The notes under the pieces are model-generated. The model saw only the letters and a list, made by a program, of their open reading frames with translations. It did not search any database and was not told the origin of the DNA. Shown here piece by piece: positions 1-64,000 of a DNA stretch of 64,000 nt; position 1 is the first letter of the stretch; every line of letters begins with the position of its first letter. Origin of the DNA: Valencia hispanica (lineage: Eukaryota; Chordata; Actinopteri; Cyprinodontiformes; Valenciidae); NCBI GenBank assembly GCA_963556495.2, contig OY747712.1, positions 18,744,235 through 18,808,234 of the forward strand, given 5' to 3'. The position numbers were made by a program, and so were the translations under genes.

Positions 1-1341
1 AGTATAGTATGTGGAAGAGGTTAATTTCATGTGTGTATGGTAATTCTGAATAATGTCCCAGGGGGCACCCCATACATAAAATCAACATGCTGTCCTGTTT
101 AAATAGGTTAAAATGACCTTAAAGTACCTTGCAACTGGTAACAAAATGCATATGTAAAAGGAAATACTGTATTCATGTGACTTTACATCTTGCAGGCTTG
201 AAACTCTTATAATTTAGTTGTTAAATATTTTTACACTTACTTAAATCATGTTCTAACACATTTAACCTATCAGCTATTTTCTGTCATATTATAGCCTATG
301 TTAGTTTTATTATTTCACTACAGCCTCTAGATTATCTTGCCCTATCCAACTAGGTAATATGATTTATAAATATGAACTTAGAAGTTAACAGTCAGAAGCG
401 CTTCTCATCCCTCACTGTGTAACACTCAGACTGTGCAGCGACACCACCTAATTCACAAAGAGACTGTATTTTTATAATTCACATTAATACACAATGCAGT
501 CTCACAGGCTTTTTTATGCAGCTAGTGTTCCCCTTATTGGTTATGATGCTCATAGGTTTGCATTAATAATTCTCAGACTGGGAGAAGAATACGGTTCTTT
601 CCTTCCATTCCTCACTTATCAAGCATCGATTGACAGGGGCTGCCTTTACTGTAGCGTGGACGCACAGGACCCTGACTTGTTAACCTTCACTTGAATTATT
701 GCGGATTGAATCCACCTGTGCTCTGTTCATGGAACCGAATAAGCCTAGCGTGAACCATTAGGCTCAAGCAAGGCCATTTCAAATAAGCTTCAAATTTATG
801 AGCTTGCTCCATGGAACAGCGCTCCGGTTTAAGTGTTCCTTGCTGGTTTAACCTGTTACACACCATGATTCTCTCAAATTTCTGAGAGAGTCTGACTCCT
901 TTTCAGACACACTCCAAGACATTCACTGCAAGTCAAAATTATGATTGTTTGATTCAACAGTTAATCTGAATTTATGCTGCTATTCATTTTAAAGGAGTAA
1001 TTACCTAGTATTCCTTGGATACCCACGCTCTATTATAGTCATTCAGGCCCTTCTAAAAAAGAAAAGTTGAAAAACATAAAACAGAGCTCCTCTGACCCTT
1101 ATTTCTGAAGGCATTATTGTTTTGCTGATCTGATGCGATATTTTGGCTGTCGTGGATGGTCATTGTAATAATGCAAATGAGGAACGCGTTGATTGGTGGC
1201 AGGAAGGAGGGGGATTGACACTGCAGGTAACGCTTCAGCATATCTAGCCCATAGCTACTACTCCCGCTAGCATACAATAGCCACATTAGCAGTCAGCTGC
1301 TGTTTGTTACACACAGTAGAGCAATAAAAACACAGCCTTAC
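1..1341. other. AT-rich non-coding stretch
   Basis: No reading frame here looks like a conserved protein, and no repeat family was recognised. The short open frames are of chance length. Confidence 0.5.
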
Positions 1342-1445
1342 CGTTTCAATTGCAGCCAAGTCTCTAATTGTTGGAATGCCCTCTTTTTCCAAACGGAGCT
1401 TCAATGCCCACTTCGCCTGATATTGTCCCAAATTCTTAAAGAATT
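1342..1445 (-). CDS. Candidate internal exon of an unrecognised gene
   Basis: On the minus strand a 104-base segment is bounded by a pyrimidine-rich acceptor (AG at 1447-1446) and a strong donor (GTAAGG from 1341). Read in phase 2 it is open throughout and encodes about 34 residues of ordinary protein-like composition, including the stretch KWALKLRLEKEGIPTIRDLA. I do not recognise the family. No partner exons were identified nearby, so this may be one exon of a host gene whose remainder lies beyond the left edge, a retroelement fragment, or chance. The signal is the joint fit of both splice sites and an open, charged reading frame. Confidence 0.33.
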
Positions 1446-1559
1446 CTGGCGTAAAAAAATAGAAAAAATATTTCCATGTTGATTCTGGCAGTCAACAACA
1501 GAGCAACTCACGTGTGCACTACGTTTCTGCATCTTTCACGGTTGAGTTCGTACTTCGAA

Positions 1560-1833
1560 TCGGTGATGTGTCGGTCGCAAATGAACCGGCTCTAAGAGCT
1601 AACTCTTTGAAGTAAACGATAGGAGCCAGCTCGTCATTGGGAGCCGTTTTTTTGTTTTTTCATTCCCCCCCGCTTGTTTTGGTACACATCGTTTTGCATT
1701 AATATTGGTAATAAATACAGTTCAAGCAACAGAAAATCTGAGGAGCCACTTGGGAGCCGAAAGAGCCGGCTCTTTACGGTGAGCCAAGCCAAAAGAATTG
1801 GCTCTCCAAAAAGAGCTGGAATTCCCATCCCTA
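1560..1833. mobile_element. hAT-like element fragment with GAGCCGGCTC subterminal repeats
   Basis: The segment carries repeated AGAGCCGGCTCTTT-like motifs in both orientations (around 1589, 1611, 1640, 1748, 1762 and 1798) and ends in AATTCCCATCCCTAG. Clusters of short subterminal motifs in both orientations are typical of non-autonomous hAT elements. The left end is unclear and no target duplication was found. Confidence 0.45.
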
Positions 1834-1834
1834 G

Positions 1835-2010
1835 GATTCAGTAATGGCGGCGCTCGACTGAATATGAGGGGGAGAGGGGAGAGAGGGAGGGCGGGCGTCG
1901 TGCAGCATAGGTCTGCGATGTCTATACATGGTATATCCTGCGCCGACTTGACGTCAAGTCGGCCAGAAATTAAAATCACGTATTTGAGTGCGCGTGCACG
2001 TGGGCTGGTT
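1835..2010. promoter_or_regulatory. GC-rich promoter-like segment with CRE-centred palindrome
   Basis: This island is markedly more GC-rich than its flanks. It contains a perfect 22-base palindrome at 1942-1963 with arms GCCGACTTGAC, centred on the CRE consensus TGACGTCA. E-box-like CACGTG follows near 1998. It lies upstream of the minus-strand candidate exon at 1342-1445, so a minus-strand promoter is possible. Promoter activity is inference only; an internal piece of a mobile element is an alternative. Confidence 0.3.
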
Positions 2011-2199
2011 GACGAACCTAGGGGTAAACAAATGCTTCACTTTTAAATTTCGGCTTCCTGGCCAGTGTATAATCATTAGGCAATCATAACATACATTTTT
2101 TGTCGTGGAAAAGTGAATGTTGCAGGGCATGACTCCTTTAAGGGTAAAGAAATTTAGACAGGTAGGCAGAATACCCCCTCCCCCCATTCCCAAGTACAG

Positions 2200-4894
2200 A
2201 CTCTCTGCCTGGTGACCACTGGAACAATTTTAATTGGCTTATTTTTGCCCAAATATAAAATAACTCAGTTGAATCCTGTGGGCTTTCCTAGTGGTCTCAT
2301 TAAACCATAATTTTAATTTACCATCATTTGCTTATTTCTGGGACCACTTAGGGCCTTCTGTGAATACAGACTAAGACTTTAACAGCATGCCACTGCATTT
2401 TTAAGGTACCCAGTGTTGCACGAGTCACTTCCCATTTTTATTTAAAGGGAATAAAGTTGATATCTGTGCTTAGATGATTGTGGAAGTCACTATCATGTAA
2501 TAGTTAACTGTGTGTGCTGACTTGGGCTGTGGCCATCTATGTCTCAGTATTTCCAGTTATTGACCACATTGTCACGAAGGAGTGTAGAAATCTAAGTAAT
2601 TGCATAAATAAACTTCCCAAAAAGCAACAAGTGGGTAGCACAACATTGTCTGTCCGTCCCTCCAAATATATTAATGGAGACCAGTCCTAGCAATCACTTT
2701 CTACAGAAGTTGCACTGGTGTCAGTTAAATTTAATAACGTGGACATAAAAGAAAATGTATAATTCAAATGATTCTCAAAAAAAAAGAAGACATTCAACTA
2801 TTGCGACAACCTATGTGGGGATGCATATTATGACATTTCCAGGTTTTGCTTTGTGTTATTTCTAAATTTCTTTACATCACTACATTTACCCACCAGATAT
2901 TTTCAGTTGATGCAATCAGTTTTTTTTCCTTCTATGAAAACATATCTTTTGCTCCTCTAATACATTTTATTGTTCCTGCTCACCTCATTAAATCCTAGTA
3001 ACAAAGTAGTAGAAAAGATGGTTATACTCTTGCTTGGCTGTTATATTTAAATTGCGAGATGTTAAAACGTGTGAGGCATTATGGTGAAAGTGTAACAAAT
3101 CACAGGAAGTAATTTTGAGGAACCAAAACTCAAAAAAACAAAATACAAACCCAAGACGACGATGAGAAACAGAGCAAAAAGCTCTTTTATTTACTTCTAG
3201 ATTATACTAAAGCCTAGTTTCATTATGCTCAGTTTTATACCTAGTTTTAATGTGTCCAACAACATTTTAAAAGAAACTTTAAAGATAATCAAAATCAATT
3301 GTTATATTTTAATATTTGAAGTTTCTTGGGTGAGCTCCATAGTTTGGATTCTTCAATTCTGCAAATGTCTTCACTGTAAAGTTAAAATAAATACACTGTG
3401 GTCACTGGTTCACTGTATAAAAGCATGCATTATATGAACTGCCTTCCTTCTGTCAAAGCCGAAAATCATCTAAAGGCTCTATATTTACTTTGCTATAAAT
3501 TAATATTTTGTTGAGTTGAAGAGACCAGTCAGGTTGAACCATAAACCAAAAACCCTTGAGCAAAGGGACAGATACATAAAGTTTCCAAAAAGGCACAAAG
3601 AACCCATACACACTTATCAAACTACCGTATTAACTTGATAAAGTGGGGTTGACAGATCACTGAGACTCAGCAAATTTGGTCCTGAAACTGTACACGTAAG
3701 CTTCTCAGCCTATCTCCTATGACAGCCTAAACAACCAGGACCAGAACCTCTATTTTTAATTCATCAACTCAGTATCTGCATTTCCTTATCTCCAGCACAC
3801 CTAGGTAGGTTCCTCACCTAATGCAACTAAAAGATCTGCAGATTGTTTCCTCTTTTCATTAAAATGAAAGTGGCCGTGTAAGATTCAGGTAGTGAGTGCA
3901 AAGGTTGAGAGCAATCCAAAGCGCTGTCATTTTTTGTTTTGCTGTTTCCTGCAAAACAAGGTTTGTAAAATAATTTTTTGTTAAAATTGTATATTTTATG
4001 CAATTAGCCTCAATTCAATATAAATTCTACTTAATGGATGTAACTTTGTAAACATTTTCTTCTTGCTTTTTTAAAGTAAGACATAATCAAATGAATAATC
4101 AAACTTTAGTCTATTGAAATAATTTTGTAGAATCAGCCCAAAGTTCAACAAGTACAATCTCATTAAAGATTGTCTATATTGAGGTATGCAGAGTACAGAT
4201 ATTTAAACTGTGCAGATCAAGCTGGTAGGTGTCGTTACTTGTTTTTGTCTGTCATTTACGGTCTGAAAATTGAGTCAGACATTTCGACACAGTGGTTTTG
4301 ACACATAATTCTAAATCCCTCTTGTTATTCAGCTTTATTTGCTGAAATGCATTCTCCAGCCTAATTTTTTTTTCTTTTTTCCCCCATCAGTACCTGTGGA
4401 CAAATTTCTTTTAATTTAATTTATGCAGGGACAGCGTGAATAAACATTACTTAAAAACATTGAAAATATATACTTATTAACTACCAGAAACTTTAATTCA
4501 TCCTGTCTTGATTACTGCATTTCTTAATATTCTAGCTTAATCAACAAGTCAGCTGCCCTATTCACCTCAAAACTGAGCTGCTACAACTCAAAAAAACCAT
4601 TACATGCTCACATCTCTTTTCTTATACATTACTGCCAGTCAAATTTAGGAGTTACCAAACTCTTCCTCATACTCTAAAGCAATAAACAGCTTTGCTCCCA
4701 CTTACTCTCTCCTGATTAAAGTATTCTGATTTTGCCACAATTGAGACTAAAAACGTGTGGATTGTGTTTTCTTTCTGGTCATTTCAAATCTTTAAAAACA
4801 TTCCTTTAACCATCAGTGTAGCTGACATTGAATCTTAGAAATCACATTCAAAGACTTACTGTCAGGAACTGTGTCTACATGCAGCTGTGAATGC
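2200..4894. other. AT-rich non-coding stretch
   Basis: About 2.7 kb with no convincing coding frame or recognised element. Short A and T runs are frequent. Confidence 0.5.
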
Positions 4895-5356
4895 TGCACT
4901 TTTAAGAGTAGTTTTACTACGCTGTACTTTTTACTTATACTTGAGTAATATTATTATGAAGTATCAGGACTTTTGCTTGAATAAAATTTCTAGATGCTCT
5001 ACCTGCTGTGAGTAACTTCACTGAATAAAAAACAAACAAAAATACACAAGACACAGAAACAAACCTTGGGTTTAAGGAGACCACCTATATCTACACAAGC
5101 TTTGTTTTTCTAATGTCATTTTCTGTTGAGCTTGTTGTTGCATTCTGACTAGGAAATTGACCGTATGCAACATTATTTTTAAAAAATTAAATCAGATGTT
5201 ACTCAGTACTCTAGTAGCCTTGTTACCTAATACTTTTTTACTTTTACTCGAGTAATTTTTGTGGACGGCTACTTTTTACTTTTACTTGAGTGAAAACATG
5301 TTGAAGTAGTGATACTCTTAGTTGACTACACTTTTTGACAACTACCCATCTCTTTA
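4895..5356. mobile_element. Two hAT (Ac/Tol2-type) terminal fragments
   Basis: Repeats of TACTTTTACTTGAGTA and close variants occur at 4918-4990 and 5220-5310, the signature of the ends of hAT elements abundant in fish. The segment ends in CTACCCATCTCT, which reads on the other strand as an AGAGATGGGTAG terminus. Two ends appear in the same orientation (near 5010 and 5354), so this is a rearranged or composite fragment rather than one complete element. Confidence 0.5.
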
Positions 5357-6019
5357 AATGTAAAGGTATCTGTAACTCGTGTATTAATCAAAAAGCGCTC
5401 AAAAAATAAAGCTTTATTTACTATTATTCAGAAGGGTGGGTATATTTTGTTCCATTTATTTATTTGAGTCATTTGTCATAGAAAAGAAAATTTAAACATA
5501 AAATACAATCCAGAAAGGTGATGGAAAAGCTGTAAGCTGGAGCCATGGTTATTTCACCAACTTTTTGTTCATTACCTTTTCTAAACAGATTTCATGCTTT
5601 AGGTGCAGAAAAAAAACTTTTGTTTTTTTCCAATTTGCAGTCACCTTTTAAGAAAGTGATTTGAGTATTTTTTTAAACAAATGACAGAAAAAGAAACTAC
5701 AAAACCATCTACATTTAGAAATCATGTCACTTTTGGATGTCTTTGCTCCGATCTCTTTCATGTCTGCATCAATTCCTGGGAGACGGGTTGATGGCTGCTC
5801 ACACCTCCTATTGAGCACTCATTTAGAGAAACCTTATATGCACCAGCATGCTCACACACACATAGTTGTGGGGTCTCCGGTGTTTACAGATACATTCTTG
5901 GGCAGAGGTTATCATTACCAGATCTTGATTAATCGGTACCATGAGCTTTTCTGTGACATTGTTGTTGTATTTTTATATCCATTTTTGTGTGATGTGGTTG
6001 TGTAGTTCTTAGTTCACAA

Positions 6020-6295
6020 TGTTTGTTTTGTTTTGATGATGTTCCTTTTTCTGTTTTTTGTTTTTTCCCCTCTCTCTGCCGTCCTGTGGGTATGGAGGCA
6101 GACTCCGATGTTTTCCTGTGTTCTCTTTGTTCCCCTTCCTCTCTTGTATTTTCAACTCACTCTCTCTTGACTTTTTGTTTCCACCTCTCTTCTTCATCTT
6201 CTGTCTTTCTTCCCCTTTATTTTCCATCTCCGTGTCCATAACATCAGAAAATAAAACCCACAGCAATTCATAATAAAGATTTCTCACACACATGT
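6020..6295 (+). repeat. Dispersed repeat, copy 1 (pyrimidine-rich, AATAAAG 3' end)
   Basis: This segment shares its order of motifs with 14285-14517: a CTCTCTGCCGTC start, a TTTGTTCCxCxTCCTxTCTTGTAT core, a TCTTCTTCATCTTCT block, and a CCCACAGCAAT end followed by AATAAAGATTT and CACACA. The constant 3' end with an AATAAA-like signal suggests the 3' part of a retroposed sequence. The parent family was not identified. Confidence 0.5.
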
Positions 6296-6850
6296 GCTAT
6301 TTAAAATATCAGTTAAAACCAATAAAGTTTCTTTTGAAAGAGGAGAAAATATGCAAAAATATACAGAGGTATAAATATTAATAATAATACTTTAGCACTG
6401 TAAAAACCAATGGATCATTTCTGGGAACAAGTCATCATGATGTGCTCTTCCATATTATTATTATTTATTTTATTAAACCAGTCCTCAACAGTTGTAGTGG
6501 TGAAGCAGAAGGTATGATCACTGTCATGAATATTGTTGAACATTTACGTTGTCACATAGTCATGAGTTCAGCGATTCAAGGATATTGCCTCCTTGTTTTT
6601 GTTCTGCTGAGCATCTTGTCTCATCTCGTCTCCATGTTAATGATCCATTTACACCGTTTTTTAAAATGCATTTTTTTTAACTGAAATGATTTGTTTTCTA
6701 TTGCTAAATATTTCAGTTCTGATGATTAAATACTATTGTGGAAGAAATGTAATGTTAAGAATGATCTGTTCTGTGTAGTTCACATACTGATAGTTACTGA
6801 TAGTTACTATGTGTCTTTTCTTTATGAAATGATGACCTTTTACACATCAG

Positions 6851-6982
6851 ATGTTAGCAAAATCCCTGGCTGAGTCGACAGATGCGAACAAACCTGATGC
6901 AGACGCCGAAAGACGAGACGAAGGGGATGGAGACGATGGATGTGACGTGGACATGCTTGAAGACCTCGAGCTATATGAGTAA
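6851..6982 (+). pseudogene. Short acidic ORF inside the LTR element
   Basis: A 43-codon frame starts directly after a splice-acceptor-like sequence (TTTTACACATCAG) and ends at TAA. Its composition is strongly acidic in the second half (runs of Asp and Glu), quite unlike the surrounding AT-rich DNA. It could be the last exon of an accessory or envelope-region product of the element, or a chance frame. Nothing in it permits a functional call, and the rest of the coding region is deleted. Confidence 0.25.
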
Positions 6983-7952
6983 TTGAATTACAGATGTATG
7001 ACAATTACATTTAAATCACCTTGTGAATTAGGTTTTCTGATGTTTTTTTTTCTGTGTTGTGTTCCTCCATGGCAGTTCCATGAAAATTTAGCAAGGTCTC
7101 GTCCCAGTTAAAGCAGAGAGAAAAAGGGGTTGATTTTTATTTTTCAATTATATTTTTTATTATTTTTTCACTAGGAGGTCATTTATGTGATTTCAGTTAT
7201 GTTTCCTTTTTATTTATTTATTTATTTTATTTTATTATTCAATTTCAGTTCATTGTTATTCAGCAATTATTTCCTTTTTCAGTTATTTCATTGTCATTAT
7301 AAATTCATTTATAAGCAGTGAATCAGTACTGAAATTGAGTCTATTGTTATTGATTACTACTGATCTGTTTTTTTTTTGCATTACCTCTTTAAAGGGTCAG
7401 TGTAGCGCTGACAAATGAGTGACTGACGATCTTTTGATTTCGGGGTTTTCACAATGGATGCAAGCCTCATTTAAGGAAGAGTACACGTTTCAAATTTGTG
7501 CAAAATTTAATTTACTCATTCATAGTGGACTTGACTGATCCTGCCTAAAAATTTATTTTTTCTTCTTCTTTATTTTGCAATTATTTCTTAGACATCCTGA
7601 TTTTCATGACAAGCGATGCAGAAATGGCTACCTTGGGGGCAAAGGAGTCGCCACATTCTTTTTCACCCAAGAAGTCGTGAAACAACAAACACGACCATAG
7701 GTTGGAGGTTGATCATCTTACGCCCCTGGGTTTTTTGATTGTGGCGTTGCATCGGGTCCAGTAACTGTCATCAGGAAGGATGTATAGAACTCATCATTTT
7801 GTTCAGAAGTTGACTTACTGTGACATGTAATGCACAAAAATCATTTGGTATTGTTTTTTTTTTTCTACTGCCTGCCTTCTCATTAGTGGTAGTTTCAAGT
7901 GAGCCATTCTTAATCATTTGTTAATGTTTTTGTTTTGTTTATCACAGATATG

Positions 7953-7966
7953 ATAAAAAGGGAGGA
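7953..7966 (+). other. Polypurine tract before 3' LTR
   Basis: The run ATAAAAAGGGAGGA lies directly before the repeated block that starts TGTGG. Its position and composition match the primer for plus-strand synthesis in LTR retroelements. Confidence 0.45.
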
Positions 7967-7970
7967 CTAT

Positions 7971-8452
7971 TGTGGAAGAAATGTAATGTTAATAATGATC
8001 TGTTCTGTGTAGTTCACATACTGATAGTTACTGATAGTTACTATGTGTCTTTTCTTTATGATATGATGACCAATCTGATTATGTGACACTGTATGAATTT
8101 AGGTCAGGTCAAACCAGCTGATTCAGACTCTTACAGCCTGGGTTGGCATGGCAACTCTCTTTTACGTCTAAGAACGTCCTGACATACATTGATTATGCTT
8201 CTATATCAAATCTTCTACGCCTAATGAGTCAAACGCTTACCGACTGTGAAATGTTTGTTTGTAATATCATAGATGATAGGCTCATGATTACTGAACCTAT
8301 ATAATCCTGTCTTGTTTTGGAAGGCAGGTCAGTATCGCATATTTTCTCTGTTAACGCTGTACCTCCTTGTTTGATCAATCAAGTCTGTATTAAAACCTCA
8401 GAGGATCTGAAGGAATCTCTCTCATCTTTTTTATTAAAGAACTTCGATAACA
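7971..8452 (+). repeat. Putative 3' LTR
   Basis: It begins TGTGGAAG after the polypurine tract, contains ACCTATATAATCC (TATA-like) near 8298, a possible polyadenylation signal (ATTAAA at 8389), and ends TTCGATAACA. The first 105 bases are duplicated at 6737-6838. The U3-R-U5 division is inferred from this order only. Confidence 0.45.
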
Positions 8453-8923
8453 ATCCTTAGCAGGATGAACCTTATAAACAAAGGAACCTCCCTAGAGATC
8501 TTTTTTATGGTTATGTCTGATTGAATGCTCATTTTTACTCTTTAGCCCAGAAACTTTTAACCAAATTGTCATGTTGTTTAGTCAGAGCACAGTCTTTCAA
8601 TTACATTTTGCTCTGCAAGGTTTAGCTGCATGTGCTCCACTGACTGAACCAGTCAGACCATTTGATGCCCTTTGGATCAATGAGGCTTGAACATTAACTC
8701 TGCCGTTACTGGTTGTTCCTCACTTGTCCTTTTTTAGATAGCAGCTGGTAAATACTTTGTACTTCACTGCAGGAAGAAGACCTGCTGTTTTGCCGATGTT
8801 CTGGTTGTTTTGCTAGTTTTTGGCGTTTCCAGCACATAACTTCAGAAACGGACTCACATCTACCAAGTTTCCTTTGCAGACTATTTATTCTTTCTGAAAG
8901 CTTCATAATGTTGTCACCTGAAT

Positions 8924-9204
8924 TCAAATTCAAAAATACTTTATTGATCCCAGAGGGAAATTAAGTGTTGGTATAGCTCATAATTAATTCTTTAAGGAGT
9001 TGTTGTAGATGATGATGGCTGTGGGCAGGAAGGATTTCCTGTAGCGGTCTGTATTGCAGCAAAACTGAAGAAGCTTCCGACTGAAGACGCTCTGTTGTTG
9101 TACGACATTCTCATGAAGAGGATGCTCAGGGTTGTCCATAATCTTTTTGATTTTATGGAGAATCTTTCTTTGCATTATCATCTCCAGATGTTCCACAGTC
9201 ATCC
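8924..9204 (-). pseudogene. 3' fragment of an L2/CR1/Rex1-type LINE, antisense
   Basis: Minus-strand translation over 8984-9202 resembles the extreme C-terminus of CR1/L2/Rex1-type reverse transcriptase ORFs: a NPEHPLHENVV segment, then RYRKSFLPTAIIIYN before the stop. It is followed by a short 3' UTR containing a CCCTCTGGGATCAATAAAGT-like end (reverse strand of 8935-8956). Only the last 70 or so codons are present, consistent with the heavy 5' truncation usual in LINE copies. Confidence 0.6.
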
Positions 9205-9334
9205 CAAGAACAGAACCAGCCTTCTTAATCAGGTTTTTTAGCCTTTTTACAGGTTTTTTAGCCTTTTTAAGTCCCTGGGCGGTTTATTTTGCATTACATC
9301 TTATTTTGGTTAAGTTCTTTTTTAAATCCCTTTT

Positions 9335-9412
9335 TCTAGGGTAAACATTGGGATAAAGTTTTACGGAGTTGTGTGTTTTGTGCTTATATGTTGCATAAGG
9401 AGTACTTTATGT
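9335..9412 (+). repeat. Dispersed repeat, sense copy
   Basis: The stretch CGGAGTTGTGTGTTTTGTGC plus the following 25 bases, and the preceding TTGGGATAAAGTTTTA, recur on the opposite strand at 59345-59462. The order is the same, with about 60 extra bases between the two blocks there. No family was recognised. Confidence 0.45.
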
Positions 9413-9942
9413 GGGAATTTAACTGCCAATTATCAAGAGCCTACATTTACAATATGAGAGCAGGATTACATCTCTTTGCTCTCAAAACGTCTGCTCTCTT
9501 TCAAATATTCTCTGTTCTCCCTCAAATATTTGTTTTCGCATTCAGATTCAGCCATCCATCACTTGATTTCCTAAACATCCTGAGTTTGAAACATATTTTC
9601 ATACATTGTTGTGCTGAATAGTGTCTTTATTTCAGCTGAACCTAAACCAATTTGGATGCTAAGTTGCAGCAGGATGTTTTGGTTGCCTTCCAGGTTGGGT
9701 CCTGCCTAGAGCTTCAAATAAATCCCCTGCATTGTGACATCTCACACCATCACAGCTCCTCAAGGGATCACCTTTGTAAAACCACCCACTCTATTATTTA
9801 AACTTTTCTGCATCCCAAAATGACATGACAATCTTCTTTGTTCATACTCTTGTTAACTGTTTCTTGTGTTTTCTGGCCCCTCAGTTCCCCTCTGCTTTTT
9901 AATCATCACTAGCTGTGGTTGCTCAGCAGCAGCTCAGACGCA

Positions 9943-9970
9943 AGATAGATAGATAGATAGATAGATAGAT
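9943..9970. repeat. (GATA)n microsatellite
   Basis: Seven tandem GATA units. Confidence 0.9.
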
Positions 9971-9974
9971 ACAA

Positions 9975-12080
9975 GATATGTTTTGGAACAACTGATGTAA
10001 AGATCTGATATAGTGGTGATATTTATAGTAGGACATTTTAAATACAAATCTTCCACCTCTCTGTTTAGTCCAACCTGTAAACTGGTGTAGAAAACAGAGT
10101 GCTCTTTCATTAGGAACAAGAGATAGAACAGAGTATCAACAGCTAGACTTGAAATGTTTGAATAAAATAATCTTCAAATATGCTTTTAAGCTGAACATGA
10201 AATGAGAGACAGAGCAGCAGCAACCTATTGATGACAACTTCCTGAAAAAAGTTTAGGTGTAAACTGGCACAATATAAATAAATTGAATAAAATTAAAAGT
10301 TATAGATGTATTTTAACATACATAACATAATGAACACTGGGTAAGAAAATCACAGCGATAGACAAAGATCAACATAAAAAGAATCGAATACCTGTTCAAA
10401 TAAACACCATTCGAAAAACAATCAAAGCTCATATAAAACATATAAAACAAACAAATTTAAAATTTTTATGATATTGGAGAAGAACAAATATTTAAAAATA
10501 TATTTTCTATTGCATGTGAGAGAAAGGTCATCATCAAATAAAGAATATTTAGATTTTGTTTTTTCAAGGGTGTCAAGATGTGGGAAATGGAGTTAATATT
10601 GTGTTTCTCTTCGCAGGTTGAAAAGAAAAAATCAAGCCAAATAGATCTGTTTGTATTTCAGTTAAAGTTTTGTGTTTTAGAAAAAACACTTTTTGAGTGT
10701 GTTTCATGCTTGGCTTTTGAAGAGAAAATTGAATTTCCAAAATTTGCTGACCCATTTTAAATCTTTATTTTAGCTAGTTTCAAGAATCATCTTGACCCAA
10801 CATTTGAACTAATAATACCAGAAAAAAACGATTTTCCAAAAGAACATGGTGCTCTGTGCTTCATGGATTGCAAGGACACCAAATTTGAAAACCAATCATG
10901 ACCCATTTACACTTTGATTTTTTTTTTTATCGAGTGCTAAAACTTCAAAACTATTTTTTTTATTAATCTCCTCAGATATTATTCTTATTATTCTTTTCCT
11001 TCAAAGAAAAAAAGGTTTGAAAGTTGAGACAATTTAAAAAAATTGTAATGAATGGATTAGGTAACATTAAATTAAGGGTATAATAGGAAGATCCAAACTT
11101 GTGGCCTCTGGTTTTAATGAATTAAAGGGAAGGATGAGATCCTCAGAAGTGGATAAAACTGTAATTTACCTGCCCTTTACAAATACTGCCAAGACAATTT
11201 TATTTCCAAGTTTTTTTCCTGTGTAAGTTGCAAAGGCTCTGGCTCAGCTTACATATTTTCATGCCATTTTCTCAAATTCACATCACAATATGTAAATTAA
11301 CTTGTCCAAATCCTGATGGAAATTCCAGTTCTAAGTCCAAACTGGCATGAATCGACATCACCAGAATTTTTTTAAATTAGCCAACTCACTTTTTTTAAGT
11401 CCCACCCAGAACATGTGGCAAAGCTTTAACTCAATTAGGTTGAGATAGGGACCTGCATCATAGCCTTTTCTCTGCAGGAAGTTTTTTTTTTGTTTTTTTT
11501 TAGCTGTTCTTCACTAGGAGATTTGCTTTTTTGTCATTGTTTAGTCATTGAGATTCTCAAGCATTCTGGAGAGATCCATATTATGTATCTAAATTACGTT
11601 TCAAAAATGCTTTAAAAGATGCTTGATCTGTCAACGCAGGTATGTTTGGTTTTGACCCTTCCTCTCCAAAGACTTTGGTATTCAGTTCACTTTAACTCAC
11701 CAGCTGTATTTTATTAGTAGAAATGACTGGTCAAGTCAATCTTCCTGTAGCCAAAATAAAGCATCTTTCTCAGAATAATAATAGAATACTATAATAATAA
11801 TACTTGAAACCGAACATGTATTTGTCACTTTACAGGCTGTTTGTACTGTTCTGACTACATAAAATCAAAAGATTGAATGTTAACCATTTTATTTTATTTT
11901 AATTAAAACATTGCAGAAGTCCTCACAGGGCTCAAGACTGAATTTTAATTATGTTAAATTCTAAATGTGAAACAGCTTTTAATCAGTAGAATGCAGTCGG
12001 TTTAGGATGAAACATAAAATCTGCAAAACCTTCCAGCATCAAAGAGGAAGATGCAGCTAAAGGATGAAGCAGAGTGGCAC
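9975..12080. other. AT-rich non-coding stretch
   Basis: About 2.1 kb of AT-rich DNA with homopolymer runs. No coding frame or repeat family was recognised. Confidence 0.5.
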
Positions 12081-12084
12081 TTAA

Positions 12085-12981
12085 AGTGTAACTGAACCCC
12101 ATGAAAATGTATAACCCCGCCCCCAGACAACATTTGAAAAATTCTACAAAGTGGGCGGTGCCAGGAAGCACGGAGGGGGGAACGTGGGGGTGTGTTCAGG
12201 AGGACAGTGATACCTCGCTTAATGTGACACTGAAACATGGGCAGTGACCAAAGCGACGTTGGTAGTTTTGCGACTGATCGATCTGATCAACATTCATCTG
12301 TTTTGAACGTTAGCCTATGTTAGCATTACCACTCCGAGACCGGACTCCTCCTGTCTCCCTCTGCCTCAGCGGCACCGGCCTCGGACAGCGCTGACTCAGC
12401 TCCCTGAGCCAGCGGATCTCCTCCGTTGTCACCGGAGATAGAGGGAGGCTTTATGGAGCCCAGCGGCCGCGAGCCGTATCAATTCGAGCCGCTGAGTCAG
12501 CGCTGTCCGAGGCTGGCGCTGCTGCTGAGGGATAGAGAGACAGGATGGGTCCAGTCTCTGAGTGGTGCTAACATAGGCTTATTTTCAAAACAGTATGTTA
12601 GCTATGCTAACTACGTGCTAATGTGATAATAATGGTAACCTGAAAAACGCAATCCCACTCCAAACTCGCCACGGGGCCGGTATGTATGATAGTTTTATAC
12701 CCAAACCCACGGGGCGTGTCTGTGAGACCATGTCTGTGACACAGTCGATGCCTGTGACGGAAAGATGTACCGCTCGCCACCAATCACAAAATTCAAATGC
12801 AGTAGCCACCGTTCAACCCTAAGAGGGCAGCACTAAGACGTTTTTAGACCAAAAAGTGTAGAATTAAACAAGTTTAAACGAAAATGTAAAAAAATCCCCA
12901 GAAACTGAAAGATTGCATTGGTAAAGACCCATTTATACAGTTTAGAAGCAAAAAAAAGTTTTTTGGGGGTTTAGTTACTCT
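12085..12981. mobile_element. Non-autonomous TTAA-target element, long copy (897 bp)
   Basis: The ends are inverted repeats: AGTGTAACTGAACCCC on the left and GGGGTTTAGTTACTCT on the right. Both are flanked directly by TTAA (12081-12084 and 12982-12985), the target duplicated by piggyBac and Kolobok transposons. A 336-bp relative in opposite orientation is at 24175-24510. No transposase frame is present, so it is non-autonomous. Confidence 0.7.
12298..12593. repeat. Fold-back inside the TTAA element
   Basis: Arms at about 12298-12402 and 12487-12593 are imperfect inverted copies (for example CTGTTTTGAA against TTCAAAACAG, TCGGACAGCGCTGACTCAGC against its complement, and GCCTATGTTAGCA against TGCTAACATAGGC). 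They leave a GC-rich loop of about 85 bases. The arms are much more GC-rich than the rest of the element. Confidence 0.7.
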
Positions 12982-12989
12982 TTAAGGGC

Positions 12990-14284
12990 TGGATTTGGAA
13001 ACCCCTGCTCTAAAAGACAGAGAGATGGTTATTAAGAGACCAATCAAAATGCAAGAAATCATAAAAAGTGTTAGATGAGAAAAAAAGTCTTGAGTCTATG
13101 GTTTTTTGTTGTTGTTAAGTTCCTTTTAATATTGTTGTTCTGCATTACTCTGGAGTTATTTCACCGGAGGAGCTGTTCAGGGAATTATTATGGGCGTGAC
13201 GTCATCGTTAAGTTTCGTTTTCGGGGTTACTCTTTTTTCTTTTCTTCATCCTCTGCATGTCGCTGCATGGTTCTGCAGCTCTGCTACGGAATGGTGTGTG
13301 TGCGTAGATGACGAGTAAGTACTGTATATGCATATTGCATATTATGTTAATATGAGTCTAAGTTATTTTTATCTGTGAGGATGCTCTGTGTTTGAGTTCA
13401 TTCACTTTATCTGTCGACTCAGGTTTCCTGGTTGCTCCGCAGCGCCGGGTGAATAAATATGCCACATTTTAGTGATGTATGAATGTTGGTTCGTTGTATA
13501 AGTTGAAAGCAATCCATAGAGTATTGTTGCAGCACAGAAATCCGACATAGTTTAGAGAATTTCGGATTTGAACTGAGGCTAACCGCTAGCGGAAGTAACC
13601 GGCTAATAGTCAAGCTACTTTGCTCATCCCAAACCGGAAGTAGTTCATAATGTTGTCGGTAGCTTGACGAACCGTAGATTTTGCCTGTTAGATGTGTGCT
13701 GATGGCAAGTTGGTGGATTGTGATTTCTGAGTATTAAGTTTACATTCTAACTTAATGTGTGGAGTTTTGCAGATAATCGATGTACAGATGTTGGGTTTAT
13801 TTGTGTATTTTGGGTTGGTTTACCTAAGTTATCTTTATTATTTTTTAGGAAACCACATGCACCTGTATCTGTCCCGCTGCACTATCCAACCTGTGAACAG
13901 ATGTGGAAATAATAAAGAAAGAAAAGAACACCAGATTTCTCTCCTCATATCCTTCCTGCTCTGAGTGGCTTTAAGTGGTGCTCTGGCCAGCACTGTCAGT
14001 GTGAACAGAGTGATACTCCTGAACCAGCACCTTTGTGCAGAGCACATTTGATTCTCCACTACACAGTATTAGGTTCCCCACTAACAATTCCCTCACAAAG
14101 CATGTGACATAGTCTCCTTATTTTCTACATCAAGCAGCAGGTACCAACTCTCAAATGAAAGCACATGCACAGCGCATGTGTCGTCCATCGGCCGGCTGCG
14201 CCCCCCGGCCTTGTGGCAGAGGCGGGGCACCCCTGTCGGCCGGTCCCTGGTCGGGTCTCTGCTGGTTGTGCCCCTGGAATTTGG
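12990..14284. other. Non-coding, with promoter-like and splice-like motifs
   Basis: No conserved coding frame. A CRE motif (TGACGTCA, near 13198) precedes a donor-like GAG|TAAGTACTG at 13313, and an acceptor-like TATTTTTTAG occurs near 13849, followed by AATAATAAAG near 13908. This order could be a short non-coding transcript or an element remnant. The evidence is weak. Confidence 0.2.
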
Positions 14285-14517
14285 TTTGTTTTATCAGTGT
14301 TGCTCCTTTTTTTCAACCTCTCTGCCGTCTTGCGGAAGTGGAGGGCTGGGTTGTTTTTCTTGTGTTCTTTTTGTTCCTCCTCCTGTCTTGTATCGTCAAC
14401 TCAAACTACTACCTCTCCTGTCTCTCTTCTTCATCTTCTTTCTTTCATCTCTGTGTCTATAACTACAGGTTTTTTAACCCACAGCAATCTCCAATAAAGA
14501 TTTTCACACATGTATAT
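14285..14517 (+). repeat. Dispersed repeat, copy 2
   Basis: Second copy of the family at 6020-6295, sharing the CTCTGCCGTC start, the pyrimidine-rich core and the CCCACAGCAATCTCCAATAA 3' end followed by AGATTTTCACACA. The two copies diverge by point changes and small indels, so they are independent old insertions. Confidence 0.5.
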
Positions 14518-15051
14518 CAAGTGGAGTACTACAGCAAAAGCTGTAATGCTCTGCCTGAGAAAGTAAATCTGTTGGGCTTGTACTTGGTACTCAGACACCA
14601 ATTCTGAGTGCCCCACTGCCAGACAGGAAACGTAAAAATAAAGAAAACAAAAAGAGATAAATCATATTAGTTTAAACCACTAATTTAGATTACAGTTTAG
14701 ATTACAACTGACACAAGAATGCTACTGTATAAATAAAACAAATTTTACTGGTATAAAATGTCTCTTAGCCACCCATCCGACAATTTAATAGTTTGCAAAC
14801 AGCTTACTGATTATTTCAGCAGCTTTGGGTCATCAATAGAAATGCCATTTTTTTTAAAGAAAGGTTCTAAGAAACCTGAAGGAAGAGGAAGTAAATAAGA
14901 ATATATGGATAAAATGGGAAGATAGAAATAGTAATAGAATAAAAATAAAAACATTGACCTCCTTTGTACAGTGTTTCGGCGTAGACTCCTTAAACTCTTG
15001 TTTTTTTTGTTTTGAAAGTTTCCAACATAGGATATTTAAGGAAGAAGTGGG

Positions 15052-15053
<2 letters not shown>

Positions 15054-15106
<53 letters not shown>

Positions 15107-15107
15107 A
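15054..15107. repeat. (TC)n microsatellite
   Basis: About 27 TC units with one TTTC interruption. It directly precedes the 5' truncated end of the L2 LINE. Confidence 0.9.
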
Positions 15108-15463
15108 ACGGCAACCAACTTCAGCCTCTTCAAAAAGCGGTTCCATTTGTCGTTTGTGATTAACTGTTTTTCAGCCCCCCCCTGTCTACCACACCAGCCC
15201 CAGCTGCTCCTGCCCTCTCTGCCCCTTCCGCCACATCCTGATGTTCAGCTGGTCCCTGCTCCTATGAACTCAGTTCTGATTTTAACAGTAACTCACATAT
15301 CGGACTTGGACCTTGTTTTACATCATTCATACCTGTTATTATCAGCAGAGAGCGAAAAAATAATATAAAACATAGCAAATGCAACCCTAATAATCTCAAA
15401 CAGTTACCAAAAGTCCTACCTCCAGTAAACCATACAGTCACTCAATCTCCAATCACCATTAAT

Positions 15464-16177
15464 ATGGCACTTCTAAATGTTCGCTCTCTGCTGAATAAAA
15501 CTTTTATAATAAATGACCTAATTTTAGATCATAATATTAATTGTTTATTTTTAATCAGAAACATGGCTGAGTGCAGATGCCCCGTTGTTCTTACAGAGGC
15601 GTCTCCACCAAATTTTAACTTCACTTATTCCACGAGGAGTTGCAAAAGGGGAGGCGGAACTGCTTTTATTGGTTCATCAACGCTTTCTGCCAAACCTGTT
15701 TTATTTGATAATTTTAGCACTTTTGAATATACTGCGTCTGTTTTTAGCACTCCTCAGATTTTATTTGTCACAGTTTATAGGCCTCCTAAAAAGAGTGCAC
15801 TTTTTATTAAAGAATTTTCAGAGTTTTTATCAATTTTGCACAACTCTTATGAACGAATAATTTTAGCTGGTGATTTTAATCTACATATAGATAACATCTT
15901 AGATCCTTTATCAACAGAATTTTTAAATGTTTCAAACTATATGGATTTTAGTCAACATGTCACGCAGCCAACTCACAACAGAGGACACACCCTGGACTTG
16001 GTCATCACGTATGGCCTGTCCACCAGTGTGTCCTCTGTTGTTGACTTGGCTGTCTCTGACCATTACTGTCTGTTTTTTAATATCACCAGTTTTATCCAGA
16101 AGGAGACCTCTGTGAGAACTGTCAGGAAGCGCCATCTAACCCCTGAAGTGGCTGCAGGTTTTCTGGAAATTTTTTAA
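15464..16177 (+). pseudogene. L2 copy 1 ORF2: endonuclease domain
   Basis: The frame starts MALLNVRSLLNKT, the typical beginning of an apurinic/apyrimidinic-type LINE endonuclease. It continues with a VTVYRPP strand, the catalytic segment ILAGDFNLHID, GHTLDLVIT and the final SDHYCLFF containing the conserved Asp-His pair. About 230 residues are covered. The expected LTETWL segment near residue 30 is shifted and altered by a local frame disturbance, and the frame ends at TAA before the linker to the reverse transcriptase. It nicks target DNA to prime reverse transcription in active relatives; this copy is broken. Confidence 0.75.
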
Positions 16178-16189
16178 AAGAATCCTCCT

Positions 16190-17631
16190 ATTGTTTTACC
16201 TGCCCCCTGTGATTTTATTAATAATTTTAACAGAAGGCTTCAATCCGCTCTTGACCTGCTGGCTCCAGTTAAAGTTATAAACACAGACTTAAAACCAACA
16301 ACACCATGGAGAAACGAAGACCTTAAGAGATTAAAAGGAGCTGCAGGGTGGCAGAGAGAAAATGGAGGAAAAATAAAATCACAATAAATCATCAAATGTA
16401 CATCGAACGTCTCAAATCATATAACAATGCAGTAAGAAATTCCAGAAATGCATACTTTTCCAGAATCATCTCACAACATAAAAAGAATCCCAAAATTCTG
16501 TTTTCCACTATAGACAACATTTTTAACTGTACTACTAATGCATATCAGAAAACCCCCTCAAATGCTCTTTGTGAGGAGTTTGCAGACCACTTCAGAGGGA
16601 AGGTAGAGACGATCAGATGTAATATTTTATATTCTCAGTGTAACATGGTTTTAGACAAATCTGACTGTGTGTCTCTACCAGAGGAAACGCTGGACAGTTT
16701 TGTTCTGGTAGAAGCTGGGACTCTTGATAAAGTTTTCTCCTCAGTGAGGCCCACCACATGTGTTTTGGACCCGATTCCCACTTCCTTCTTTAAGCAATTT
16801 TATGAATCTTTTAGAGATGAGATTTTAACCGTGATGAATTGCTCCCTTCAGACGGGGGTCTTTCCTGCCGCCTTTAAAGGGGCGGTAGTGAGGCCCCTGC
16901 TGAAGAAGAGCAATTTAGATTTTAATGATTTAAAAAACTTCCGACCAGTTTCTAACTTACCGTTTTTAAGCAAAGTTTTAGAAAAACTTGTTTTAATTCA
17001 ACTTAATGATTTTATTAACGCTCATAATGTCCTGGAGAAATTTCAGTCTGGTTTTAGGGTGAACCACAGCACAGAGACGGCTCTTTTAAAGATTTTAAAT
17101 GATTTTAGATTCAATTATGATGCTCAGAAGGTGACAGTGTTGGTCCTACTGGATCTAAGCGCTGCCTTTGATACAGTGGACCACACTATTCTTTTAACTC
17201 GTTTAAAACAGATCGGCCTCTCTGGTGCTGTTCATAAATGGTTTACATCCTATCTCACAGACAGGACTTTTATGGTAAGTTTAGATACCTGCTCCTCTAA
17301 GGTCCACAAGATCACATGTGGTGTGCCCCAGGGTTCAATTTTAGGCCCAATCAGCATAACTTTCAAAGTTATGCTGATGATACACAGTTGTACATCTCCA
17401 TGTCTCCCGATGACACACGGCCAATGGATGCACTTTTTAACTGCATTTTAGACATTAAATCCTGGATGGCAGAAAACTTTCTCCAGCTCAACCAGGACAA
17501 AACTGAATTTTTAGTCATCGGTCCTGAGGCTCAGAGAGAGAAACTTTTACCAAAACTGCAATCACTGTCTTTTAATCCTTCTTTACTAGTGAAGAACCTG
17601 GGCGTGATTTTTGACTCTGAGCTGACTTTTA
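16190..17631 (+). pseudogene. L2 copy 1 ORF2: reverse transcriptase domain
   Basis: Open from 16348 to 17451, then continuing in another frame from 17316. Motifs in order: [53 protein letters not shown] (with the first catalytic Asp), [11 protein letters not shown], then SYADDTQLY with the catalytic Asp pair. A deletion of roughly 60 bases between GPI and YADD removed the usual LLFxIYMLPLG segment and shifted the frame. The domain is then cut at 17631, in a segment reading NLGVIFDSELTF, by insertion of L2 copy 2, and resumes at 22349. Confidence 0.8.
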
Positions 17632-17969
17632 GAAATGTTGCTCTGTTTTATCCTTCTCAACTTTCTACCTTTGTTTGCCATGGAACATCTCAGAACAAAG
17701 ATAAAGGAATGCACACAGATACTGATGTTTAGGGAAGCTAACTACACAAATCATTTTCTCTTTGTTTTAAGAGACGCATACTGCGACTGCTGAAGGAGGA
17801 GCAGCTGCTCTCTGTCTCTCTCCAGATCCATTCACTTTATTTTATTTTCTGTTTGCTTTTCTTATTTTCTTTTCTTAACTTTTCCTTAGTTACTTTATCT
17901 AGCCAGCCCCTGGAGTTTCTGTATTAGACCAGATCTCTTCTTGGATTACTTTTTTATGGACTTATCAAC

Positions 17970-19296
17970 ATGGCTTTTTGCTCAGCTGAGGATTTTGAAA
18001 AACTGCTCCACAGAATTGAGGGCATTGAAACGAAGCTACGTCGTCTGGAAATTAATTTTGATCTTCACGCTGATTATGGACAAAATGACACAACTTTACC
18101 GTTGAATGCAAACAGGGAACAGCCTATCAGCCCGGTGTTACATCGGTCTAACCGTGTCACAGAGACTCCCTACAGGCGTCTGAGCGGCAGAACTCCGCAC
18201 TATAATGAAGACTGGCCAGCATTAAAACGCACGGAATCATCAACCCCAGCCTGTTTTCCGAGGAAGAAAAAACAAAAGAAACTCCGTCACAGAGAAACCT
18301 CTGAACCCAGAACTGCCGCTTCTGCTAAAAGTAAACAAAAGAGGTTTCAGCCAAAAACAAGAGATAATTCTCCACCTGGAATCCCGCTGAAAAACAGATT
18401 CGCAGCCTTGAGTTCCCTGAAAGATGACGCAGCCCCCTTGGACCAGTCAAAGCCACCAGGAGAAACCCAGCCGCATCAAACGGACACATAACAAAGTAAG
18501 AGCCCCCCCAGCAAAGATTGTTATCATACAAGATGGATCAATTAATGGAACTGAGGCTTTTTGTAGCAAGAATACCAAAGTTTATAGCTGCTACAAAAAT
18601 ACAGTGAGAGAAATATCAGAAAAAATCCCTAAAATCTTGGACCAACATCCTGCTTTGGAAAAGCTCGTCATTCACGCTGGATCAGCAGATATCGCGATGA
18701 GACAATCAGAGATTCTGAAGAGAGACTTTTCTGATCTCCTACAGAGACTTGATGGACTTAACGTAAACATCCTCATCAGCGGACCAGTCCCTGAAGGGAA
18801 TGATGAAAGATTTAGCAGACTCCGTATGCTCCATAAATGGTTGAAGAAACAATCAGCTGAGAAGTCGTTTACATTTATTAATAATTTCAAAGTATTTGGA
18901 AGTGCTAATCATCTGTTCAAAGAAGGGATGCGTTATCTGAACAAGGCCGGAGTAAGGCTCTTAGCAGCAAACATTTTTTCTTATCAAAATCAGAAAGCAA
19001 AACACTTGCTCCCAAAAGCTGACCTTGAGGCGCCCATGGATATCAGAGAACAAAAACAGCAAGTCAGGATGACACCACAGGACCGAACAGATAAACAACC
19101 ATCAGAGATTAAGTCTTCATCTTCCTGTGACTCAGCCACATCAAATGAGTCTCCATTTAGAAACTTTACAGACAGACTGAACGAGCAAATCAAATTTGGG
19201 ACACAATTAACATCTAAACGTAGACTACACCAAACGCCTGGGACTAGTGTCAATAAGCCTGGGAGCTTCCCCCCACTGATTATTACAGAAATTTGA
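17970..19296 (+). pseudogene. L2 copy 2 ORF1: basic N-terminus plus SGNH esterase-like domain
   Basis: The first part (17970-18491) begins MAFCSAEDFEKLLHRIEGIE, a short coiled-coil-like start, and becomes rich in Lys and Arg, as expected for nucleic-acid binding. The second part (18424-19296, shifted frame) has KIVIIQDGSI and LVIHAGSADIAMRQSEILKR, then ILISGPVPEGNDERFSRL, matching the SGNH/GDSL esterase-like domain found in ORF1 of CR1/L2 LINEs. The usual terminal Asp-x-x-His is replaced here by KEGMRYLN, so catalysis looks lost in this copy. One frameshift in the overlap 18424-18491, near C runs, separates the two parts. Confidence 0.7.
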
Positions 19297-19339
19297 AATT
19301 TGAGGGAGCCGGGCAATAAATCCACCCCTACCGTCTCCC

Positions 19340-22150
19340 AGAATTCACCCTGCATTAGATCTCTATCCGGGAAGTCTTTTCTTATCAATGACTTCATCAC
19401 TGAGCATAATTTACACGCCCTTTTTTTTCAGAAACTTGGCTAGATGAAAATAACGAAACAACTTCATTAATAGAATCTAGTCCTCCAAATTACAATTTCT
19501 TAAGCGAGAACAGAAAACACAGACGAGGTGGAGGTGTAGCCACCATCTTTCACAACTCAATGAACTTTAAAAAGGTAACTCTGGGCACGTTTGATTCTTT
19601 TGAATACCTAGCCATCCAGATAAATGAGCCTAACAAAGCGTTATTTCTAAGTTTATATAAACCACCAAAACTTAACTCTAACTTATTTAATGATTTCAAT
19701 GACCTTCTTTCTGTAATATGTATCGACTATGACCAACTAATCATCGTGGGGGACTTTAACATCCATACCGACAACCCCCAAGATAGACAAGCAAAAACAT
19801 TAGATGATACTCTCCACAACTTCGGACTGATCCAGCATGTCAAACAACCTACACACAATAAAGGACACACTCTGGACTTAATTATCAGCAAAGGTTTAAA
19901 TATTTCCGACATCTCTGTAATTAATATTGCATTATCTGACCATTTCTGTATTTTCTTTGAAAGTACCATCTCTGCTAAATTATCCAGCCACAGTAAGACC
20001 ACTATAAAAAAGCGTTTTCTAGGGGACAGTTCAGTAGAAACCTTTAAACGTATTTATCCTTCCACCACATCCCCCTCATCTCCCAACTCAAGCTCAGTAA
20101 ATAAGTTGGTAGATAATTTCCATGTGAAAATCTCAGACATCATGGATTCCATTGCTCCAACTAGTCTCAGGTAGAAAGTAGTCTCAGGTAGAAAAAAGTC
20201 TCAGTGGACAAGTAATCCACTGGTACGTAGTGAAAAAAGAGAGTGTCGACGAGCCGAGAGAAAATGGCGGAAAACTCGACTCCAGGTTCACTGTGAGATC
20301 TACAAAGAGAGACTGAATAGATATCAGCTAACTATAAAAGATGCTAGGGAATCGTTCTTTTCTGAAATCATCAACAGAAACATTAATAATGCACGGACTC
20401 TATTTGCAACAGTGGAAAGACTAACTAATCCTTTAGTGACAGTAGCCCCTGAACTAAATTCTACCAGGGCCTTCAATGAATTTGCCAGCTTTTTCACTGA
20501 AAATATTCTAACAATTAGATGGTCAATCTGTACCTCAATATCGAACCCACAACCAGTGCCATCCCCAATCAACAACAATGTAGAGAAAATGTCTGAATTC
20601 CACGAATTAAACCAGAACAGCCTTGAAAAAATCATTATCCAATTAAGCTCCTCCTCCTGCCATCTTGATATCCTACCCACAGCTTTTCTAAAGAAAGTTC
20701 TTCCTGTTATTGGTTCTGATCTTGTTCAAATAGTGAACTCATCACTGCTATCAGGTGTCTTCCCTCAGGCTTTAAAAACAGCAGTTATTAAACCACTGCT
20801 AAAGAAGAAAAATCTGGACAACACGTTAATGCAGAACTACAGGCCAACCTCTAATCTTCCATTCATCAGTAAGATTATTGAAAAAGCTGTGTTTCAGCAG
20901 TTAAATGGCTTCATAACAATGACAAACCGTTTTGATGTTTTTCAGTCTGGTTTCTGCGCTCACCACAGCACCGAGACTGTCCTCGTCAAAGTATTTAATG
21001 ACATCCGCATAAATACAGACTGTGGAAGAACCACAGTGCTGGTTCTGTTGGACCTCAGTGCAGCATTTGACACTGTTGATCATGATATTTTATTGGAACG
21101 ACTGGAGAGCTGGGTCGGACTCTCTGGTACAGTACTTGGCTGGTTCGAGTCTTACCTAAAGAACAGGGACTTCTATGTTTCAATAGGAAACGTTTCATCA
21201 GAACGAACAGAAATCACATGTGGGGTGCCCCAGGGCTCCATCCTGGGGCCCCTCTTATTTAATATCTACATGCTCCCACTAGGCAAGATTATAGCAACCA
21301 ATAACATTAGCTACCATAACTACGCAGATGACACTCAGCTCTACATTACAATGTCACCAGGTGACTCTGAACCCATTCAAACCCTAAATCAATGCATTGA
21401 CCAAATAAATGGATGGATGTGCCATAACTTTCTTCAGCTGAATAGAAACAAAACTGAAGTGATTATTTTTGGACCCAAGGAGGAACGATCAAGAGTCAGC
21501 ACACAGCTTCAATTAATACAGCTAGAAACTACTGATCAGGTTCGAAACCTAGGTGTAGTAATGGACTCAGACCTGAACCTCCAGGGTCACATAAAGGCAA
21601 TAACAAGGTCAGCGTTCTATCACCTGAAGAACATCTCTAGGATTAAAGGACTGATTTTGCAACACGACCTAGAAAAACTCATCCATGCGTTTATCTTTAG
21701 TCGGATTGATTACTGCAACAGCATCTTCACAGGTCTGCCTAAAAAGTCAATCAGACAGCTGCAGCTGATCCAGAACGCTGCCGCTCGCGTCCTCACTAGA
21801 ACCATGACAGTAGAGCACATCACCCCAGTTCTAAAGTCCTTACACTGGCTCTCTGTAGCTCAGAGAATAGACTTTAAATACTTTTACTAGTTTATAAATC
21901 ATTACATGGCTTAGCACCAAAATATGTTGAAGACCTGTTGTCATGGTACCAACCACCAAGACCACTCAGGTCCTCCAACTCTAGCCTACTAAACATCCCT
22001 AGACTCAGAACTAAACATGGAGAAGCAGCTTTCACTTTTTATGCTCCCCTTATCTGGAACAGACTTCCTGACGAGTGTAGATCTGCTGAAACTCTGAACT
22101 GCTTTAAATCGAGACTAAAAACCCATCTGTTTAGAATTGCCTTTGAGTAA
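19340..22150 (+). pseudogene. L2 copy 2 ORF2: endonuclease-reverse transcriptase, near intact
   Basis: One frame runs from about 19428 to 21890 with a single internal TAG (20172-20174). Upstream the frame is broken at a T run near 19420, between LHALF and the ETWLDENN segment. Endonuclease motifs: FLSLYKPPK, IIVGDFNIHTD, GHTLDLIIS, LSDHFCIFF. Reverse transcriptase motifs: [70 protein letters not shown], and NYADDTQLY with the catalytic Asp pair, then the C-terminal [16 protein letters not shown] one-base shift near 21885 separates the last 70 codons (21938-22150, FYAPLIWNRLPDECRSAETL). The few lesions indicate a recent insertion. Confidence 0.82.
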
Positions 22151-22322
22151 ATGCTTGATGTCATATGTATGAAATGTGTTCATGCTCTCTTGCTTTTTTT
22201 TTCTCTTGCTTTATTGTCTATCATGTGTAATGTGTGTTTCTTTTATGTGTTTTTTTTAAATCACCAAATCATGTAAAGCACCTTGAATTACCCTGCTGTT
22301 GAAAGTGTGCTATACAAATAAA

Positions 22323-22342
22323 ATTGCCTTGCCTTGCCTTGC
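22323..22342 (+). repeat. (TTGCC)n 3' tail of L2 copy 2
   Basis: Tandem TTGCC units follow CTATACAAATAAAA, the normal place for the short tandem tail of this LINE type. Confidence 0.8.
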
Positions 22343-22348
22343 CTTTTA

Positions 22349-22921
22349 TTCCTCACATAAAAAATGTTACTAAAATAGGTTTTTATCAACTAAAGAACAT
22401 TGCCAGAGTCCGCCCCATTCTCTCTCGGGCCAATATGGAGACGCTGATGCATGCTTTTATCACCAGTAGGATTGATTACTGTAATGCTCTGCTTTCTGGT
22501 CTTCCCAAAAAGACTACCTCAAGCTTACAACTTTTACAGAATTCAGCAGCACGCGTCCTGACGAAGACCAGGAGGCAGGAACACATTAAACCTGTCTTAG
22601 GATCACTGCATTGGCTCCCCGTATGTTTCAGGATCAATTTTAAGATTCTTTAAATATTTTTTAAGTGTCTTAATGGTCTTGGGCCTCCTTATCTCTCAGA
22701 GCTGCTTTTACCGTATGAACCTTCGCGGTCTCTGCGCTCCTCTGGCAGCAGTCTCCTTGTCACCCCAAAAGTCAGGACACACACTCATGGTGAGGCGTCT
22801 TTCTGTTATTATGGCCCTCACCTCTGGAACAGGCTGCCAGAGAACCTCAGGGCCGCAGAGAACGTTCATGTTTTTAAGAGCAGGCTCAAGACTCACCTTT
22901 TTTATCATAGCTTTTAACTGA
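22349..22921 (+). pseudogene. L2 copy 1 ORF2: displaced C-terminal part
   Basis: The translation restarts at PHIKNVTKIGFYQLKNIARV, in register with the point where copy 1 was interrupted at 17631. It continues ITSRIDYCNALLSGLPKK and LLQNSAARVLTKTRRQEHIK, the standard C-terminal region of L2 ORF2. A stop and frame change near 22653 leads to a final frame to 22921. Before copy 2 inserted, this was contiguous with the reverse transcriptase at 16348-17631. Confidence 0.8.
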
Positions 22922-23629
22922 TTATTATTTATTAAATCTGTTTAATTGCTCTGCATGTTTTATTTGATTGAATTCTTTTTAGTTTAGCTTTTAGCTGGCT
23001 ATTTATCAATTATTGTTTATCTGCTTTCCATTTTTATTTGATCATATCTTATAATTGTTTTAATTTTAATATTTTAACTTATTTTAGTTTTCCTTCCAGT
23101 GTTTCCTCTGTGGGAGCCCTCTGCCTCGGGGGCGGTGGTCGGCTGTGGCTGCCTTGGTGCTCTCCAGGTGGTGCTTGGGTGGAGGTGGGGGTACCAGCCC
23201 TCCCTCCTCTGGGCTCCCTGGGTCAGTGCCTTGGCTGCTGCTGTTGATCTGCTGCTGCCGATGTAGATGGCTCCCATGATGACGTTTCCTGGTTCATCTG
23301 TACTCAGCCCGTTCTGCTTTTGTTAATGTGCTGTTGTTTATTGTTGCTTTTATGCATGGGGGGGTATAGCTGTGGTGATGTTTTTTTACTTTTGGGTTTT
23401 GGGAAGAGGGGGTTGTGGGTCATTTTTAATCTGTAAAGCACTTTGAGAAGCTTTGTTTTGGTTTGAAAAGCGCTTTATAAATAAAGTTTGATTTGATTGA
23501 ATTCAGCGTCAGTACTTTTTGGACATATATTGATTGGATGAAAGAGAGCTGCCTGTGATTGGCTGGTAAAAAAAACTGTTCTGAGATAAGACTGAGCCGT
23601 GTATGCGTGAAAACTGTTTTGCGAGCAGA

Positions 23630-23735
23630 GACAGAACTGTGCCTGACCAGACAGAGTTGAGCGAGGAGAGACAGAACTGCGTGCGAGCAGACAGTGTTGA
23701 GTGAGCAGAGATCGTAGTGCGCAAGTGGTGTCCAA
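23630..23735. repeat. Short degenerate tandem repeat
   Basis: Variants of GAGCAGAGACAGAACTGTG recur about four times with changing spacers. No family is implied. Confidence 0.4.
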
Positions 23736-23899
23736 AAACATGACTGATAAGCCCCTTTCAAACAGGCCATGAAAAACGGTAATTTTCCAGACTTCGTCTG
23801 TTTTGCTTTTGAGTGTGAAAGCAATCTTCTAGACTTTGTTCGGATACCCTTTAACAGTAATTTTACAGATGAAGACTTAGTAACAAGAGTGGACTTTTC

Positions 23900-24110
23900 G
23901 GGGTATTTTCGTGGGTAGGTTAATTGGTTTCTCTAAATTGTGACTGTGTGCATGCGTCATTTTTTTTCCTGTGCTTCTCTGTGTTGCCCTGTGATGGACT
24001 GGTGATCTGTCCAGGGTAGGCAGGGCCTCTCGCCCGAAGGCTGGACATAGGCACCAGCTCCCCCAAGACGCTGTAAGGATAAATGGTGTAAATATGATGA
24101 ATGGATTTAG
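23900..24110 (+). repeat. Common teleost dispersed repeat
   Basis: Contains TTAATTGGTTTCTCTAAATT, then TGTTGCCCTGTGATGGACTG, GATCTGTCCAGGGT, CCTCTCGCCCGAAGGC and GGCACCAGCTCCCCC, followed by GATAAATGGTGTA near the end. This order of motifs is familiar from a repeat scattered widely through fish genomes. I cannot assign a family name from memory with certainty. Confidence 0.5.
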
Positions 24111-24174
24111 TTAAATCAAATCTATAGTCGAATCTTTATATCAGGTCTTTCATTGACTCAATTTCAGTCTTTAA

Positions 24175-24510
24175 AGAGTAACTAAACCCCAAAACAACTT
24201 TTTGGGCTTATAAATAAATGGGTCTTTACCAATGCAATCTTTCAGTTTCTGGAAATGTTTTTACATTTTCGTGTAAACTTCTTCAATTCTACACTTTTTT
24301 GTCTAAAAATGTCTTAGTGCTGCCCTCTTAGGGTTGAAGTGTGGCTTCTGAATTTTAATTTTGTGATTGGCGGAGAGCGGAATGTTTTCCACTCTTCGAG
24401 TCACAGGCATGGTCTCACAGACACGCCCCGTTTGGCTATAAAACCATCTCTCATTTTTCAAATGTTGTCTGGGGGAGGGATTATGCTTCTTCATGGGGTT
24501 CAGTTCCACT
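24175..24510. mobile_element. Non-autonomous TTAA-target element, short copy (336 bp)
   Basis: The left end AGAGTAACTAAACCCC follows TTAA (24171-24174) and the right end GGGGTTCAGTTCCACT precedes TTAC, a one-base decay of TTAA. The interior matches parts of 12600-12981 in reverse complement (for example the segments around the GTGCTGCCCTCTTAGGGTTG and GGTCTCACAGACACGCCCCG motifs). It is a deletion derivative of the family at 12085-12981 lacking the GC-rich fold-back. Confidence 0.7.
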
Positions 24511-24514
24511 TTAC

Positions 24515-26640
24515 CTGGGTTATTCGAGTTAATTATCATGGAAATTTAAGAACATCACTCAAGAATGACTAGAGATAAAGGCAGTTTTAAGAATAAAGCC
24601 TTTATTACCACAACAATCCCGCCAGAAATTACCATTGAAAAGACCACATAGGGATTAAATTCCAATTCATTTCAGTTCCTGTTTGTATAATTCACCAAGA
24701 TTCAAATGAACCCATCTGTCTTTCCAAGATTACTGTCATTAATTTAAAGAAAAACAATCATGGATGTCTTTATAGGCTGGACATGGGTTTTCCAAGGTTG
24801 ATTAGGCCCCCATTATAACATGCAATAAAAAAAGGATGCAAAAAGAACAATCTTTTAAACAATATATGAGAAAAACCTACAACATCAATTTGTAATTTTG
24901 GATTTATAAGAAATGTGTGCAAGTTTCAAAATTTTCCTATGCTAAGTAGGATACATAACTGCTTATTTTCTAGCAAGTTTTAAATCTTTTTTTCAGTGTG
25001 AATTATTTATTGAATGTTTATATTATGGTCAAAATAGAAAAACATAATATTCATCACCATCAATGAGTATATAATATTCTATTAAATGTTTTTCTGAAAT
25101 ACATCCAACACTTTTACTTAGAATATCGATTAATACTAAATGTTTTTTGAAATATAGTAAAAGCCAGTTTTAAAATGTAATGCTAATGAAATGATAAAAG
25201 CAATGAAAATATATTTATAATATAGTACCTTAGTGAAATGTAACTGTAGTGATTTAATGTTACCATTATGAGTTAAACAAAACACCCTAAACATTTTGTA
25301 AAATTTATTAAAATATAAATCTTAGTATTTGAAGCAGACATGACATAAAATAAAAAAAATGTATTACTGAAAACGTTTTGAAACCTTAGTATCATAGACT
25401 GTAAAACACATTGACACCCAACTGGTTAACTTGGTTAACTTGATACCAACACCCCAAAAACCTAATAAAATAACAAACACCTCAATGGCTAATAACTAAC
25501 ATAAAATGTAATAAAACCTGAAAGAAAACCACAAAGATAGGATAGGTATAGCATGTTCTAGTCTCCAACATAGATAATTTGTCTTTGTTTAATCACATGT
25601 TTTCCTTTTTGTTTTGAGTGATCATATTTTTTATTATTAGATAAGGTGGAATCAAACAAGACATTTTAATTTTACTCCTTTTCAATCAGCAATGATTGTG
25701 TGAAACTACCTACATATTCAAAACTATTACATAAAAATAATAGTAATTGTTGTTTTTAGGTTTACAAGGTTTACAATAAAAAATAAAAAAATTACTCCTG
25801 TAAGCTACACAAATCAAAGATTAAGCGCTTAAAAGAATAAAACTACTAAAATATTTCAACAAAGAATTACTTTAAGCATCATGTCTATCTGCATTTGTAC
25901 CTTTTCTTTTACTATTTTCATAATTAATCAGATTTTGATAAAAGTTCAACAGCTGCTAAAAATCAGCTGTTTAAAGCAATGAAAAATATGAATATTTTGA
26001 AAATAAAAAGCAAATGAATTTTCACTATTTACTTTAGTGAAGTTTCATTTTTGATTTCTAAACTAATCAACTTTTAAATCTACTAGACCAGTCCTATCTA
26101 GTGGTCATTAAGGAACTTCCACAATTAACTTTTACAATTAACAATTAACAGACAGTGACAAGGTATACAGCTTAATTATTATTATTATTACCAAACTTTC
26201 ACTTTGTTTAATCTAACCTCATAAGAGACATCTTGATCTAACTTGATTAGCCATCAAAAATCTGGGGTTGGAGTCCATCACTGAATTAACATGCAATAAT
26301 CTTCATATTGACAAAACAGTTTGATATGCTCACCCATAGAATGGTTTGCCTGATGGCCTAAACTGTAGCATGTTAAACAGGATGTTTAAAAGCTATACAA
26401 ATGTTTAAATCAAACAGAACTTCTGCAAAAGATCTGCATTAACAATAATCTAAATATGCTGTCTGTAGAGCATGTTTGAAGGTAAAACATTGTTAATAGG
26501 ATGATACGCAAACAAAGTTTCTCTTTGTTGATCAGGCAGGCGGAAGTGCTGCGTAGTTTCGATTGTTCTGGTTAACCAGTAACCACCAGGATTTTCACTA
26601 TGAAGGAAAAAAACAAACACCTAAGTCAGTTTGGTGGTAC
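24515..26640. other. AT-rich non-coding stretch
   Basis: About 2.1 kb, strongly AT-rich, with no convincing coding frame, repeat or RNA gene. Confidence 0.55.
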
Positions 26641-26689
26641 ATAAAATAAATTCTCAAATCAACATTTGGGCAACATCAAATCCTACCTG

Positions 26690-27068
26690 AAACTGCTGGC
26701 TAAAGATAAGCGTAAATACAGTAAGATTGTTATTCACGCTGGCGGTAATGACACCCGGTAACGCCAATCGGAGGTCAGTAAAATTAGTTTTGCTTCGGTG
26801 TGTAAGTTTGCCAAAACAATGTCCGACTCTGTAATCTTTTCTGGTCCCCTGCCTGATCGGACCAGTGACGACATGTTTAGCCGCATGCTGTCATTGCATC
26901 AATGGTTGTCTAGGTGGTGTCCTGCAAACGATGTGGGCTACATTGATAACTGGAGAACATTTTGGGGGAAACCTGGTCTGATCCGGTGAGATGGCATCCA
27001 TCCCACTTTGGATGGAGCAGCTCTTCTTTCTAGGAATATGGCCGAATTTATTAGTCCTCCAAAACACT
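26690..27068 (+). pseudogene. L2 copy 3 ORF1: SGNH esterase-like domain fragment
   Basis: The translation reads KIVIHAGGND, then RQSEVSKISF, VIFSGPLPDR, MFSRMLSLHQWLSRW and a final DGIHPTLDGAALLSRNMAEF. The Asp-x-x-His motif (DGIH) near the end is the catalytic signature of SGNH/GDSL hydrolases and is conserved here, unlike in copy 2. Two in-frame stops, before RQSE and before DGIH, break the frame. The N-terminal half of ORF1 is missing. Confidence 0.65.
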
Positions 27069-27163
27069 GACTACCCAGGGTCCAGACCAGGAAGCATAGT
27101 TGTAGTTTAACCCACCTCTCTGCTGCTTCTGTACTGTTACCCACCCATTACCCTATAGAAACA

Positions 27164-29238
27164 GTGTCTTGCCCACGGCCAAAATTACATGGATTAAAAG
27201 TTAAGCCAACAAAAGCAAATTATGGAAATCTCATAAAAATCAATACAACTTTGACTGAACAGAAAAATAAATCTATTAAATGTGGTTTATTAAACATAAG
27301 ATCTCTCTCCTCAAAGACTTTGTTAGTAAATGACTTGATTTGTGATAATCACATTGATTTCCTTTGTCTCACAGAAACCAGGTTGCAGCAGGAGGATTAT
27401 GTCAGTATAAATGAGTCAACTCCTTCCAGTCATTTAAATCTTCACATTCCTAGAAATACTGGGCGAGGAGGAGGAGTTGCAACCATTTTTCGTTCTGATT
27501 TACTAATTAGTCCCAGACCAATTGATAGCTACAGTTCGTTTGAACATCTAACCCTTAATTTTCCTCATCCAAGTTGCAAAACATTAAGACCATTTTTGTT
27601 TGTGGTTTTGTATCGTCCACCAGGCCCTTACTCTAAATTCTTGGATCAAGTCTGACATTTATTATCTGATTTAGTATTAAATACTGATAGGGTTATTATA
27701 GTAGGGGACTTTAATATTCATGTGGATACTGAAAGTGATAGCCTAAATGCAGCCTTTAATGCTATTTTAAACTCAATTGGCTTACCCACTCGGGTAAACA
27801 CACTTTGGACCTTGTACTGACATACAGTATTGAGTGTGAGGAAATAACAGTCCATCCACATAACCCGGTCCTGGCTGACCACTTCTTAATAACTTTTGAA
27901 TTTACTTTAACTGACCATCTTAAATCTGAAAGAAAATGTCATTATAGTAGAGCTTTATCAGACAATGCTGTAACAATTTTTAAAGAATCTGTTCCATTCT
28001 TACTTTCCTTAGTGTCTCAGGGTAACACAGTGGATGGCAGCAATTCTATCCCTAACCCTTCAGAAATTGATGATCTGGTTCACAGCGTTACGTCCTCATT
28101 GCTTTTGGCATTAGATAGTGTAGCCCCCTTAAAAAAGAAAGTGGCTAGCCATAGGAGGCTGACTCCTTGGTTTAACGCAGAGTTGCGTACTTTAAAGCAG
28201 AATACTAGGAAGTTGGAGAGAAAATGGCGTTCTACACACCTAGAGGATTCCTATTTAACCTGGAATAACAGTCTACTGCTGTATAAAAAGACCCTTCGAC
28301 AAGCTAGAACAGCATATTTTTCATCATTAATAGAGGCGAATAAAAACAATCCTAGGTTTCATTTTAGTACAGTTGCCAAACTTACACAGAGTCATAGCTC
28401 TGTTGAGCCAACTATTCCCCCAGCTCTTAGCAGTGTTGATTTTATGGGATTCTTCATAAATAAAATTAATTCTATTAAAAATAAAATCATTGGCATCCTC
28501 CCAAACATGATTACTTCTTCCTCAGTAAATGAGGCAGTATCGGAAAGAACTGTAGAACCTCAGTTGTGCTTAGGTTGTTTTGATTCAGTCAAGCTTTTGG
28601 AATTATCAAAAATATTAGCCTCATCTAAACCTTCAACTTGTATGATGGACCAAATTCCAACCAAATTATTTAAAGAAGTGTTCCATTTGGTTCCTGGCCC
28701 CATTTTGGATATGATGAATCTATCCTTAGTAAACGGATACGTACCACAGGAATTTTACATAGCTGTAATTAAACCTTTACTCAAGAAACCTTCCCTTGAT
28801 CAAGATGACTTAGTGAATTACAGACCTATATCTAACCTTCCTTTCTTATCCAAAGTCCTTGAGAAAATTGTTGCTAATCAAGTCTGTGAGCATCTAAACA
28901 GTAACGAGCTGTTTGAAGAGTTTCAGTCAGGTTTTAGAGCTCATCATAGCACTGAAACCGCACTGTTGAAGGTTACCTATGATATTCTCATGGCCTCAGA
29001 TAATGGACTGGTGTCTGTTCTGGTTTTGTTAGATCTCAGTGCTGCTTTTGACACAGTCGATCATAATATTCTCTTAGAAAGGCTTGAACATGTTGCAGGG
29101 ATCAAAGGAACAGCACTAGGCTGGTTTAAATCATATTTGTCTGATAGATTCCAGTTTGTTCATCTAAATGATATATCTTCTTCACTCTCAAGGGTTACTT
29201 GTGGAGTTCCACAGGGTTCTGTGCTTGGACCAATTCTC
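27164..29238 (+). pseudogene. L2 copy 3 ORF2: endonuclease and truncated reverse transcriptase
   Basis: The endonuclease is in 27164-27800: [40 protein letters not shown], then after an in-frame TGA (27653-27655) IIVGDFNIHVD. A frameshift near 27805 leads into a long open frame to 29238 with VLADHFLITFEF, the linker helix, [51 protein letters not shown] and GVPQGSVLGP. The catalytic YADD segment and everything after it are gone, replaced by the Rex3 tail. The product could not be functional. Confidence 0.8.
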
Positions 29239-30079
29239 CATCCATCCATCCATTTTCTTCCGCTTATCCGGGATCGAGTCGCGGGGGCAGCAGCCTAAGC
29301 AAAGAGACCCAGACTTCCCTCTCCCCAGCCACTTGTTCCAGCTCCTCGGGAGGAACCCCAAGGCGCTCCCAGGCCAGCCGAGAAACATAGTCCCTCCAGC
29401 GTGGGCCTTCCCCTGGGCCTCCTCCCGGTGAGACGTGCCTGAAACACCTCACCAGGGAGGCGTCCAGGAGGCATCTTGACCAGATGCCCGAGCCACCTCA
29501 ACTGACTCCTCTCGATGTGGAGAAGCAGCGGCTCTACTCTGAGCCCCCTCCGGATGACTGAGCTTCTCACCCTATCTCTAAGGGAGAGCCCAGACACTCT
29601 GCGGAGGAAACTCATTTCAGCCGCTTGTATCCGTGATCTCGTTCTTCCGGTCACCACCCAGAGTTCGTGACCATAGATGAGGGTAGGAATGTAGATCGAC
29701 CGGTAAATCGAGAGCTTCGCCTTTTGGCTCAGCTCTCTCTTCACCACGACAGACTGGTAGAGCGCCCGCATAACTGCAGATGCCCCACCAATCCGTCTAT
29801 CGATCTCCGCTCCATTTTTCCCTCATTCGTGAACAAGACCCCCAGATACTTAAACTCCTCCACTTGGGGAAGGACCCCATCCCCGACCCCGAGAAGGCAC
29901 CCCACCCTTTTCCGGCTCAAGACCATGGCCTCGGATTTGGAGGTGCTGATTCTCATCCCAGCCGCTTCACACTCGGCTGCGAACCGCTCCAGCGAAAGCT
30001 GTAGATCACGTTCCGATGAAGCCAACAGGACCACGTCATCTGCAAAAATCAGAGACCCGATCCCGAGGCCACCAAAACG
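29239..30079 (-). mobile_element. Rex3-like (RTE clade) LINE fragment, antisense
   Basis: Reading on the minus strand, this is the 3' part of a Rex3-type ORF and ends with the CGGAAGAAAATGGATGGATG tail, here at 29239-29268. The coding parts are 30034-29741 (SEAMVLSRKRVGCLLGVGDG, EEFKYLGVLFTNEGKMERRS) and 29771-29295 (YGHELWVVTGRTRSRIQAAE, IERSQLRWLGHLVKMPPGRL), separated by a frameshift. A copy in the other orientation is at 44472-45557. It starts just after the catalytic ADD motif, so it is 5' truncated. Confidence 0.75.
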
Positions 30080-30502
30080 AAATGACTTCTTCTTAAGTGC
30101 CTTGAGATGACATCTGTTGTGAATTGGCGCTATATAAATAAACTGAATTGAATTGAATTGTTCAGCTAATCACTTACATAATATGACAAATAGCATATGA
30201 GAGAATACACATACGTAGCTAAAACCATTGCACTGTTGGAATCAGAAAATACAGAAATAATACCCATAACATTTCCTCAGCTTTCTATTTAGTCAATTAG
30301 TGGTTCACTGTGATCCTGTGTTCTCTGTGTTGTGTTTTTTTAATACTTAATAAATGGAGCAATTAGAACAAACTAGATGTTACATTGTGAGGTTTGAATA
30401 TATATTTTTCTGTCTACTGACCGAGTGAACTTAGTGACTCTTCTAGTATTTTAATTTTGTTGCAGCTTTAAAAACTAACAGAGACTGCAACAATGAAAAA
30501 GA

Positions 30503-32400
30503 CCTGGGGTCTCATTTATAAAACTTTGTGTAGAATTCTTATTAAAAACGTACTTAAGCTCAGCAAAAAAATGTACTTACATAAAATAACATTTTCCAAT
30601 TTGTAAAACTTTGAGTACGCACAGCTGCACACCATTTCCGCTTCAAATCACATTCTCCCAAGAAATGTCTTCAGATGATTTTGGATCATATCCTGCCTCC
30701 TACGTACCCACTTTCTGCCATAAACGGTCAATACAAAGTACCTAATGAATATTCTGCATAGACTTAAGTTGGCTCATATGGGGCGTTTTCATGGGTAAAT
30801 GGCAGAGGCGGAGAAAGCGCAATTCCCCTCAGACTGAAATCATTATGTTTATGGGTGAAGTAGAGGAAATGGAAAAATATTTTATTTCAATAAATCAATC
30901 AATGTTTAACTGTATAGAGCTTTACTTTGCCAAAAGGTGACCAAAGTGCTTTTTAATAAAACACTAAAATATACACTCACTGGTCACTTTATTAGGCACA
31001 CCTCTCCAACTGCTTGTTAACGCAAATTTCTAATCAGTCAATCACATGGCGGCAACTTAATGCATTTAGGCATGTGGACATGGTCAAGTCGATCTGCTGC
31101 AGTTCAAACAGAGCATCAGAATGTGGAAGAAAGGTGATTTAATTGACTTTGAATCTGGCATGGTTGTTGGTGCCAGACCGGCTGGTCTGAATATTTTAGA
31201 AAATGCTGATTTACTGGGATTTTCACACACAACCATCTCTAGGGTTAACAGAGAATGGGCGGAAAAAGGGGAAATATCCAGTGAGCGGCAGTTGGGTGAA
31301 AATGCCTTGTTGATGGTGCCACAGGTCAGAGAAGAATGGTCAGACTGGTTCGAGCTGATAGAAAGGCAACAGTAACTCAAAAAAAATCACTCGTTACAAC
31401 CAAGTTATGCAGAACAGCATCTCTGAACACACAACACATCAAACCTTGAAGCAGATGGGCTACAGCAGCAGAAGACCACACTGGGTGCCATTCCTGTCAG
31501 GTAAGAACAGGAAACTAAGGCTACAATTTGCACAATTTCACCAAAATTGAACAATAGAAGATTGGAAAAATGTTGCCTGGTCTAATGAGTCTCGATTTCT
31601 GCTCGGACATTCGGATGGTAGGGTCAAAATTTGGCATCAACAACATGAAAGCATGGATCCACCCTGCCTTGTATCAACGTTTCAGGCTGCTGGTGGTGGT
31701 GTAGTGGTGTGGGGGACATTTTCTTGGCACACTTTGGGCCCCTTAGTACCAACTGAGCATTGTTGCAACACCACAGTCTACCTGAGTATTGTTGCTGACC
31801 ATGTCCATCCCTTTATGACCACAGTGTACCCATCTTCTGATGGCTACTTCCAGCAGGATAATGAACCATGTCATAAAGCTCGAATCATCTCAGACTGGTT
31901 TCTTTAATGAGCGCCAGCACATCCAATGCAGCATTATACAGGAGTGTCACCGCTGTATTTATATTTCTACTCATCACAAATAATGCACCAATAAGTGCAA
32001 TTGCTGTGTAATCTGAAGACATACAAATGAACATAGTGTGAGATAATTCTTCAATGCAGCATATTTTCTTTCAGATTCTCATTTTTATTCTCAGTTCAGA
32101 GACAGGGGTGCGGGCTGACTGTTGGTTGTGTGTTCGTGTGTGTGCGAGCGTCTACAAATCTGAAAATGTGGCCTGAATTCACAATTTTCCCATCTCTCCG
32201 GCTGCGCTGCAAGTGTCCTCTGTGTCCAAAATGTGCATAAGCAAGGTCCTTAGTGTACCTAAAGTTGTGCAAATTTTTTCTTTACACTTTCTTCCTTTGT
32301 AAATCACAAACTTTGTGCAGAAAGTGACTTACGCAAAACTCAGAAGTGCAAGCATGTTTAGTGTTTGTGCATAAGCAAGCTTTTTAAATGAGACCCCTGG
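30503..32400. mobile_element. DNA element with GGGGTCTCATTTA inverted ends, containing a Tc1 remnant
   Basis: The left end is CCTGGGGTCTCATTTATAAA and the right end, read on the other strand, is CCAGGGGTCTCATTTAAAAA. The subterminal regions carry repeated TGTGCATAAGCAAG-like and TTACGCA-like motifs. The superfamily is not clear from the ends alone, and no target duplication could be fixed. About 0.9 kb of its interior is an inserted Tc1 remnant, and a short L2-like 3' fragment may lie near 30900-30960. Confidence 0.55.
30971..31905 (+). pseudogene. Tc1-like transposon remnant with broken transposase
   Basis: The left terminus CACTCACTGGTCACTTTATT follows a TA. The translation shows the N-terminal helix-turn-helix region (KKGDLIDFESGMVVGARPAG, GFSHTTISRVNREW) at 31121-31375, then, after several frame breaks, [14 protein letters not shown] and, at 31653-31907, VVVWGTFSW and YFQQDNEPCHKARI. 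In the first catalytic segment the usual Asp-Glu is Asn-Glu, so a catalytic residue is lost. The C-terminal DDE Glu region and the right terminal repeat are missing. Multiple stops show long decay. Confidence 0.7.
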
Positions 32401-32613
32401 TGTTAATAGAAGCCTAAATGTTTTCTAAAAATGTACATAGGTTTTCTCTTTCACTCATAGTTTAAAAACATGCATATTATGTTAATTATAAATTTTTCTT
32501 TGGCATGATTGTGTGAGTGCAAAATTGGCTGTGTTGGTCCTGTGATGAATTGGGTATGTGCCAATTGTAGAGCCAACCTCCATTTACCACTATCCCCTAT
32601 GTGTCCCTAAATA

Positions 32614-34175
32614 CACTGCTCACAAAAATTAAAGGAACACTTTTTTATTTGGGCCTGGCATGAAATCAATTAAACCTGTCTGATAATTTTCTCGTTGGCT
32701 AAGCAGCTGAGGGCATTGTTAATCACTTTCAGCTGTATTGGTGTTCATGGACTTAACAACAGGTGCACTACAGTGGCAACAATCAGAAAACCCTCAAAAC
32801 AGGTATGGTTTTACATGTGGAGGTCATTTCAAGTTTCTCCCTCTTGATCTTTTTTGGCTGGTTTTCCACTCGTGCTGGTTTTGGCTTGAGATATTATCTC
32901 TACTGGCAGTATGAGGCGATTCCTTAACCCTACAGAAGTTGCACAGGTTGTCCAACTTCTCCAGGATGGCACATCCACACGTGCTGCAGCAAGAAGGTTT
33001 AATGTGTCTCCCTGCACAATCTCCAGAACATAGAGGAGATTTCAGGAGACTGGTGGTTATTCTCGGAGAGCTGGACAGGGCCGTAGAAGGTCCTCAACCC
33101 ATCAGCAGGACCGATACCTGCTCCTTTGTGCAAGGCGGAACAGGCTGAGCACTGCTCGTGCCCTACAGAATGATCTCCAGAGGGCCACTGGTGTGAATGT
33201 CTCTACCTAAACAATCAGGCTTCATGAAGATGGCCTGAGGGCCCGACGTCCTGTTGTGGGCCCTGTGCTCACTGCCCAGCACCGTGGAGCTCGACTGGCA
33301 TTTGCTCAAGAACACCAGAACTGGCGCCCTGTACTTTTTACAGACGAGAGCAGGTTCACCCTGAGCACCTGTGATAGACATGAAAGAGTCTGGAGAAGAC
33401 AAGGAGAACGTTATGCTGCCTGCAATGTCGTTCAACATGACAGGTTTGGTGGTGGGTCAGTGATGGTCTGGGGAGGCATATCCATGGAGGGACACACAGA
33501 CCTCTACTGCCTAGGAAATGGTGCTCTGACTGCCATAAGGTATCGAGATGAAATCCTTGAACCCATTGTCAGACCCTACGCTGGTGCAGTAGGTCCTGGT
33601 TTCCTCCTAATGCACGACAATGCCCGGCCTCATGTGGCAAGAGTATGCAGGCAGTACCTGGAGGATGAAGGAATTGAAACCATTGAATGGCCTTCACAAT
33701 CCCCTGACTTAAACCCAATAGAACATCTGTGGGACATTATGTTTCGGTCCATTAGGCGCCGCCAGGTTGCTCCTCAGACTGTACAACAGCTCAGGGATGC
33801 CCTCACACAGATCTGGGAGGAAATGCCACAAGACACCATCCGTCGTCTCATTGGGAGCATGCCCCGACGTTGTCAAGCATGCATACAAGCTCGTGGGGGC
33901 CACACAAGATACTGAAAAGCATTTTGTGTTGCAGAAATTAAGTTTTTGAGAAAATGGACTAGCCTGCCAGATCTTCATTTCACTCTGATTTTAGGGTGTT
34001 TACACAATTGGGCCTTCTGTAGGCTGAAAACTTTTATTTCCATTAAAAGACTTGGCATCCTTTTGTTCCTAAGACATTGCCCAGTCGTTATTTGTATAGA
34101 TATCCAACTTCATATTGAGATCTGATGTATCTAATGTGGTTGTTTAAAGTGCTCCTTTAATTTTTGTGAGCAGTG
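32614..34175 (+). mobile_element. Full-length Tc1-type transposon (1,562 bp)
   Basis: The terminal inverted repeats are CACTGCTCACAAAAATTAAA at the left and its complement at the right (about 30 bases with few differences). They are flanked by TA at 32612-32613 and 34176-34177, the target dinucleotide of Tc1/mariner elements. It lies only 78 bases from the stop codon of the SecA-like gene on the opposite strand. Its transposase gene at 32911-33915 has two in-frame stops and no frameshift. Confidence 0.85.
32911..33915 (+). pseudogene. Tc1 transposase with two premature stops
   Basis: One frame of 334 codons, close to the usual Tc1 length of about 340, runs from ATG at 32911 to TGA at 33913. 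It is interrupted by TAG at 33031-33033 (codon 41) and TAA at 33208-33210 (codon 100). Domains in order: a helix-turn-helix pair (EVAQVVQLLQDGTSTRAAAR), then the DDE nuclease with LFTDESRFTL (first Asp), VMVWGGISMEG, LMHDNARPHVAR (second Asp), and WPSQSPDLNPIEHLWDIMFR (final acidic residue). All catalytic residues are present; only the two stops inactivate it, so this copy is fairly young. Confidence 0.85.
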
Positions 34176-34246
34176 TATATAGAAAACATAACGTTTCTCC
34201 TTTTCAGAGTACTTTTTTTTTTTATCAATAAATTGTATTTCATCTT

Positions 34247-34248
34247 AC
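34247..34248 (-). other. Splice-donor-like site after the stop codon
   Basis: On the minus strand the stop is followed by AAAAG|GTAAGATG, a close match to the donor consensus, with the GT at 34248-34247. It may mark a 3' UTR intron. Because the stop is only seven bases before this junction it would not be expected to trigger nonsense-mediated decay. It could also be chance. Confidence 0.35.
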
Positions 34249-34252
34249 CTTT

Positions 34253-37200
34253 TCATGAAAGGACGCTGGACACTTGCTTCCTGTGTGGATCATTTTGATC
34301 CTTATAGCCCTGGTTTTCGATCCATTGTGTGACTGTTGTAAGATGTTCATTTGTCATGACACCCTCGCCTTGTAGCAGATTGTACCATTTCTGTACCATC
34401 TGTGTACTGAATTGCTGGAAACTTTTTTCAAATATGGCAGTCCGTGTTTTACTCTTCTTGTTTTGAACATTCTCGGTGTTACTTAGCTGGCATCTGACCA
34501 TTGCACTGAACGTCATCAGTTTAAAGGTTCCAACAATATCATCTTTGCTTATCATGGTAGCTAAGCTTGATTTCAAAGCTTTTGGCTCTGGAGAGGAAAT
34601 ATCATCAATTACATCTTTAAGGTTGCGATCAGTTGGTAGTTTCAGGCCTTCATCTTTCTTCATACCAGATGTTTTGCTGGGATCTGATACAGGTAAATAT
34701 TTTCTCACTTGCAGCATTGCCATAGCCAATTTGCTGTTCTGGTTTAGTTGCTTAGCTTCCACTATGGTACTGTTCGTAGGCTGCTGATCTGCATTGACTT
34801 TTTTTTCCACTGCTGGAATGGCCACTTTTTTAAAATATCCTTTGTATTGTTCAAACTTTCCAGTTATTTTCTGCAGCAGGGTTTTGTTTTCTTTTATAAT
34901 TCTTTCTGGTCTGCCTGCCTCCGCCATGTACCAGTCTCCTCCTCTGATTGTTTCAGTCAACTCTTTGCGCTTTATGAAAGGTTCCCACTGGCCTGGTTGT
35001 TTAAGGAGAGTCTTGGCCTCTACAGATCTCAGACGGCTTGCCTCTGAAGCAATCTCTGATTCACTGGCTTTGGGTTTCATGCCTCGGGCCAAAGCATGAA
35101 AAAGAGAACTCTTGTGTTTGCTGTCTATGCTCACTGTCTTATTGTTGATGAACACATCATAATGACCATTAGGATTTTGGGTGCTCTTTGGTCTGTAGAT
35201 CAAAGTCACTGTTTCACTGGCAGTTTTAGTGCTTGGACTCACCTCTTGCATTTTGGTGAGTTTGCCATGTTTGCTTTCTGTAAGAATGACAACTCTAGTC
35301 CCAGTGGCCTCTGACAGGACTCTGATATCGAGAAGAGTACCAGCAGTGTTGCTGTCCTTAATCTTTTCAGCATGTGATCTTGAGAGTCGACCAGCATTAG
35401 CTGCAGCTTTGGCATTTGGATTTACTGGCATGTTTTCTATGTAGTTGTTGTGCTGTCCAGCTTTAAGTTTTTCCTCTGTCCTCTCACTCTTTAAGCCAGA
35501 TCTGACATGTCGCCTAATGGCATTGTGTGCTTCGTTTTGTGCACGAGAAACAATGTGACTGAAAAACTTCTGATAAAACACCTCCACCAACGCATCAGCC
35601 AATAATGTGCTGAGGGTGTTGGCCAGGTCTTGCTTAAAGTTTTTCAGCATGTCAGTATCTGAGAAGGTTAGCTCATTTCGCTTCACTTTAGAAGCTTTTC
35701 CTTCGCTAAAAGTTTTCAGTTCTTTCTCAAAGTTTGAGAAGAACTTGCTGGAGAGGGTGAGTACTTCACCAATGGCATCTCCTGCCAGAATAGCATAGTG
35801 AGTAGTTTGGATAGCTATCAAAACTGCGCGTGTTTTTCCTTTTGTCCCTTCTGTAGCACTGTCAAGCACTTTGATGATTGATGAATTAAGCTTGTTCTGC
35901 CAACTAAGGTCTGCATATAATGGCTGTAATGCAGAATTTCCCAACTTTTTATAAATGGAGAGGAGGTCTTTCTTTCTGCTGTCGTTTTCCAGGACATCAC
36001 GCAGTTGGTCATTATATATAAGGTCAAAGAGGATAACATTATCCACCAATGTAGCCAAGGGTTCTTTTTCCAGGTTGCCTTTCATATCATTAACAACTCC
36101 CTTTGTCACCTCTTTTTTTATGCCTTCTAATATTTGTTTAAGTAATTCCTCTTCTGCTTTCTGAAGTCCGTAAACCAACGTTTCCTCCACAATCGTTTTG
36201 GCTACATGTTTTACAGCATTCTTCATGTTTGTCTTTGTGACAGTGCTTAAACTCTTTTTAGCCTGTTTGGAGAGAAACTTAGGCAATGACTTCAGTTTTT
36301 TACCTAGAGCTTTAAATCCTGCTTTGGCAGCTTTGAATCCCTTTGAAATTAGTTTTCCAACTCCAAATGATATGATAGAAACACCAATGGAAATGGCTTT
36401 TCCTATAGCCCATTCTTTCCAGCTGAACTCCCCTGTCACCATGGCTGTAATACCTTCAATACAGTCTGATATTCCTTCAGTTATGAGTCCCATTCCGATT
36501 TGAGCCAAAGTACCAACTGTGAATACAGTGAGTAATGCTCCTGCAATAATTTGCAAAACTCCAAGCAAGAAAACCAGTAGACCTTCCCATGGGAAGCGAG
36601 GCTTCTCCTCAACAGAGAATACATATTTTAGACCGCGACTGTAAAGGTTATCAGCTTCCATTTGGAGCTCTTCATCTGCATCTGACACCAACGAGAAAAC
36701 AGGGGATTTTTTGGCTATTGCATCCCTCCCCTTTCCTTTGATTTCATCAAGCTTTTGTATGGCCTCAGTCATGTTTTTATCAAAGAACCTGTACATGGTG
36801 CACTTGGTTGTTAACTGTTTCTCAAGGCTGGATGGCTCACCTTTGCCTGAGTCCACACTGACCATTTTTATGAACTGCAAACAGACCATGCTTTCTTCGC
36901 ACAGACACTTTAGGGACTCCTGGGCCTTTTGAAGATCTTCCTTAGCTTTTGTGAGGTAATCTCCATTCGACAGTTTTATAGTGCAGTATGCGTGACTGTA
37001 AAAACCGATGGCTGCCCAATCTCCATCTTGATTCATGGCTTTTTCAAACAGCCTGGCACCTTGTTCCCATTTTTTGTCATCCAGAAAAATATTTCCAAAA
37101 TTGATGTAGTGATAAATGCTCGAAGACGGTGAAGTTTGAGAGGAAGACTGTTGTCTTGCCACAGCTAAATCCTTTTTCAGACTTTGCTGAAGTTCACTTT

Positions 37201-40200
37201 TTTTCCGCTGGTCAATGTCTTCTGACTTAATTTGCAGCCAGATCCCCCAGAATTCATTCATGATGGCAACAATCACTTTTCTGTCATCTCCATCTGTTTT
37301 TTTGTAAATATCATGAAGAGTATCACAGTACTCTGAAAACAGCTCCTCACGCAAATTCATCTCAGAAACATCATCCATCATAGAACTTATTTTTTCTGCA
37401 GCAAGTCTGTCCCTTGTCGTTTTGGCTTCTTCCAGAGACGTCGCTGACCTGAAATCATGCTGCAGGTGTTGAGTGCACATGATGATCTGAGCAGATCCAG
37501 GTTTACCTTTGCGTGCTGTCCGACCAAAAGCTTGGAGCTCTACTCTGGTGTTTTCAGAAAGGAAGGAGAGAATAACAAAGAGTCCTCCATTTTTGTTCAC
37601 CTGTTTGGACACTTTAATGTCCGTGCCACGCCCAGCAAGGTTTGTAGCAACAATAACATCTCCCGGAACCAGCTCCTTTTCTATTTTACTCAAACTTTCC
37701 TTGTCACTGCGACTGTAGAGGATGATGTCACCTGGGATGCTGCTTTTCAGTTCTTCGTAGATTTCTTTGGCTAGGTTGATAGTTTCACAGATCACAAGGG
37801 CGGCTCTTCCTTCTCTGTATGAATTTGAGGAGATTTGAGACAGTACAACCCCTTTTATTTCAGATTTCCACTCCTTAGAAGTTGTTTTCAGAGTTCCTTT
37901 GACCTCATATAGTTTCTTCCTGTTGAATGTTGGTATTCTGCATGCCGACAGACTTCGATATAGATCCTGCAGAAACAGAATATCCTTGTCACTGCCAAGT
38001 GTTCCAGTTGTCCCATATATCTTTCCCTGGTACTTTTGAAAGAAGGAGATGTTAGAAACGTAGTTTGTCACTGCTGAAATTGTGCTGAGTTTGACTTGAT
38101 GTTTAATCTCCACAAACTGCTGCAGGCCATCACCCCATTTCTTATTCTGTTCAATAATACCAGTGGATCTGAAGTCTACTGGACAGATATTGTGATGTTC
38201 TACCACATAGTCCCGTCCTTCCCTCAGCTGCTTTGCCAGAAAGGCATTTTCCACCCACAAAGACATTTTGGTCCCAATGAGAGTCCTCAAGAATCCAGGA
38301 ATGCTGACTTTGTCTGTGCTGTTTGTGCATGGAGTGTACTGAATCTTCTCTGAGATTAACTCTGCAATGGGGTTGATTAGAACTTCTTCTGAGTCATAGA
38401 GAGGACAACATAAGCCTTCATCCAAGATTAGAAACTTTAGGTCTGGAATTTGATTTGTGTTGTACGGAGTGAGTTTTCTTGGACATAGCACTCCTTCATC
38501 ATTTAATGTATAAACTGTGAAACCATAGGGGACATAGTCCTCCATTTCTTCAAAAAATCTTATAGCAGCATCCTGACTCACAACTTTCAGCTTTTTAAGG
38601 ATATCATTCTTGTCACCCGTATGGATGTCCTCTGTAAAGCCCTGTGGCACAGTGTTGGTTTCTTCTGCAATACGTAAAATGTCAAGTGGGTCTTCGATAT
38701 CAGTGTCTTCTGTGTTTATTGAATCAAAGATGGCCCTAAAGAATGAAGCAGGTGGACCCTGGACAAATGTCTGGTGTCCTGAAGATAGGAAGCCATACTG
38801 TTGGATGTGCCCCCAGATCATCGCCAGAATAGTGTTTATGTGTTCCATGGAGACCATGGGGCTGGACAGGTAGGTCAACTGCACTCCTTGATCCAGCAGC
38901 AGAGAATCTACTTCATCAATAATGATGCATTGGTAGCTACGATTAGGCCTAACATCTTTCATCTCAAATATCTGCCGAAGGTGATCAGCAGCAAAGGCTT
39001 CAATTGTTCCATAGATGACGTCCTTCTGGTAACAATCCTTTCGACTGCTGTCATCAGTTTTATTTGTGTTTGTGTCAACTGTAATGCCAAAGTACTTGTA
39101 GAAGTTGTCCCATTCTGCTGCATCTCTTTGACATAAAACCGAAGAGCTGGACACCACATCTACTTTTTCACCTCTAAACACACGGAATGCTGCAAACATT
39201 GCTATGACACAAGACTTTCCCTCTCCAGTTCCCATTTCCAGGAGCTTCCCAGAGTTGGACAAGGCCAAGAGGCACCAGCTTATCATCTGATTGATTCTAG
39301 GCCACCACTTTTCGTGAGCTATTTTCAGGTTAACTGCATTGCACAAGATTGCCAAGACCTCCTGAAGATCGTCCGTCTCCATGCTGTGAGAGAGTGTTTT
39401 AGCCTTTTTTATGTCATTGTATTTCTTAATTTCACCAGTTTCTATCAGCTTGGTCACATGAGAAACTATATTGTAGGATTTGTTCAGTGTTTCTTCATCA
39501 ATGTCTTTCATCTGTCTTATTTCATCAAAAAGGGTGTCAGTGCTTTTGATTTTTTCTTCACCAAGGCTTTTTTCTAAATGCTCAATCAGATTCTCTGTTT
39601 TATATGCCTCTAAGAGACTGAGAACAGATTGGTCCTTCTCATCTGTCCACTTGGAAGACACCCGATATGTTTCCATTAAATGTAAAATCTTCATGATTGA
39701 AATGCAACCGTCATTATGATGGTGATCGATTAATGCTCCAAGAACATTTAGAAGCTCGAGTGTTGACCAAAGGGTTTTATCTTTAAGATTTAAAACCATT
39801 TGGAAAATTTCTGTGGTTTGTTTATTTGAGGCTCTAATTTGCTCTGAAGATGCCAAAATACTCTCCAAACACCATTTTTCAGCAGTAGAAGTCATGCTTT
39901 TTTCAGCTTCATTTTCACTGGTAATCACTTTCAAGAGCCTCTCAAGAAAAGTCAGACTGAACATCTCTTTAGGAAGAAGTTCCTTTCCGCTAATCTTTTT
40001 AAGAATTTTGGTGACTTTTGATTCAATGCTTGTACTTTCTTTTAAATTTGACTGTAGAACTTGAAAAACAGCCTTGATGAACCTCTCTCTCTGTTCAATA
40101 TCTTCTGTGTGGAATTTTCCCACAAGGTTTTGCAGGACTTCTGCAGCACAACCAAGGGAATCACTATCCTTAAGCCTTGGCAGATCAAGAGTTTGTGATG

Positions 40201-42283
40201 CAATAAGACATTTTTCTTCAATGATAAACCCTCGTATGAAACTAGGGATCTTTGTTTCAATCATCTCTCTCCAGTACAGAAAGTAGTCTGACACAAAGTC
40301 TTCAAGTGTACCATAGACGACATCGGCCTCATAGACACTCATAAAAGATGAATCAGTTTGTTTCCTGATGTTTGTTCTGACTGATATTCCAAGGCTCTGG
40401 TAGAAATCAGACCATTCATTAGTTTGAGCTTCAGTTTCACTGTCAGAGTTCAGCATAATATCCATTTTGCTCCCCATATAGAATTGTGTTGCAGAAAACA
40501 TGGCAATGACACATGGGTCTTCAGAAGAAACCAGTTTTGGTACTTCTGTCTTCCCAGTTGGCACAAGCACACACCACTGCACCATGTGTTTCACTGTGGG
40601 CCACCAGCCTTTTGTGTCAAAAACTGCTTTGCAGAGCTGAGAAAGACAGCTCAGTAAATTATGTGTGTCAAAAGCCTCAGATTTTAAAGATCCTTCAGGG
40701 GCATTTTCTGAAAACTGGAAAACACCAGTGATGGTGGTTTTTATTTCTTTTATCCTGGAATCATCCAGCTTTTGTGACATTTTTACCTCTGCCAGAGCTG
40801 CATCTAGACTACTTTCATCTTTCTTTTTGAGAATCTTATGGAAATCCTGATAGAAACTTTTTGAATCAGCATTGTCAAGAGCCTGAATGAGAGGGCATCC
40901 AGAATCGTCGGTCCAGCTCGGTGAAATGTCATACACCTCTACCAATTTGAGGACTTTTGCTATTGAAACATCATCTGCACATTTTAATGACATTGCTTTA
41001 AGAAGATTCACTGCCTCCATGGGTGTCCATTGGTCTATTTCTACAAGTTCAAGGATCATCTCAGTTGATGCACTGTGGCTTTCTTTACCATTCAGATTGA
41101 CAAGAGTGGACATTAGAAGTTTCAAACTGTGGATTTCCATTTTTAAAATAAAAATAGAGGCCTTGCCAACTGCACTATGCATTGATGAAATGAGGGTGCT
41201 CAGGAACCCAACAGGAAAAAGTTCCTCCACTGTGAGTTCTTCCTTAGCCCATTGTTTTGCTATAATGACTGCATCAGCATCAGAACAGTCCTTTTCATTG
41301 ATGTAGTGCATCAGAGTAAGATACAGGGATTGAGTCAACTCAAGACTCTCAGAAATACTACACACTGATTGACTAATGGACTCAACCAAGGTCTGCAAAT
41401 GATTTGAGATATTTTCTCGAGAAACTTCTTCTGGTATCTCCGCAGACAGTGCAGACAGCTCTGTGATGTAAACCTGAGTGTGCTGCAGAGTGCTGCCGGA
41501 TGGGGGATCATTTATCCATTCATCAAACAGGAGTTTGTCCAGAGCTGACAGGATCTTCCCCAGTAGATCAGCTTTTGGAGCTTTGAGATTTAGATCTGAA
41601 GCTTCAATGTTACATTTCAAAGAAAGGATTTCTAAAAACTCATCTTTCCCACTGTAAGATTTATAATCAGCCTCAAATTCATCCAAATGCCCAATCAGAA
41701 CATTATGTTTGGACTGATATTCTTGTCTACTTCTCTGTTGTTTTTCATACTGCTCTTTAGCGCGTTCCTTTGAGTCCTTTATTCTTTGACTCAGCTCCTC
41801 TTTCTTTCTCTCCTCCTCTCTCCTTTGTTGTTCTTCTTGTCTTCTTCTCTCCTCTTCCATCTTTTTTCTCTCTTCCTCTGTCCTTTGTTGCTCCTCTCTC
41901 CTCCTCTCTTCCTCTTTTCTCTTTTGCTCCTCTTCTTTTCTTCTCTCTTCCTCTTTCCTTTTCCTTTCCTCCTCTCTCCTACATTCCTCTTCTCTTCTCC
42001 TCTCTTCCTCCCTCCTTCTTTCTTCCTCCCTCCTTCTTTTCTCTTCCTCTTCCCTCCTACGTTCTGCATCTCTGATTGGCTTATAAAAGCAATCAGGGCA
42101 ATGATATTGGTCATTATAACCAACTGGTCTGTAGTATTCCCCTCCATTAAACACGTGGACATGCTGCCCATGTATGACATCTTGTCTTAAATTATCAAAG
42201 GACCAACATGGAGGCAAGACTCTAGAACACTTACAGCACCTCAGCCTGTCGCCCATGTTCGCTTCTGATGGTACGTTTCCCAT
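34253..42283 (-). CDS. Giant SecA-like ATPase with degenerate tandem motor and OTU-like C-terminus
   Basis: A 2,676-residue open frame in one exon. The start is ATG at 42283-42281, with A at -3 and G at +4, 57 bases inside a splice-acceptor-bounded exon. Residues 1-6 read MGNVPS, fitting N-myristoylation. Cys pairs at 16/19 and 62/65 suggest a zinc-binding module, followed by a Glu/Arg-rich coiled coil (about 72-195). A helical module plus SecA-like half-motor occurs twice: copy 1 (about 370-790) is degenerate (SSEDP at 586-590; IIEE at 687-690); copy 2 has MGTGEGKS (1017-1024), IIIDEVDSLLLD (DEVD 1123-1126), GTTGTLG (1424-1430), ATNLAGRGTD (1546-1555) and GRTARKG (1587-1593). The 100-residue Walker A to B spacing matches SecA. 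Then come a TPR-like segment (about 1725-1790), hydrophobic helices (1900-1970) and an OTU-like region (about 2300-2450). SecA drives polypeptide translocation in bacteria and plastids; the role here is unknown. The family is firm from motifs; partners and localisation are inference. Confidence 0.9.
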   Translation of the reverse strand: MGNVPSEANMGDRLRCCKCSRVLPPCWSFDNLRQDVIHGQHVHVFNGGEYYRPVGYNDQYHCPDCFYKPIRDAERRREEEEKRRREEERRREEERRREEECRREEERKRKEEERRKEEEQKRKEEERRREEQQRTEEERKKMEEERRRQEEQQRREEERKKEELSQRIKDSKERAKEQYEKQQRSRQEYQSKHNVLIGHLDEFEADYKSYSGKDEFLEILSLKCNIEASDLNLKAPKADLLGKILSALDKLLFDEWINDPPSGSTLQHTQVYITELSALSAEIPEEVSRENISNHLQTLVESISQSVCSISESLELTQSLYLTLMHYINEKDCSDADAVIIAKQWAKEELTVEELFPVGFLSTLISSMHSAVGKASIFILKMEIHSLKLLMSTLVNLNGKESHSASTEMILELVEIDQWTPMEAVNLLKAMSLKCADDVSIAKVLKLVEVYDISPSWTDDSGCPLIQALDNADSKSFYQDFHKILKKKDESSLDAALAEVKMSQKLDDSRIKEIKTTITGVFQFSENAPEGSLKSEAFDTHNLLSCLSQLCKAVFDTKGWWPTVKHMVQWCVLVPTGKTEVPKLVSSEDPCVIAMFSATQFYMGSKMDIMLNSDSETEAQTNEWSDFYQSLGISVRTNIRKQTDSSFMSVYEADVVYGTLEDFVSDYFLYWREMIETKIPSFIRGFIIEEKCLIASQTLDLPRLKDSDSLGCAAEVLQNLVGKFHTEDIEQRERFIKAVFQVLQSNLKESTSIESKVTKILKKISGKELLPKEMFSLTFLERLLKVITSENEAEKSMTSTAEKWCLESILASSEQIRASNKQTTEIFQMVLNLKDKTLWSTLELLNVLGALIDHHHNDGCISIMKILHLMETYRVSSKWTDEKDQSVLSLLEAYKTENLIEHLEKSLGEEKIKSTDTLFDEIRQMKDIDEETLNKSYNIVSHVTKLIETGEIKKYNDIKKAKTLSHSMETDDLQEVLAILCNAVNLKIAHEKWWPRINQMISWCLLALSNSGKLLEMGTGEGKSCVIAMFAAFRVFRGEKVDVVSSSSVLCQRDAAEWDNFYKYFGITVDTNTNKTDDSSRKDCYQKDVIYGTIEAFAADHLRQIFEMKDVRPNRSYQCIIIDEVDSLLLDQGVQLTYLSSPMVSMEHINTILAMIWGHIQQYGFLSSGHQTFVQGPPASFFRAIFDSINTEDTDIEDPLDILRIAEETNTVPQGFTEDIHTGDKNDILKKLKVVSQDAAIRFFEEMEDYVPYGFTVYTLNDEGVLCPRKLTPYNTNQIPDLKFLILDEGLCCPLYDSEEVLINPIAELISEKIQYTPCTNSTDKVSIPGFLRTLIGTKMSLWVENAFLAKQLREGRDYVVEHHNICPVDFRSTGIIEQNKKWGDGLQQFVEIKHQVKLSTISAVTNYVSNISFFQKYQGKIYGTTGTLGSDKDILFLQDLYRSLSACRIPTFNRKKLYEVKGTLKTTSKEWKSEIKGVVLSQISSNSYREGRAALVICETINLAKEIYEELKSSIPGDIILYSRSDKESLSKIEKELVPGDVIVATNLAGRGTDIKVSKQVNKNGGLFVILSFLSENTRVELQAFGRTARKGKPGSAQIIMCTQHLQHDFRSATSLEEAKTTRDRLAAEKISSMMDDVSEMNLREELFSEYCDTLHDIYKKTDGDDRKVIVAIMNEFWGIWLQIKSEDIDQRKKSELQQSLKKDLAVARQQSSSQTSPSSSIYHYINFGNIFLDDKKWEQGARLFEKAMNQDGDWAAIGFYSHAYCTIKLSNGDYLTKAKEDLQKAQESLKCLCEESMVCLQFIKMVSVDSGKGEPSSLEKQLTTKCTMYRFFDKNMTEAIQKLDEIKGKGRDAIAKKSPVFSLVSDADEELQMEADNLYSRGLKYVFSVEEKPRFPWEGLLVFLLGVLQIIAGALLTVFTVGTLAQIGMGLITEGISDCIEGITAMVTGEFSWKEWAIGKAISIGVSIISFGVGKLISKGFKAAKAGFKALGKKLKSLPKFLSKQAKKSLSTVTKTNMKNAVKHVAKTIVEETLVYGLQKAEEELLKQILEGIKKEVTKGVVNDMKGNLEKEPLATLVDNVILFDLIYNDQLRDVLENDSRKKDLLSIYKKLGNSALQPLYADLSWQNKLNSSIIKVLDSATEGTKGKTRAVLIAIQTTHYAILAGDAIGEVLTLSSKFFSNFEKELKTFSEGKASKVKRNELTFSDTDMLKNFKQDLANTLSTLLADALVEVFYQKFFSHIVSRAQNEAHNAIRRHVRSGLKSERTEEKLKAGQHNNYIENMPVNPNAKAAANAGRLSRSHAEKIKDSNTAGTLLDIRVLSEATGTRVVILTESKHGKLTKMQEVSPSTKTASETVTLIYRPKSTQNPNGHYDVFINNKTVSIDSKHKSSLFHALARGMKPKASESEIASEASRLRSVEAKTLLKQPGQWEPFIKRKELTETIRGGDWYMAEAGRPERIIKENKTLLQKITGKFEQYKGYFKKVAIPAVEKKVNADQQPTNSTIVEAKQLNQNSKLAMAMLQVRKYLPVSDPSKTSGMKKDEGLKLPTDRNLKDVIDDISSPEPKALKSSLATMISKDDIVGTFKLMTFSAMVRCQLSNTENVQNKKSKTRTAIFEKSFQQFSTQMVQKWYNLLQGEGVMTNEHLTTVTQWIENQGYKDQNDPHRKQVSSVLS
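35020..35385 (-). other. OTU-like C-terminal region of the SecA-like protein
   Basis: Residues about 2300-2420. The stretch RVVILTESKHGKL followed by VTLIYRP and GHYDVFIN (His at 2374) resembles the last strands of OTU cysteine peptidases, where a His followed by an aromatic residue closes the catalytic site. The segment KSSLFHALARGM (Ser 2392-2393) resembles the OTU catalytic-Cys helix but has Ser-Ser where Asn-Cys is expected. It also comes after, not before, the His segment. Either two OTU-like pieces are juxtaposed or the resemblance is partial. Peptidase activity is unlikely from these residues. Confidence 0.35.
37364..39406 (-). other. SecA motor core with complete ATPase motifs
   Basis: Residues about 960-1640. 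The order Walker A, DEVD Walker B, GTTGT, GRGTD and the GRTAR arginine-finger-type motif is that of SecA nucleotide-binding domains 1 and 2. The 300-residue gap between DEVD and GTTGT is larger than in bacterial SecA and holds the place of the preprotein cross-linking domain. All residues expected for ATP hydrolysis are present, so this copy is predicted active. Confidence 0.85.
40184..40666 (-). other. Degenerate SecA half-motor
   Basis: Residues about 540-700. Side by side with the active copy, WWPTVKHMVQWCVL matches WWPRINQMISWCLL, CVIAMFSATQFYMGSKMDIM matches CVIAMFAAFRVFRGEKVDVV, and DVVYGTLEDFVSDYF matches DVIYGTIEAFAADHL. The Walker A is SSEDP in place of GEGKS and the Walker B Asp is Glu 689. 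The Cys-to-acid spacing is 98 residues in both copies. It is an internal duplicate that has lost nucleotide binding, a likely pseudo-ATPase. Confidence 0.8.
41699..42070 (-). other. Glu/Arg-rich coiled coil of the SecA-like protein
   Basis: Residues about 72-195 consist of irregular repeats of EERRREEE, EEERKKEE and similar, predicted to be a long charged helix. The DNA is a purine-only strand over hundreds of bases, prone to repeat-length change, so the length may vary between individuals or paralogues. Confidence 0.8.
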
Positions 42284-42340
42284 TTTTTAAAGTAAATCTT
42301 CAACGTACACAGCAGTCAGCACATGCAACAGGTCTGGAAC

Positions 42341-42342
42341 CT
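42341..42342 (-). other. Splice acceptor upstream of the SecA-like gene
   Basis: On the minus strand TTTTTCTTGTTATCTTTCAG precedes the exon that starts at 42340; the AG is 42342-42341. The ATG lies 57 bases inside the exon. This indicates at least one 5' untranslated exon upstream and supports a transcribed eukaryotic gene rather than contamination or a processed copy. Confidence 0.6.
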
Positions 42343-42360
42343 GAAAGATAACAAGAAAAA

Positions 42361-43060
42361 CAAAACATCTTTGTTATATTTAGAAAATACATTTAGTGAT
42401 TTCGCTATTTATAAAGTTGAGATTAATTTGATACTAGCTCGCTAACATTCGTAAATGTGGCAAACAGAATTAGCAAAAACAAAAACAGCTATTTTCAAAA
42501 GATTTGGAAAGGTACTTTAAAACAAAAAGAAACTAATTTGTATCTGATACTGAAAAGCAAATTCTCACAGACTGCCTTGTTTCCTTAAATAAGCCTGTAA
42601 AATGGTACCATTTCATGCCATTGGAGATTTGTTTCTGGTTTTTACTGGTTTTTTGTAATTATCCCATTCTCAATGTACACGACTGAGCTTTAAAATAATT
42701 TCACAATAGAGCACTCTCAGAGTGCGCATTTTACTGACTGCAATTTCTATGACAGCCACATGGTGTGCTCTCTGCAGTCATCTCAGCATACTACTCAGCG
42801 CAGCTTTAAAGGTTCACCAAAAAGAATATAATGTGGCGATTTTCATGTGCCATGAAAAAGGAGCTTCACGCAATTAATGTATAATTTTACGTAACTATTT
42901 CTTGAATTCATAACTGCCGTCTGGGGTGGCAGCAGGGGTGGCAAGGCTTTCTTTATGCTACCCCATGCTCATGAGCCATCTTGATAAACATATCCACGAG
43001 CTGTTCAAACTCATAACAGCCTAATTTAACAAAGAACAATCAGATATGTTGGAACACACA
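42361..43060. other. Non-coding, upstream of the SecA-like gene
   Basis: No coding frame or repeat recognised. It should contain the first intron, and possibly the first exon and promoter, of the minus-strand gene, but I could not place them. Confidence 0.4.
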
Positions 43061-43162
43061 GAGCCATTGGGTGGCACTACCCCACATTCTAGCTCCAACA
43101 GGAGAAGAAGAGGACCAGAGCTTTAATAAGGGCTCGGGTCACCGGAGCACGCTCACTTCCGC

Positions 43163-43636
43163 TTGGGCTTTCGGCCAGACAGTGCCAGGAGAGACCCAAC
43201 AAAATCCTTCCTTCACTGGCGAGGGGAAAGGACGCAAGTTTCTGGGAGAAACTCTCTCCAAGGAAGACAAAGACTGCTGATCGATCAGGTGAATCGCAAA
43301 CCACAGATGAGACACACCCCACTGTTCTGCCCTGAGCCCTGCAGAAGCTTTCTGAATTACAGACGCTGCCATGAGGAAGGGACCGCTAACCAGCTGCTGC
43401 ATGCCGCAGAGCCGCGTCCAGACTTAAGCCATTACACCCACCTGATGTGGGCTGAATGCTGTGCTGGAAAGCTGCGGAAAAAGGTACTGTCAGTGAAGGA
43501 AGATGGAACTGATCGCTGTTTAGCCAAGCCGGAGAGGACGACGTCCCAGCTAAAGGCTGCTACCAGCTCCCCATCAGCCGTAAGGCCTCCCACTGCAAAC
43601 CGACCGCAGCTATTGTGCTGGCTAACATTGTTTTAG
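43163..43636 (+). CDS. Unrecognised ORF, 157 codons
   Basis: A frame starting MGFRPDSARRDPTKS and ending CWLTLF with many Arg, Pro and Cys residues. It sits in a locally GC-rich segment (43080-43640). No domain or motif was recognised. Stretches such as PLFCPEPCRSFLNYRRC could be a decayed protein or chance. The GC-rich DNA may be the leader or coding remnant of a retroelement. Coding status is doubtful. Confidence 0.2.
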   Translation: MGFRPDSARRDPTKSFLHWRGERTQVSGRNSLQGRQRLLIDQVNRKPQMRHTPLFCPEPCRSFLNYRRCHEEGTANQLLHAAEPRPDLSHYTHLMWAECCAGKLRKKVLSVKEDGTDRCLAKPERTTSQLKAATSSPSAVRPPTANRPQLLCWLTLF

Positions 43637-43639
43637 CTT

Positions 43640-44458
43640 TCCCAATCATCAACGGAGCAACCTGGATAACTTTAACCATTCAATAAGGTCTGTCTGGGCA
43701 GAGGCGAGATTAGTTTAGGATAAAGAAGATTTAAGGGTTGTTTGTTTTCACTGTGATTCGTTACCTTGTGTAAGATTTCATTTATTGTTTGGGTACAAAC
43801 AGGCCGGTTGGCCCGGAGGTTTAAACAGTGATTTTCGAGGTTTCCGGTGGAAAGTAGTTTTATATCCTGCAACCTGAGTGGCTCAATCCGACAGTTTTCC
43901 TTTGTTTGGTGTTTAATAAATGAACCAGACCAGCTTTAAGTAGCTCCACGTGAGTTAGCTGTAAGCTAAAAGCTTGAACCATGTGGGCCTGCCTTTGACT
44001 GCTCGGCTTAATGAACAATAAAGACTGCCATTGATGGTATTTGAAATAGAGATCGGCTTTAAAAAACAGATCGTTAAAACACCAAAACTAATCTTTTAAA
44101 TCATTTTTGAAACCACCTTCTTGGTAAGTCGAAATACAAAATTAGATCAATCACTGCGGTGACCAATCCATAAAATAGAATCAATTCTCCATGAAGTTAT
44201 TGATTTCTAATTCAGCAAATGGTTTAATGAAACATTACTTCTTCCAAAGAAAGTTTTTCTTCACTTCTGCTTTGCATTGTGAATTGGTGGTTTGAAAACA
44301 ATCCAGAAGGTGCTGATTAGTTTTAAACTAACCACAATTAGTTTAAAAGTAATTTATACAATCCTTGGTCTTTAAGCAAACAATCATTCTGAACTGTGAC
44401 ATTATCAATTCATTGGTTGTTTCTACTTCTTTGCATATTTATCACTTTTACTGTTTAC
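43640..44458. other. Non-coding stretch
   Basis: AT-rich, with AATAAAG-type motifs near 44020. No recognised element or coding frame. Confidence 0.4.
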
Positions 44459-44471
44459 ATTTGGGTGTTAG

Positions 44472-45533
44472 GGACACGGTCCCTCGGGGGGCCCTGTGGG
44501 GGGTGCTCCGGGAGTATGGGGTACCGGGCCCCTTGATACGGGCTGTTAGGTCCCTGTACGACCGGTGCCAGAGTTTGGTTCGGATTGCCGGCAGTAAGTC
44601 GGGCTTGTTTCCAGTGAGAGTTGGACTCCGCCAAGGTTGCCCTTTGTCACCGATCCTGTTCCTAACTTTTATGGACAGGATCTCTAGGCGCAGCCAAGGC
44701 GTTGAGGGGATCCGTTTTGGTGGCCTCAGGATCGGGTCTCTGCTTTTTGCAGATGACGTGGTCCTGTTGGCTTCATCGGAACATGATCTACAGCTTTCGC
44801 TGGAGCGGTTCGCAGCCGAGTGTGAAGCGGCTGAGATGAGAATCAGCACCTCCAAATCCAAGGCCATGGTCTTGAGCCGGAAAAGGGTGGGGTGCCTTCT
44901 CGGGGTCGGGGATGGGGTCCTTCCCCAAGTGGAGGAGTTTAAGTATCTGGGGGTCTTGTTCACGAATGAGGGAAAAATGGAGCGGAGATCGATAGACGGA
45001 TTGGTGGGGCATCTGCAGTTATGCGGGCGCTTTCCCGGTCTGTCGTGGTGAAGAGAGAGCTGAGCCAAAAGGCAAAGCTCTCGATTTACCTGTCGTTCTA
45101 CGTTCCTACCCTCATCTATGGTCACGAACTCTGGGTGGTGACCGAAAGAACGAGATCACGGATACAAGCGGCTGAAATGAGTTTCCTCCGCAGAGTGTCT
45201 GGGCTCTCCCTTAGAGATAGGGTGAGAAGCTCAGTCATCCGGAGGGGGCTCAGAGTAGAGCCGCTGCTTCTCCACATCGAGAGGAGTCAGTTGAGGTGGC
45301 TCGGGCATCTGGTCAGGATGCCTCCTGGACGCCTCCCTGGTGAGGTGTTTCAGGCACGTCTCACCGGGAGGAGGCCCAGGGGAAGGCCCAGGACACGCTG
45401 GAGGGACTATGTTTCTCGGCTGGCCTGGGAGCGCCTTGGGGTTCCTCCCGAGGAGCTGGAACAAGTGGCTGGGGAGAGGGAAGTTTGGGTCTCTTTGCTT
45501 AGGCTGCTGCCCCCGCAACCCGACCCCGGATAA
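44472..45533 (+). pseudogene. Rex3-like reverse transcriptase, C-terminal part
   Basis: The first frame (to 45051) has VRVGLRQGCPLSPILF, then LLFADDVVLLAS with the catalytic Asp pair, KAMVLSRKRVGCLLGVGDG and YLGVLFTNEGKMERRSIDG. The second frame (45021-45533) continues LSQKAKLSIYLSFYVPTLIY, IERSQLRWLGHLVRMPPGRL and GRRPRGRPRTRWRDYVSRLA. One frameshift in the overlap 45021-45051 separates them. The endonuclease and the N-terminal reverse transcriptase motifs are lost by 5' truncation, so the copy is not functional. Confidence 0.8.
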
Positions 45534-45557
45534 GCGGAAGAAAATGGATGGATGGAT
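44472..45557 (+). mobile_element. Rex3-like (RTE clade) LINE with target-site duplication
   Basis: The 5' truncated copy is flanked by TTGGGTGTTAG at 44461-44471 and 45558-45568 (13 matching bases if the adjoining AT is counted). The 3' end is CGGAAGAAAATGGATGGATG, the GATG-type tail expected of Rex3. It matches the antisense copy at 29239-30079 closely, so both are recent relatives. Confidence 0.85.
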
Positions 45558-45992
45558 TTGGGTGTTAGTTTAATTATTATTATTCTTTTCCTTAGTGGTT
45601 TAGGTGTGTGTTGCTAGCTTAGTGAGTTTGTTGATTAAAGCATTTTAACTGAAAGTTGAATTCTTTTTGTGATACTCTTGTATTTTGGAAAATCGTTGTT
45701 TTGTTATTTCACCTACATGTGTAGTAACTTGCTGTTCAAAGAACGTGGAGGATGCGTTTTGATTGGTCGCTTGAATATTTCCCCTCAGCACACAGCTCAT
45801 GTTGAGCACACAAAGTGAGTTTTTCAACTAGCAATGCGAAAAATATCAAACCTGTTTGATTTTCACCTCAACGCCTCATGAGGCAGAAAACTCACAGAAA
45901 ACTAGCCACACACAGCAAGCTATCTGCTGAGCAAACGGCCTCGAATTATTTTCAGCTAAGCAGATTGCTCTCGTGTGCGGCAGGCTTAAGAG

Positions 45993-46043
45993 GAGCTGGT
46001 GGAGTGATGTACACTCCACCAGCTCTAATCACTCCACCAGCTC
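45993..46043. repeat. Hairpin with duplicated right arm
   Basis: GAGCTGGTGGAGTGA (45993-46007) is complementary to TCACTCCACCAGCTC (46029-46043). A second ACTCCACCAGCTC lies between them (46013-46025). The left arm could pair with either right copy. Confidence 0.7.
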
Positions 46044-46204
46044 TAGCACTCATTTTAAATGAGTTCTGAATTCATTTCTAGTTGGTGCCTTAATAAAAAC
46101 AATGAAAATATTGCCCTGCTGCTATTGGTTATAATTCTCAGATTTTCATTAGAAAGAGCCCTGTGCCTTCAAGAAAGGTTGCTATGGTGTTGAAAATAGT
46201 ATTG

Positions 46205-46400
46205 AGTAATTAGTTCCAGCAAGGAGGTTATGTGATCGTACTCGTCTGTCTGTCTGTTAGCAACATAACTCAAAAGTTATGAACGGATTTAGATTAAATA
46301 TTCAGGACATGTCTGCAATGGGACCAGGAACAACTGATATCATTTTGGGGTTAATCCGACAAGTAGCGGTGTGGTCGTGGACTCCTCTAACGTCTCAGTA
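46205..46400 (+). repeat. Dispersed repeat with TTAGCAACATAACTCAAAAG core
   Basis: The order AAGGAGGTTATGTGATCG, TCTGTCTGTCTGTTAGCAAC, ATGAACGGATTTAGATTAAA and GGGACCAGGAACAACTGAT resembles a repeat found widely in animal genomes that begins GGAGGTTATG. The family name is uncertain and the limits are approximate. Confidence 0.45.
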
Positions 46401-47458
46401 AGCTCACACACGACTGATCTTACGCAGTAGCTAATTATTGTGCATGTGCTAACCTCCCCTTTCTGCTGGAACAGCACAGCAACAGCACGAACAAAGCCAA
46501 GTGTCACATTAACAGACATTTTACTGGAAAATTAGCGAAGGTTAGAATTACGTAAAATGGGGATTGGGGGACGGGGGGTGAGTGGCCCTGGCGGTGGTCT
46601 GTGCTCTTCTGAGTGCTTTTCTAGTTTTCTTTATATCAGGATTGATTTTAAAATTTTATTATCTTGACAACCATCACTGCTCCCAACAAAGTCAATAAAT
46701 GTTTACATCTCTGTTGCAATTTGCACTATTTTTTTCAGTTCAAATAACATTTCTGCTGTCATTTGCCCATTTCTGTATGTACAGTTTCTATTTTTCACAT
46801 CTTGTAAATATGTTGTTTGTTAATGCACAAATACACATGTACATCCTTAAAGTATTTTTTAAATTATCCTCTTACTATGTGAAAAGTGTAAAAAGAAAAA
46901 AATGTAACTGTAATAGTCAAACTTGCAAACTCATTTGAAAGTGATGAATATCAATATTTTATTATTTTCACTTCTTCAATAACATAAAAAGGCATTCTAG
47001 GCAGAATTCAAACTTTTAGAAGGCGGTGGAACTTTGTGCATGGAGTGACTGAATCAAGAGCTCGTCCATGACATCATTTGTGCAAGAACTAACAATGGTG
47101 TTGTCACATCAGAATTAACAATCAAAAGCAAATCTAACTGTTGTCAAACTTTGATGCAGAAATTGTAGTTTCTTTAAAGAAATGGTTTTAGGGACCAGGA
47201 GGAAGAGCCAATGGAGTAGGTCACGTTTTCTGTATCTCCGCTGAATTCTTCTGAAAAACTTTTTTCTGGTGCTTAATATACCCTGAACAGTTGCAAGTTC
47301 GATGTTTTAAGGTTATCTCACACTTGTTTTATTTTTTTATGGCGACCAACCTTCAAGATTTTGCTTATAAACCAACGTGGATTATAACCAGATTGACGGC
47401 TAAAGCTATCGCTGTAGCATCATGGCATAGTGAACCAGACGAGACCGAGACCGTGACC

Positions 47459-48240
47459 ATGGCCGACACAAAAGCAGAGATTCTTGCGTCGATAAGAGGA
47501 GATATCTCGGAGTTACTTAGGTCAGAATTGAAAGATATCTTGGCCAACCAATTCGAGGAAATGAAAAGTGAGATCAAGGCTGTGAAGTCTGAAGTGGTCG
47601 GCAACATCGCACTACTCCGCTACGATGTGGACTCGGTGAAAGGGAAAGTTACGGACATGGAGCACAGCCTGAACACGTACTCCGACGATGTGGTGGACCT
47701 ACAAGCTACGGTTGGCATACTTAAGGAGGAGGTTAAAAGTCTACAGGAGAAGTGGATTGACATGGAAGGAAGGATGAGACGGTCAAATATTCGAATACTC
47801 AATGTCCCCAAAGAAACCACCCTGGCCCCAGCCTCGGCTACAAAGCTACTGAAGGAGGTTTTCAAAATGGACAGAGACGTAATGATTGACAGATCGCACC
47901 GGACCCCGCCGTTTCGACGAGGGAAGGAGAAACCACGTCCTAGAGTTGTAAAACTCAGCTACTATCAGGATTGTGTGGACATACTCCGGCGTACTAGGGA
48001 AGCGGCCGGCGATATGGCCAAGCATCCATCTCCATCTTTCCAGATTACCCTCCAAGTGTGGCCCAGGCAAGATCCGCTTTCAAAGGTGTGAAGCAGCTGT
48101 TGTTGTCATTCACCCAGCGAAGTTTCGCATCTCATTTAACGGGACAGAAAAAGACTTTTTGGATCCGGAAGATGCAATGTCTTATGTAAAGACACACGTC
48201 ATTGCTACAAATCCGACTCGTGCAGAGGACTACCAGACTT
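47459..48240 (+). pseudogene. L1-type ORF1: coiled coil plus RNA-binding domain
   Basis: From MADTKAEILASIRGDISELL the frame forms a heptad-rich helix of about 90 residues, then RMRRSNIRILNVPKE, the start of the RRM-like domain of L1 ORF1 proteins, and VMIDRSHRTPPFRRGKEK. Near 48010 the frame changes; the conserved ISIFPDYPPSVAQARSAFKG segment is read in another frame, and the terminal FRISFNGTEKDFLDPEDAMS in a third (to 48240). L1 ORF1 binds the element RNA as a trimer. This copy is broken by at least two frameshifts. An upstream ATG at 47291 in frame is unlikely to be the real start. Confidence 0.75.
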
Positions 48241-48714
48241 AGTTCTCCTTTCTTATTTGTATTTAGTGGTGAGTAAGAAGACAAGTCTTTGAGTACAATT
48301 GGTCGCCAGTGAGAATTGTTTACATTTTTTTATTCTTTATTCTTTTTTTTTTTTTTATTCTCTGTTTGTTTTGTCGGTTCTGATTTAAGTACACTTTTTA
48401 AGTAAGCACCTGCTTGGGTTTAAGTTATTTTGACAAATATAAAAGCCAGCACCTTTTAAAAGAAAAAGAAAATAAGTTTAAGTGGAGCCCTAAGATGTAA
48501 GTTCCCTAGAATGTGTGAATTTAAACATGTAGTATGGGTGTCACCACGGTCTCATAATTGGTAATAACGGGAGGGGCACTGCACCAGTATTCTTCGAATG
48601 CATGTGTGTATTTACTTGCTGAAAGGCCTTTCTTTGTTTTATTTACCAAGAGCTAATGTTTTATGTGCTATCTTACTGAACTCAGATAATGGTTAATAAA
48701 TCTTTGTTGTTGAA

Positions 48715-49440
48715 AGGAGCTCTAGGTTGTCAAGTAAACTTAGTGAGCTGGAATGTTAAAAGTGTAAATCGCCTTGTGAAACGTGAGAAGGTACTTACAC
48801 ACAAACTACAGGTGAATATCGCTTTTCTCCAAGAAACACATTAGCGCTCAGTTGATCATTGTAGATTACAAGGAGGATGGATAGGTCAATCATTTCACTC
48901 CAAATTTAATAGTAATTCCAGAGGAACTGCCATCTTAGTTCATAAAAGTCTTCCATTTACTATGTCTAAAATGGTGGCAGGATCCTCAGTAGATTTATTA
49001 TAGTAACACGTAAATTGTATGAAACTCCAGTTATTTTAGCTAATCTTCATGCGCCCAACTGGGATGATCATGGATTTTTTACCAACTTCTTTTCTTGGAT
49101 TCCTGATATGGATTCACACCATCTTCTTCTAGCAGGAGATTTTAATTGCTGCTTTTCCACTTTGGACCGCAGCTCTCCCAATCCTCTGCCTTCATCTAAA
49201 TCGGCGCAGACAGTACAATCGTTTCTTCGTACATTTGGGGTTTGTGATGCCTGGCGTTTTCTAAACCCTAGTTCCAGTTCATACTCTTTCTTTTCCTCAG
49301 TCCATAAAACCTATTCTTGGATAGATTATTTTTTTAGATAAAAATCTAATTCCTCTTATTACCCAATGCGATTACAATACAATTGAAATTTCAGACCACG
49401 CTCCACTGTCCTTAACGTTACAGATACCTGTTTAACAAGC
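48715..49440 (+). pseudogene. L1-type ORF2: endonuclease domain
   Basis: Segments in order: LVSWNVKSVNRLVKREKVL, IAFLQETH (catalytic Glu) followed by a stop, then GGWIGQSFHSKFNSNSRGTA, and, after a frameshift (49015-49341), ILANLHAPNWDDHGFFTNFF, HHLLLAGDFNCCFSTLDRS and SYSFFSSVHKTYSWIDYFF, followed in another frame by EISDHAPLSLTL (catalytic Asp-His). This is the full order of the APE-type endonuclease of the L1/Tx1 group. Several stops and two frame changes make it non-functional. Confidence 0.75.
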
Positions 49441-49740
49441 CGCGTACCACCCTTGGCACCTGAATACTCAATGGCTTGCAGATGATAATTTTGTAAAATG
49501 TATTAAATCTGAAATAACATTATTTCTGGAAAATAATAGGACACCGGGTATGTCAAACCTTACAATATGGCTCAAAGTGGTTACAACTTGAACATGCATC
49601 ATGCTCACTTGTTTCTTTACATGCCCTAGCTTGTTCTAAGCTGCATTATTCTGAATCTCTATCGGTTTATTGTGATAACCCAGTTGTTAAGCATTCCTTA
49701 AAAATATGGATCCAATTTCGACGTACTTTCTCTCTGACAG

Positions 49741-51290
49741 GTGTGTAAAGATGCTCCCTTAGTTAAGAATAACATGTTTGAGCCTTCTGTAACCGGTAAT
49801 GCTTTTAAAATTTGGGCCTCTTGTGGGGTGAAAATGGTAAAAAATGTATATCTAGACGGAACCTTTGTGACCTTTGACTATTTGGTGACACAATTTAGCA
49901 TTCCTCAAACACACTTTTTTAGATATCTTCAACTCCGCAGCTTTGTCTCATCTCATTTGAAATGTTTTCCATCACTTCCAGCAGAATCTCTTTTAGACAA
50001 TTTTTGCAATGCCTCCTAGGTCTAAAGAGACTTTTGGCAAAATGTATTAATTACTTAGTTCAGATAATTTAAAACCTCTAGATGTATTAAAATCAAAATG
50101 GGAAGAGGAACTTGATATAAGAATGACAGATGAGATGTGGCAGGCTGCTATTGATGGTATATATTCATCCTCAGTCTGTCAAATACATTGAGTTATACAA
50201 TTTAAAGTGGTCCATCGCTTACATTGGTCTAAAGCTAAACTTGCTCAAATACAGCCTAATCTTGAGGATATATGTGATCGTTGCCGGACAGTATCCGGTA
50301 CTTTATCGCAGTGGTCCGCAACCTTTTTTTCACCACGGACCGGTTTAATATCAGACAATATTTTCACGGACTGGCCTTTAAGGTGTGGCGGATAAATGAT
50401 AACGGACCGTATAAAAACGGGGCATTTTTTAAATTATAACAACAGACGTAAATCCAATGTGTATTCGCAGCTTTATTAACAGCGTCCTCCTAACATCAAG
50501 CAGACAACATGACACGAGTAACACTCAGCCCCCTACGCTCTCTGGTCGCCATGGTGACATTTAAACATACCTTTAATAATTCAAGATTTACCACAAAAAC
50601 AAATACAAAGTGCATGAAAAATCTAACTCACCATAACGCTGAATCAGTGAGAGCCTTGGGCCTTTTCCCCTTTCCAAAGAAACGATAGAGAGACATTTGT
50701 TTTCTATCCATCTCGCTTGCTTGTGGGATTAATTTTAGCGGTAACTATCACGTGACCAATACACGCCTCTTGACGTGTCAAGACTGAGCTATGTAACAGG
50801 GATATCCGGTTATTTTTCAAAATAAAACAGCGGTCACCCTCAGATAATAAATAAAACGGAAATCTTGGAAATTATTTTTATTCTTTCTGTGTGGCTCGCG
50901 GCCTGGTACCACATGACCCACGGCCCGGAACCGGTCCGCTGCCCTGGGGTTGGGGACCACTGCTTTATCGCACATGTTTTGGAGCTGACCAAAATTAGCT
51001 GAATTTTGGAAGTCTGTTTTTATGTTTTTTTCCAAAATATTAAAAACCCACATTGAGCCATCCTCATTTTCAATACTTCTTGGGGTAACGGCACCCAGAT
51101 TAGGTTTGAACACTGCTGGTAAAACAATAATAGCTTTCGCAACTCTTTTGGCCAGGCGACTTATTCTTAGGAAATGGAAGGACAAATCTCCACCCACATT
51201 TAAGCACTGGGTTAATGATTTGATTCAACATCTAACTTTGGAGCAAATTTGTTACTCGATACAGGGCACTATACAAAAATTTGATACTGT
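49741..51290 (+). pseudogene. L1-type ORF2: C-terminal region, split by a hAT element
   Basis: 49741-50019 encodes a GNAFKIWASCGVKMVKNVYL and FFRYLQLRSFV segment, and the stretch to 50300 encodes VVHRLHWSKAKLAQIQPNL and DICDRCRT, the C-terminal region of L1/Tx1 ORF2 with part of the terminal Cys motif. The reading is broken by the hAT insertion at 50309-50962 and resumes with HMFW and IIAFATLLARRLILRKWKD at 50971-51290. It is interrupted again at 51299. The reverse transcriptase domain that should precede it is absent. Confidence 0.7.
50309..50962. mobile_element. Non-autonomous hAT element (654 bp)
   Basis: The ends are CAGTGGTCCGCAACC and, on the other strand, CAGTGGTCCCCAACC. The 8-bp target duplication CTTTATCG is exact at 50301-50308 and 50963-50970. 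No transposase frame is present. The 8-bp duplication and CAGTG ends define hAT. Confidence 0.9.
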
Positions 51291-52280
51291 GTGGCAACCA
51301 GTGTTGGGTGTAACGGATTACAAAGTAACTAGTTACTGTAATGACATTACTATTTTTGTAACGTAGTAGTGTAATGCGTTACTGCGGCAAACACTGTAAT
51401 GACATTACAATTACTTTCGAAAATATGATGTCGATACTCGTAAAATAACCTGTTCCACCCCACAGCCCCCGCAGCTGGGTCACTGTGAGGAAAGGGCGGG
51501 GAAATTTAGTTGACCTGTGGTCACTGAATGCTAAGCATGTCCTATCATTATAAACCTCAGAATCTCAGCTAAAGACTCATAAATCTTGTCTGTGACCTCC
51601 AAACCCAGAAAAATAACAAGCAATTAAAAGAGCAGTTGTTCTATTTTGCGATTTTTACATGAACACATTCAACCGAACACGTCGGTCACCCTGCCAAACA
51701 GAACCGAGCAAACTTTGCCTTCCCTGAAAGCCAGCATCTCACAGATTATAAAGCTGCAAGTTTCATCATGCTACGTGCAAATGTCAGCAAATGAGTAGCA
51801 AAATAAACCCAAAAATATGTACAGCATTTGAAAAACTAGAGCATACATTTTTTCTTACCTTTGTTTTTTCTTTGCTAAAAAAAAAACAATCCACCGTGAT
51901 ATGTCTGTATTTCCAGAATAACTAAAATATCCAGTGTGTATTTAGAAAAGAAAAAGTAAAGAAACGTAATCCTTTGCCATTATTTTTTACATTTGATTCG
52001 AGGAAGCTCAACCTTGTCTGTCATGCGCACTGTGAACTTTCCCTATGTAAACATTTGCTTTGTCCAATCTGCTTCAAAGTTCTGATGTCAGCGTGATTCT
52101 ATAGGATCTTACGATTCCAAGCATATGTCAATCATCCGAATCGGCCAATAGAAACTGGAGTTACAGGTCTGCGTAATTCAAAAAACAGATATTTTGTTTA
52201 CCTTGGGGTCAAGCGCTGTGACGCAGTGATCAGGTGAGAGTGAATGATTCAGTTTCGATTGTTTTGTTTGCGTTCGAAAA

Positions 52281-52436
52281 ATGGCGCTTCAAGAGAAGAG
52301 AATCATCACTGATGAAGCCCTGGCGATTATTTGGAATGATAGTTCATCGGAGGTTTGTGTTGAGGACTCGTCATTAGAAGAGGAACATCAAATTTTACCG
52401 GAGGAAGAGAAGTATAGAGGTCCGGACGTCACGTGA
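52281..52436 (+). pseudogene. N-terminal ORF fragment, possibly piggyBac-like
   Basis: The ATG frame begins MALQEKRIITDEALAIIWND and is rich in Ser, Glu and Asp, as the N-termini of piggyBac-type transposases are. It runs into the left end of the THAP element after 46 codons and stops soon after. If real, it is the first exon of a transposase cut by that insertion. The identity is a weak guess from composition and the DEAL segment. Confidence 0.25.
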
Positions 52437-52689
52437 CTCTCAGAGCGAAGGCGCCATGTTGGCAGGCATGAGCGTCATCAAAATGAACGTCGCCAGCTGT
52501 GATTTTACTACGCCAGAGTTTACTTCCCATTTTAAAACAGAATATATTATTGTATATACCGGGAAATTAAAAAGATGAAACATATCCGACCCTTACCATG
52601 CCCCTGGGATACTTTTTTAAAACTTCAGAAGCGGTCAGAGCGGACCTTTTACCGGACCTGAGATACTCTAACAATGGCATTCATTAAGA

Positions 52690-53420
52690 TCCACATAATA
52701 GCACGTAGAACAATGCTGGCTATATACTCGCAGAGTCCTGCAACAGGGCGGGTACCCGCATTAAGTTTTTACATCATAAAGTTGTGAAATTAAATGTCAA
52801 GGGGTCCGGGAGGAAGTTTCTTTAATGCGGGCGGGTTGCAAGTGACAAATAATTGTTTGTAATATTTTGTTTAAGACTCCCAAAGAGGATTGTGTTGATA
52901 TATTGTGATATGTGGAAAGAGCATGAATATACCCTCAAATTTGCGCTGACAGCGGAATATTCTCGCTATCTAGGTATCCAGCGCTGCAAGAGAGACTTTA
53001 CTGCAGCAGGATTTGCGATTCATGAACTGAGAACACAGTTAAAACCAGGAACTGTGGTCAATTTTTCATTTCTGCATATTGATCTCTGCATCAAATAAAT
53101 ATTAGTTTTCATAAATTTCAGAAAAATCTCTCTCTGGCAGCGCAGGATGCCTAGATAACGAGAACATTCCGCTGTCAGTTTTGAGCTGAATATTCTGGCA
53201 TGCTCTCTCCACAAACACAATATATCAACACGATTCTCTTTTAGAGTCTTAAACAAACAAAAATATTAGATAACTATTTTTTCACCCGCAATAGCCTAAA
53301 GAAACTTCTGCCAGACCCTTGGAATTTAATTGATGTTTTTTTCATATTTAAACGGATACCAGCAACATTGCAGGACTCTGCCCTGAACGTGTTTGCACGA
53401 CATTTCCACTGCTAAGAATG
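52690..53420. repeat. Large fold-back, arms about 290 bases
   Basis: The arm at 52690-52992 and the complement of 53124-53420 share CAGAGTCCTGCAA, GAAGTTTCTTTA, TTTGTTTAAGACTC, TGTTGATATATTGTG, CTGACAGCGGAAT and CTCGCTATCTAGGTATCC with small changes, in the same order. The loop is about 130 bases. Confidence 0.75.
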
Positions 53421-54009
53421 CTGCAACATCTTCACAGAAAGAAAATATGAATGTATAAGAAAATTGAATGGAGTGATTTAAATAATAGTCTGTTCAGAAA
53501 CACTGATTATGAGGAAATTGTGGTGGGAGCACAAGTGGATGTTAGAGTATAAGAAATTCCGCATCAGGGTTTTAAAAGTGGTAGGGAAAAACGTCAGTCA
53601 TAAATGTTGCTGAGGACACGTCCCCTGCTAAAATGACACCTATGCCCTGACATTTACAATTTCCCGATCCATTTTCCCTCCTCCTACTCCGGAGCATCGC
53701 TTAAAGTATATAAATGTCTGGAGGGATATAAATGGACACAATCGGGGTTTGTTATTGGGATCCAGATCTGGAATCTTCCTGCACAGGATTGTGTTGTCAT
53801 CGGGAGGGAGACCAGTCCTGATTTTAGTTACCATGAGCAACAGGCAGTAGCTAGGTTATGTCTGTGTGCAACATCTTGTGTGTTCATTAATCTCAGGAAA
53901 TAATTAAAGTATTTTTTATTTCTAAAGGCATCATTGTTAAACAGAGAGCTGTCAATTTGCATCACTTAATGATACAAGAGCAGTTATCAAACAAATGGTA
54001 TTAAATATG

Positions 54010-54195
54010 AATTACAGGTGAATCACTCCCAAAGACTAAATGAAACGTCTTCATTTTTCCCTGATCGCTAGCGCGTTTCAGGGCAATGATCCGTTGTTCT
54101 CTGCGTTCTGGATCCTTGGGAATCCTATAGAACGCTCTTCCCTTATCTCATCCGCGTCTGTTATGGCATCCTGGGGCGCAACAGGTATCCACCAT
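54010..54195 (-). pseudogene. THAP zinc-finger exon
   Basis: From ATG at 54195 the minus strand reads VDTCCAPGCHNRRG, then a TGA, then DKGRAFYRIPKDPERREQRI and ALKRAS. The C-x3-C start followed by FYRIPKDPERR is the N-terminal half of a THAP domain, a C2CH zinc finger that binds specific DNA. The second half with the Cys-x2-His pair would lie in another exon. The stop at 54150-54148 breaks this copy. An open frame continues upstream to 54372 but its start is outside the element ends and may be chance. Confidence 0.6.
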
Positions 54196-54461
54196 ATTTA
54201 CCGTTTCTAAATTTGGATTAGCTGCAAATAACAACTGCGGGAGACTGCCTGCCACAATGGCGCCCAGTCGATTTGAACTGTTGCATGCTGGGAGAAGTGA
54301 CGTCAACTCCCGGACCTCTATGTCCCAACTAGCTAATGCTAGAGCACTTTGCTTTGTTTCTCTGTCAGCCATTTTATATAGAGGTTTTCTTTCTTATTTG
54401 TGTTCTTAGATGTTTGTGTATATACATTTAAAAAAAACAATTTTGTTCACATCTTTTTTGC

Positions 54462-54463
<2 letters not shown>

Positions 54464-54496
<33 letters not shown>

Positions 54497-54497
54497 G

Positions 54498-54535
<38 letters not shown>
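54464..54535. repeat. (GT)n microsatellite
   Basis: Long GT run with one TTTGGG interruption, ending in a short TA run. Confidence 0.9.
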
Positions 54536-54538
<3 letters not shown>

Positions 54539-55029
54539 AAATGGATATTTGTGTAGATATGTGTAAAGATGTGTCTAAACTTTATTTGTGGGTTGTATTT
54601 GTAGTTTCTATATATATATATTTTTTTTCTAACTCTTTCTGTCATAATATTCTTTTAGTCACCTCGGCATTCATTTCAGGTATGAGGTTTTAGAACGATA
54701 CAAGAGTAGTGTAACTAGTAATGTAACTAAGTTACTTTCCAAAAAAAGTAACTAAGTAATGTAAGGGAATACTTTTTTAAGAAGTAATGAGTAATATGTA
54801 ATGGATTACTTTTTTGAGTAACTACCAACACTGGTGGCAACCAGTCCTCCGAATTATCAAAGAAATGGACTGTGATGTCATGACTCCATAATTGTATAGA
54901 TAGGCCTCTATTTAGTTAAATTTTTTCTCTTTATTTAAAAAAATAAATAAATCTGTCTCTTCATTTTTTGTATGTCATTTACGATATTTTCACTGTTCAT
55001 GACACTCTGGTGCAGTGGGTTGGCGGTGT

Positions 55030-55130
55030 TGAGGCTATGCATCTCCCAGCATCCTTTCACTGAACGAACTGCATCTCCCAGCATCCGTTTCGCTGCCCTC
55101 AACCCAGTCTCATTGGTCTGTGGCCAGTGA
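55030..55130. promoter_or_regulatory. Paired GCATCTCCCAGCATCC motifs, promoter-like
   Basis: Two copies of GCATCTCCCAGCATCC, about 35 bases apart (55038 and 55070), resemble the CCCAGCATGC-type element bound by ZNF143 in vertebrate promoters. They are followed by a CRE half-site-rich GTGATGACATCACA (near 55126). A third related motif lies at 54286. There is no gene downstream that I can identify, so function is inference. Confidence 0.25.
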
Positions 55131-55379
55131 TGACATCACACAGTTGATAAATGGCAGCGCGAAGATTTTAATCTTCGTCTTTTGGTCCCCCAGCGGTGCC
55201 ATAAGGAGACGCTTTAATCCACTGCTAGCATTTTCCCTTTTTCCGTTCAAACCTGCTGGACCAGGAAGAACTTCCCTTTTAATCTTCGAAGTGAATCGGC
55301 CGAGCAAACAGACTTTCCTGTACCAGGTAGTCCGCTGGCCATCTGAGCTCTATTGAAATCGGCCCTGAGTCCCTCAGTG

Positions 55380-55940
55380 CCTAAAGTCGGACGTCCGCTT
55401 TTCTGACCTCGGTTTTGCGCAAACCGCTACCTTTAAACTGGACACTTTCTACGTGCTTTGTCGTGGACTGTGGAGAGAGTCATCACCCAGTAGGAAAACC
55501 TGGTTTATTTCTCTCTGTCTGGGTAGAGGAGAATTGGGTCTAGGATATATATCTCTATATATATCCATTTCTCTGTTAAAAAAGTGTCTGTCAACTTGTT
55601 AACCACTGTTATTCTTTGTCGTCTGTCGCTGTACACCGACCCTGAATGTGCATGCGTTTTGTGTTTTATTATTTGACTTTGGTTGCAACCAGAAGCAGGA
55701 TATTATATTGTATTATTTCCTTGTTTGTTTATTGTCCGCTGCGGTCGGCGCGTGTCTGTTTAGACAGGTCGCGTGGCCCGTTCTCTGTCGCCCCCGTTTC
55801 CTTTGTCCAAGCCACCATTGCTAAGGAAACTAGCCTTTGTTGAGTCGCCACGCGGTCTTCCTTTGTCTCCCTTTGTGAGCCGATCGCGCCAATTGATAAG
55901 GCTTGAGTTTGATCGATCGTATTGAGGGCGGAAGCTGTCT

Positions 55941-55979
<39 letters not shown>

Positions 55980-56400
55980 CCGCATACACACACACACGCC
56001 CCTTCCCTCGACGTTAACTTTGTTCTATATTTTTGCATGCCTTAGAATAGATGGAGATTATAAATTAAATGTAATCTGTAAGGTTGACCTATTTGATTAA
56101 TAAATTCCCTTAAGTAACGAGAAGTTTCCTGTGCTATTTCAGTGTGTGCTGCAAAGTTTGTTTTAACCCCGCGGTCGAATTGCGCCTTTTCAGAAGAGAC
56201 TGACTGTCTGGTTTAATTAAAATTATCTCATTTATGAGATTGGTGCCCCTATATCTTTAATAAACAGGTTAAACTCGAACGTCATCAATAATTATATTAA
56301 TATTAAATTATTGATTATAATTATTGATGCTCAGAAAACCAGACATCAACTTTTATTATTAATAGTTACAACAGCGGGTAGGTATGAGGGTTGTTCTTTT
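55380..56400. other. Unresolved region, mixed composition
   Basis: GC-rich for about 500 bases, then AT-rich. It includes a TATATATATC run (55545-55566), AATAAACAGGTTAAAC and a long AT inverted repeat near 56287-56327, then a donor-like CGGGTAGGTATGAG at about 56375. It could be the leader or LTR of a retroelement; nothing coding was seen. Confidence 0.25.
55943..55978. repeat. (CA)n microsatellite
   Basis: About 18 CA units, with a further short CA run just downstream. Confidence 0.9.
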
Positions 56401-57742
56401 GTTCTTTTTTTGTGTGTGTGTGTTAAAAGGAAAATTCTATAAAAAGAATATAAAAAAAACAAATGGTTTTACTTTGTTAGATGATTAAAAAAACGCACAA
56501 AACACAGGGAAACTTAATCTCGCTGTGAGCAGGTGTCAACATTAAAGGAGATGTTAAAGATAACTTTCTTACACAGAGACAAACTGACTAGCCAATGTGA
56601 TGCACAAAAATAAGTAATAATTGATTAGTAAATCAGGATGTTACTGTTTACTAACAAAACTAAGTAAATATATAATTATATAAGTAATTGAAGTAAGTAT
56701 AAATATTACATAGAATATAAAAACAAAGGTGACAATTTCAAGTTGGATGGTTGTCTATCAAATGATTTGGCTTTGTTGTACAGTTTGTAAGACTGCACAT
56801 GACACTGTCCCACGCCTAAAAAAATCTTACCTGTATATTGTTGGCAACAGAAAACATATACACTATATAGAATGGAGCATTTTAATGAAAACCACTGAGT
56901 AGGGCACTGATTAAAAAAGTATTTGCATAGCACTTTTGTAGAGCCTAGATAGGTTAGAAAGTTCAAAAATAAATCAGAATTTACCGGTAGGTGGGTTGGC
57001 ACAGAACCCACTAAGGAGACGTTGAGTTATGAAGCTGCAGCTTGACAACAGCGATGAGAGAAGTCACCTAGCAGCGCTGAAATAAGAGAACAGGTAAATC
57101 AGCACAGGTCAATATCTGGATCTGTAATTTCTGCCAAACCTTTCTAATTGCAATTTAGACAGCCTCACAACCTTGTTGATCTGGCAATGACAATGAAATC
57201 ATAACAGTTTGATAACAACTTGCATCTATACAGTAAATTAAACAGTGGTTAAATTACTTTACATTACCTTTGTCTGAAGTCATTGAGCACATAGCAAGTG
57301 AAGTGAAACTTGAACACTCCTGCTTGTCGGGTGCATCGATCAGTCGACAGCCCCAAGTGCTTTGAAGTCCATTTTTAAGGTGAGCCAAGTCTGACCACGC
57401 CTCTCAAGGCAGGCAAATGGCTTTCATGTTATGTTAATAGAGACGCATGTTTTCTCAAACACACTGCAAATACTGAGGTTCACAGTGAATCTTTGTCCTG
57501 AAATCACTACATGGACAAAGATGTCATTCAATCAATTTATGATAAAACCTTGTGACATGTTTTCTTTGAGCCATCTTTACATGAAAAAAGAGAGGTTAGT
57601 GTCAGCGGGGTCTTGTTGCATTATTTGTGGAACCTATGGATAAGACTACTGTTTAAGGTGCACATTTTGTACTAAAATGTTTTATAATGTCATGTTAAAC
57701 CTTCCAGATCCATGTGGGGGGAAAAAAACCTTGCCCTTAGGT
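56401..57742. other. AT-rich non-coding stretch
   Basis: No conserved frame, repeat family or RNA gene recognised. Confidence 0.45.
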
Positions 57743-58479
57743 CAGTGTTTCTCAAACTATGGGACGAGCCCCACTAGTGTGGCGCAGAGGTATTGAAGTT
57801 GGGGAGTGACCTCAATGAGATTTAAATAGTTTTTCCCCCTAGATTCTGTCGTTGTGAATGTTTCACTGCACTGTAAATTAAATCAACCAACTCCCCCCTC
57901 TCACAAAATTAAACACTCAAATAAATTAGCAATTGTGATCATCATTGTAAACAGAACCGGGACCTGGAACATCGGGCTGGGAGTTTGATGTCGGAATATA
58001 TCGCAGCAGAACAAAACAAGCTGAAGTAGCCGCATTATCAGAGATTCCATCTACAAAATGTACAAATCTCTAAAAAGATCAGGGAACGTTTCAGAGTAAG
58101 AAAAGTCACACGGTCAACCACGGAGGAAATACAGGGATGAGTATCTTGCTCTTTATTTATTTTATTTTGTACTTTTGAAAGCTTTGCAAATTTGATAAAA
58201 CTACAACTTTTATTTTCTCTAACTGTGAGCTGAAGTTCTACATGTAGCAACTACTGACAGCATATATTTCTGAGCCGGTTTTATACCAGTGCGCAACCCC
58301 TTTTTCCAACTAATTTATACCCTTAAAAACTTTGTGACTAACTCGGCTATTTAAATACATAAAACACTTTAAAAATCAGGCGTGGTCACCATTCTGTTGG
58401 GGCGATAAAAGCATGGGGGGCTTGTGTATGCTCCTTTGTCCAAAGTGGGGAATGATAAAAAAAAGTTTGAGAAACACTG
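57743..58479. mobile_element. Non-autonomous hAT element (737 bp)
   Basis: The ends are CAGTGTTTCTCAAACTATGG and, on the other strand, CAGTGTTTCTCAAACTTTTT. The exact 8-bp target duplication CCTTAGGT lies at 57735-57742 and 58480-58487. No transposase frame is present. Confidence 0.9.
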
Positions 58480-58487
58480 CCTTAGGT

Positions 58488-59344
58488 TAACATAAGGACA
58501 GGTTACAGCACACTAGGGTCGTGTTGTGTCACGAAAAGCACACTTTGCTAAAGAGACACAAATATTCCCTTAAAGCAATAGCTTACACAACTTAAACTAC
58601 CCTACCCTTTGCTCTAGGCAAGCAATCCTTCAAGCCCTTTAAAATATGACAGCTTTGAGAAGGGTAGGGTTTCCTCGACATGCACGAACACAATTCTAGG
58701 AAAAGAGCAAGATCTGTCTTACTTTGCTATCTTATTGCTGGTTATTATAAGCTACACATCGATTTTATACCATATAGCTGACCCACAGTTGGCAGGTGTT
58801 AAACCTTAAAAAAGGAGATAAAAAAGGGAAAATGACCACAGGAGACTGGATCACTGTTCATCCATTCACTTGTCTGCATTGTGCGTTAACATTTAAGAAA
58901 ACAATACACAGTTGTCAAAACTAATGGCAAGTGCTACATAAAGTTCTTACCTCTCTGCATGAAATAAATACTGAACACAGGAGTATTGCTTGTCTCTAAA
59001 ACTGGCATTTCTGTATCCCCCTTTTAACAATTAATTATTTAAACCATGTTTTTAAACACAGGCAAAATAAATGTTTCACATTTAATGTATTGCACATCTT
59101 TTAGCATTTTTACTCTATTAGTTAAATCATATTTTATAACAGTCAAAACTAATCTTCTAAGCATGAAACAAAAAGGATTTTACAGTCAAAACAAATAAGT
59201 CCAACATATTGATGTACTGACTCCACAACAATCCTAAGCATTGAAGTGCATTACTCTCATTTAAACAAGTTAAACCGCAGGACACCATGATGGGAGCAAG
59301 AGGTCTCGTGCTGCTAGCAATATTGCCGAACGAGTTAGCTTAGT
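58488..59344. other. Non-coding stretch
   Basis: No recognised coding frame or element. Confidence 0.45.
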
Positions 59345-59462
59345 ACACCTTAAGCAACATATAAGCACAAAACACACAACTCCGTGGTGCAAAGAAACCC
59401 TAGCACATTCACACAGGATTATAAACATCCACACACCATTCTCTTTAAAGTTTTATCCCAAT
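59345..59462 (-). repeat. Dispersed repeat, antisense copy
   Basis: The complement matches 9335-9412 in two blocks (GGGATAAAACTTTA-like, and CGGAGTTGTGTGTTTTGTGC plus 25 more). A 60-base segment between them is present here and absent there. The longer copy may show the ancestral form. Confidence 0.45.
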
Positions 59463-59942
59463 ATTTCCCTGAAAAAACCAGATAATGAAGCGAAAATTAC
59501 CACAGGAGAGGGGTATTACACCATTTTCCACAACCATCAGATTCTTTAACTAGGGGGCATGGTTTGCTGATTTCTCCTGAACAAACGTAGTGCCACTTTG
59601 TAATAATCATTCACACCATTATTAAATCTGATATGAGGTGAGTATTGTTGTACAAAGGCTATGGAAGTGTCACATAATATGATATGACTTAGCCACTGTC
59701 CGTTTGTCACCTTTACACTCAAAAACTGAATTTCATAACTTATCTATGCACACACTGTCACCTAAAAAGAACTTTAAACTTTTAGATGCTTTTCTTTCAT
59801 ACAAGTGATGAAGGGGTCACATAATATGATAGGAGCATCTGCTGCCACAATTGGTGGTCTAGGGAGGAATTAGCGAAACAGCGCCGCTCAGAGTCACAGA
59901 TTCTGATGGTCACAGAAAATTGTGTTTTTTACCTGATCACTT

Positions 59943-60380
59943 GGTGCGTTCTAATTACCTTGGAAGTCAGAACTCGGAGCTGGGTATGGCGTCACGCCCA
60001 GGTAAACAGCATTCCAGTTAACGTAGTCGGATAAGTTGGAATTCCAATATGGCAAGGCCCAGGTAGCCCAAGTAATAGTACCTCTTACAAACATTGCTTT
60101 AAGCTGTACTTTCCATATGCAAATACCACTTTTATTCTGGTGAAATTTGGGTTTAGAGTTGCATGCTCTACTGTACATGTAACATTGATTTTAGACTCAC
60201 TCTTACAAGGGAATCTTGCAAAATAAACATATTTCCACCACAGCTACTATTGTTGATGCGAGTAACGGGCATATTGAAAGTCAAAGTCGGAGCACGAAAA
60301 ACTCTTCAACTTTCCAAGTGGGAAGTCAAACTTCGGGGGGCGTTCCAGTTGATTTTTCCCACCCGGAAGTCGAACTTTCT
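59943..60380. repeat. Repeat with two direct GCGTTC-GGAAGTC ends
   Basis: TGCGTTCTAATTACCTTGGA (59944) and GGCGTTCCAGTTGATTTTTC (60341) are followed at similar distance by GGAAGTC and GAACT. The two are in the same orientation and look like the same end of a short DNA element present twice. Boundaries are uncertain. Confidence 0.25.
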
Positions 60381-60707
60381 GAGTTTGACTACAAGTGGAA
60401 CGGTTCCTCTATTCACTCGTTTGTATTGAGTTAGGGAAAAAGCATGAGAGTCCCAATAGTGGACCCTCTGGGGAATGGCAAGGCAATTTTATTTGTATAG
60501 CACACTTTCAACAACAAGGTAATTCAAGGTGCTTTACATAATTAAGGGGCAAAATTAAAAATAGCAGTAAAATACAGACAAAGCATATAAAGTAAAAACA
60601 GCAAAAAAGCAAGAAACATACACATATACATCAAAGCATTACAAAACATATAAAGTAAAAACAGCAATAAAGCAAGAAGCATACACAAAACTGTCATGTT
60701 TGGTGAG

Positions 60708-61842
60708 AGTGAGGACCCAAATGCAGCAAAGTAAAATGAGAATGATTTAAAGGGGCTATATGCAACTTTTTCCCCAAAATAAACCTAACAATAGCCTTTT
60801 TATTTGACCATTTATGACTCAAACATCTCCTGATGAGCATACTGACACCTTGTCAGCTCACAGTGGGTGAACCTATAAGCCTGTATCCAATTTTTTCTAT
60901 TTTCTGTCGGGTCAAATTTTCCCACGCTGTCTGCGGATGTGATGTCAAGCGCGTTCATGTTAAAAGTTTCAGATCACTCTCCCACCACTGCTAGTCAGGA
61001 CTCGCAAGCAGTTCAATGGATTGTGCGAATACACAGAAGAGACCCAGGACAACTTTGACACCAACAGTAACTCCACATAAGACTAAAAAAGTTAAACCCC
61101 TGGCAAGAGCCAGAAAAAGATCGAATATTGAAAGAGACCAGCGTAGGAGCGCGCGCTGCAAGAGCGAGCAGAAAGGAAGAGCAGTTCCATTTTTTGGCAA
61201 CAGGTGTCAGTCGCGAGTTTATATTTCAGAAAATTGCATATAGCCTCTTTAATTACAACGAAAAACAAGGAACATAAACTTACAAAACTCAGGAGGATCA
61301 AAAGTGCAGCGACGGGAGAACAGGAACCAGAAGGGAGAGAATGACAACGGACCAGGGAGTATAGAGTGAATGAGAGCTGTATTTATACTGAGGAGGAAAT
61401 GAGGAAGTGAACAAAGATGACCAAGGACTAATTTGTGAGAAGCAGATGCAAGTTAGGTTAATTAGTGAAACTGGGTCAGGAGGAGAGTGGCAGAGAGACA
61501 ACAGGAAAGAGAAGAATAGCAAGGGAAACAGAAAACTCTTAAATAAGAAACTAGAAACTAACTAAATATAATATGTCTAAGGAGGAATCTAAGGGGAACT
61601 CAAGGAAACACTGGAGAACAGAAGGAAGAAATAAATTAGGAAACTATCTAAAGCGAAATACACTAAGGAAAAACAAATAAGAAGGACACAAACAAAAAGT
61701 GAAAACATCTAAGAGCATGAAGGGAATAAGAAAACAGGAAGTCCCATAAAATAAATACCAAAGAATACATTAAAACGATAATTAAACCAAATAAGGAAAA
61801 TAAATAACTTCTAACATAAAAACCTAAGAACTATGACGCAAA
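60708..61842. mobile_element. Probable hAT-like insertion inside the antisense L2
   Basis: The segment begins TGTCATGTTTGGTGAGAGTG and ends near ACTATGACG. CAAAAC-type bases flank both sides (60681-60690 and 61838-61848), compatible with a target duplication. The GAGGACCCAAATGCAGCA motif near the start is familiar from common fish DNA elements. The exact ends are uncertain. The LINE sequence resumes on either side. Confidence 0.45.
60751..61248. mobile_element. TTAA-target element, second family (498 bp)
   Basis: The ends AGGGGCTATATGCAA and, on the other strand, AGAGGCTATATGCAA are flanked by TTAA on both sides (60747-60750 and 61249-61252). This fits piggyBac or Kolobok target duplication. 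A 75-codon frame inside (61016-61243), rich in Lys and Arg, is not recognised and may be chance. This is the third level of nesting at this site. Confidence 0.75.
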
Positions 61843-62190
61843 ACATATGGTACATCAAAGCATTACTCAAAGGCAGCTCTAAACAGATACGTTTTTAGTC
61901 GTGATTTAAAAGAACTCAGTGTTTCAGAAGCTTTGCAGCTGTCTGGAACTTTGTTCCAGATTAGAGGACCTGGACCTGGAATTAGAGGACCTAAGTATTA
62001 TGGAGGGTTGGTATAGTGACCGTAGATCTTCAACATACTTTGGTGCTAAGTCATTCAATGATTTGGAAACTAGTAAAATTATTTTGAAGTCTATTCTCTA
62101 AGCTACGTGGAGCCAGTGTAAGGACTTTAGAACTGGGGTGATGTGCTCTACTTTCCTGGTTCTAGTGAGGATGCGGCGGCGGTGGACTAA

Positions 62191-62733
62191 CCCCTATTCC
62201 AAACAAAGTAAACCGTAAGACTTTGTTTCTTACACATTTTAAACCGAAGAAAGCATGTTATTGCAGATGATCACAAAAACTGAAACATTGAATTTACTAA
62301 ATCAGAATTATACCCTATAACACACTCTCCCTCAAAATAGATGTTGTCCCCAAAATCTCAACTCCTGCTGTGTAAAGGAAACTGGGCAGTCAGAAACATT
62401 TGAAGCAACACATCATTATCAACATTTCTAACTGTTTTGTCTTCAATCTAGTTACAGACTGGAACTCCTTTCAGACATTCTCATTTTCAGTGTAAACACC
62501 CAGTGTCCATTTGGCCCAAAATTATCAACTGCGTGCATATGAACGCCAGACATTTCAGAAAAAAAAAATCAAAACATCATCCAGTATTTGTTTCCCTGAC
62601 TCACTATTTGTCCATCTTAAAGTTCATCATGCTACTCCTCAACAAGAGTTCACTATGGACTTGGACTGGCCACTGGCATGTTATTGAAACAGTAGGGACT
62701 TATCACATGGATAATAGTCCTTCATTGTGAATA
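62191..62733. other. Non-coding stretch
   Basis: No recognised coding frame or element. It may be part of the decayed gypsy element whose integrase end follows on the minus strand. Confidence 0.35.
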
Positions 62734-62739
62734 TCACAT

Positions 62740-63275
62740 TAAACAGTCCATTATCTGATTAATCCAATGTATATATCTTGTTTGGAATATGTGATGCAAC
62801 ATGTCCAGTACTCTGATCTCTGTTGACCATATGAGATGTAGTATGGGTGAAAAACGTTCATCCATGGCATTGTGAGGTGTGTTGGCTGTGACGAATTCCT
62901 CAGGTTTTAACACACTGGTGAGCCAATTCACTCTCTCAGGCTGACATGGCTGCTGAACTAGCACAGGATAGTTCATATCAGCATCATAATCCTTTTCCTC
63001 TAACTGCTACACCCCTGCATTATTTAAAGCTTTTCTCATCTTTTCAGCCTGCACTGGGTCTTCAAGAGGCAAAAGGTCACATGGTAAAAGCAGATTTCAG
63101 TGAAGGATCCTTGACCTCTTTTGACCGTTCTTGGGTTTGAGGTTATAAACTGGGACATCTTGATTTACTTGGCATACAACAGTGTGGGCAATGTCCTCCT
63201 AATGACTATTTAGTTTTCTATCATAGGGTGTCAAATTGCGTACTGAGACAGTATCACCTGGTTGTAGTTCTAAAC
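62740..63275 (-). pseudogene. Ty3/gypsy Pol C-terminal (integrase end) remnant
   Basis: From about 63275 the minus strand reads ELQPGDTVSVRNLTPYDRKL, a TAG, then EDIAHTVVCQVNQDVPVYNL, RSRILH, a TGA, and NLLLPCDLLPLEDPVQ. The GD-x-V-x-VRN start, the VVxQVxxDVPVY segment and the LLLPCD end are those of the integrase C-terminal domain of Ty3/gypsy retrotransposons of fish. Two in-frame stops lie in a single open register, so decay is by point change. The rest of Pol is not present to the right, and no LTR was identified. Confidence 0.65.
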
Positions 63276-63279
63276 TTAA

Positions 63280-63796
63280 ATTAAATAGGTAAAGAAACTA
63301 GATATTAGTTCAACCTTTTATTAACATTCTGAGTGTTTTTAGTGGCAAACAGATACAAAATAAACAAATTGTCCCCTCTGAGATAATGCAGATACCTTGA
63401 AATGTAAACATTATCATGATCTGTAATGCTACATATGCTGTTCACACCATAGCCACTGGTAATCGTGCTTTATCTTTAATAACACTCTTTAGCTATGTTG
63501 CAGCTACAAAATTAAAAGATACAAAACAAACATGAAATATGAAAATTAGCAGCACTGAATACTCAGATCAAATGTCTTTTGCAAAAAATAACACACCTAA
63601 AGATCAACATTTAAAACTGTAAACCTATTTATTAGTTTGTTAAAAAAACAACTAAATTAAAAGTGCACTAGTGTCAATTTCTATTGTTTTTACAAGTTTT
63701 GCACATTATGTGGGACTTAGGGACAGGGACACTAACCTGTCCACAGCATCTCACTTTATAGCTGCCCTGTGGGATGACACAATATTGCCACCTGTT
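63280..63796. other. AT-rich non-coding stretch
   Basis: No recognised feature. Confidence 0.45.
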
Positions 63797-64000
63797 CTAC
63801 AAGCCCTCTGAGGGTGAGCTAGTAACAGGAATACAGAGGTACCGCTTTGCCAAGAGGCTAACTCTGGGAGATGTTGTGGAGTGGGTCTTCCACCATGCCA
63901 GTGGATTAGTTTCACTCTCTGCATTTTGCACTAGCAGATAGCTGTTTAGTTCAGCCTCTACAGCCTGTTGGTCTGATTGACCAAAAGGCTGAAACTGCAA
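63797..64000 (-). pseudogene. hAT transposase C-terminal dimerisation domain, runs off the window
   Basis: The minus-strand frame is open to the window edge and reads AVEAELNSYL, NPLAWWKTH and LAKRYLCIPVTSSPSE, the signature of the hAT C-terminal dimerisation domain (also known from ZBED proteins). It ends in EGL and a stop where the family continues with the ERVFS segment, so the last conserved helix is lost. The transposase N-terminus would lie to the right of the window. It may belong to a transposon remnant or a domesticated ZBED-type gene; the early stop favours a remnant. Confidence 0.7.

Follow-up and report, generated by a model that had tools for sequence, protein, structure and literature searches.

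The window, that is, the whole 64-kb stretch of DNA analysed here, lies at C15:18744235-18808234 in a 1.29-Gb assembly of 29 contigs. A sequence-only reading of it had reported an intact frame of 2,676 amino acids (aa); the frame stands, with the correction that it lies on the minus strand. Its parts and the candidate splice signals around it are as follows.

34243..34248, minus strand: candidate splice donor gtaaga, by eye, 4 nt past the stop codon
34253..42283, minus strand: one long coding frame of 2,676 aa and a stop codon; its MGN start is conserved
34256..34918, minus strand: C-terminal tail, aa 2456-2676, poorly conserved
34937..35407, minus strand: predicted permuted OTU-like domain, aa 2293-2449
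35105..35107, minus strand: Ser2393, at the position of the catalytic Cys (alignment)
35162..35164, minus strand: His2374 of a reversed triad H-Y-D (alignment)
35444..36193, minus strand: helical region, aa 2031-2280
36194..36628, minus strand: hydrophobic hairpin module, aa 1886-2030, GLITEGISDC..GEFSWKEW
36629..37363, minus strand: scaffold and TPR-like helices, aa 1641-1885
37364..39493, minus strand: SecA-fold motor, aa 931-1640 (profile, PDB sequence matches, structure model)
37505..37525, minus strand: GRTARKG, aa 1587-1593 (52-row alignment)
38906..38917, minus strand: DEVD, aa 1123-1126 (52-row alignment)
39212..39232, minus strand: Walker A GTGEGKS, aa 1018-1024 (52-row alignment)
39494..40003, minus strand: repeat B, helical part, aa 761-930
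40214..41257, minus strand: repeat A, degenerate half-motor, aa ~343-690, seen also in eight relatives' rows
41714..42067, minus strand: coiled-coil-like stretch rich in Arg/Glu, aa 73-190, by eye
42050..42283, minus strand: myristoylation-type MGN start and CxxC...CxxC region, aa 1-78 (profile)
42341..42346, minus strand: candidate 3' splice acceptor tttcag, by eye; the exon start would be 42340, 57 nt before the ATG

Since a good acceptor precedes the ATG and a good donor follows the stop codon, the coding region appears to be a single large exon flanked by two putative UTR introns. No Rfam matches were found within 30000-46000 of the window. Directly downstream of the gene are a transposase frame (33211-33915, plus strand), mariner/Tc1-like by eye, and an inverted-repeat-like end near 34160; reverse-transcriptase-like frames, of LINE type by eye, occur at 15242-22921, 27071-29822 and 44353-45533. 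By eye, no further host gene stood out in the window.

SecA is a motor known from bacteria and plastids. The sequence-only reading had listed SecA motor motifs in their usual order, and these, together with a predicted SecA fold, are borne out by Pfam, PDB sequence matches, structural comparison and alignment; the motifs lie at aa 1018, 1123, 1424, 1546 and 1587. A SecA profile search, run as a check that could have refuted the claim, matched SecA_DEAD at 6.9e-37, and P-loop_SecA matched at 1.4e-7. All 24 matches in a PDB sequence search were SecA. Structural alignments to SecA cover model residues 2-792; SecA is ahead by 12 Z units at the top of the list, and the two best SecA entries align over 569 and 596 residues, the listed helicases over about 335-355. 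As SecA itself is related to superfamily 2, the motor might instead be a nucleic-acid helicase or translocase that merely resembles SecA and works on RNA or DNA; the lead in Z score, the longer SecA alignments and the uniform PDB result argue against such a helicase, which we consider unlikely.

The motor nonetheless falls far below all curated NCBIfam SecA cut-offs (131-184 bits against 725-1493; for PRK12904, 152 against 814, and for secA2, 154 against 930), and Pfam matched neither SecA_PP_bind nor SEC-C in the window protein at E<=1. Elsewhere, SecA_PP_bind matches a Latimeria protein below the cut-off (E=0.0013) and proteins P0079 and P0080 above it (3e-9, 2.4e-7). A true export motor, giving a translocon SecA-like service at mitochondria or the ER, would accord with the SecA fold and with the identity of one of the two best-aligned SecA entries, a SecY-engaged form. 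Against it stand the NCBIfam scores, the missing SecA_PP_bind and SEC-C matches, and a conserved myristoylation-type MGN start in place of a transit peptide; we judge it quite improbable.

A profile of the N-terminal MGN/CxxC region matches 34 proteins, the window protein included, and 32 of the 34 start with MGN, a start of myristoylation type. The tandem motor of the sequence-only reading survives in its second half only: the first 'motor', repeat A, is a dead half-copy with a pseudo-P-loop near aa 586 and without GTGEGKS and DEVD. On the other side of the live motor, the TPR-like helices and then the hairpin module follow in the order that is the hallmark of the SecA-like motor and hairpin family defined here. 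Foldseek listed alpha-pore toxins as top rows for the hairpin, at E values of only 0.5-1.2; because the hairpin part is modelled at pLDDT 30-63 this likeness to pore-forming toxins is unusable and was set aside.

The OTU-like tail that had been suggested holds as far as its likeness goes, but it is of the permuted kind and its catalytic Cys is gone here. The best structural match of aa 2293-2449, whose OTU-like nature is predicted from the model, is EschOTU (PDB 6w9s). The reversed order, His-aromatic-Asp/Asn before Cys, is present in the family, with His and Cys together in 45 of 84 aligned OTU-like stretches, Y/F in 51/51 rows and D/N in 50/51. In the 52-row set the Cys is found in 29/48 rows, with at least eight state changes on the tree (four rows with D in this column are possibly misaligned around a deletion), and the His in 43/51, with at least five. 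Both the window protein and its copy on C23 have Ser for the Cys; Oreochromis is one source of a relative that bears it. Ubiquitin cutting, if ancestral, looks to have been lost repeatedly, this fish included, while the domain persists. The ATP site varies far less across the 52-row alignment (the window protein and 51 chosen relatives, coelacanth and crayfish included). The K and S of Walker A are kept in 49/49 rows with a letter there and its first G in 46/49; DEVD is kept, column by column, in 50/51, 51/51, 51/51 and 51/51 rows, with E1124 and D1126 invariant; and both R of motif VI, GRTARKG, occur in 52/52. Because these residues are near-invariant while the OTU Cys and His vary, ATP-driven work looks like the constant function of the family.

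A SecA_DEAD search of the genome found six places: the window (C15), C23, three on C17 and one on C18. The C23 copy has an intact frame of 2,673 aa, and C15 and C23 form a collinear duplication whose matches span 21.7 kb of the window, interrupted by insertions. Between the two coding regions, 95.5 of 1,685 silent sites differ (dS 0.059) and 118.5 of 6,334 replacement sites (dN 0.019), and indels amount to three codons in two gaps, with zero frameshifts; the flanks show 513 differences in 7,123 aligned bases. The sequence-only reading had supposed long selection and proposed dN/dS as a check; on this genome's two copies the ratio is 0.32, and with both frames intact this marks purifying selection on the SecA-fold gene. 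By part, dN/dS is 0.06 for the hairpin, 0.16 for the OTU-like domain, 0.20 for helical B, 0.21 for TPR, 0.28 for the motor, 0.34 for repeat A, 0.48 for the C-terminal helices, 0.52 for finger and coil and 0.59 for the tail. The two proteins differ at 111 amino acids; the window copy has the derived state at 45 of these and the C23 copy at 35, while 31 are unclear. Among the changes in C23 are G1018A (Walker A), H2374Q and D1555N, the last of which is no clear loss, since 12/52 rows also have N there.

A decaying relic might be read from the lost OTU Cys and, in the C23 copy, from the lost His and the altered Walker A; purifying selection and intact 8-kb frames in both copies speak against decay, while a 55-Mb contig, fish relatives with up to 87% identity and copies elsewhere in the genome speak against contamination. 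We give relic or contamination almost no credence.

The other paralogues are of different build. The three frames on C17 form a short family of their own, with dN/dS among themselves of 0.39-0.41 and an in-frame stop in one; they (L008 2410-5988, L009 5136-8345, L010 3921-7628) end after the TPR-like region, and Gambusia, Xiphophorus, Epinephelus and other teleosts also have this short type. The C18 paralogue has a divergent frame of 1,771 aa; L011 (1445-6760 and 7128-8240) holds a GTGEGKT motor and hairpin with a long Arg/Glu-rich frame before them, and groups with Bombina and Poeciliopsis rows, apart from the window type.

That the gene belongs to a selfish or mobile element, and not to the host, would fit surroundings that are TE-rich by eye, copies on several chromosomes and a crayfish sequence amid vertebrate ones. 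Yet a genome search with the C-terminal 796 residues found only C15, C23 and C18, that is, two full copies and one divergent paralogue and no broken swarm; the C15/C23 pair was duplicated collinearly, flanks included; a viral-contig scan with a bacterial-type hairpin alignment as query came back empty (0 of 39 pattern matches confirmed); and the trees still allow percomorph rows to stand together (AU p=0.25). We regard a mobile element as improbable. A search of BFVD with the motor model gave 77 matches at E<=0.001, with TM by query <=0.30 among the 50 listed; many of those listed carry helicase names, two carry the name DUF3638, and the top one, from a giant virus, is annotated as ubiquitinyl hydrolase.

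The nearest proteins to that of the window are cyprinodontiform (Ilyodon 87%, Poecilia 84%, Cyprinodon 79% identity); related genes are present in coelacanth, sturgeon and many other fishes, including a medaka copy (P0033, Oryzias latipes LOC105357957), and the crayfish Procambarus clarkii has P0070, 39% identical over 95% of the window protein. Tree rows are a selection from the 236 proteins and from the loci, as are the 52-row fish set and the 34-row and 41-row alignments for models. The 77-row motor tree, in which 12 rows are under half filled, excludes P0096 (insert) and P0098 and P0226 (partial); the AU tests also exclude P0090 and P0116. In this tree the Procambarus row stands beside bichirs, within the vertebrate group (91% SH-aLRT). 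A further tree places sequences of herring and characin type within the percomorphs (96% SH-aLRT). Descent of the crayfish gene from a fish is possible but not compelled, since 26 vertebrate rows together without Procambarus are still allowed (AU p=0.10); we do not claim horizontal spread among fishes, since 32 percomorph rows together are allowed as well. The AU test rejects a single clade for the 29 named vertebrate rows (p=1.5e-32); in the motor tree the C18/Poeciliopsis/Bombina branch groups with environmental sequences.

Wasp and beetle SecA-like proteins (P0113, P0092, P0115) cluster with the protein of a Tisiphia endosymbiont (99% SH-aLRT), a possible transfer between Rickettsiales and insects. 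Some database names in the family mislead: P0005, P0020, P0028 and P0143 are called reticulocyte-binding protein, CWC22-like, cytochrome c oxidase assembly protein and low choriolytic enzyme. The Megalops record P0220, 'GTPase IMAP family member 8-like', includes a SecA-like piece and is perhaps a gene-model fusion or a sign of GIMAP genes in the neighbourhood.

Among bacteria, an Amoebophilaceae MAG has two SecA-like genes, L014 and L020, alongside its own housekeeping SecA; the fish motor profile matches L020 at 4e-39 and 9.9e-62 and the housekeeping SecA at 3.6e-25 and 2.3e-29. In L014, where the assembly is broken, separate frames hold the motor, the TPR, the hairpin and (by eye) an H...NC tail, in this order; the OTU profile built from fish has no match there. 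Two further named carriers, Ca. Bandiella numerosa and a Ca. Tisiphia endosymbiont, give weak hairpin matches (3.7e-6, 1.3e-6). The Tisiphia protein holds a standard OTU and a RickCE domain as well, P0080 has a Ulp1 domain and, below cut-off, a match to an M91 effector, and P0079 a Ulp1 match below cut-off. In the bacterial relatives other than L014 and L020 that were scanned, profiles found no half-motor helices. A scan of prokaryote genomes for the hairpin gave 44 pattern matches, of which one locus, L014, was confirmed; as L020 lies in that genome too and was missed, the scan is insensitive.

In the motor tree a fully supported split separates the family from two housekeeping SecA rows, one of them only 19% filled. 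The AU test rejects keeping 38 named eukaryotic rows apart from five named bacterial ones (p=0.0003), a result that insects alone might cause; it supports at least one crossing between domains, in one direction or the other. We conclude that the gene in the window very probably is a functional, chromosomal gene of the fish, that it encodes a giant SecA-fold ATPase, and that its family stands apart from housekeeping SecA; the marks of this family are the motor, the TPR-like helices and the hydrophobic hairpin, to which fish members usually add a permuted OTU-like domain. It is also probable, with somewhat less confidence, that the family has members in intracellular bacteria and eukaryotes with at least one crossing between them, and that its vertebrate branch is an old one. 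The vertebrate gene may plausibly have been acquired horizontally. We infer a donor among such intracellular bacteria, and an antimicrobial use, because the bacterial relatives carry ubiquitin-system peptidases, because two papers list SecA-like domains among Amoebophilus effector modules (PMC3482391) and among phage WO's eukaryotic-like domains (PMC5062602), and because the distribution is patchy and multicopy.

Sequence databases already label such proteins 'protein translocase subunit SecA-like'; a search of open-licence PMC for this phrase found nothing, and among the matches listed there, by titles and abstracts, we found no study of animal SecA-like proteins. A 2015 paper claims the first functional bacterial gene in fishes (PMC4687049), and the describers of EschOTU saw the permuted topology in one bacterial enzyme only. 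Neither a SecA-powered pathway in animals nor a permuted OTU outside bacteria was found described in these sources.

As a mechanism we tentatively propose a membrane-anchored polypeptide puller with a ubiquitin-related tail. The myristoylated N-terminus, and probably the hairpin too, would anchor the protein to the cytosolic face of a membrane, the coil would mediate self-association, and ATP would drive the SecA clamp to pull or unfold polypeptides, with the dead repeat A probably regulating or pairing with the live motor. The ancestral tail would have bound and cut ubiquitin; in this lineage, with the catalytic Cys lost, it likely serves only for ubiquitin binding or as a scaffold. The signalling or defence role first suggested remains an inference: the most likely use would be in host-microbe conflict, for example the extraction of ubiquitin-marked proteins at a vacuole or organelle membrane. 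Taken as a whole, a giant SecA-fold ATPase of an old family shared with bacteria, working as proposed, is the best explanation we have, held at slightly under even confidence. More speculatively, an effector-like machine from intracellular bacteria may have been domesticated by bony vertebrates and kept for more than 400 million years: a SecA-type polypeptide puller tethered to a membrane, with a permuted tail that reads or cuts ubiquitin, serving against microbes as an innate weapon or a repair engine. A SecA-fold ATPase under selection in coelacanth, sturgeon and teleosts would imply that animals pull polypeptides with a machine unstudied in them, as far as literature searches reach. The same proteins connect fish to SecA-like genes of Rickettsiales and Amoebophilaceae, and the medaka copy makes knockout and biochemistry feasible.

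Three known systems bear comparison. With the SecA/SecA2 preprotein translocase ATPases the window protein shares motif order, two-lobe fold and a long structural alignment; unlike them it is giant, with a tandem dead half-motor, hairpin and OTU-like tail, lies under every NCBIfam SecA cut-off and lacks SEC-C and SecA_PP_bind matches, and its family is set apart from housekeeping SecA by a long, fully supported branch (resting on the two SecA rows noted above). The SecA-like proteins of the Amoebophilaceae MAG, Ca. Bandiella and Ca. Tisiphia share a SecA-like motor followed by a hairpin, those of the MAG also a TPR-like region, whereas by profile they have no MGN finger, and identity to the fish family is low. 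EschOTU, the permuted OTU deubiquitinase of Escherichia albertii, has the same reversed order H-aromatic-D/N...C; the window protein differs in having Ser for Cys and in carrying the domain within a giant vertebrate protein.
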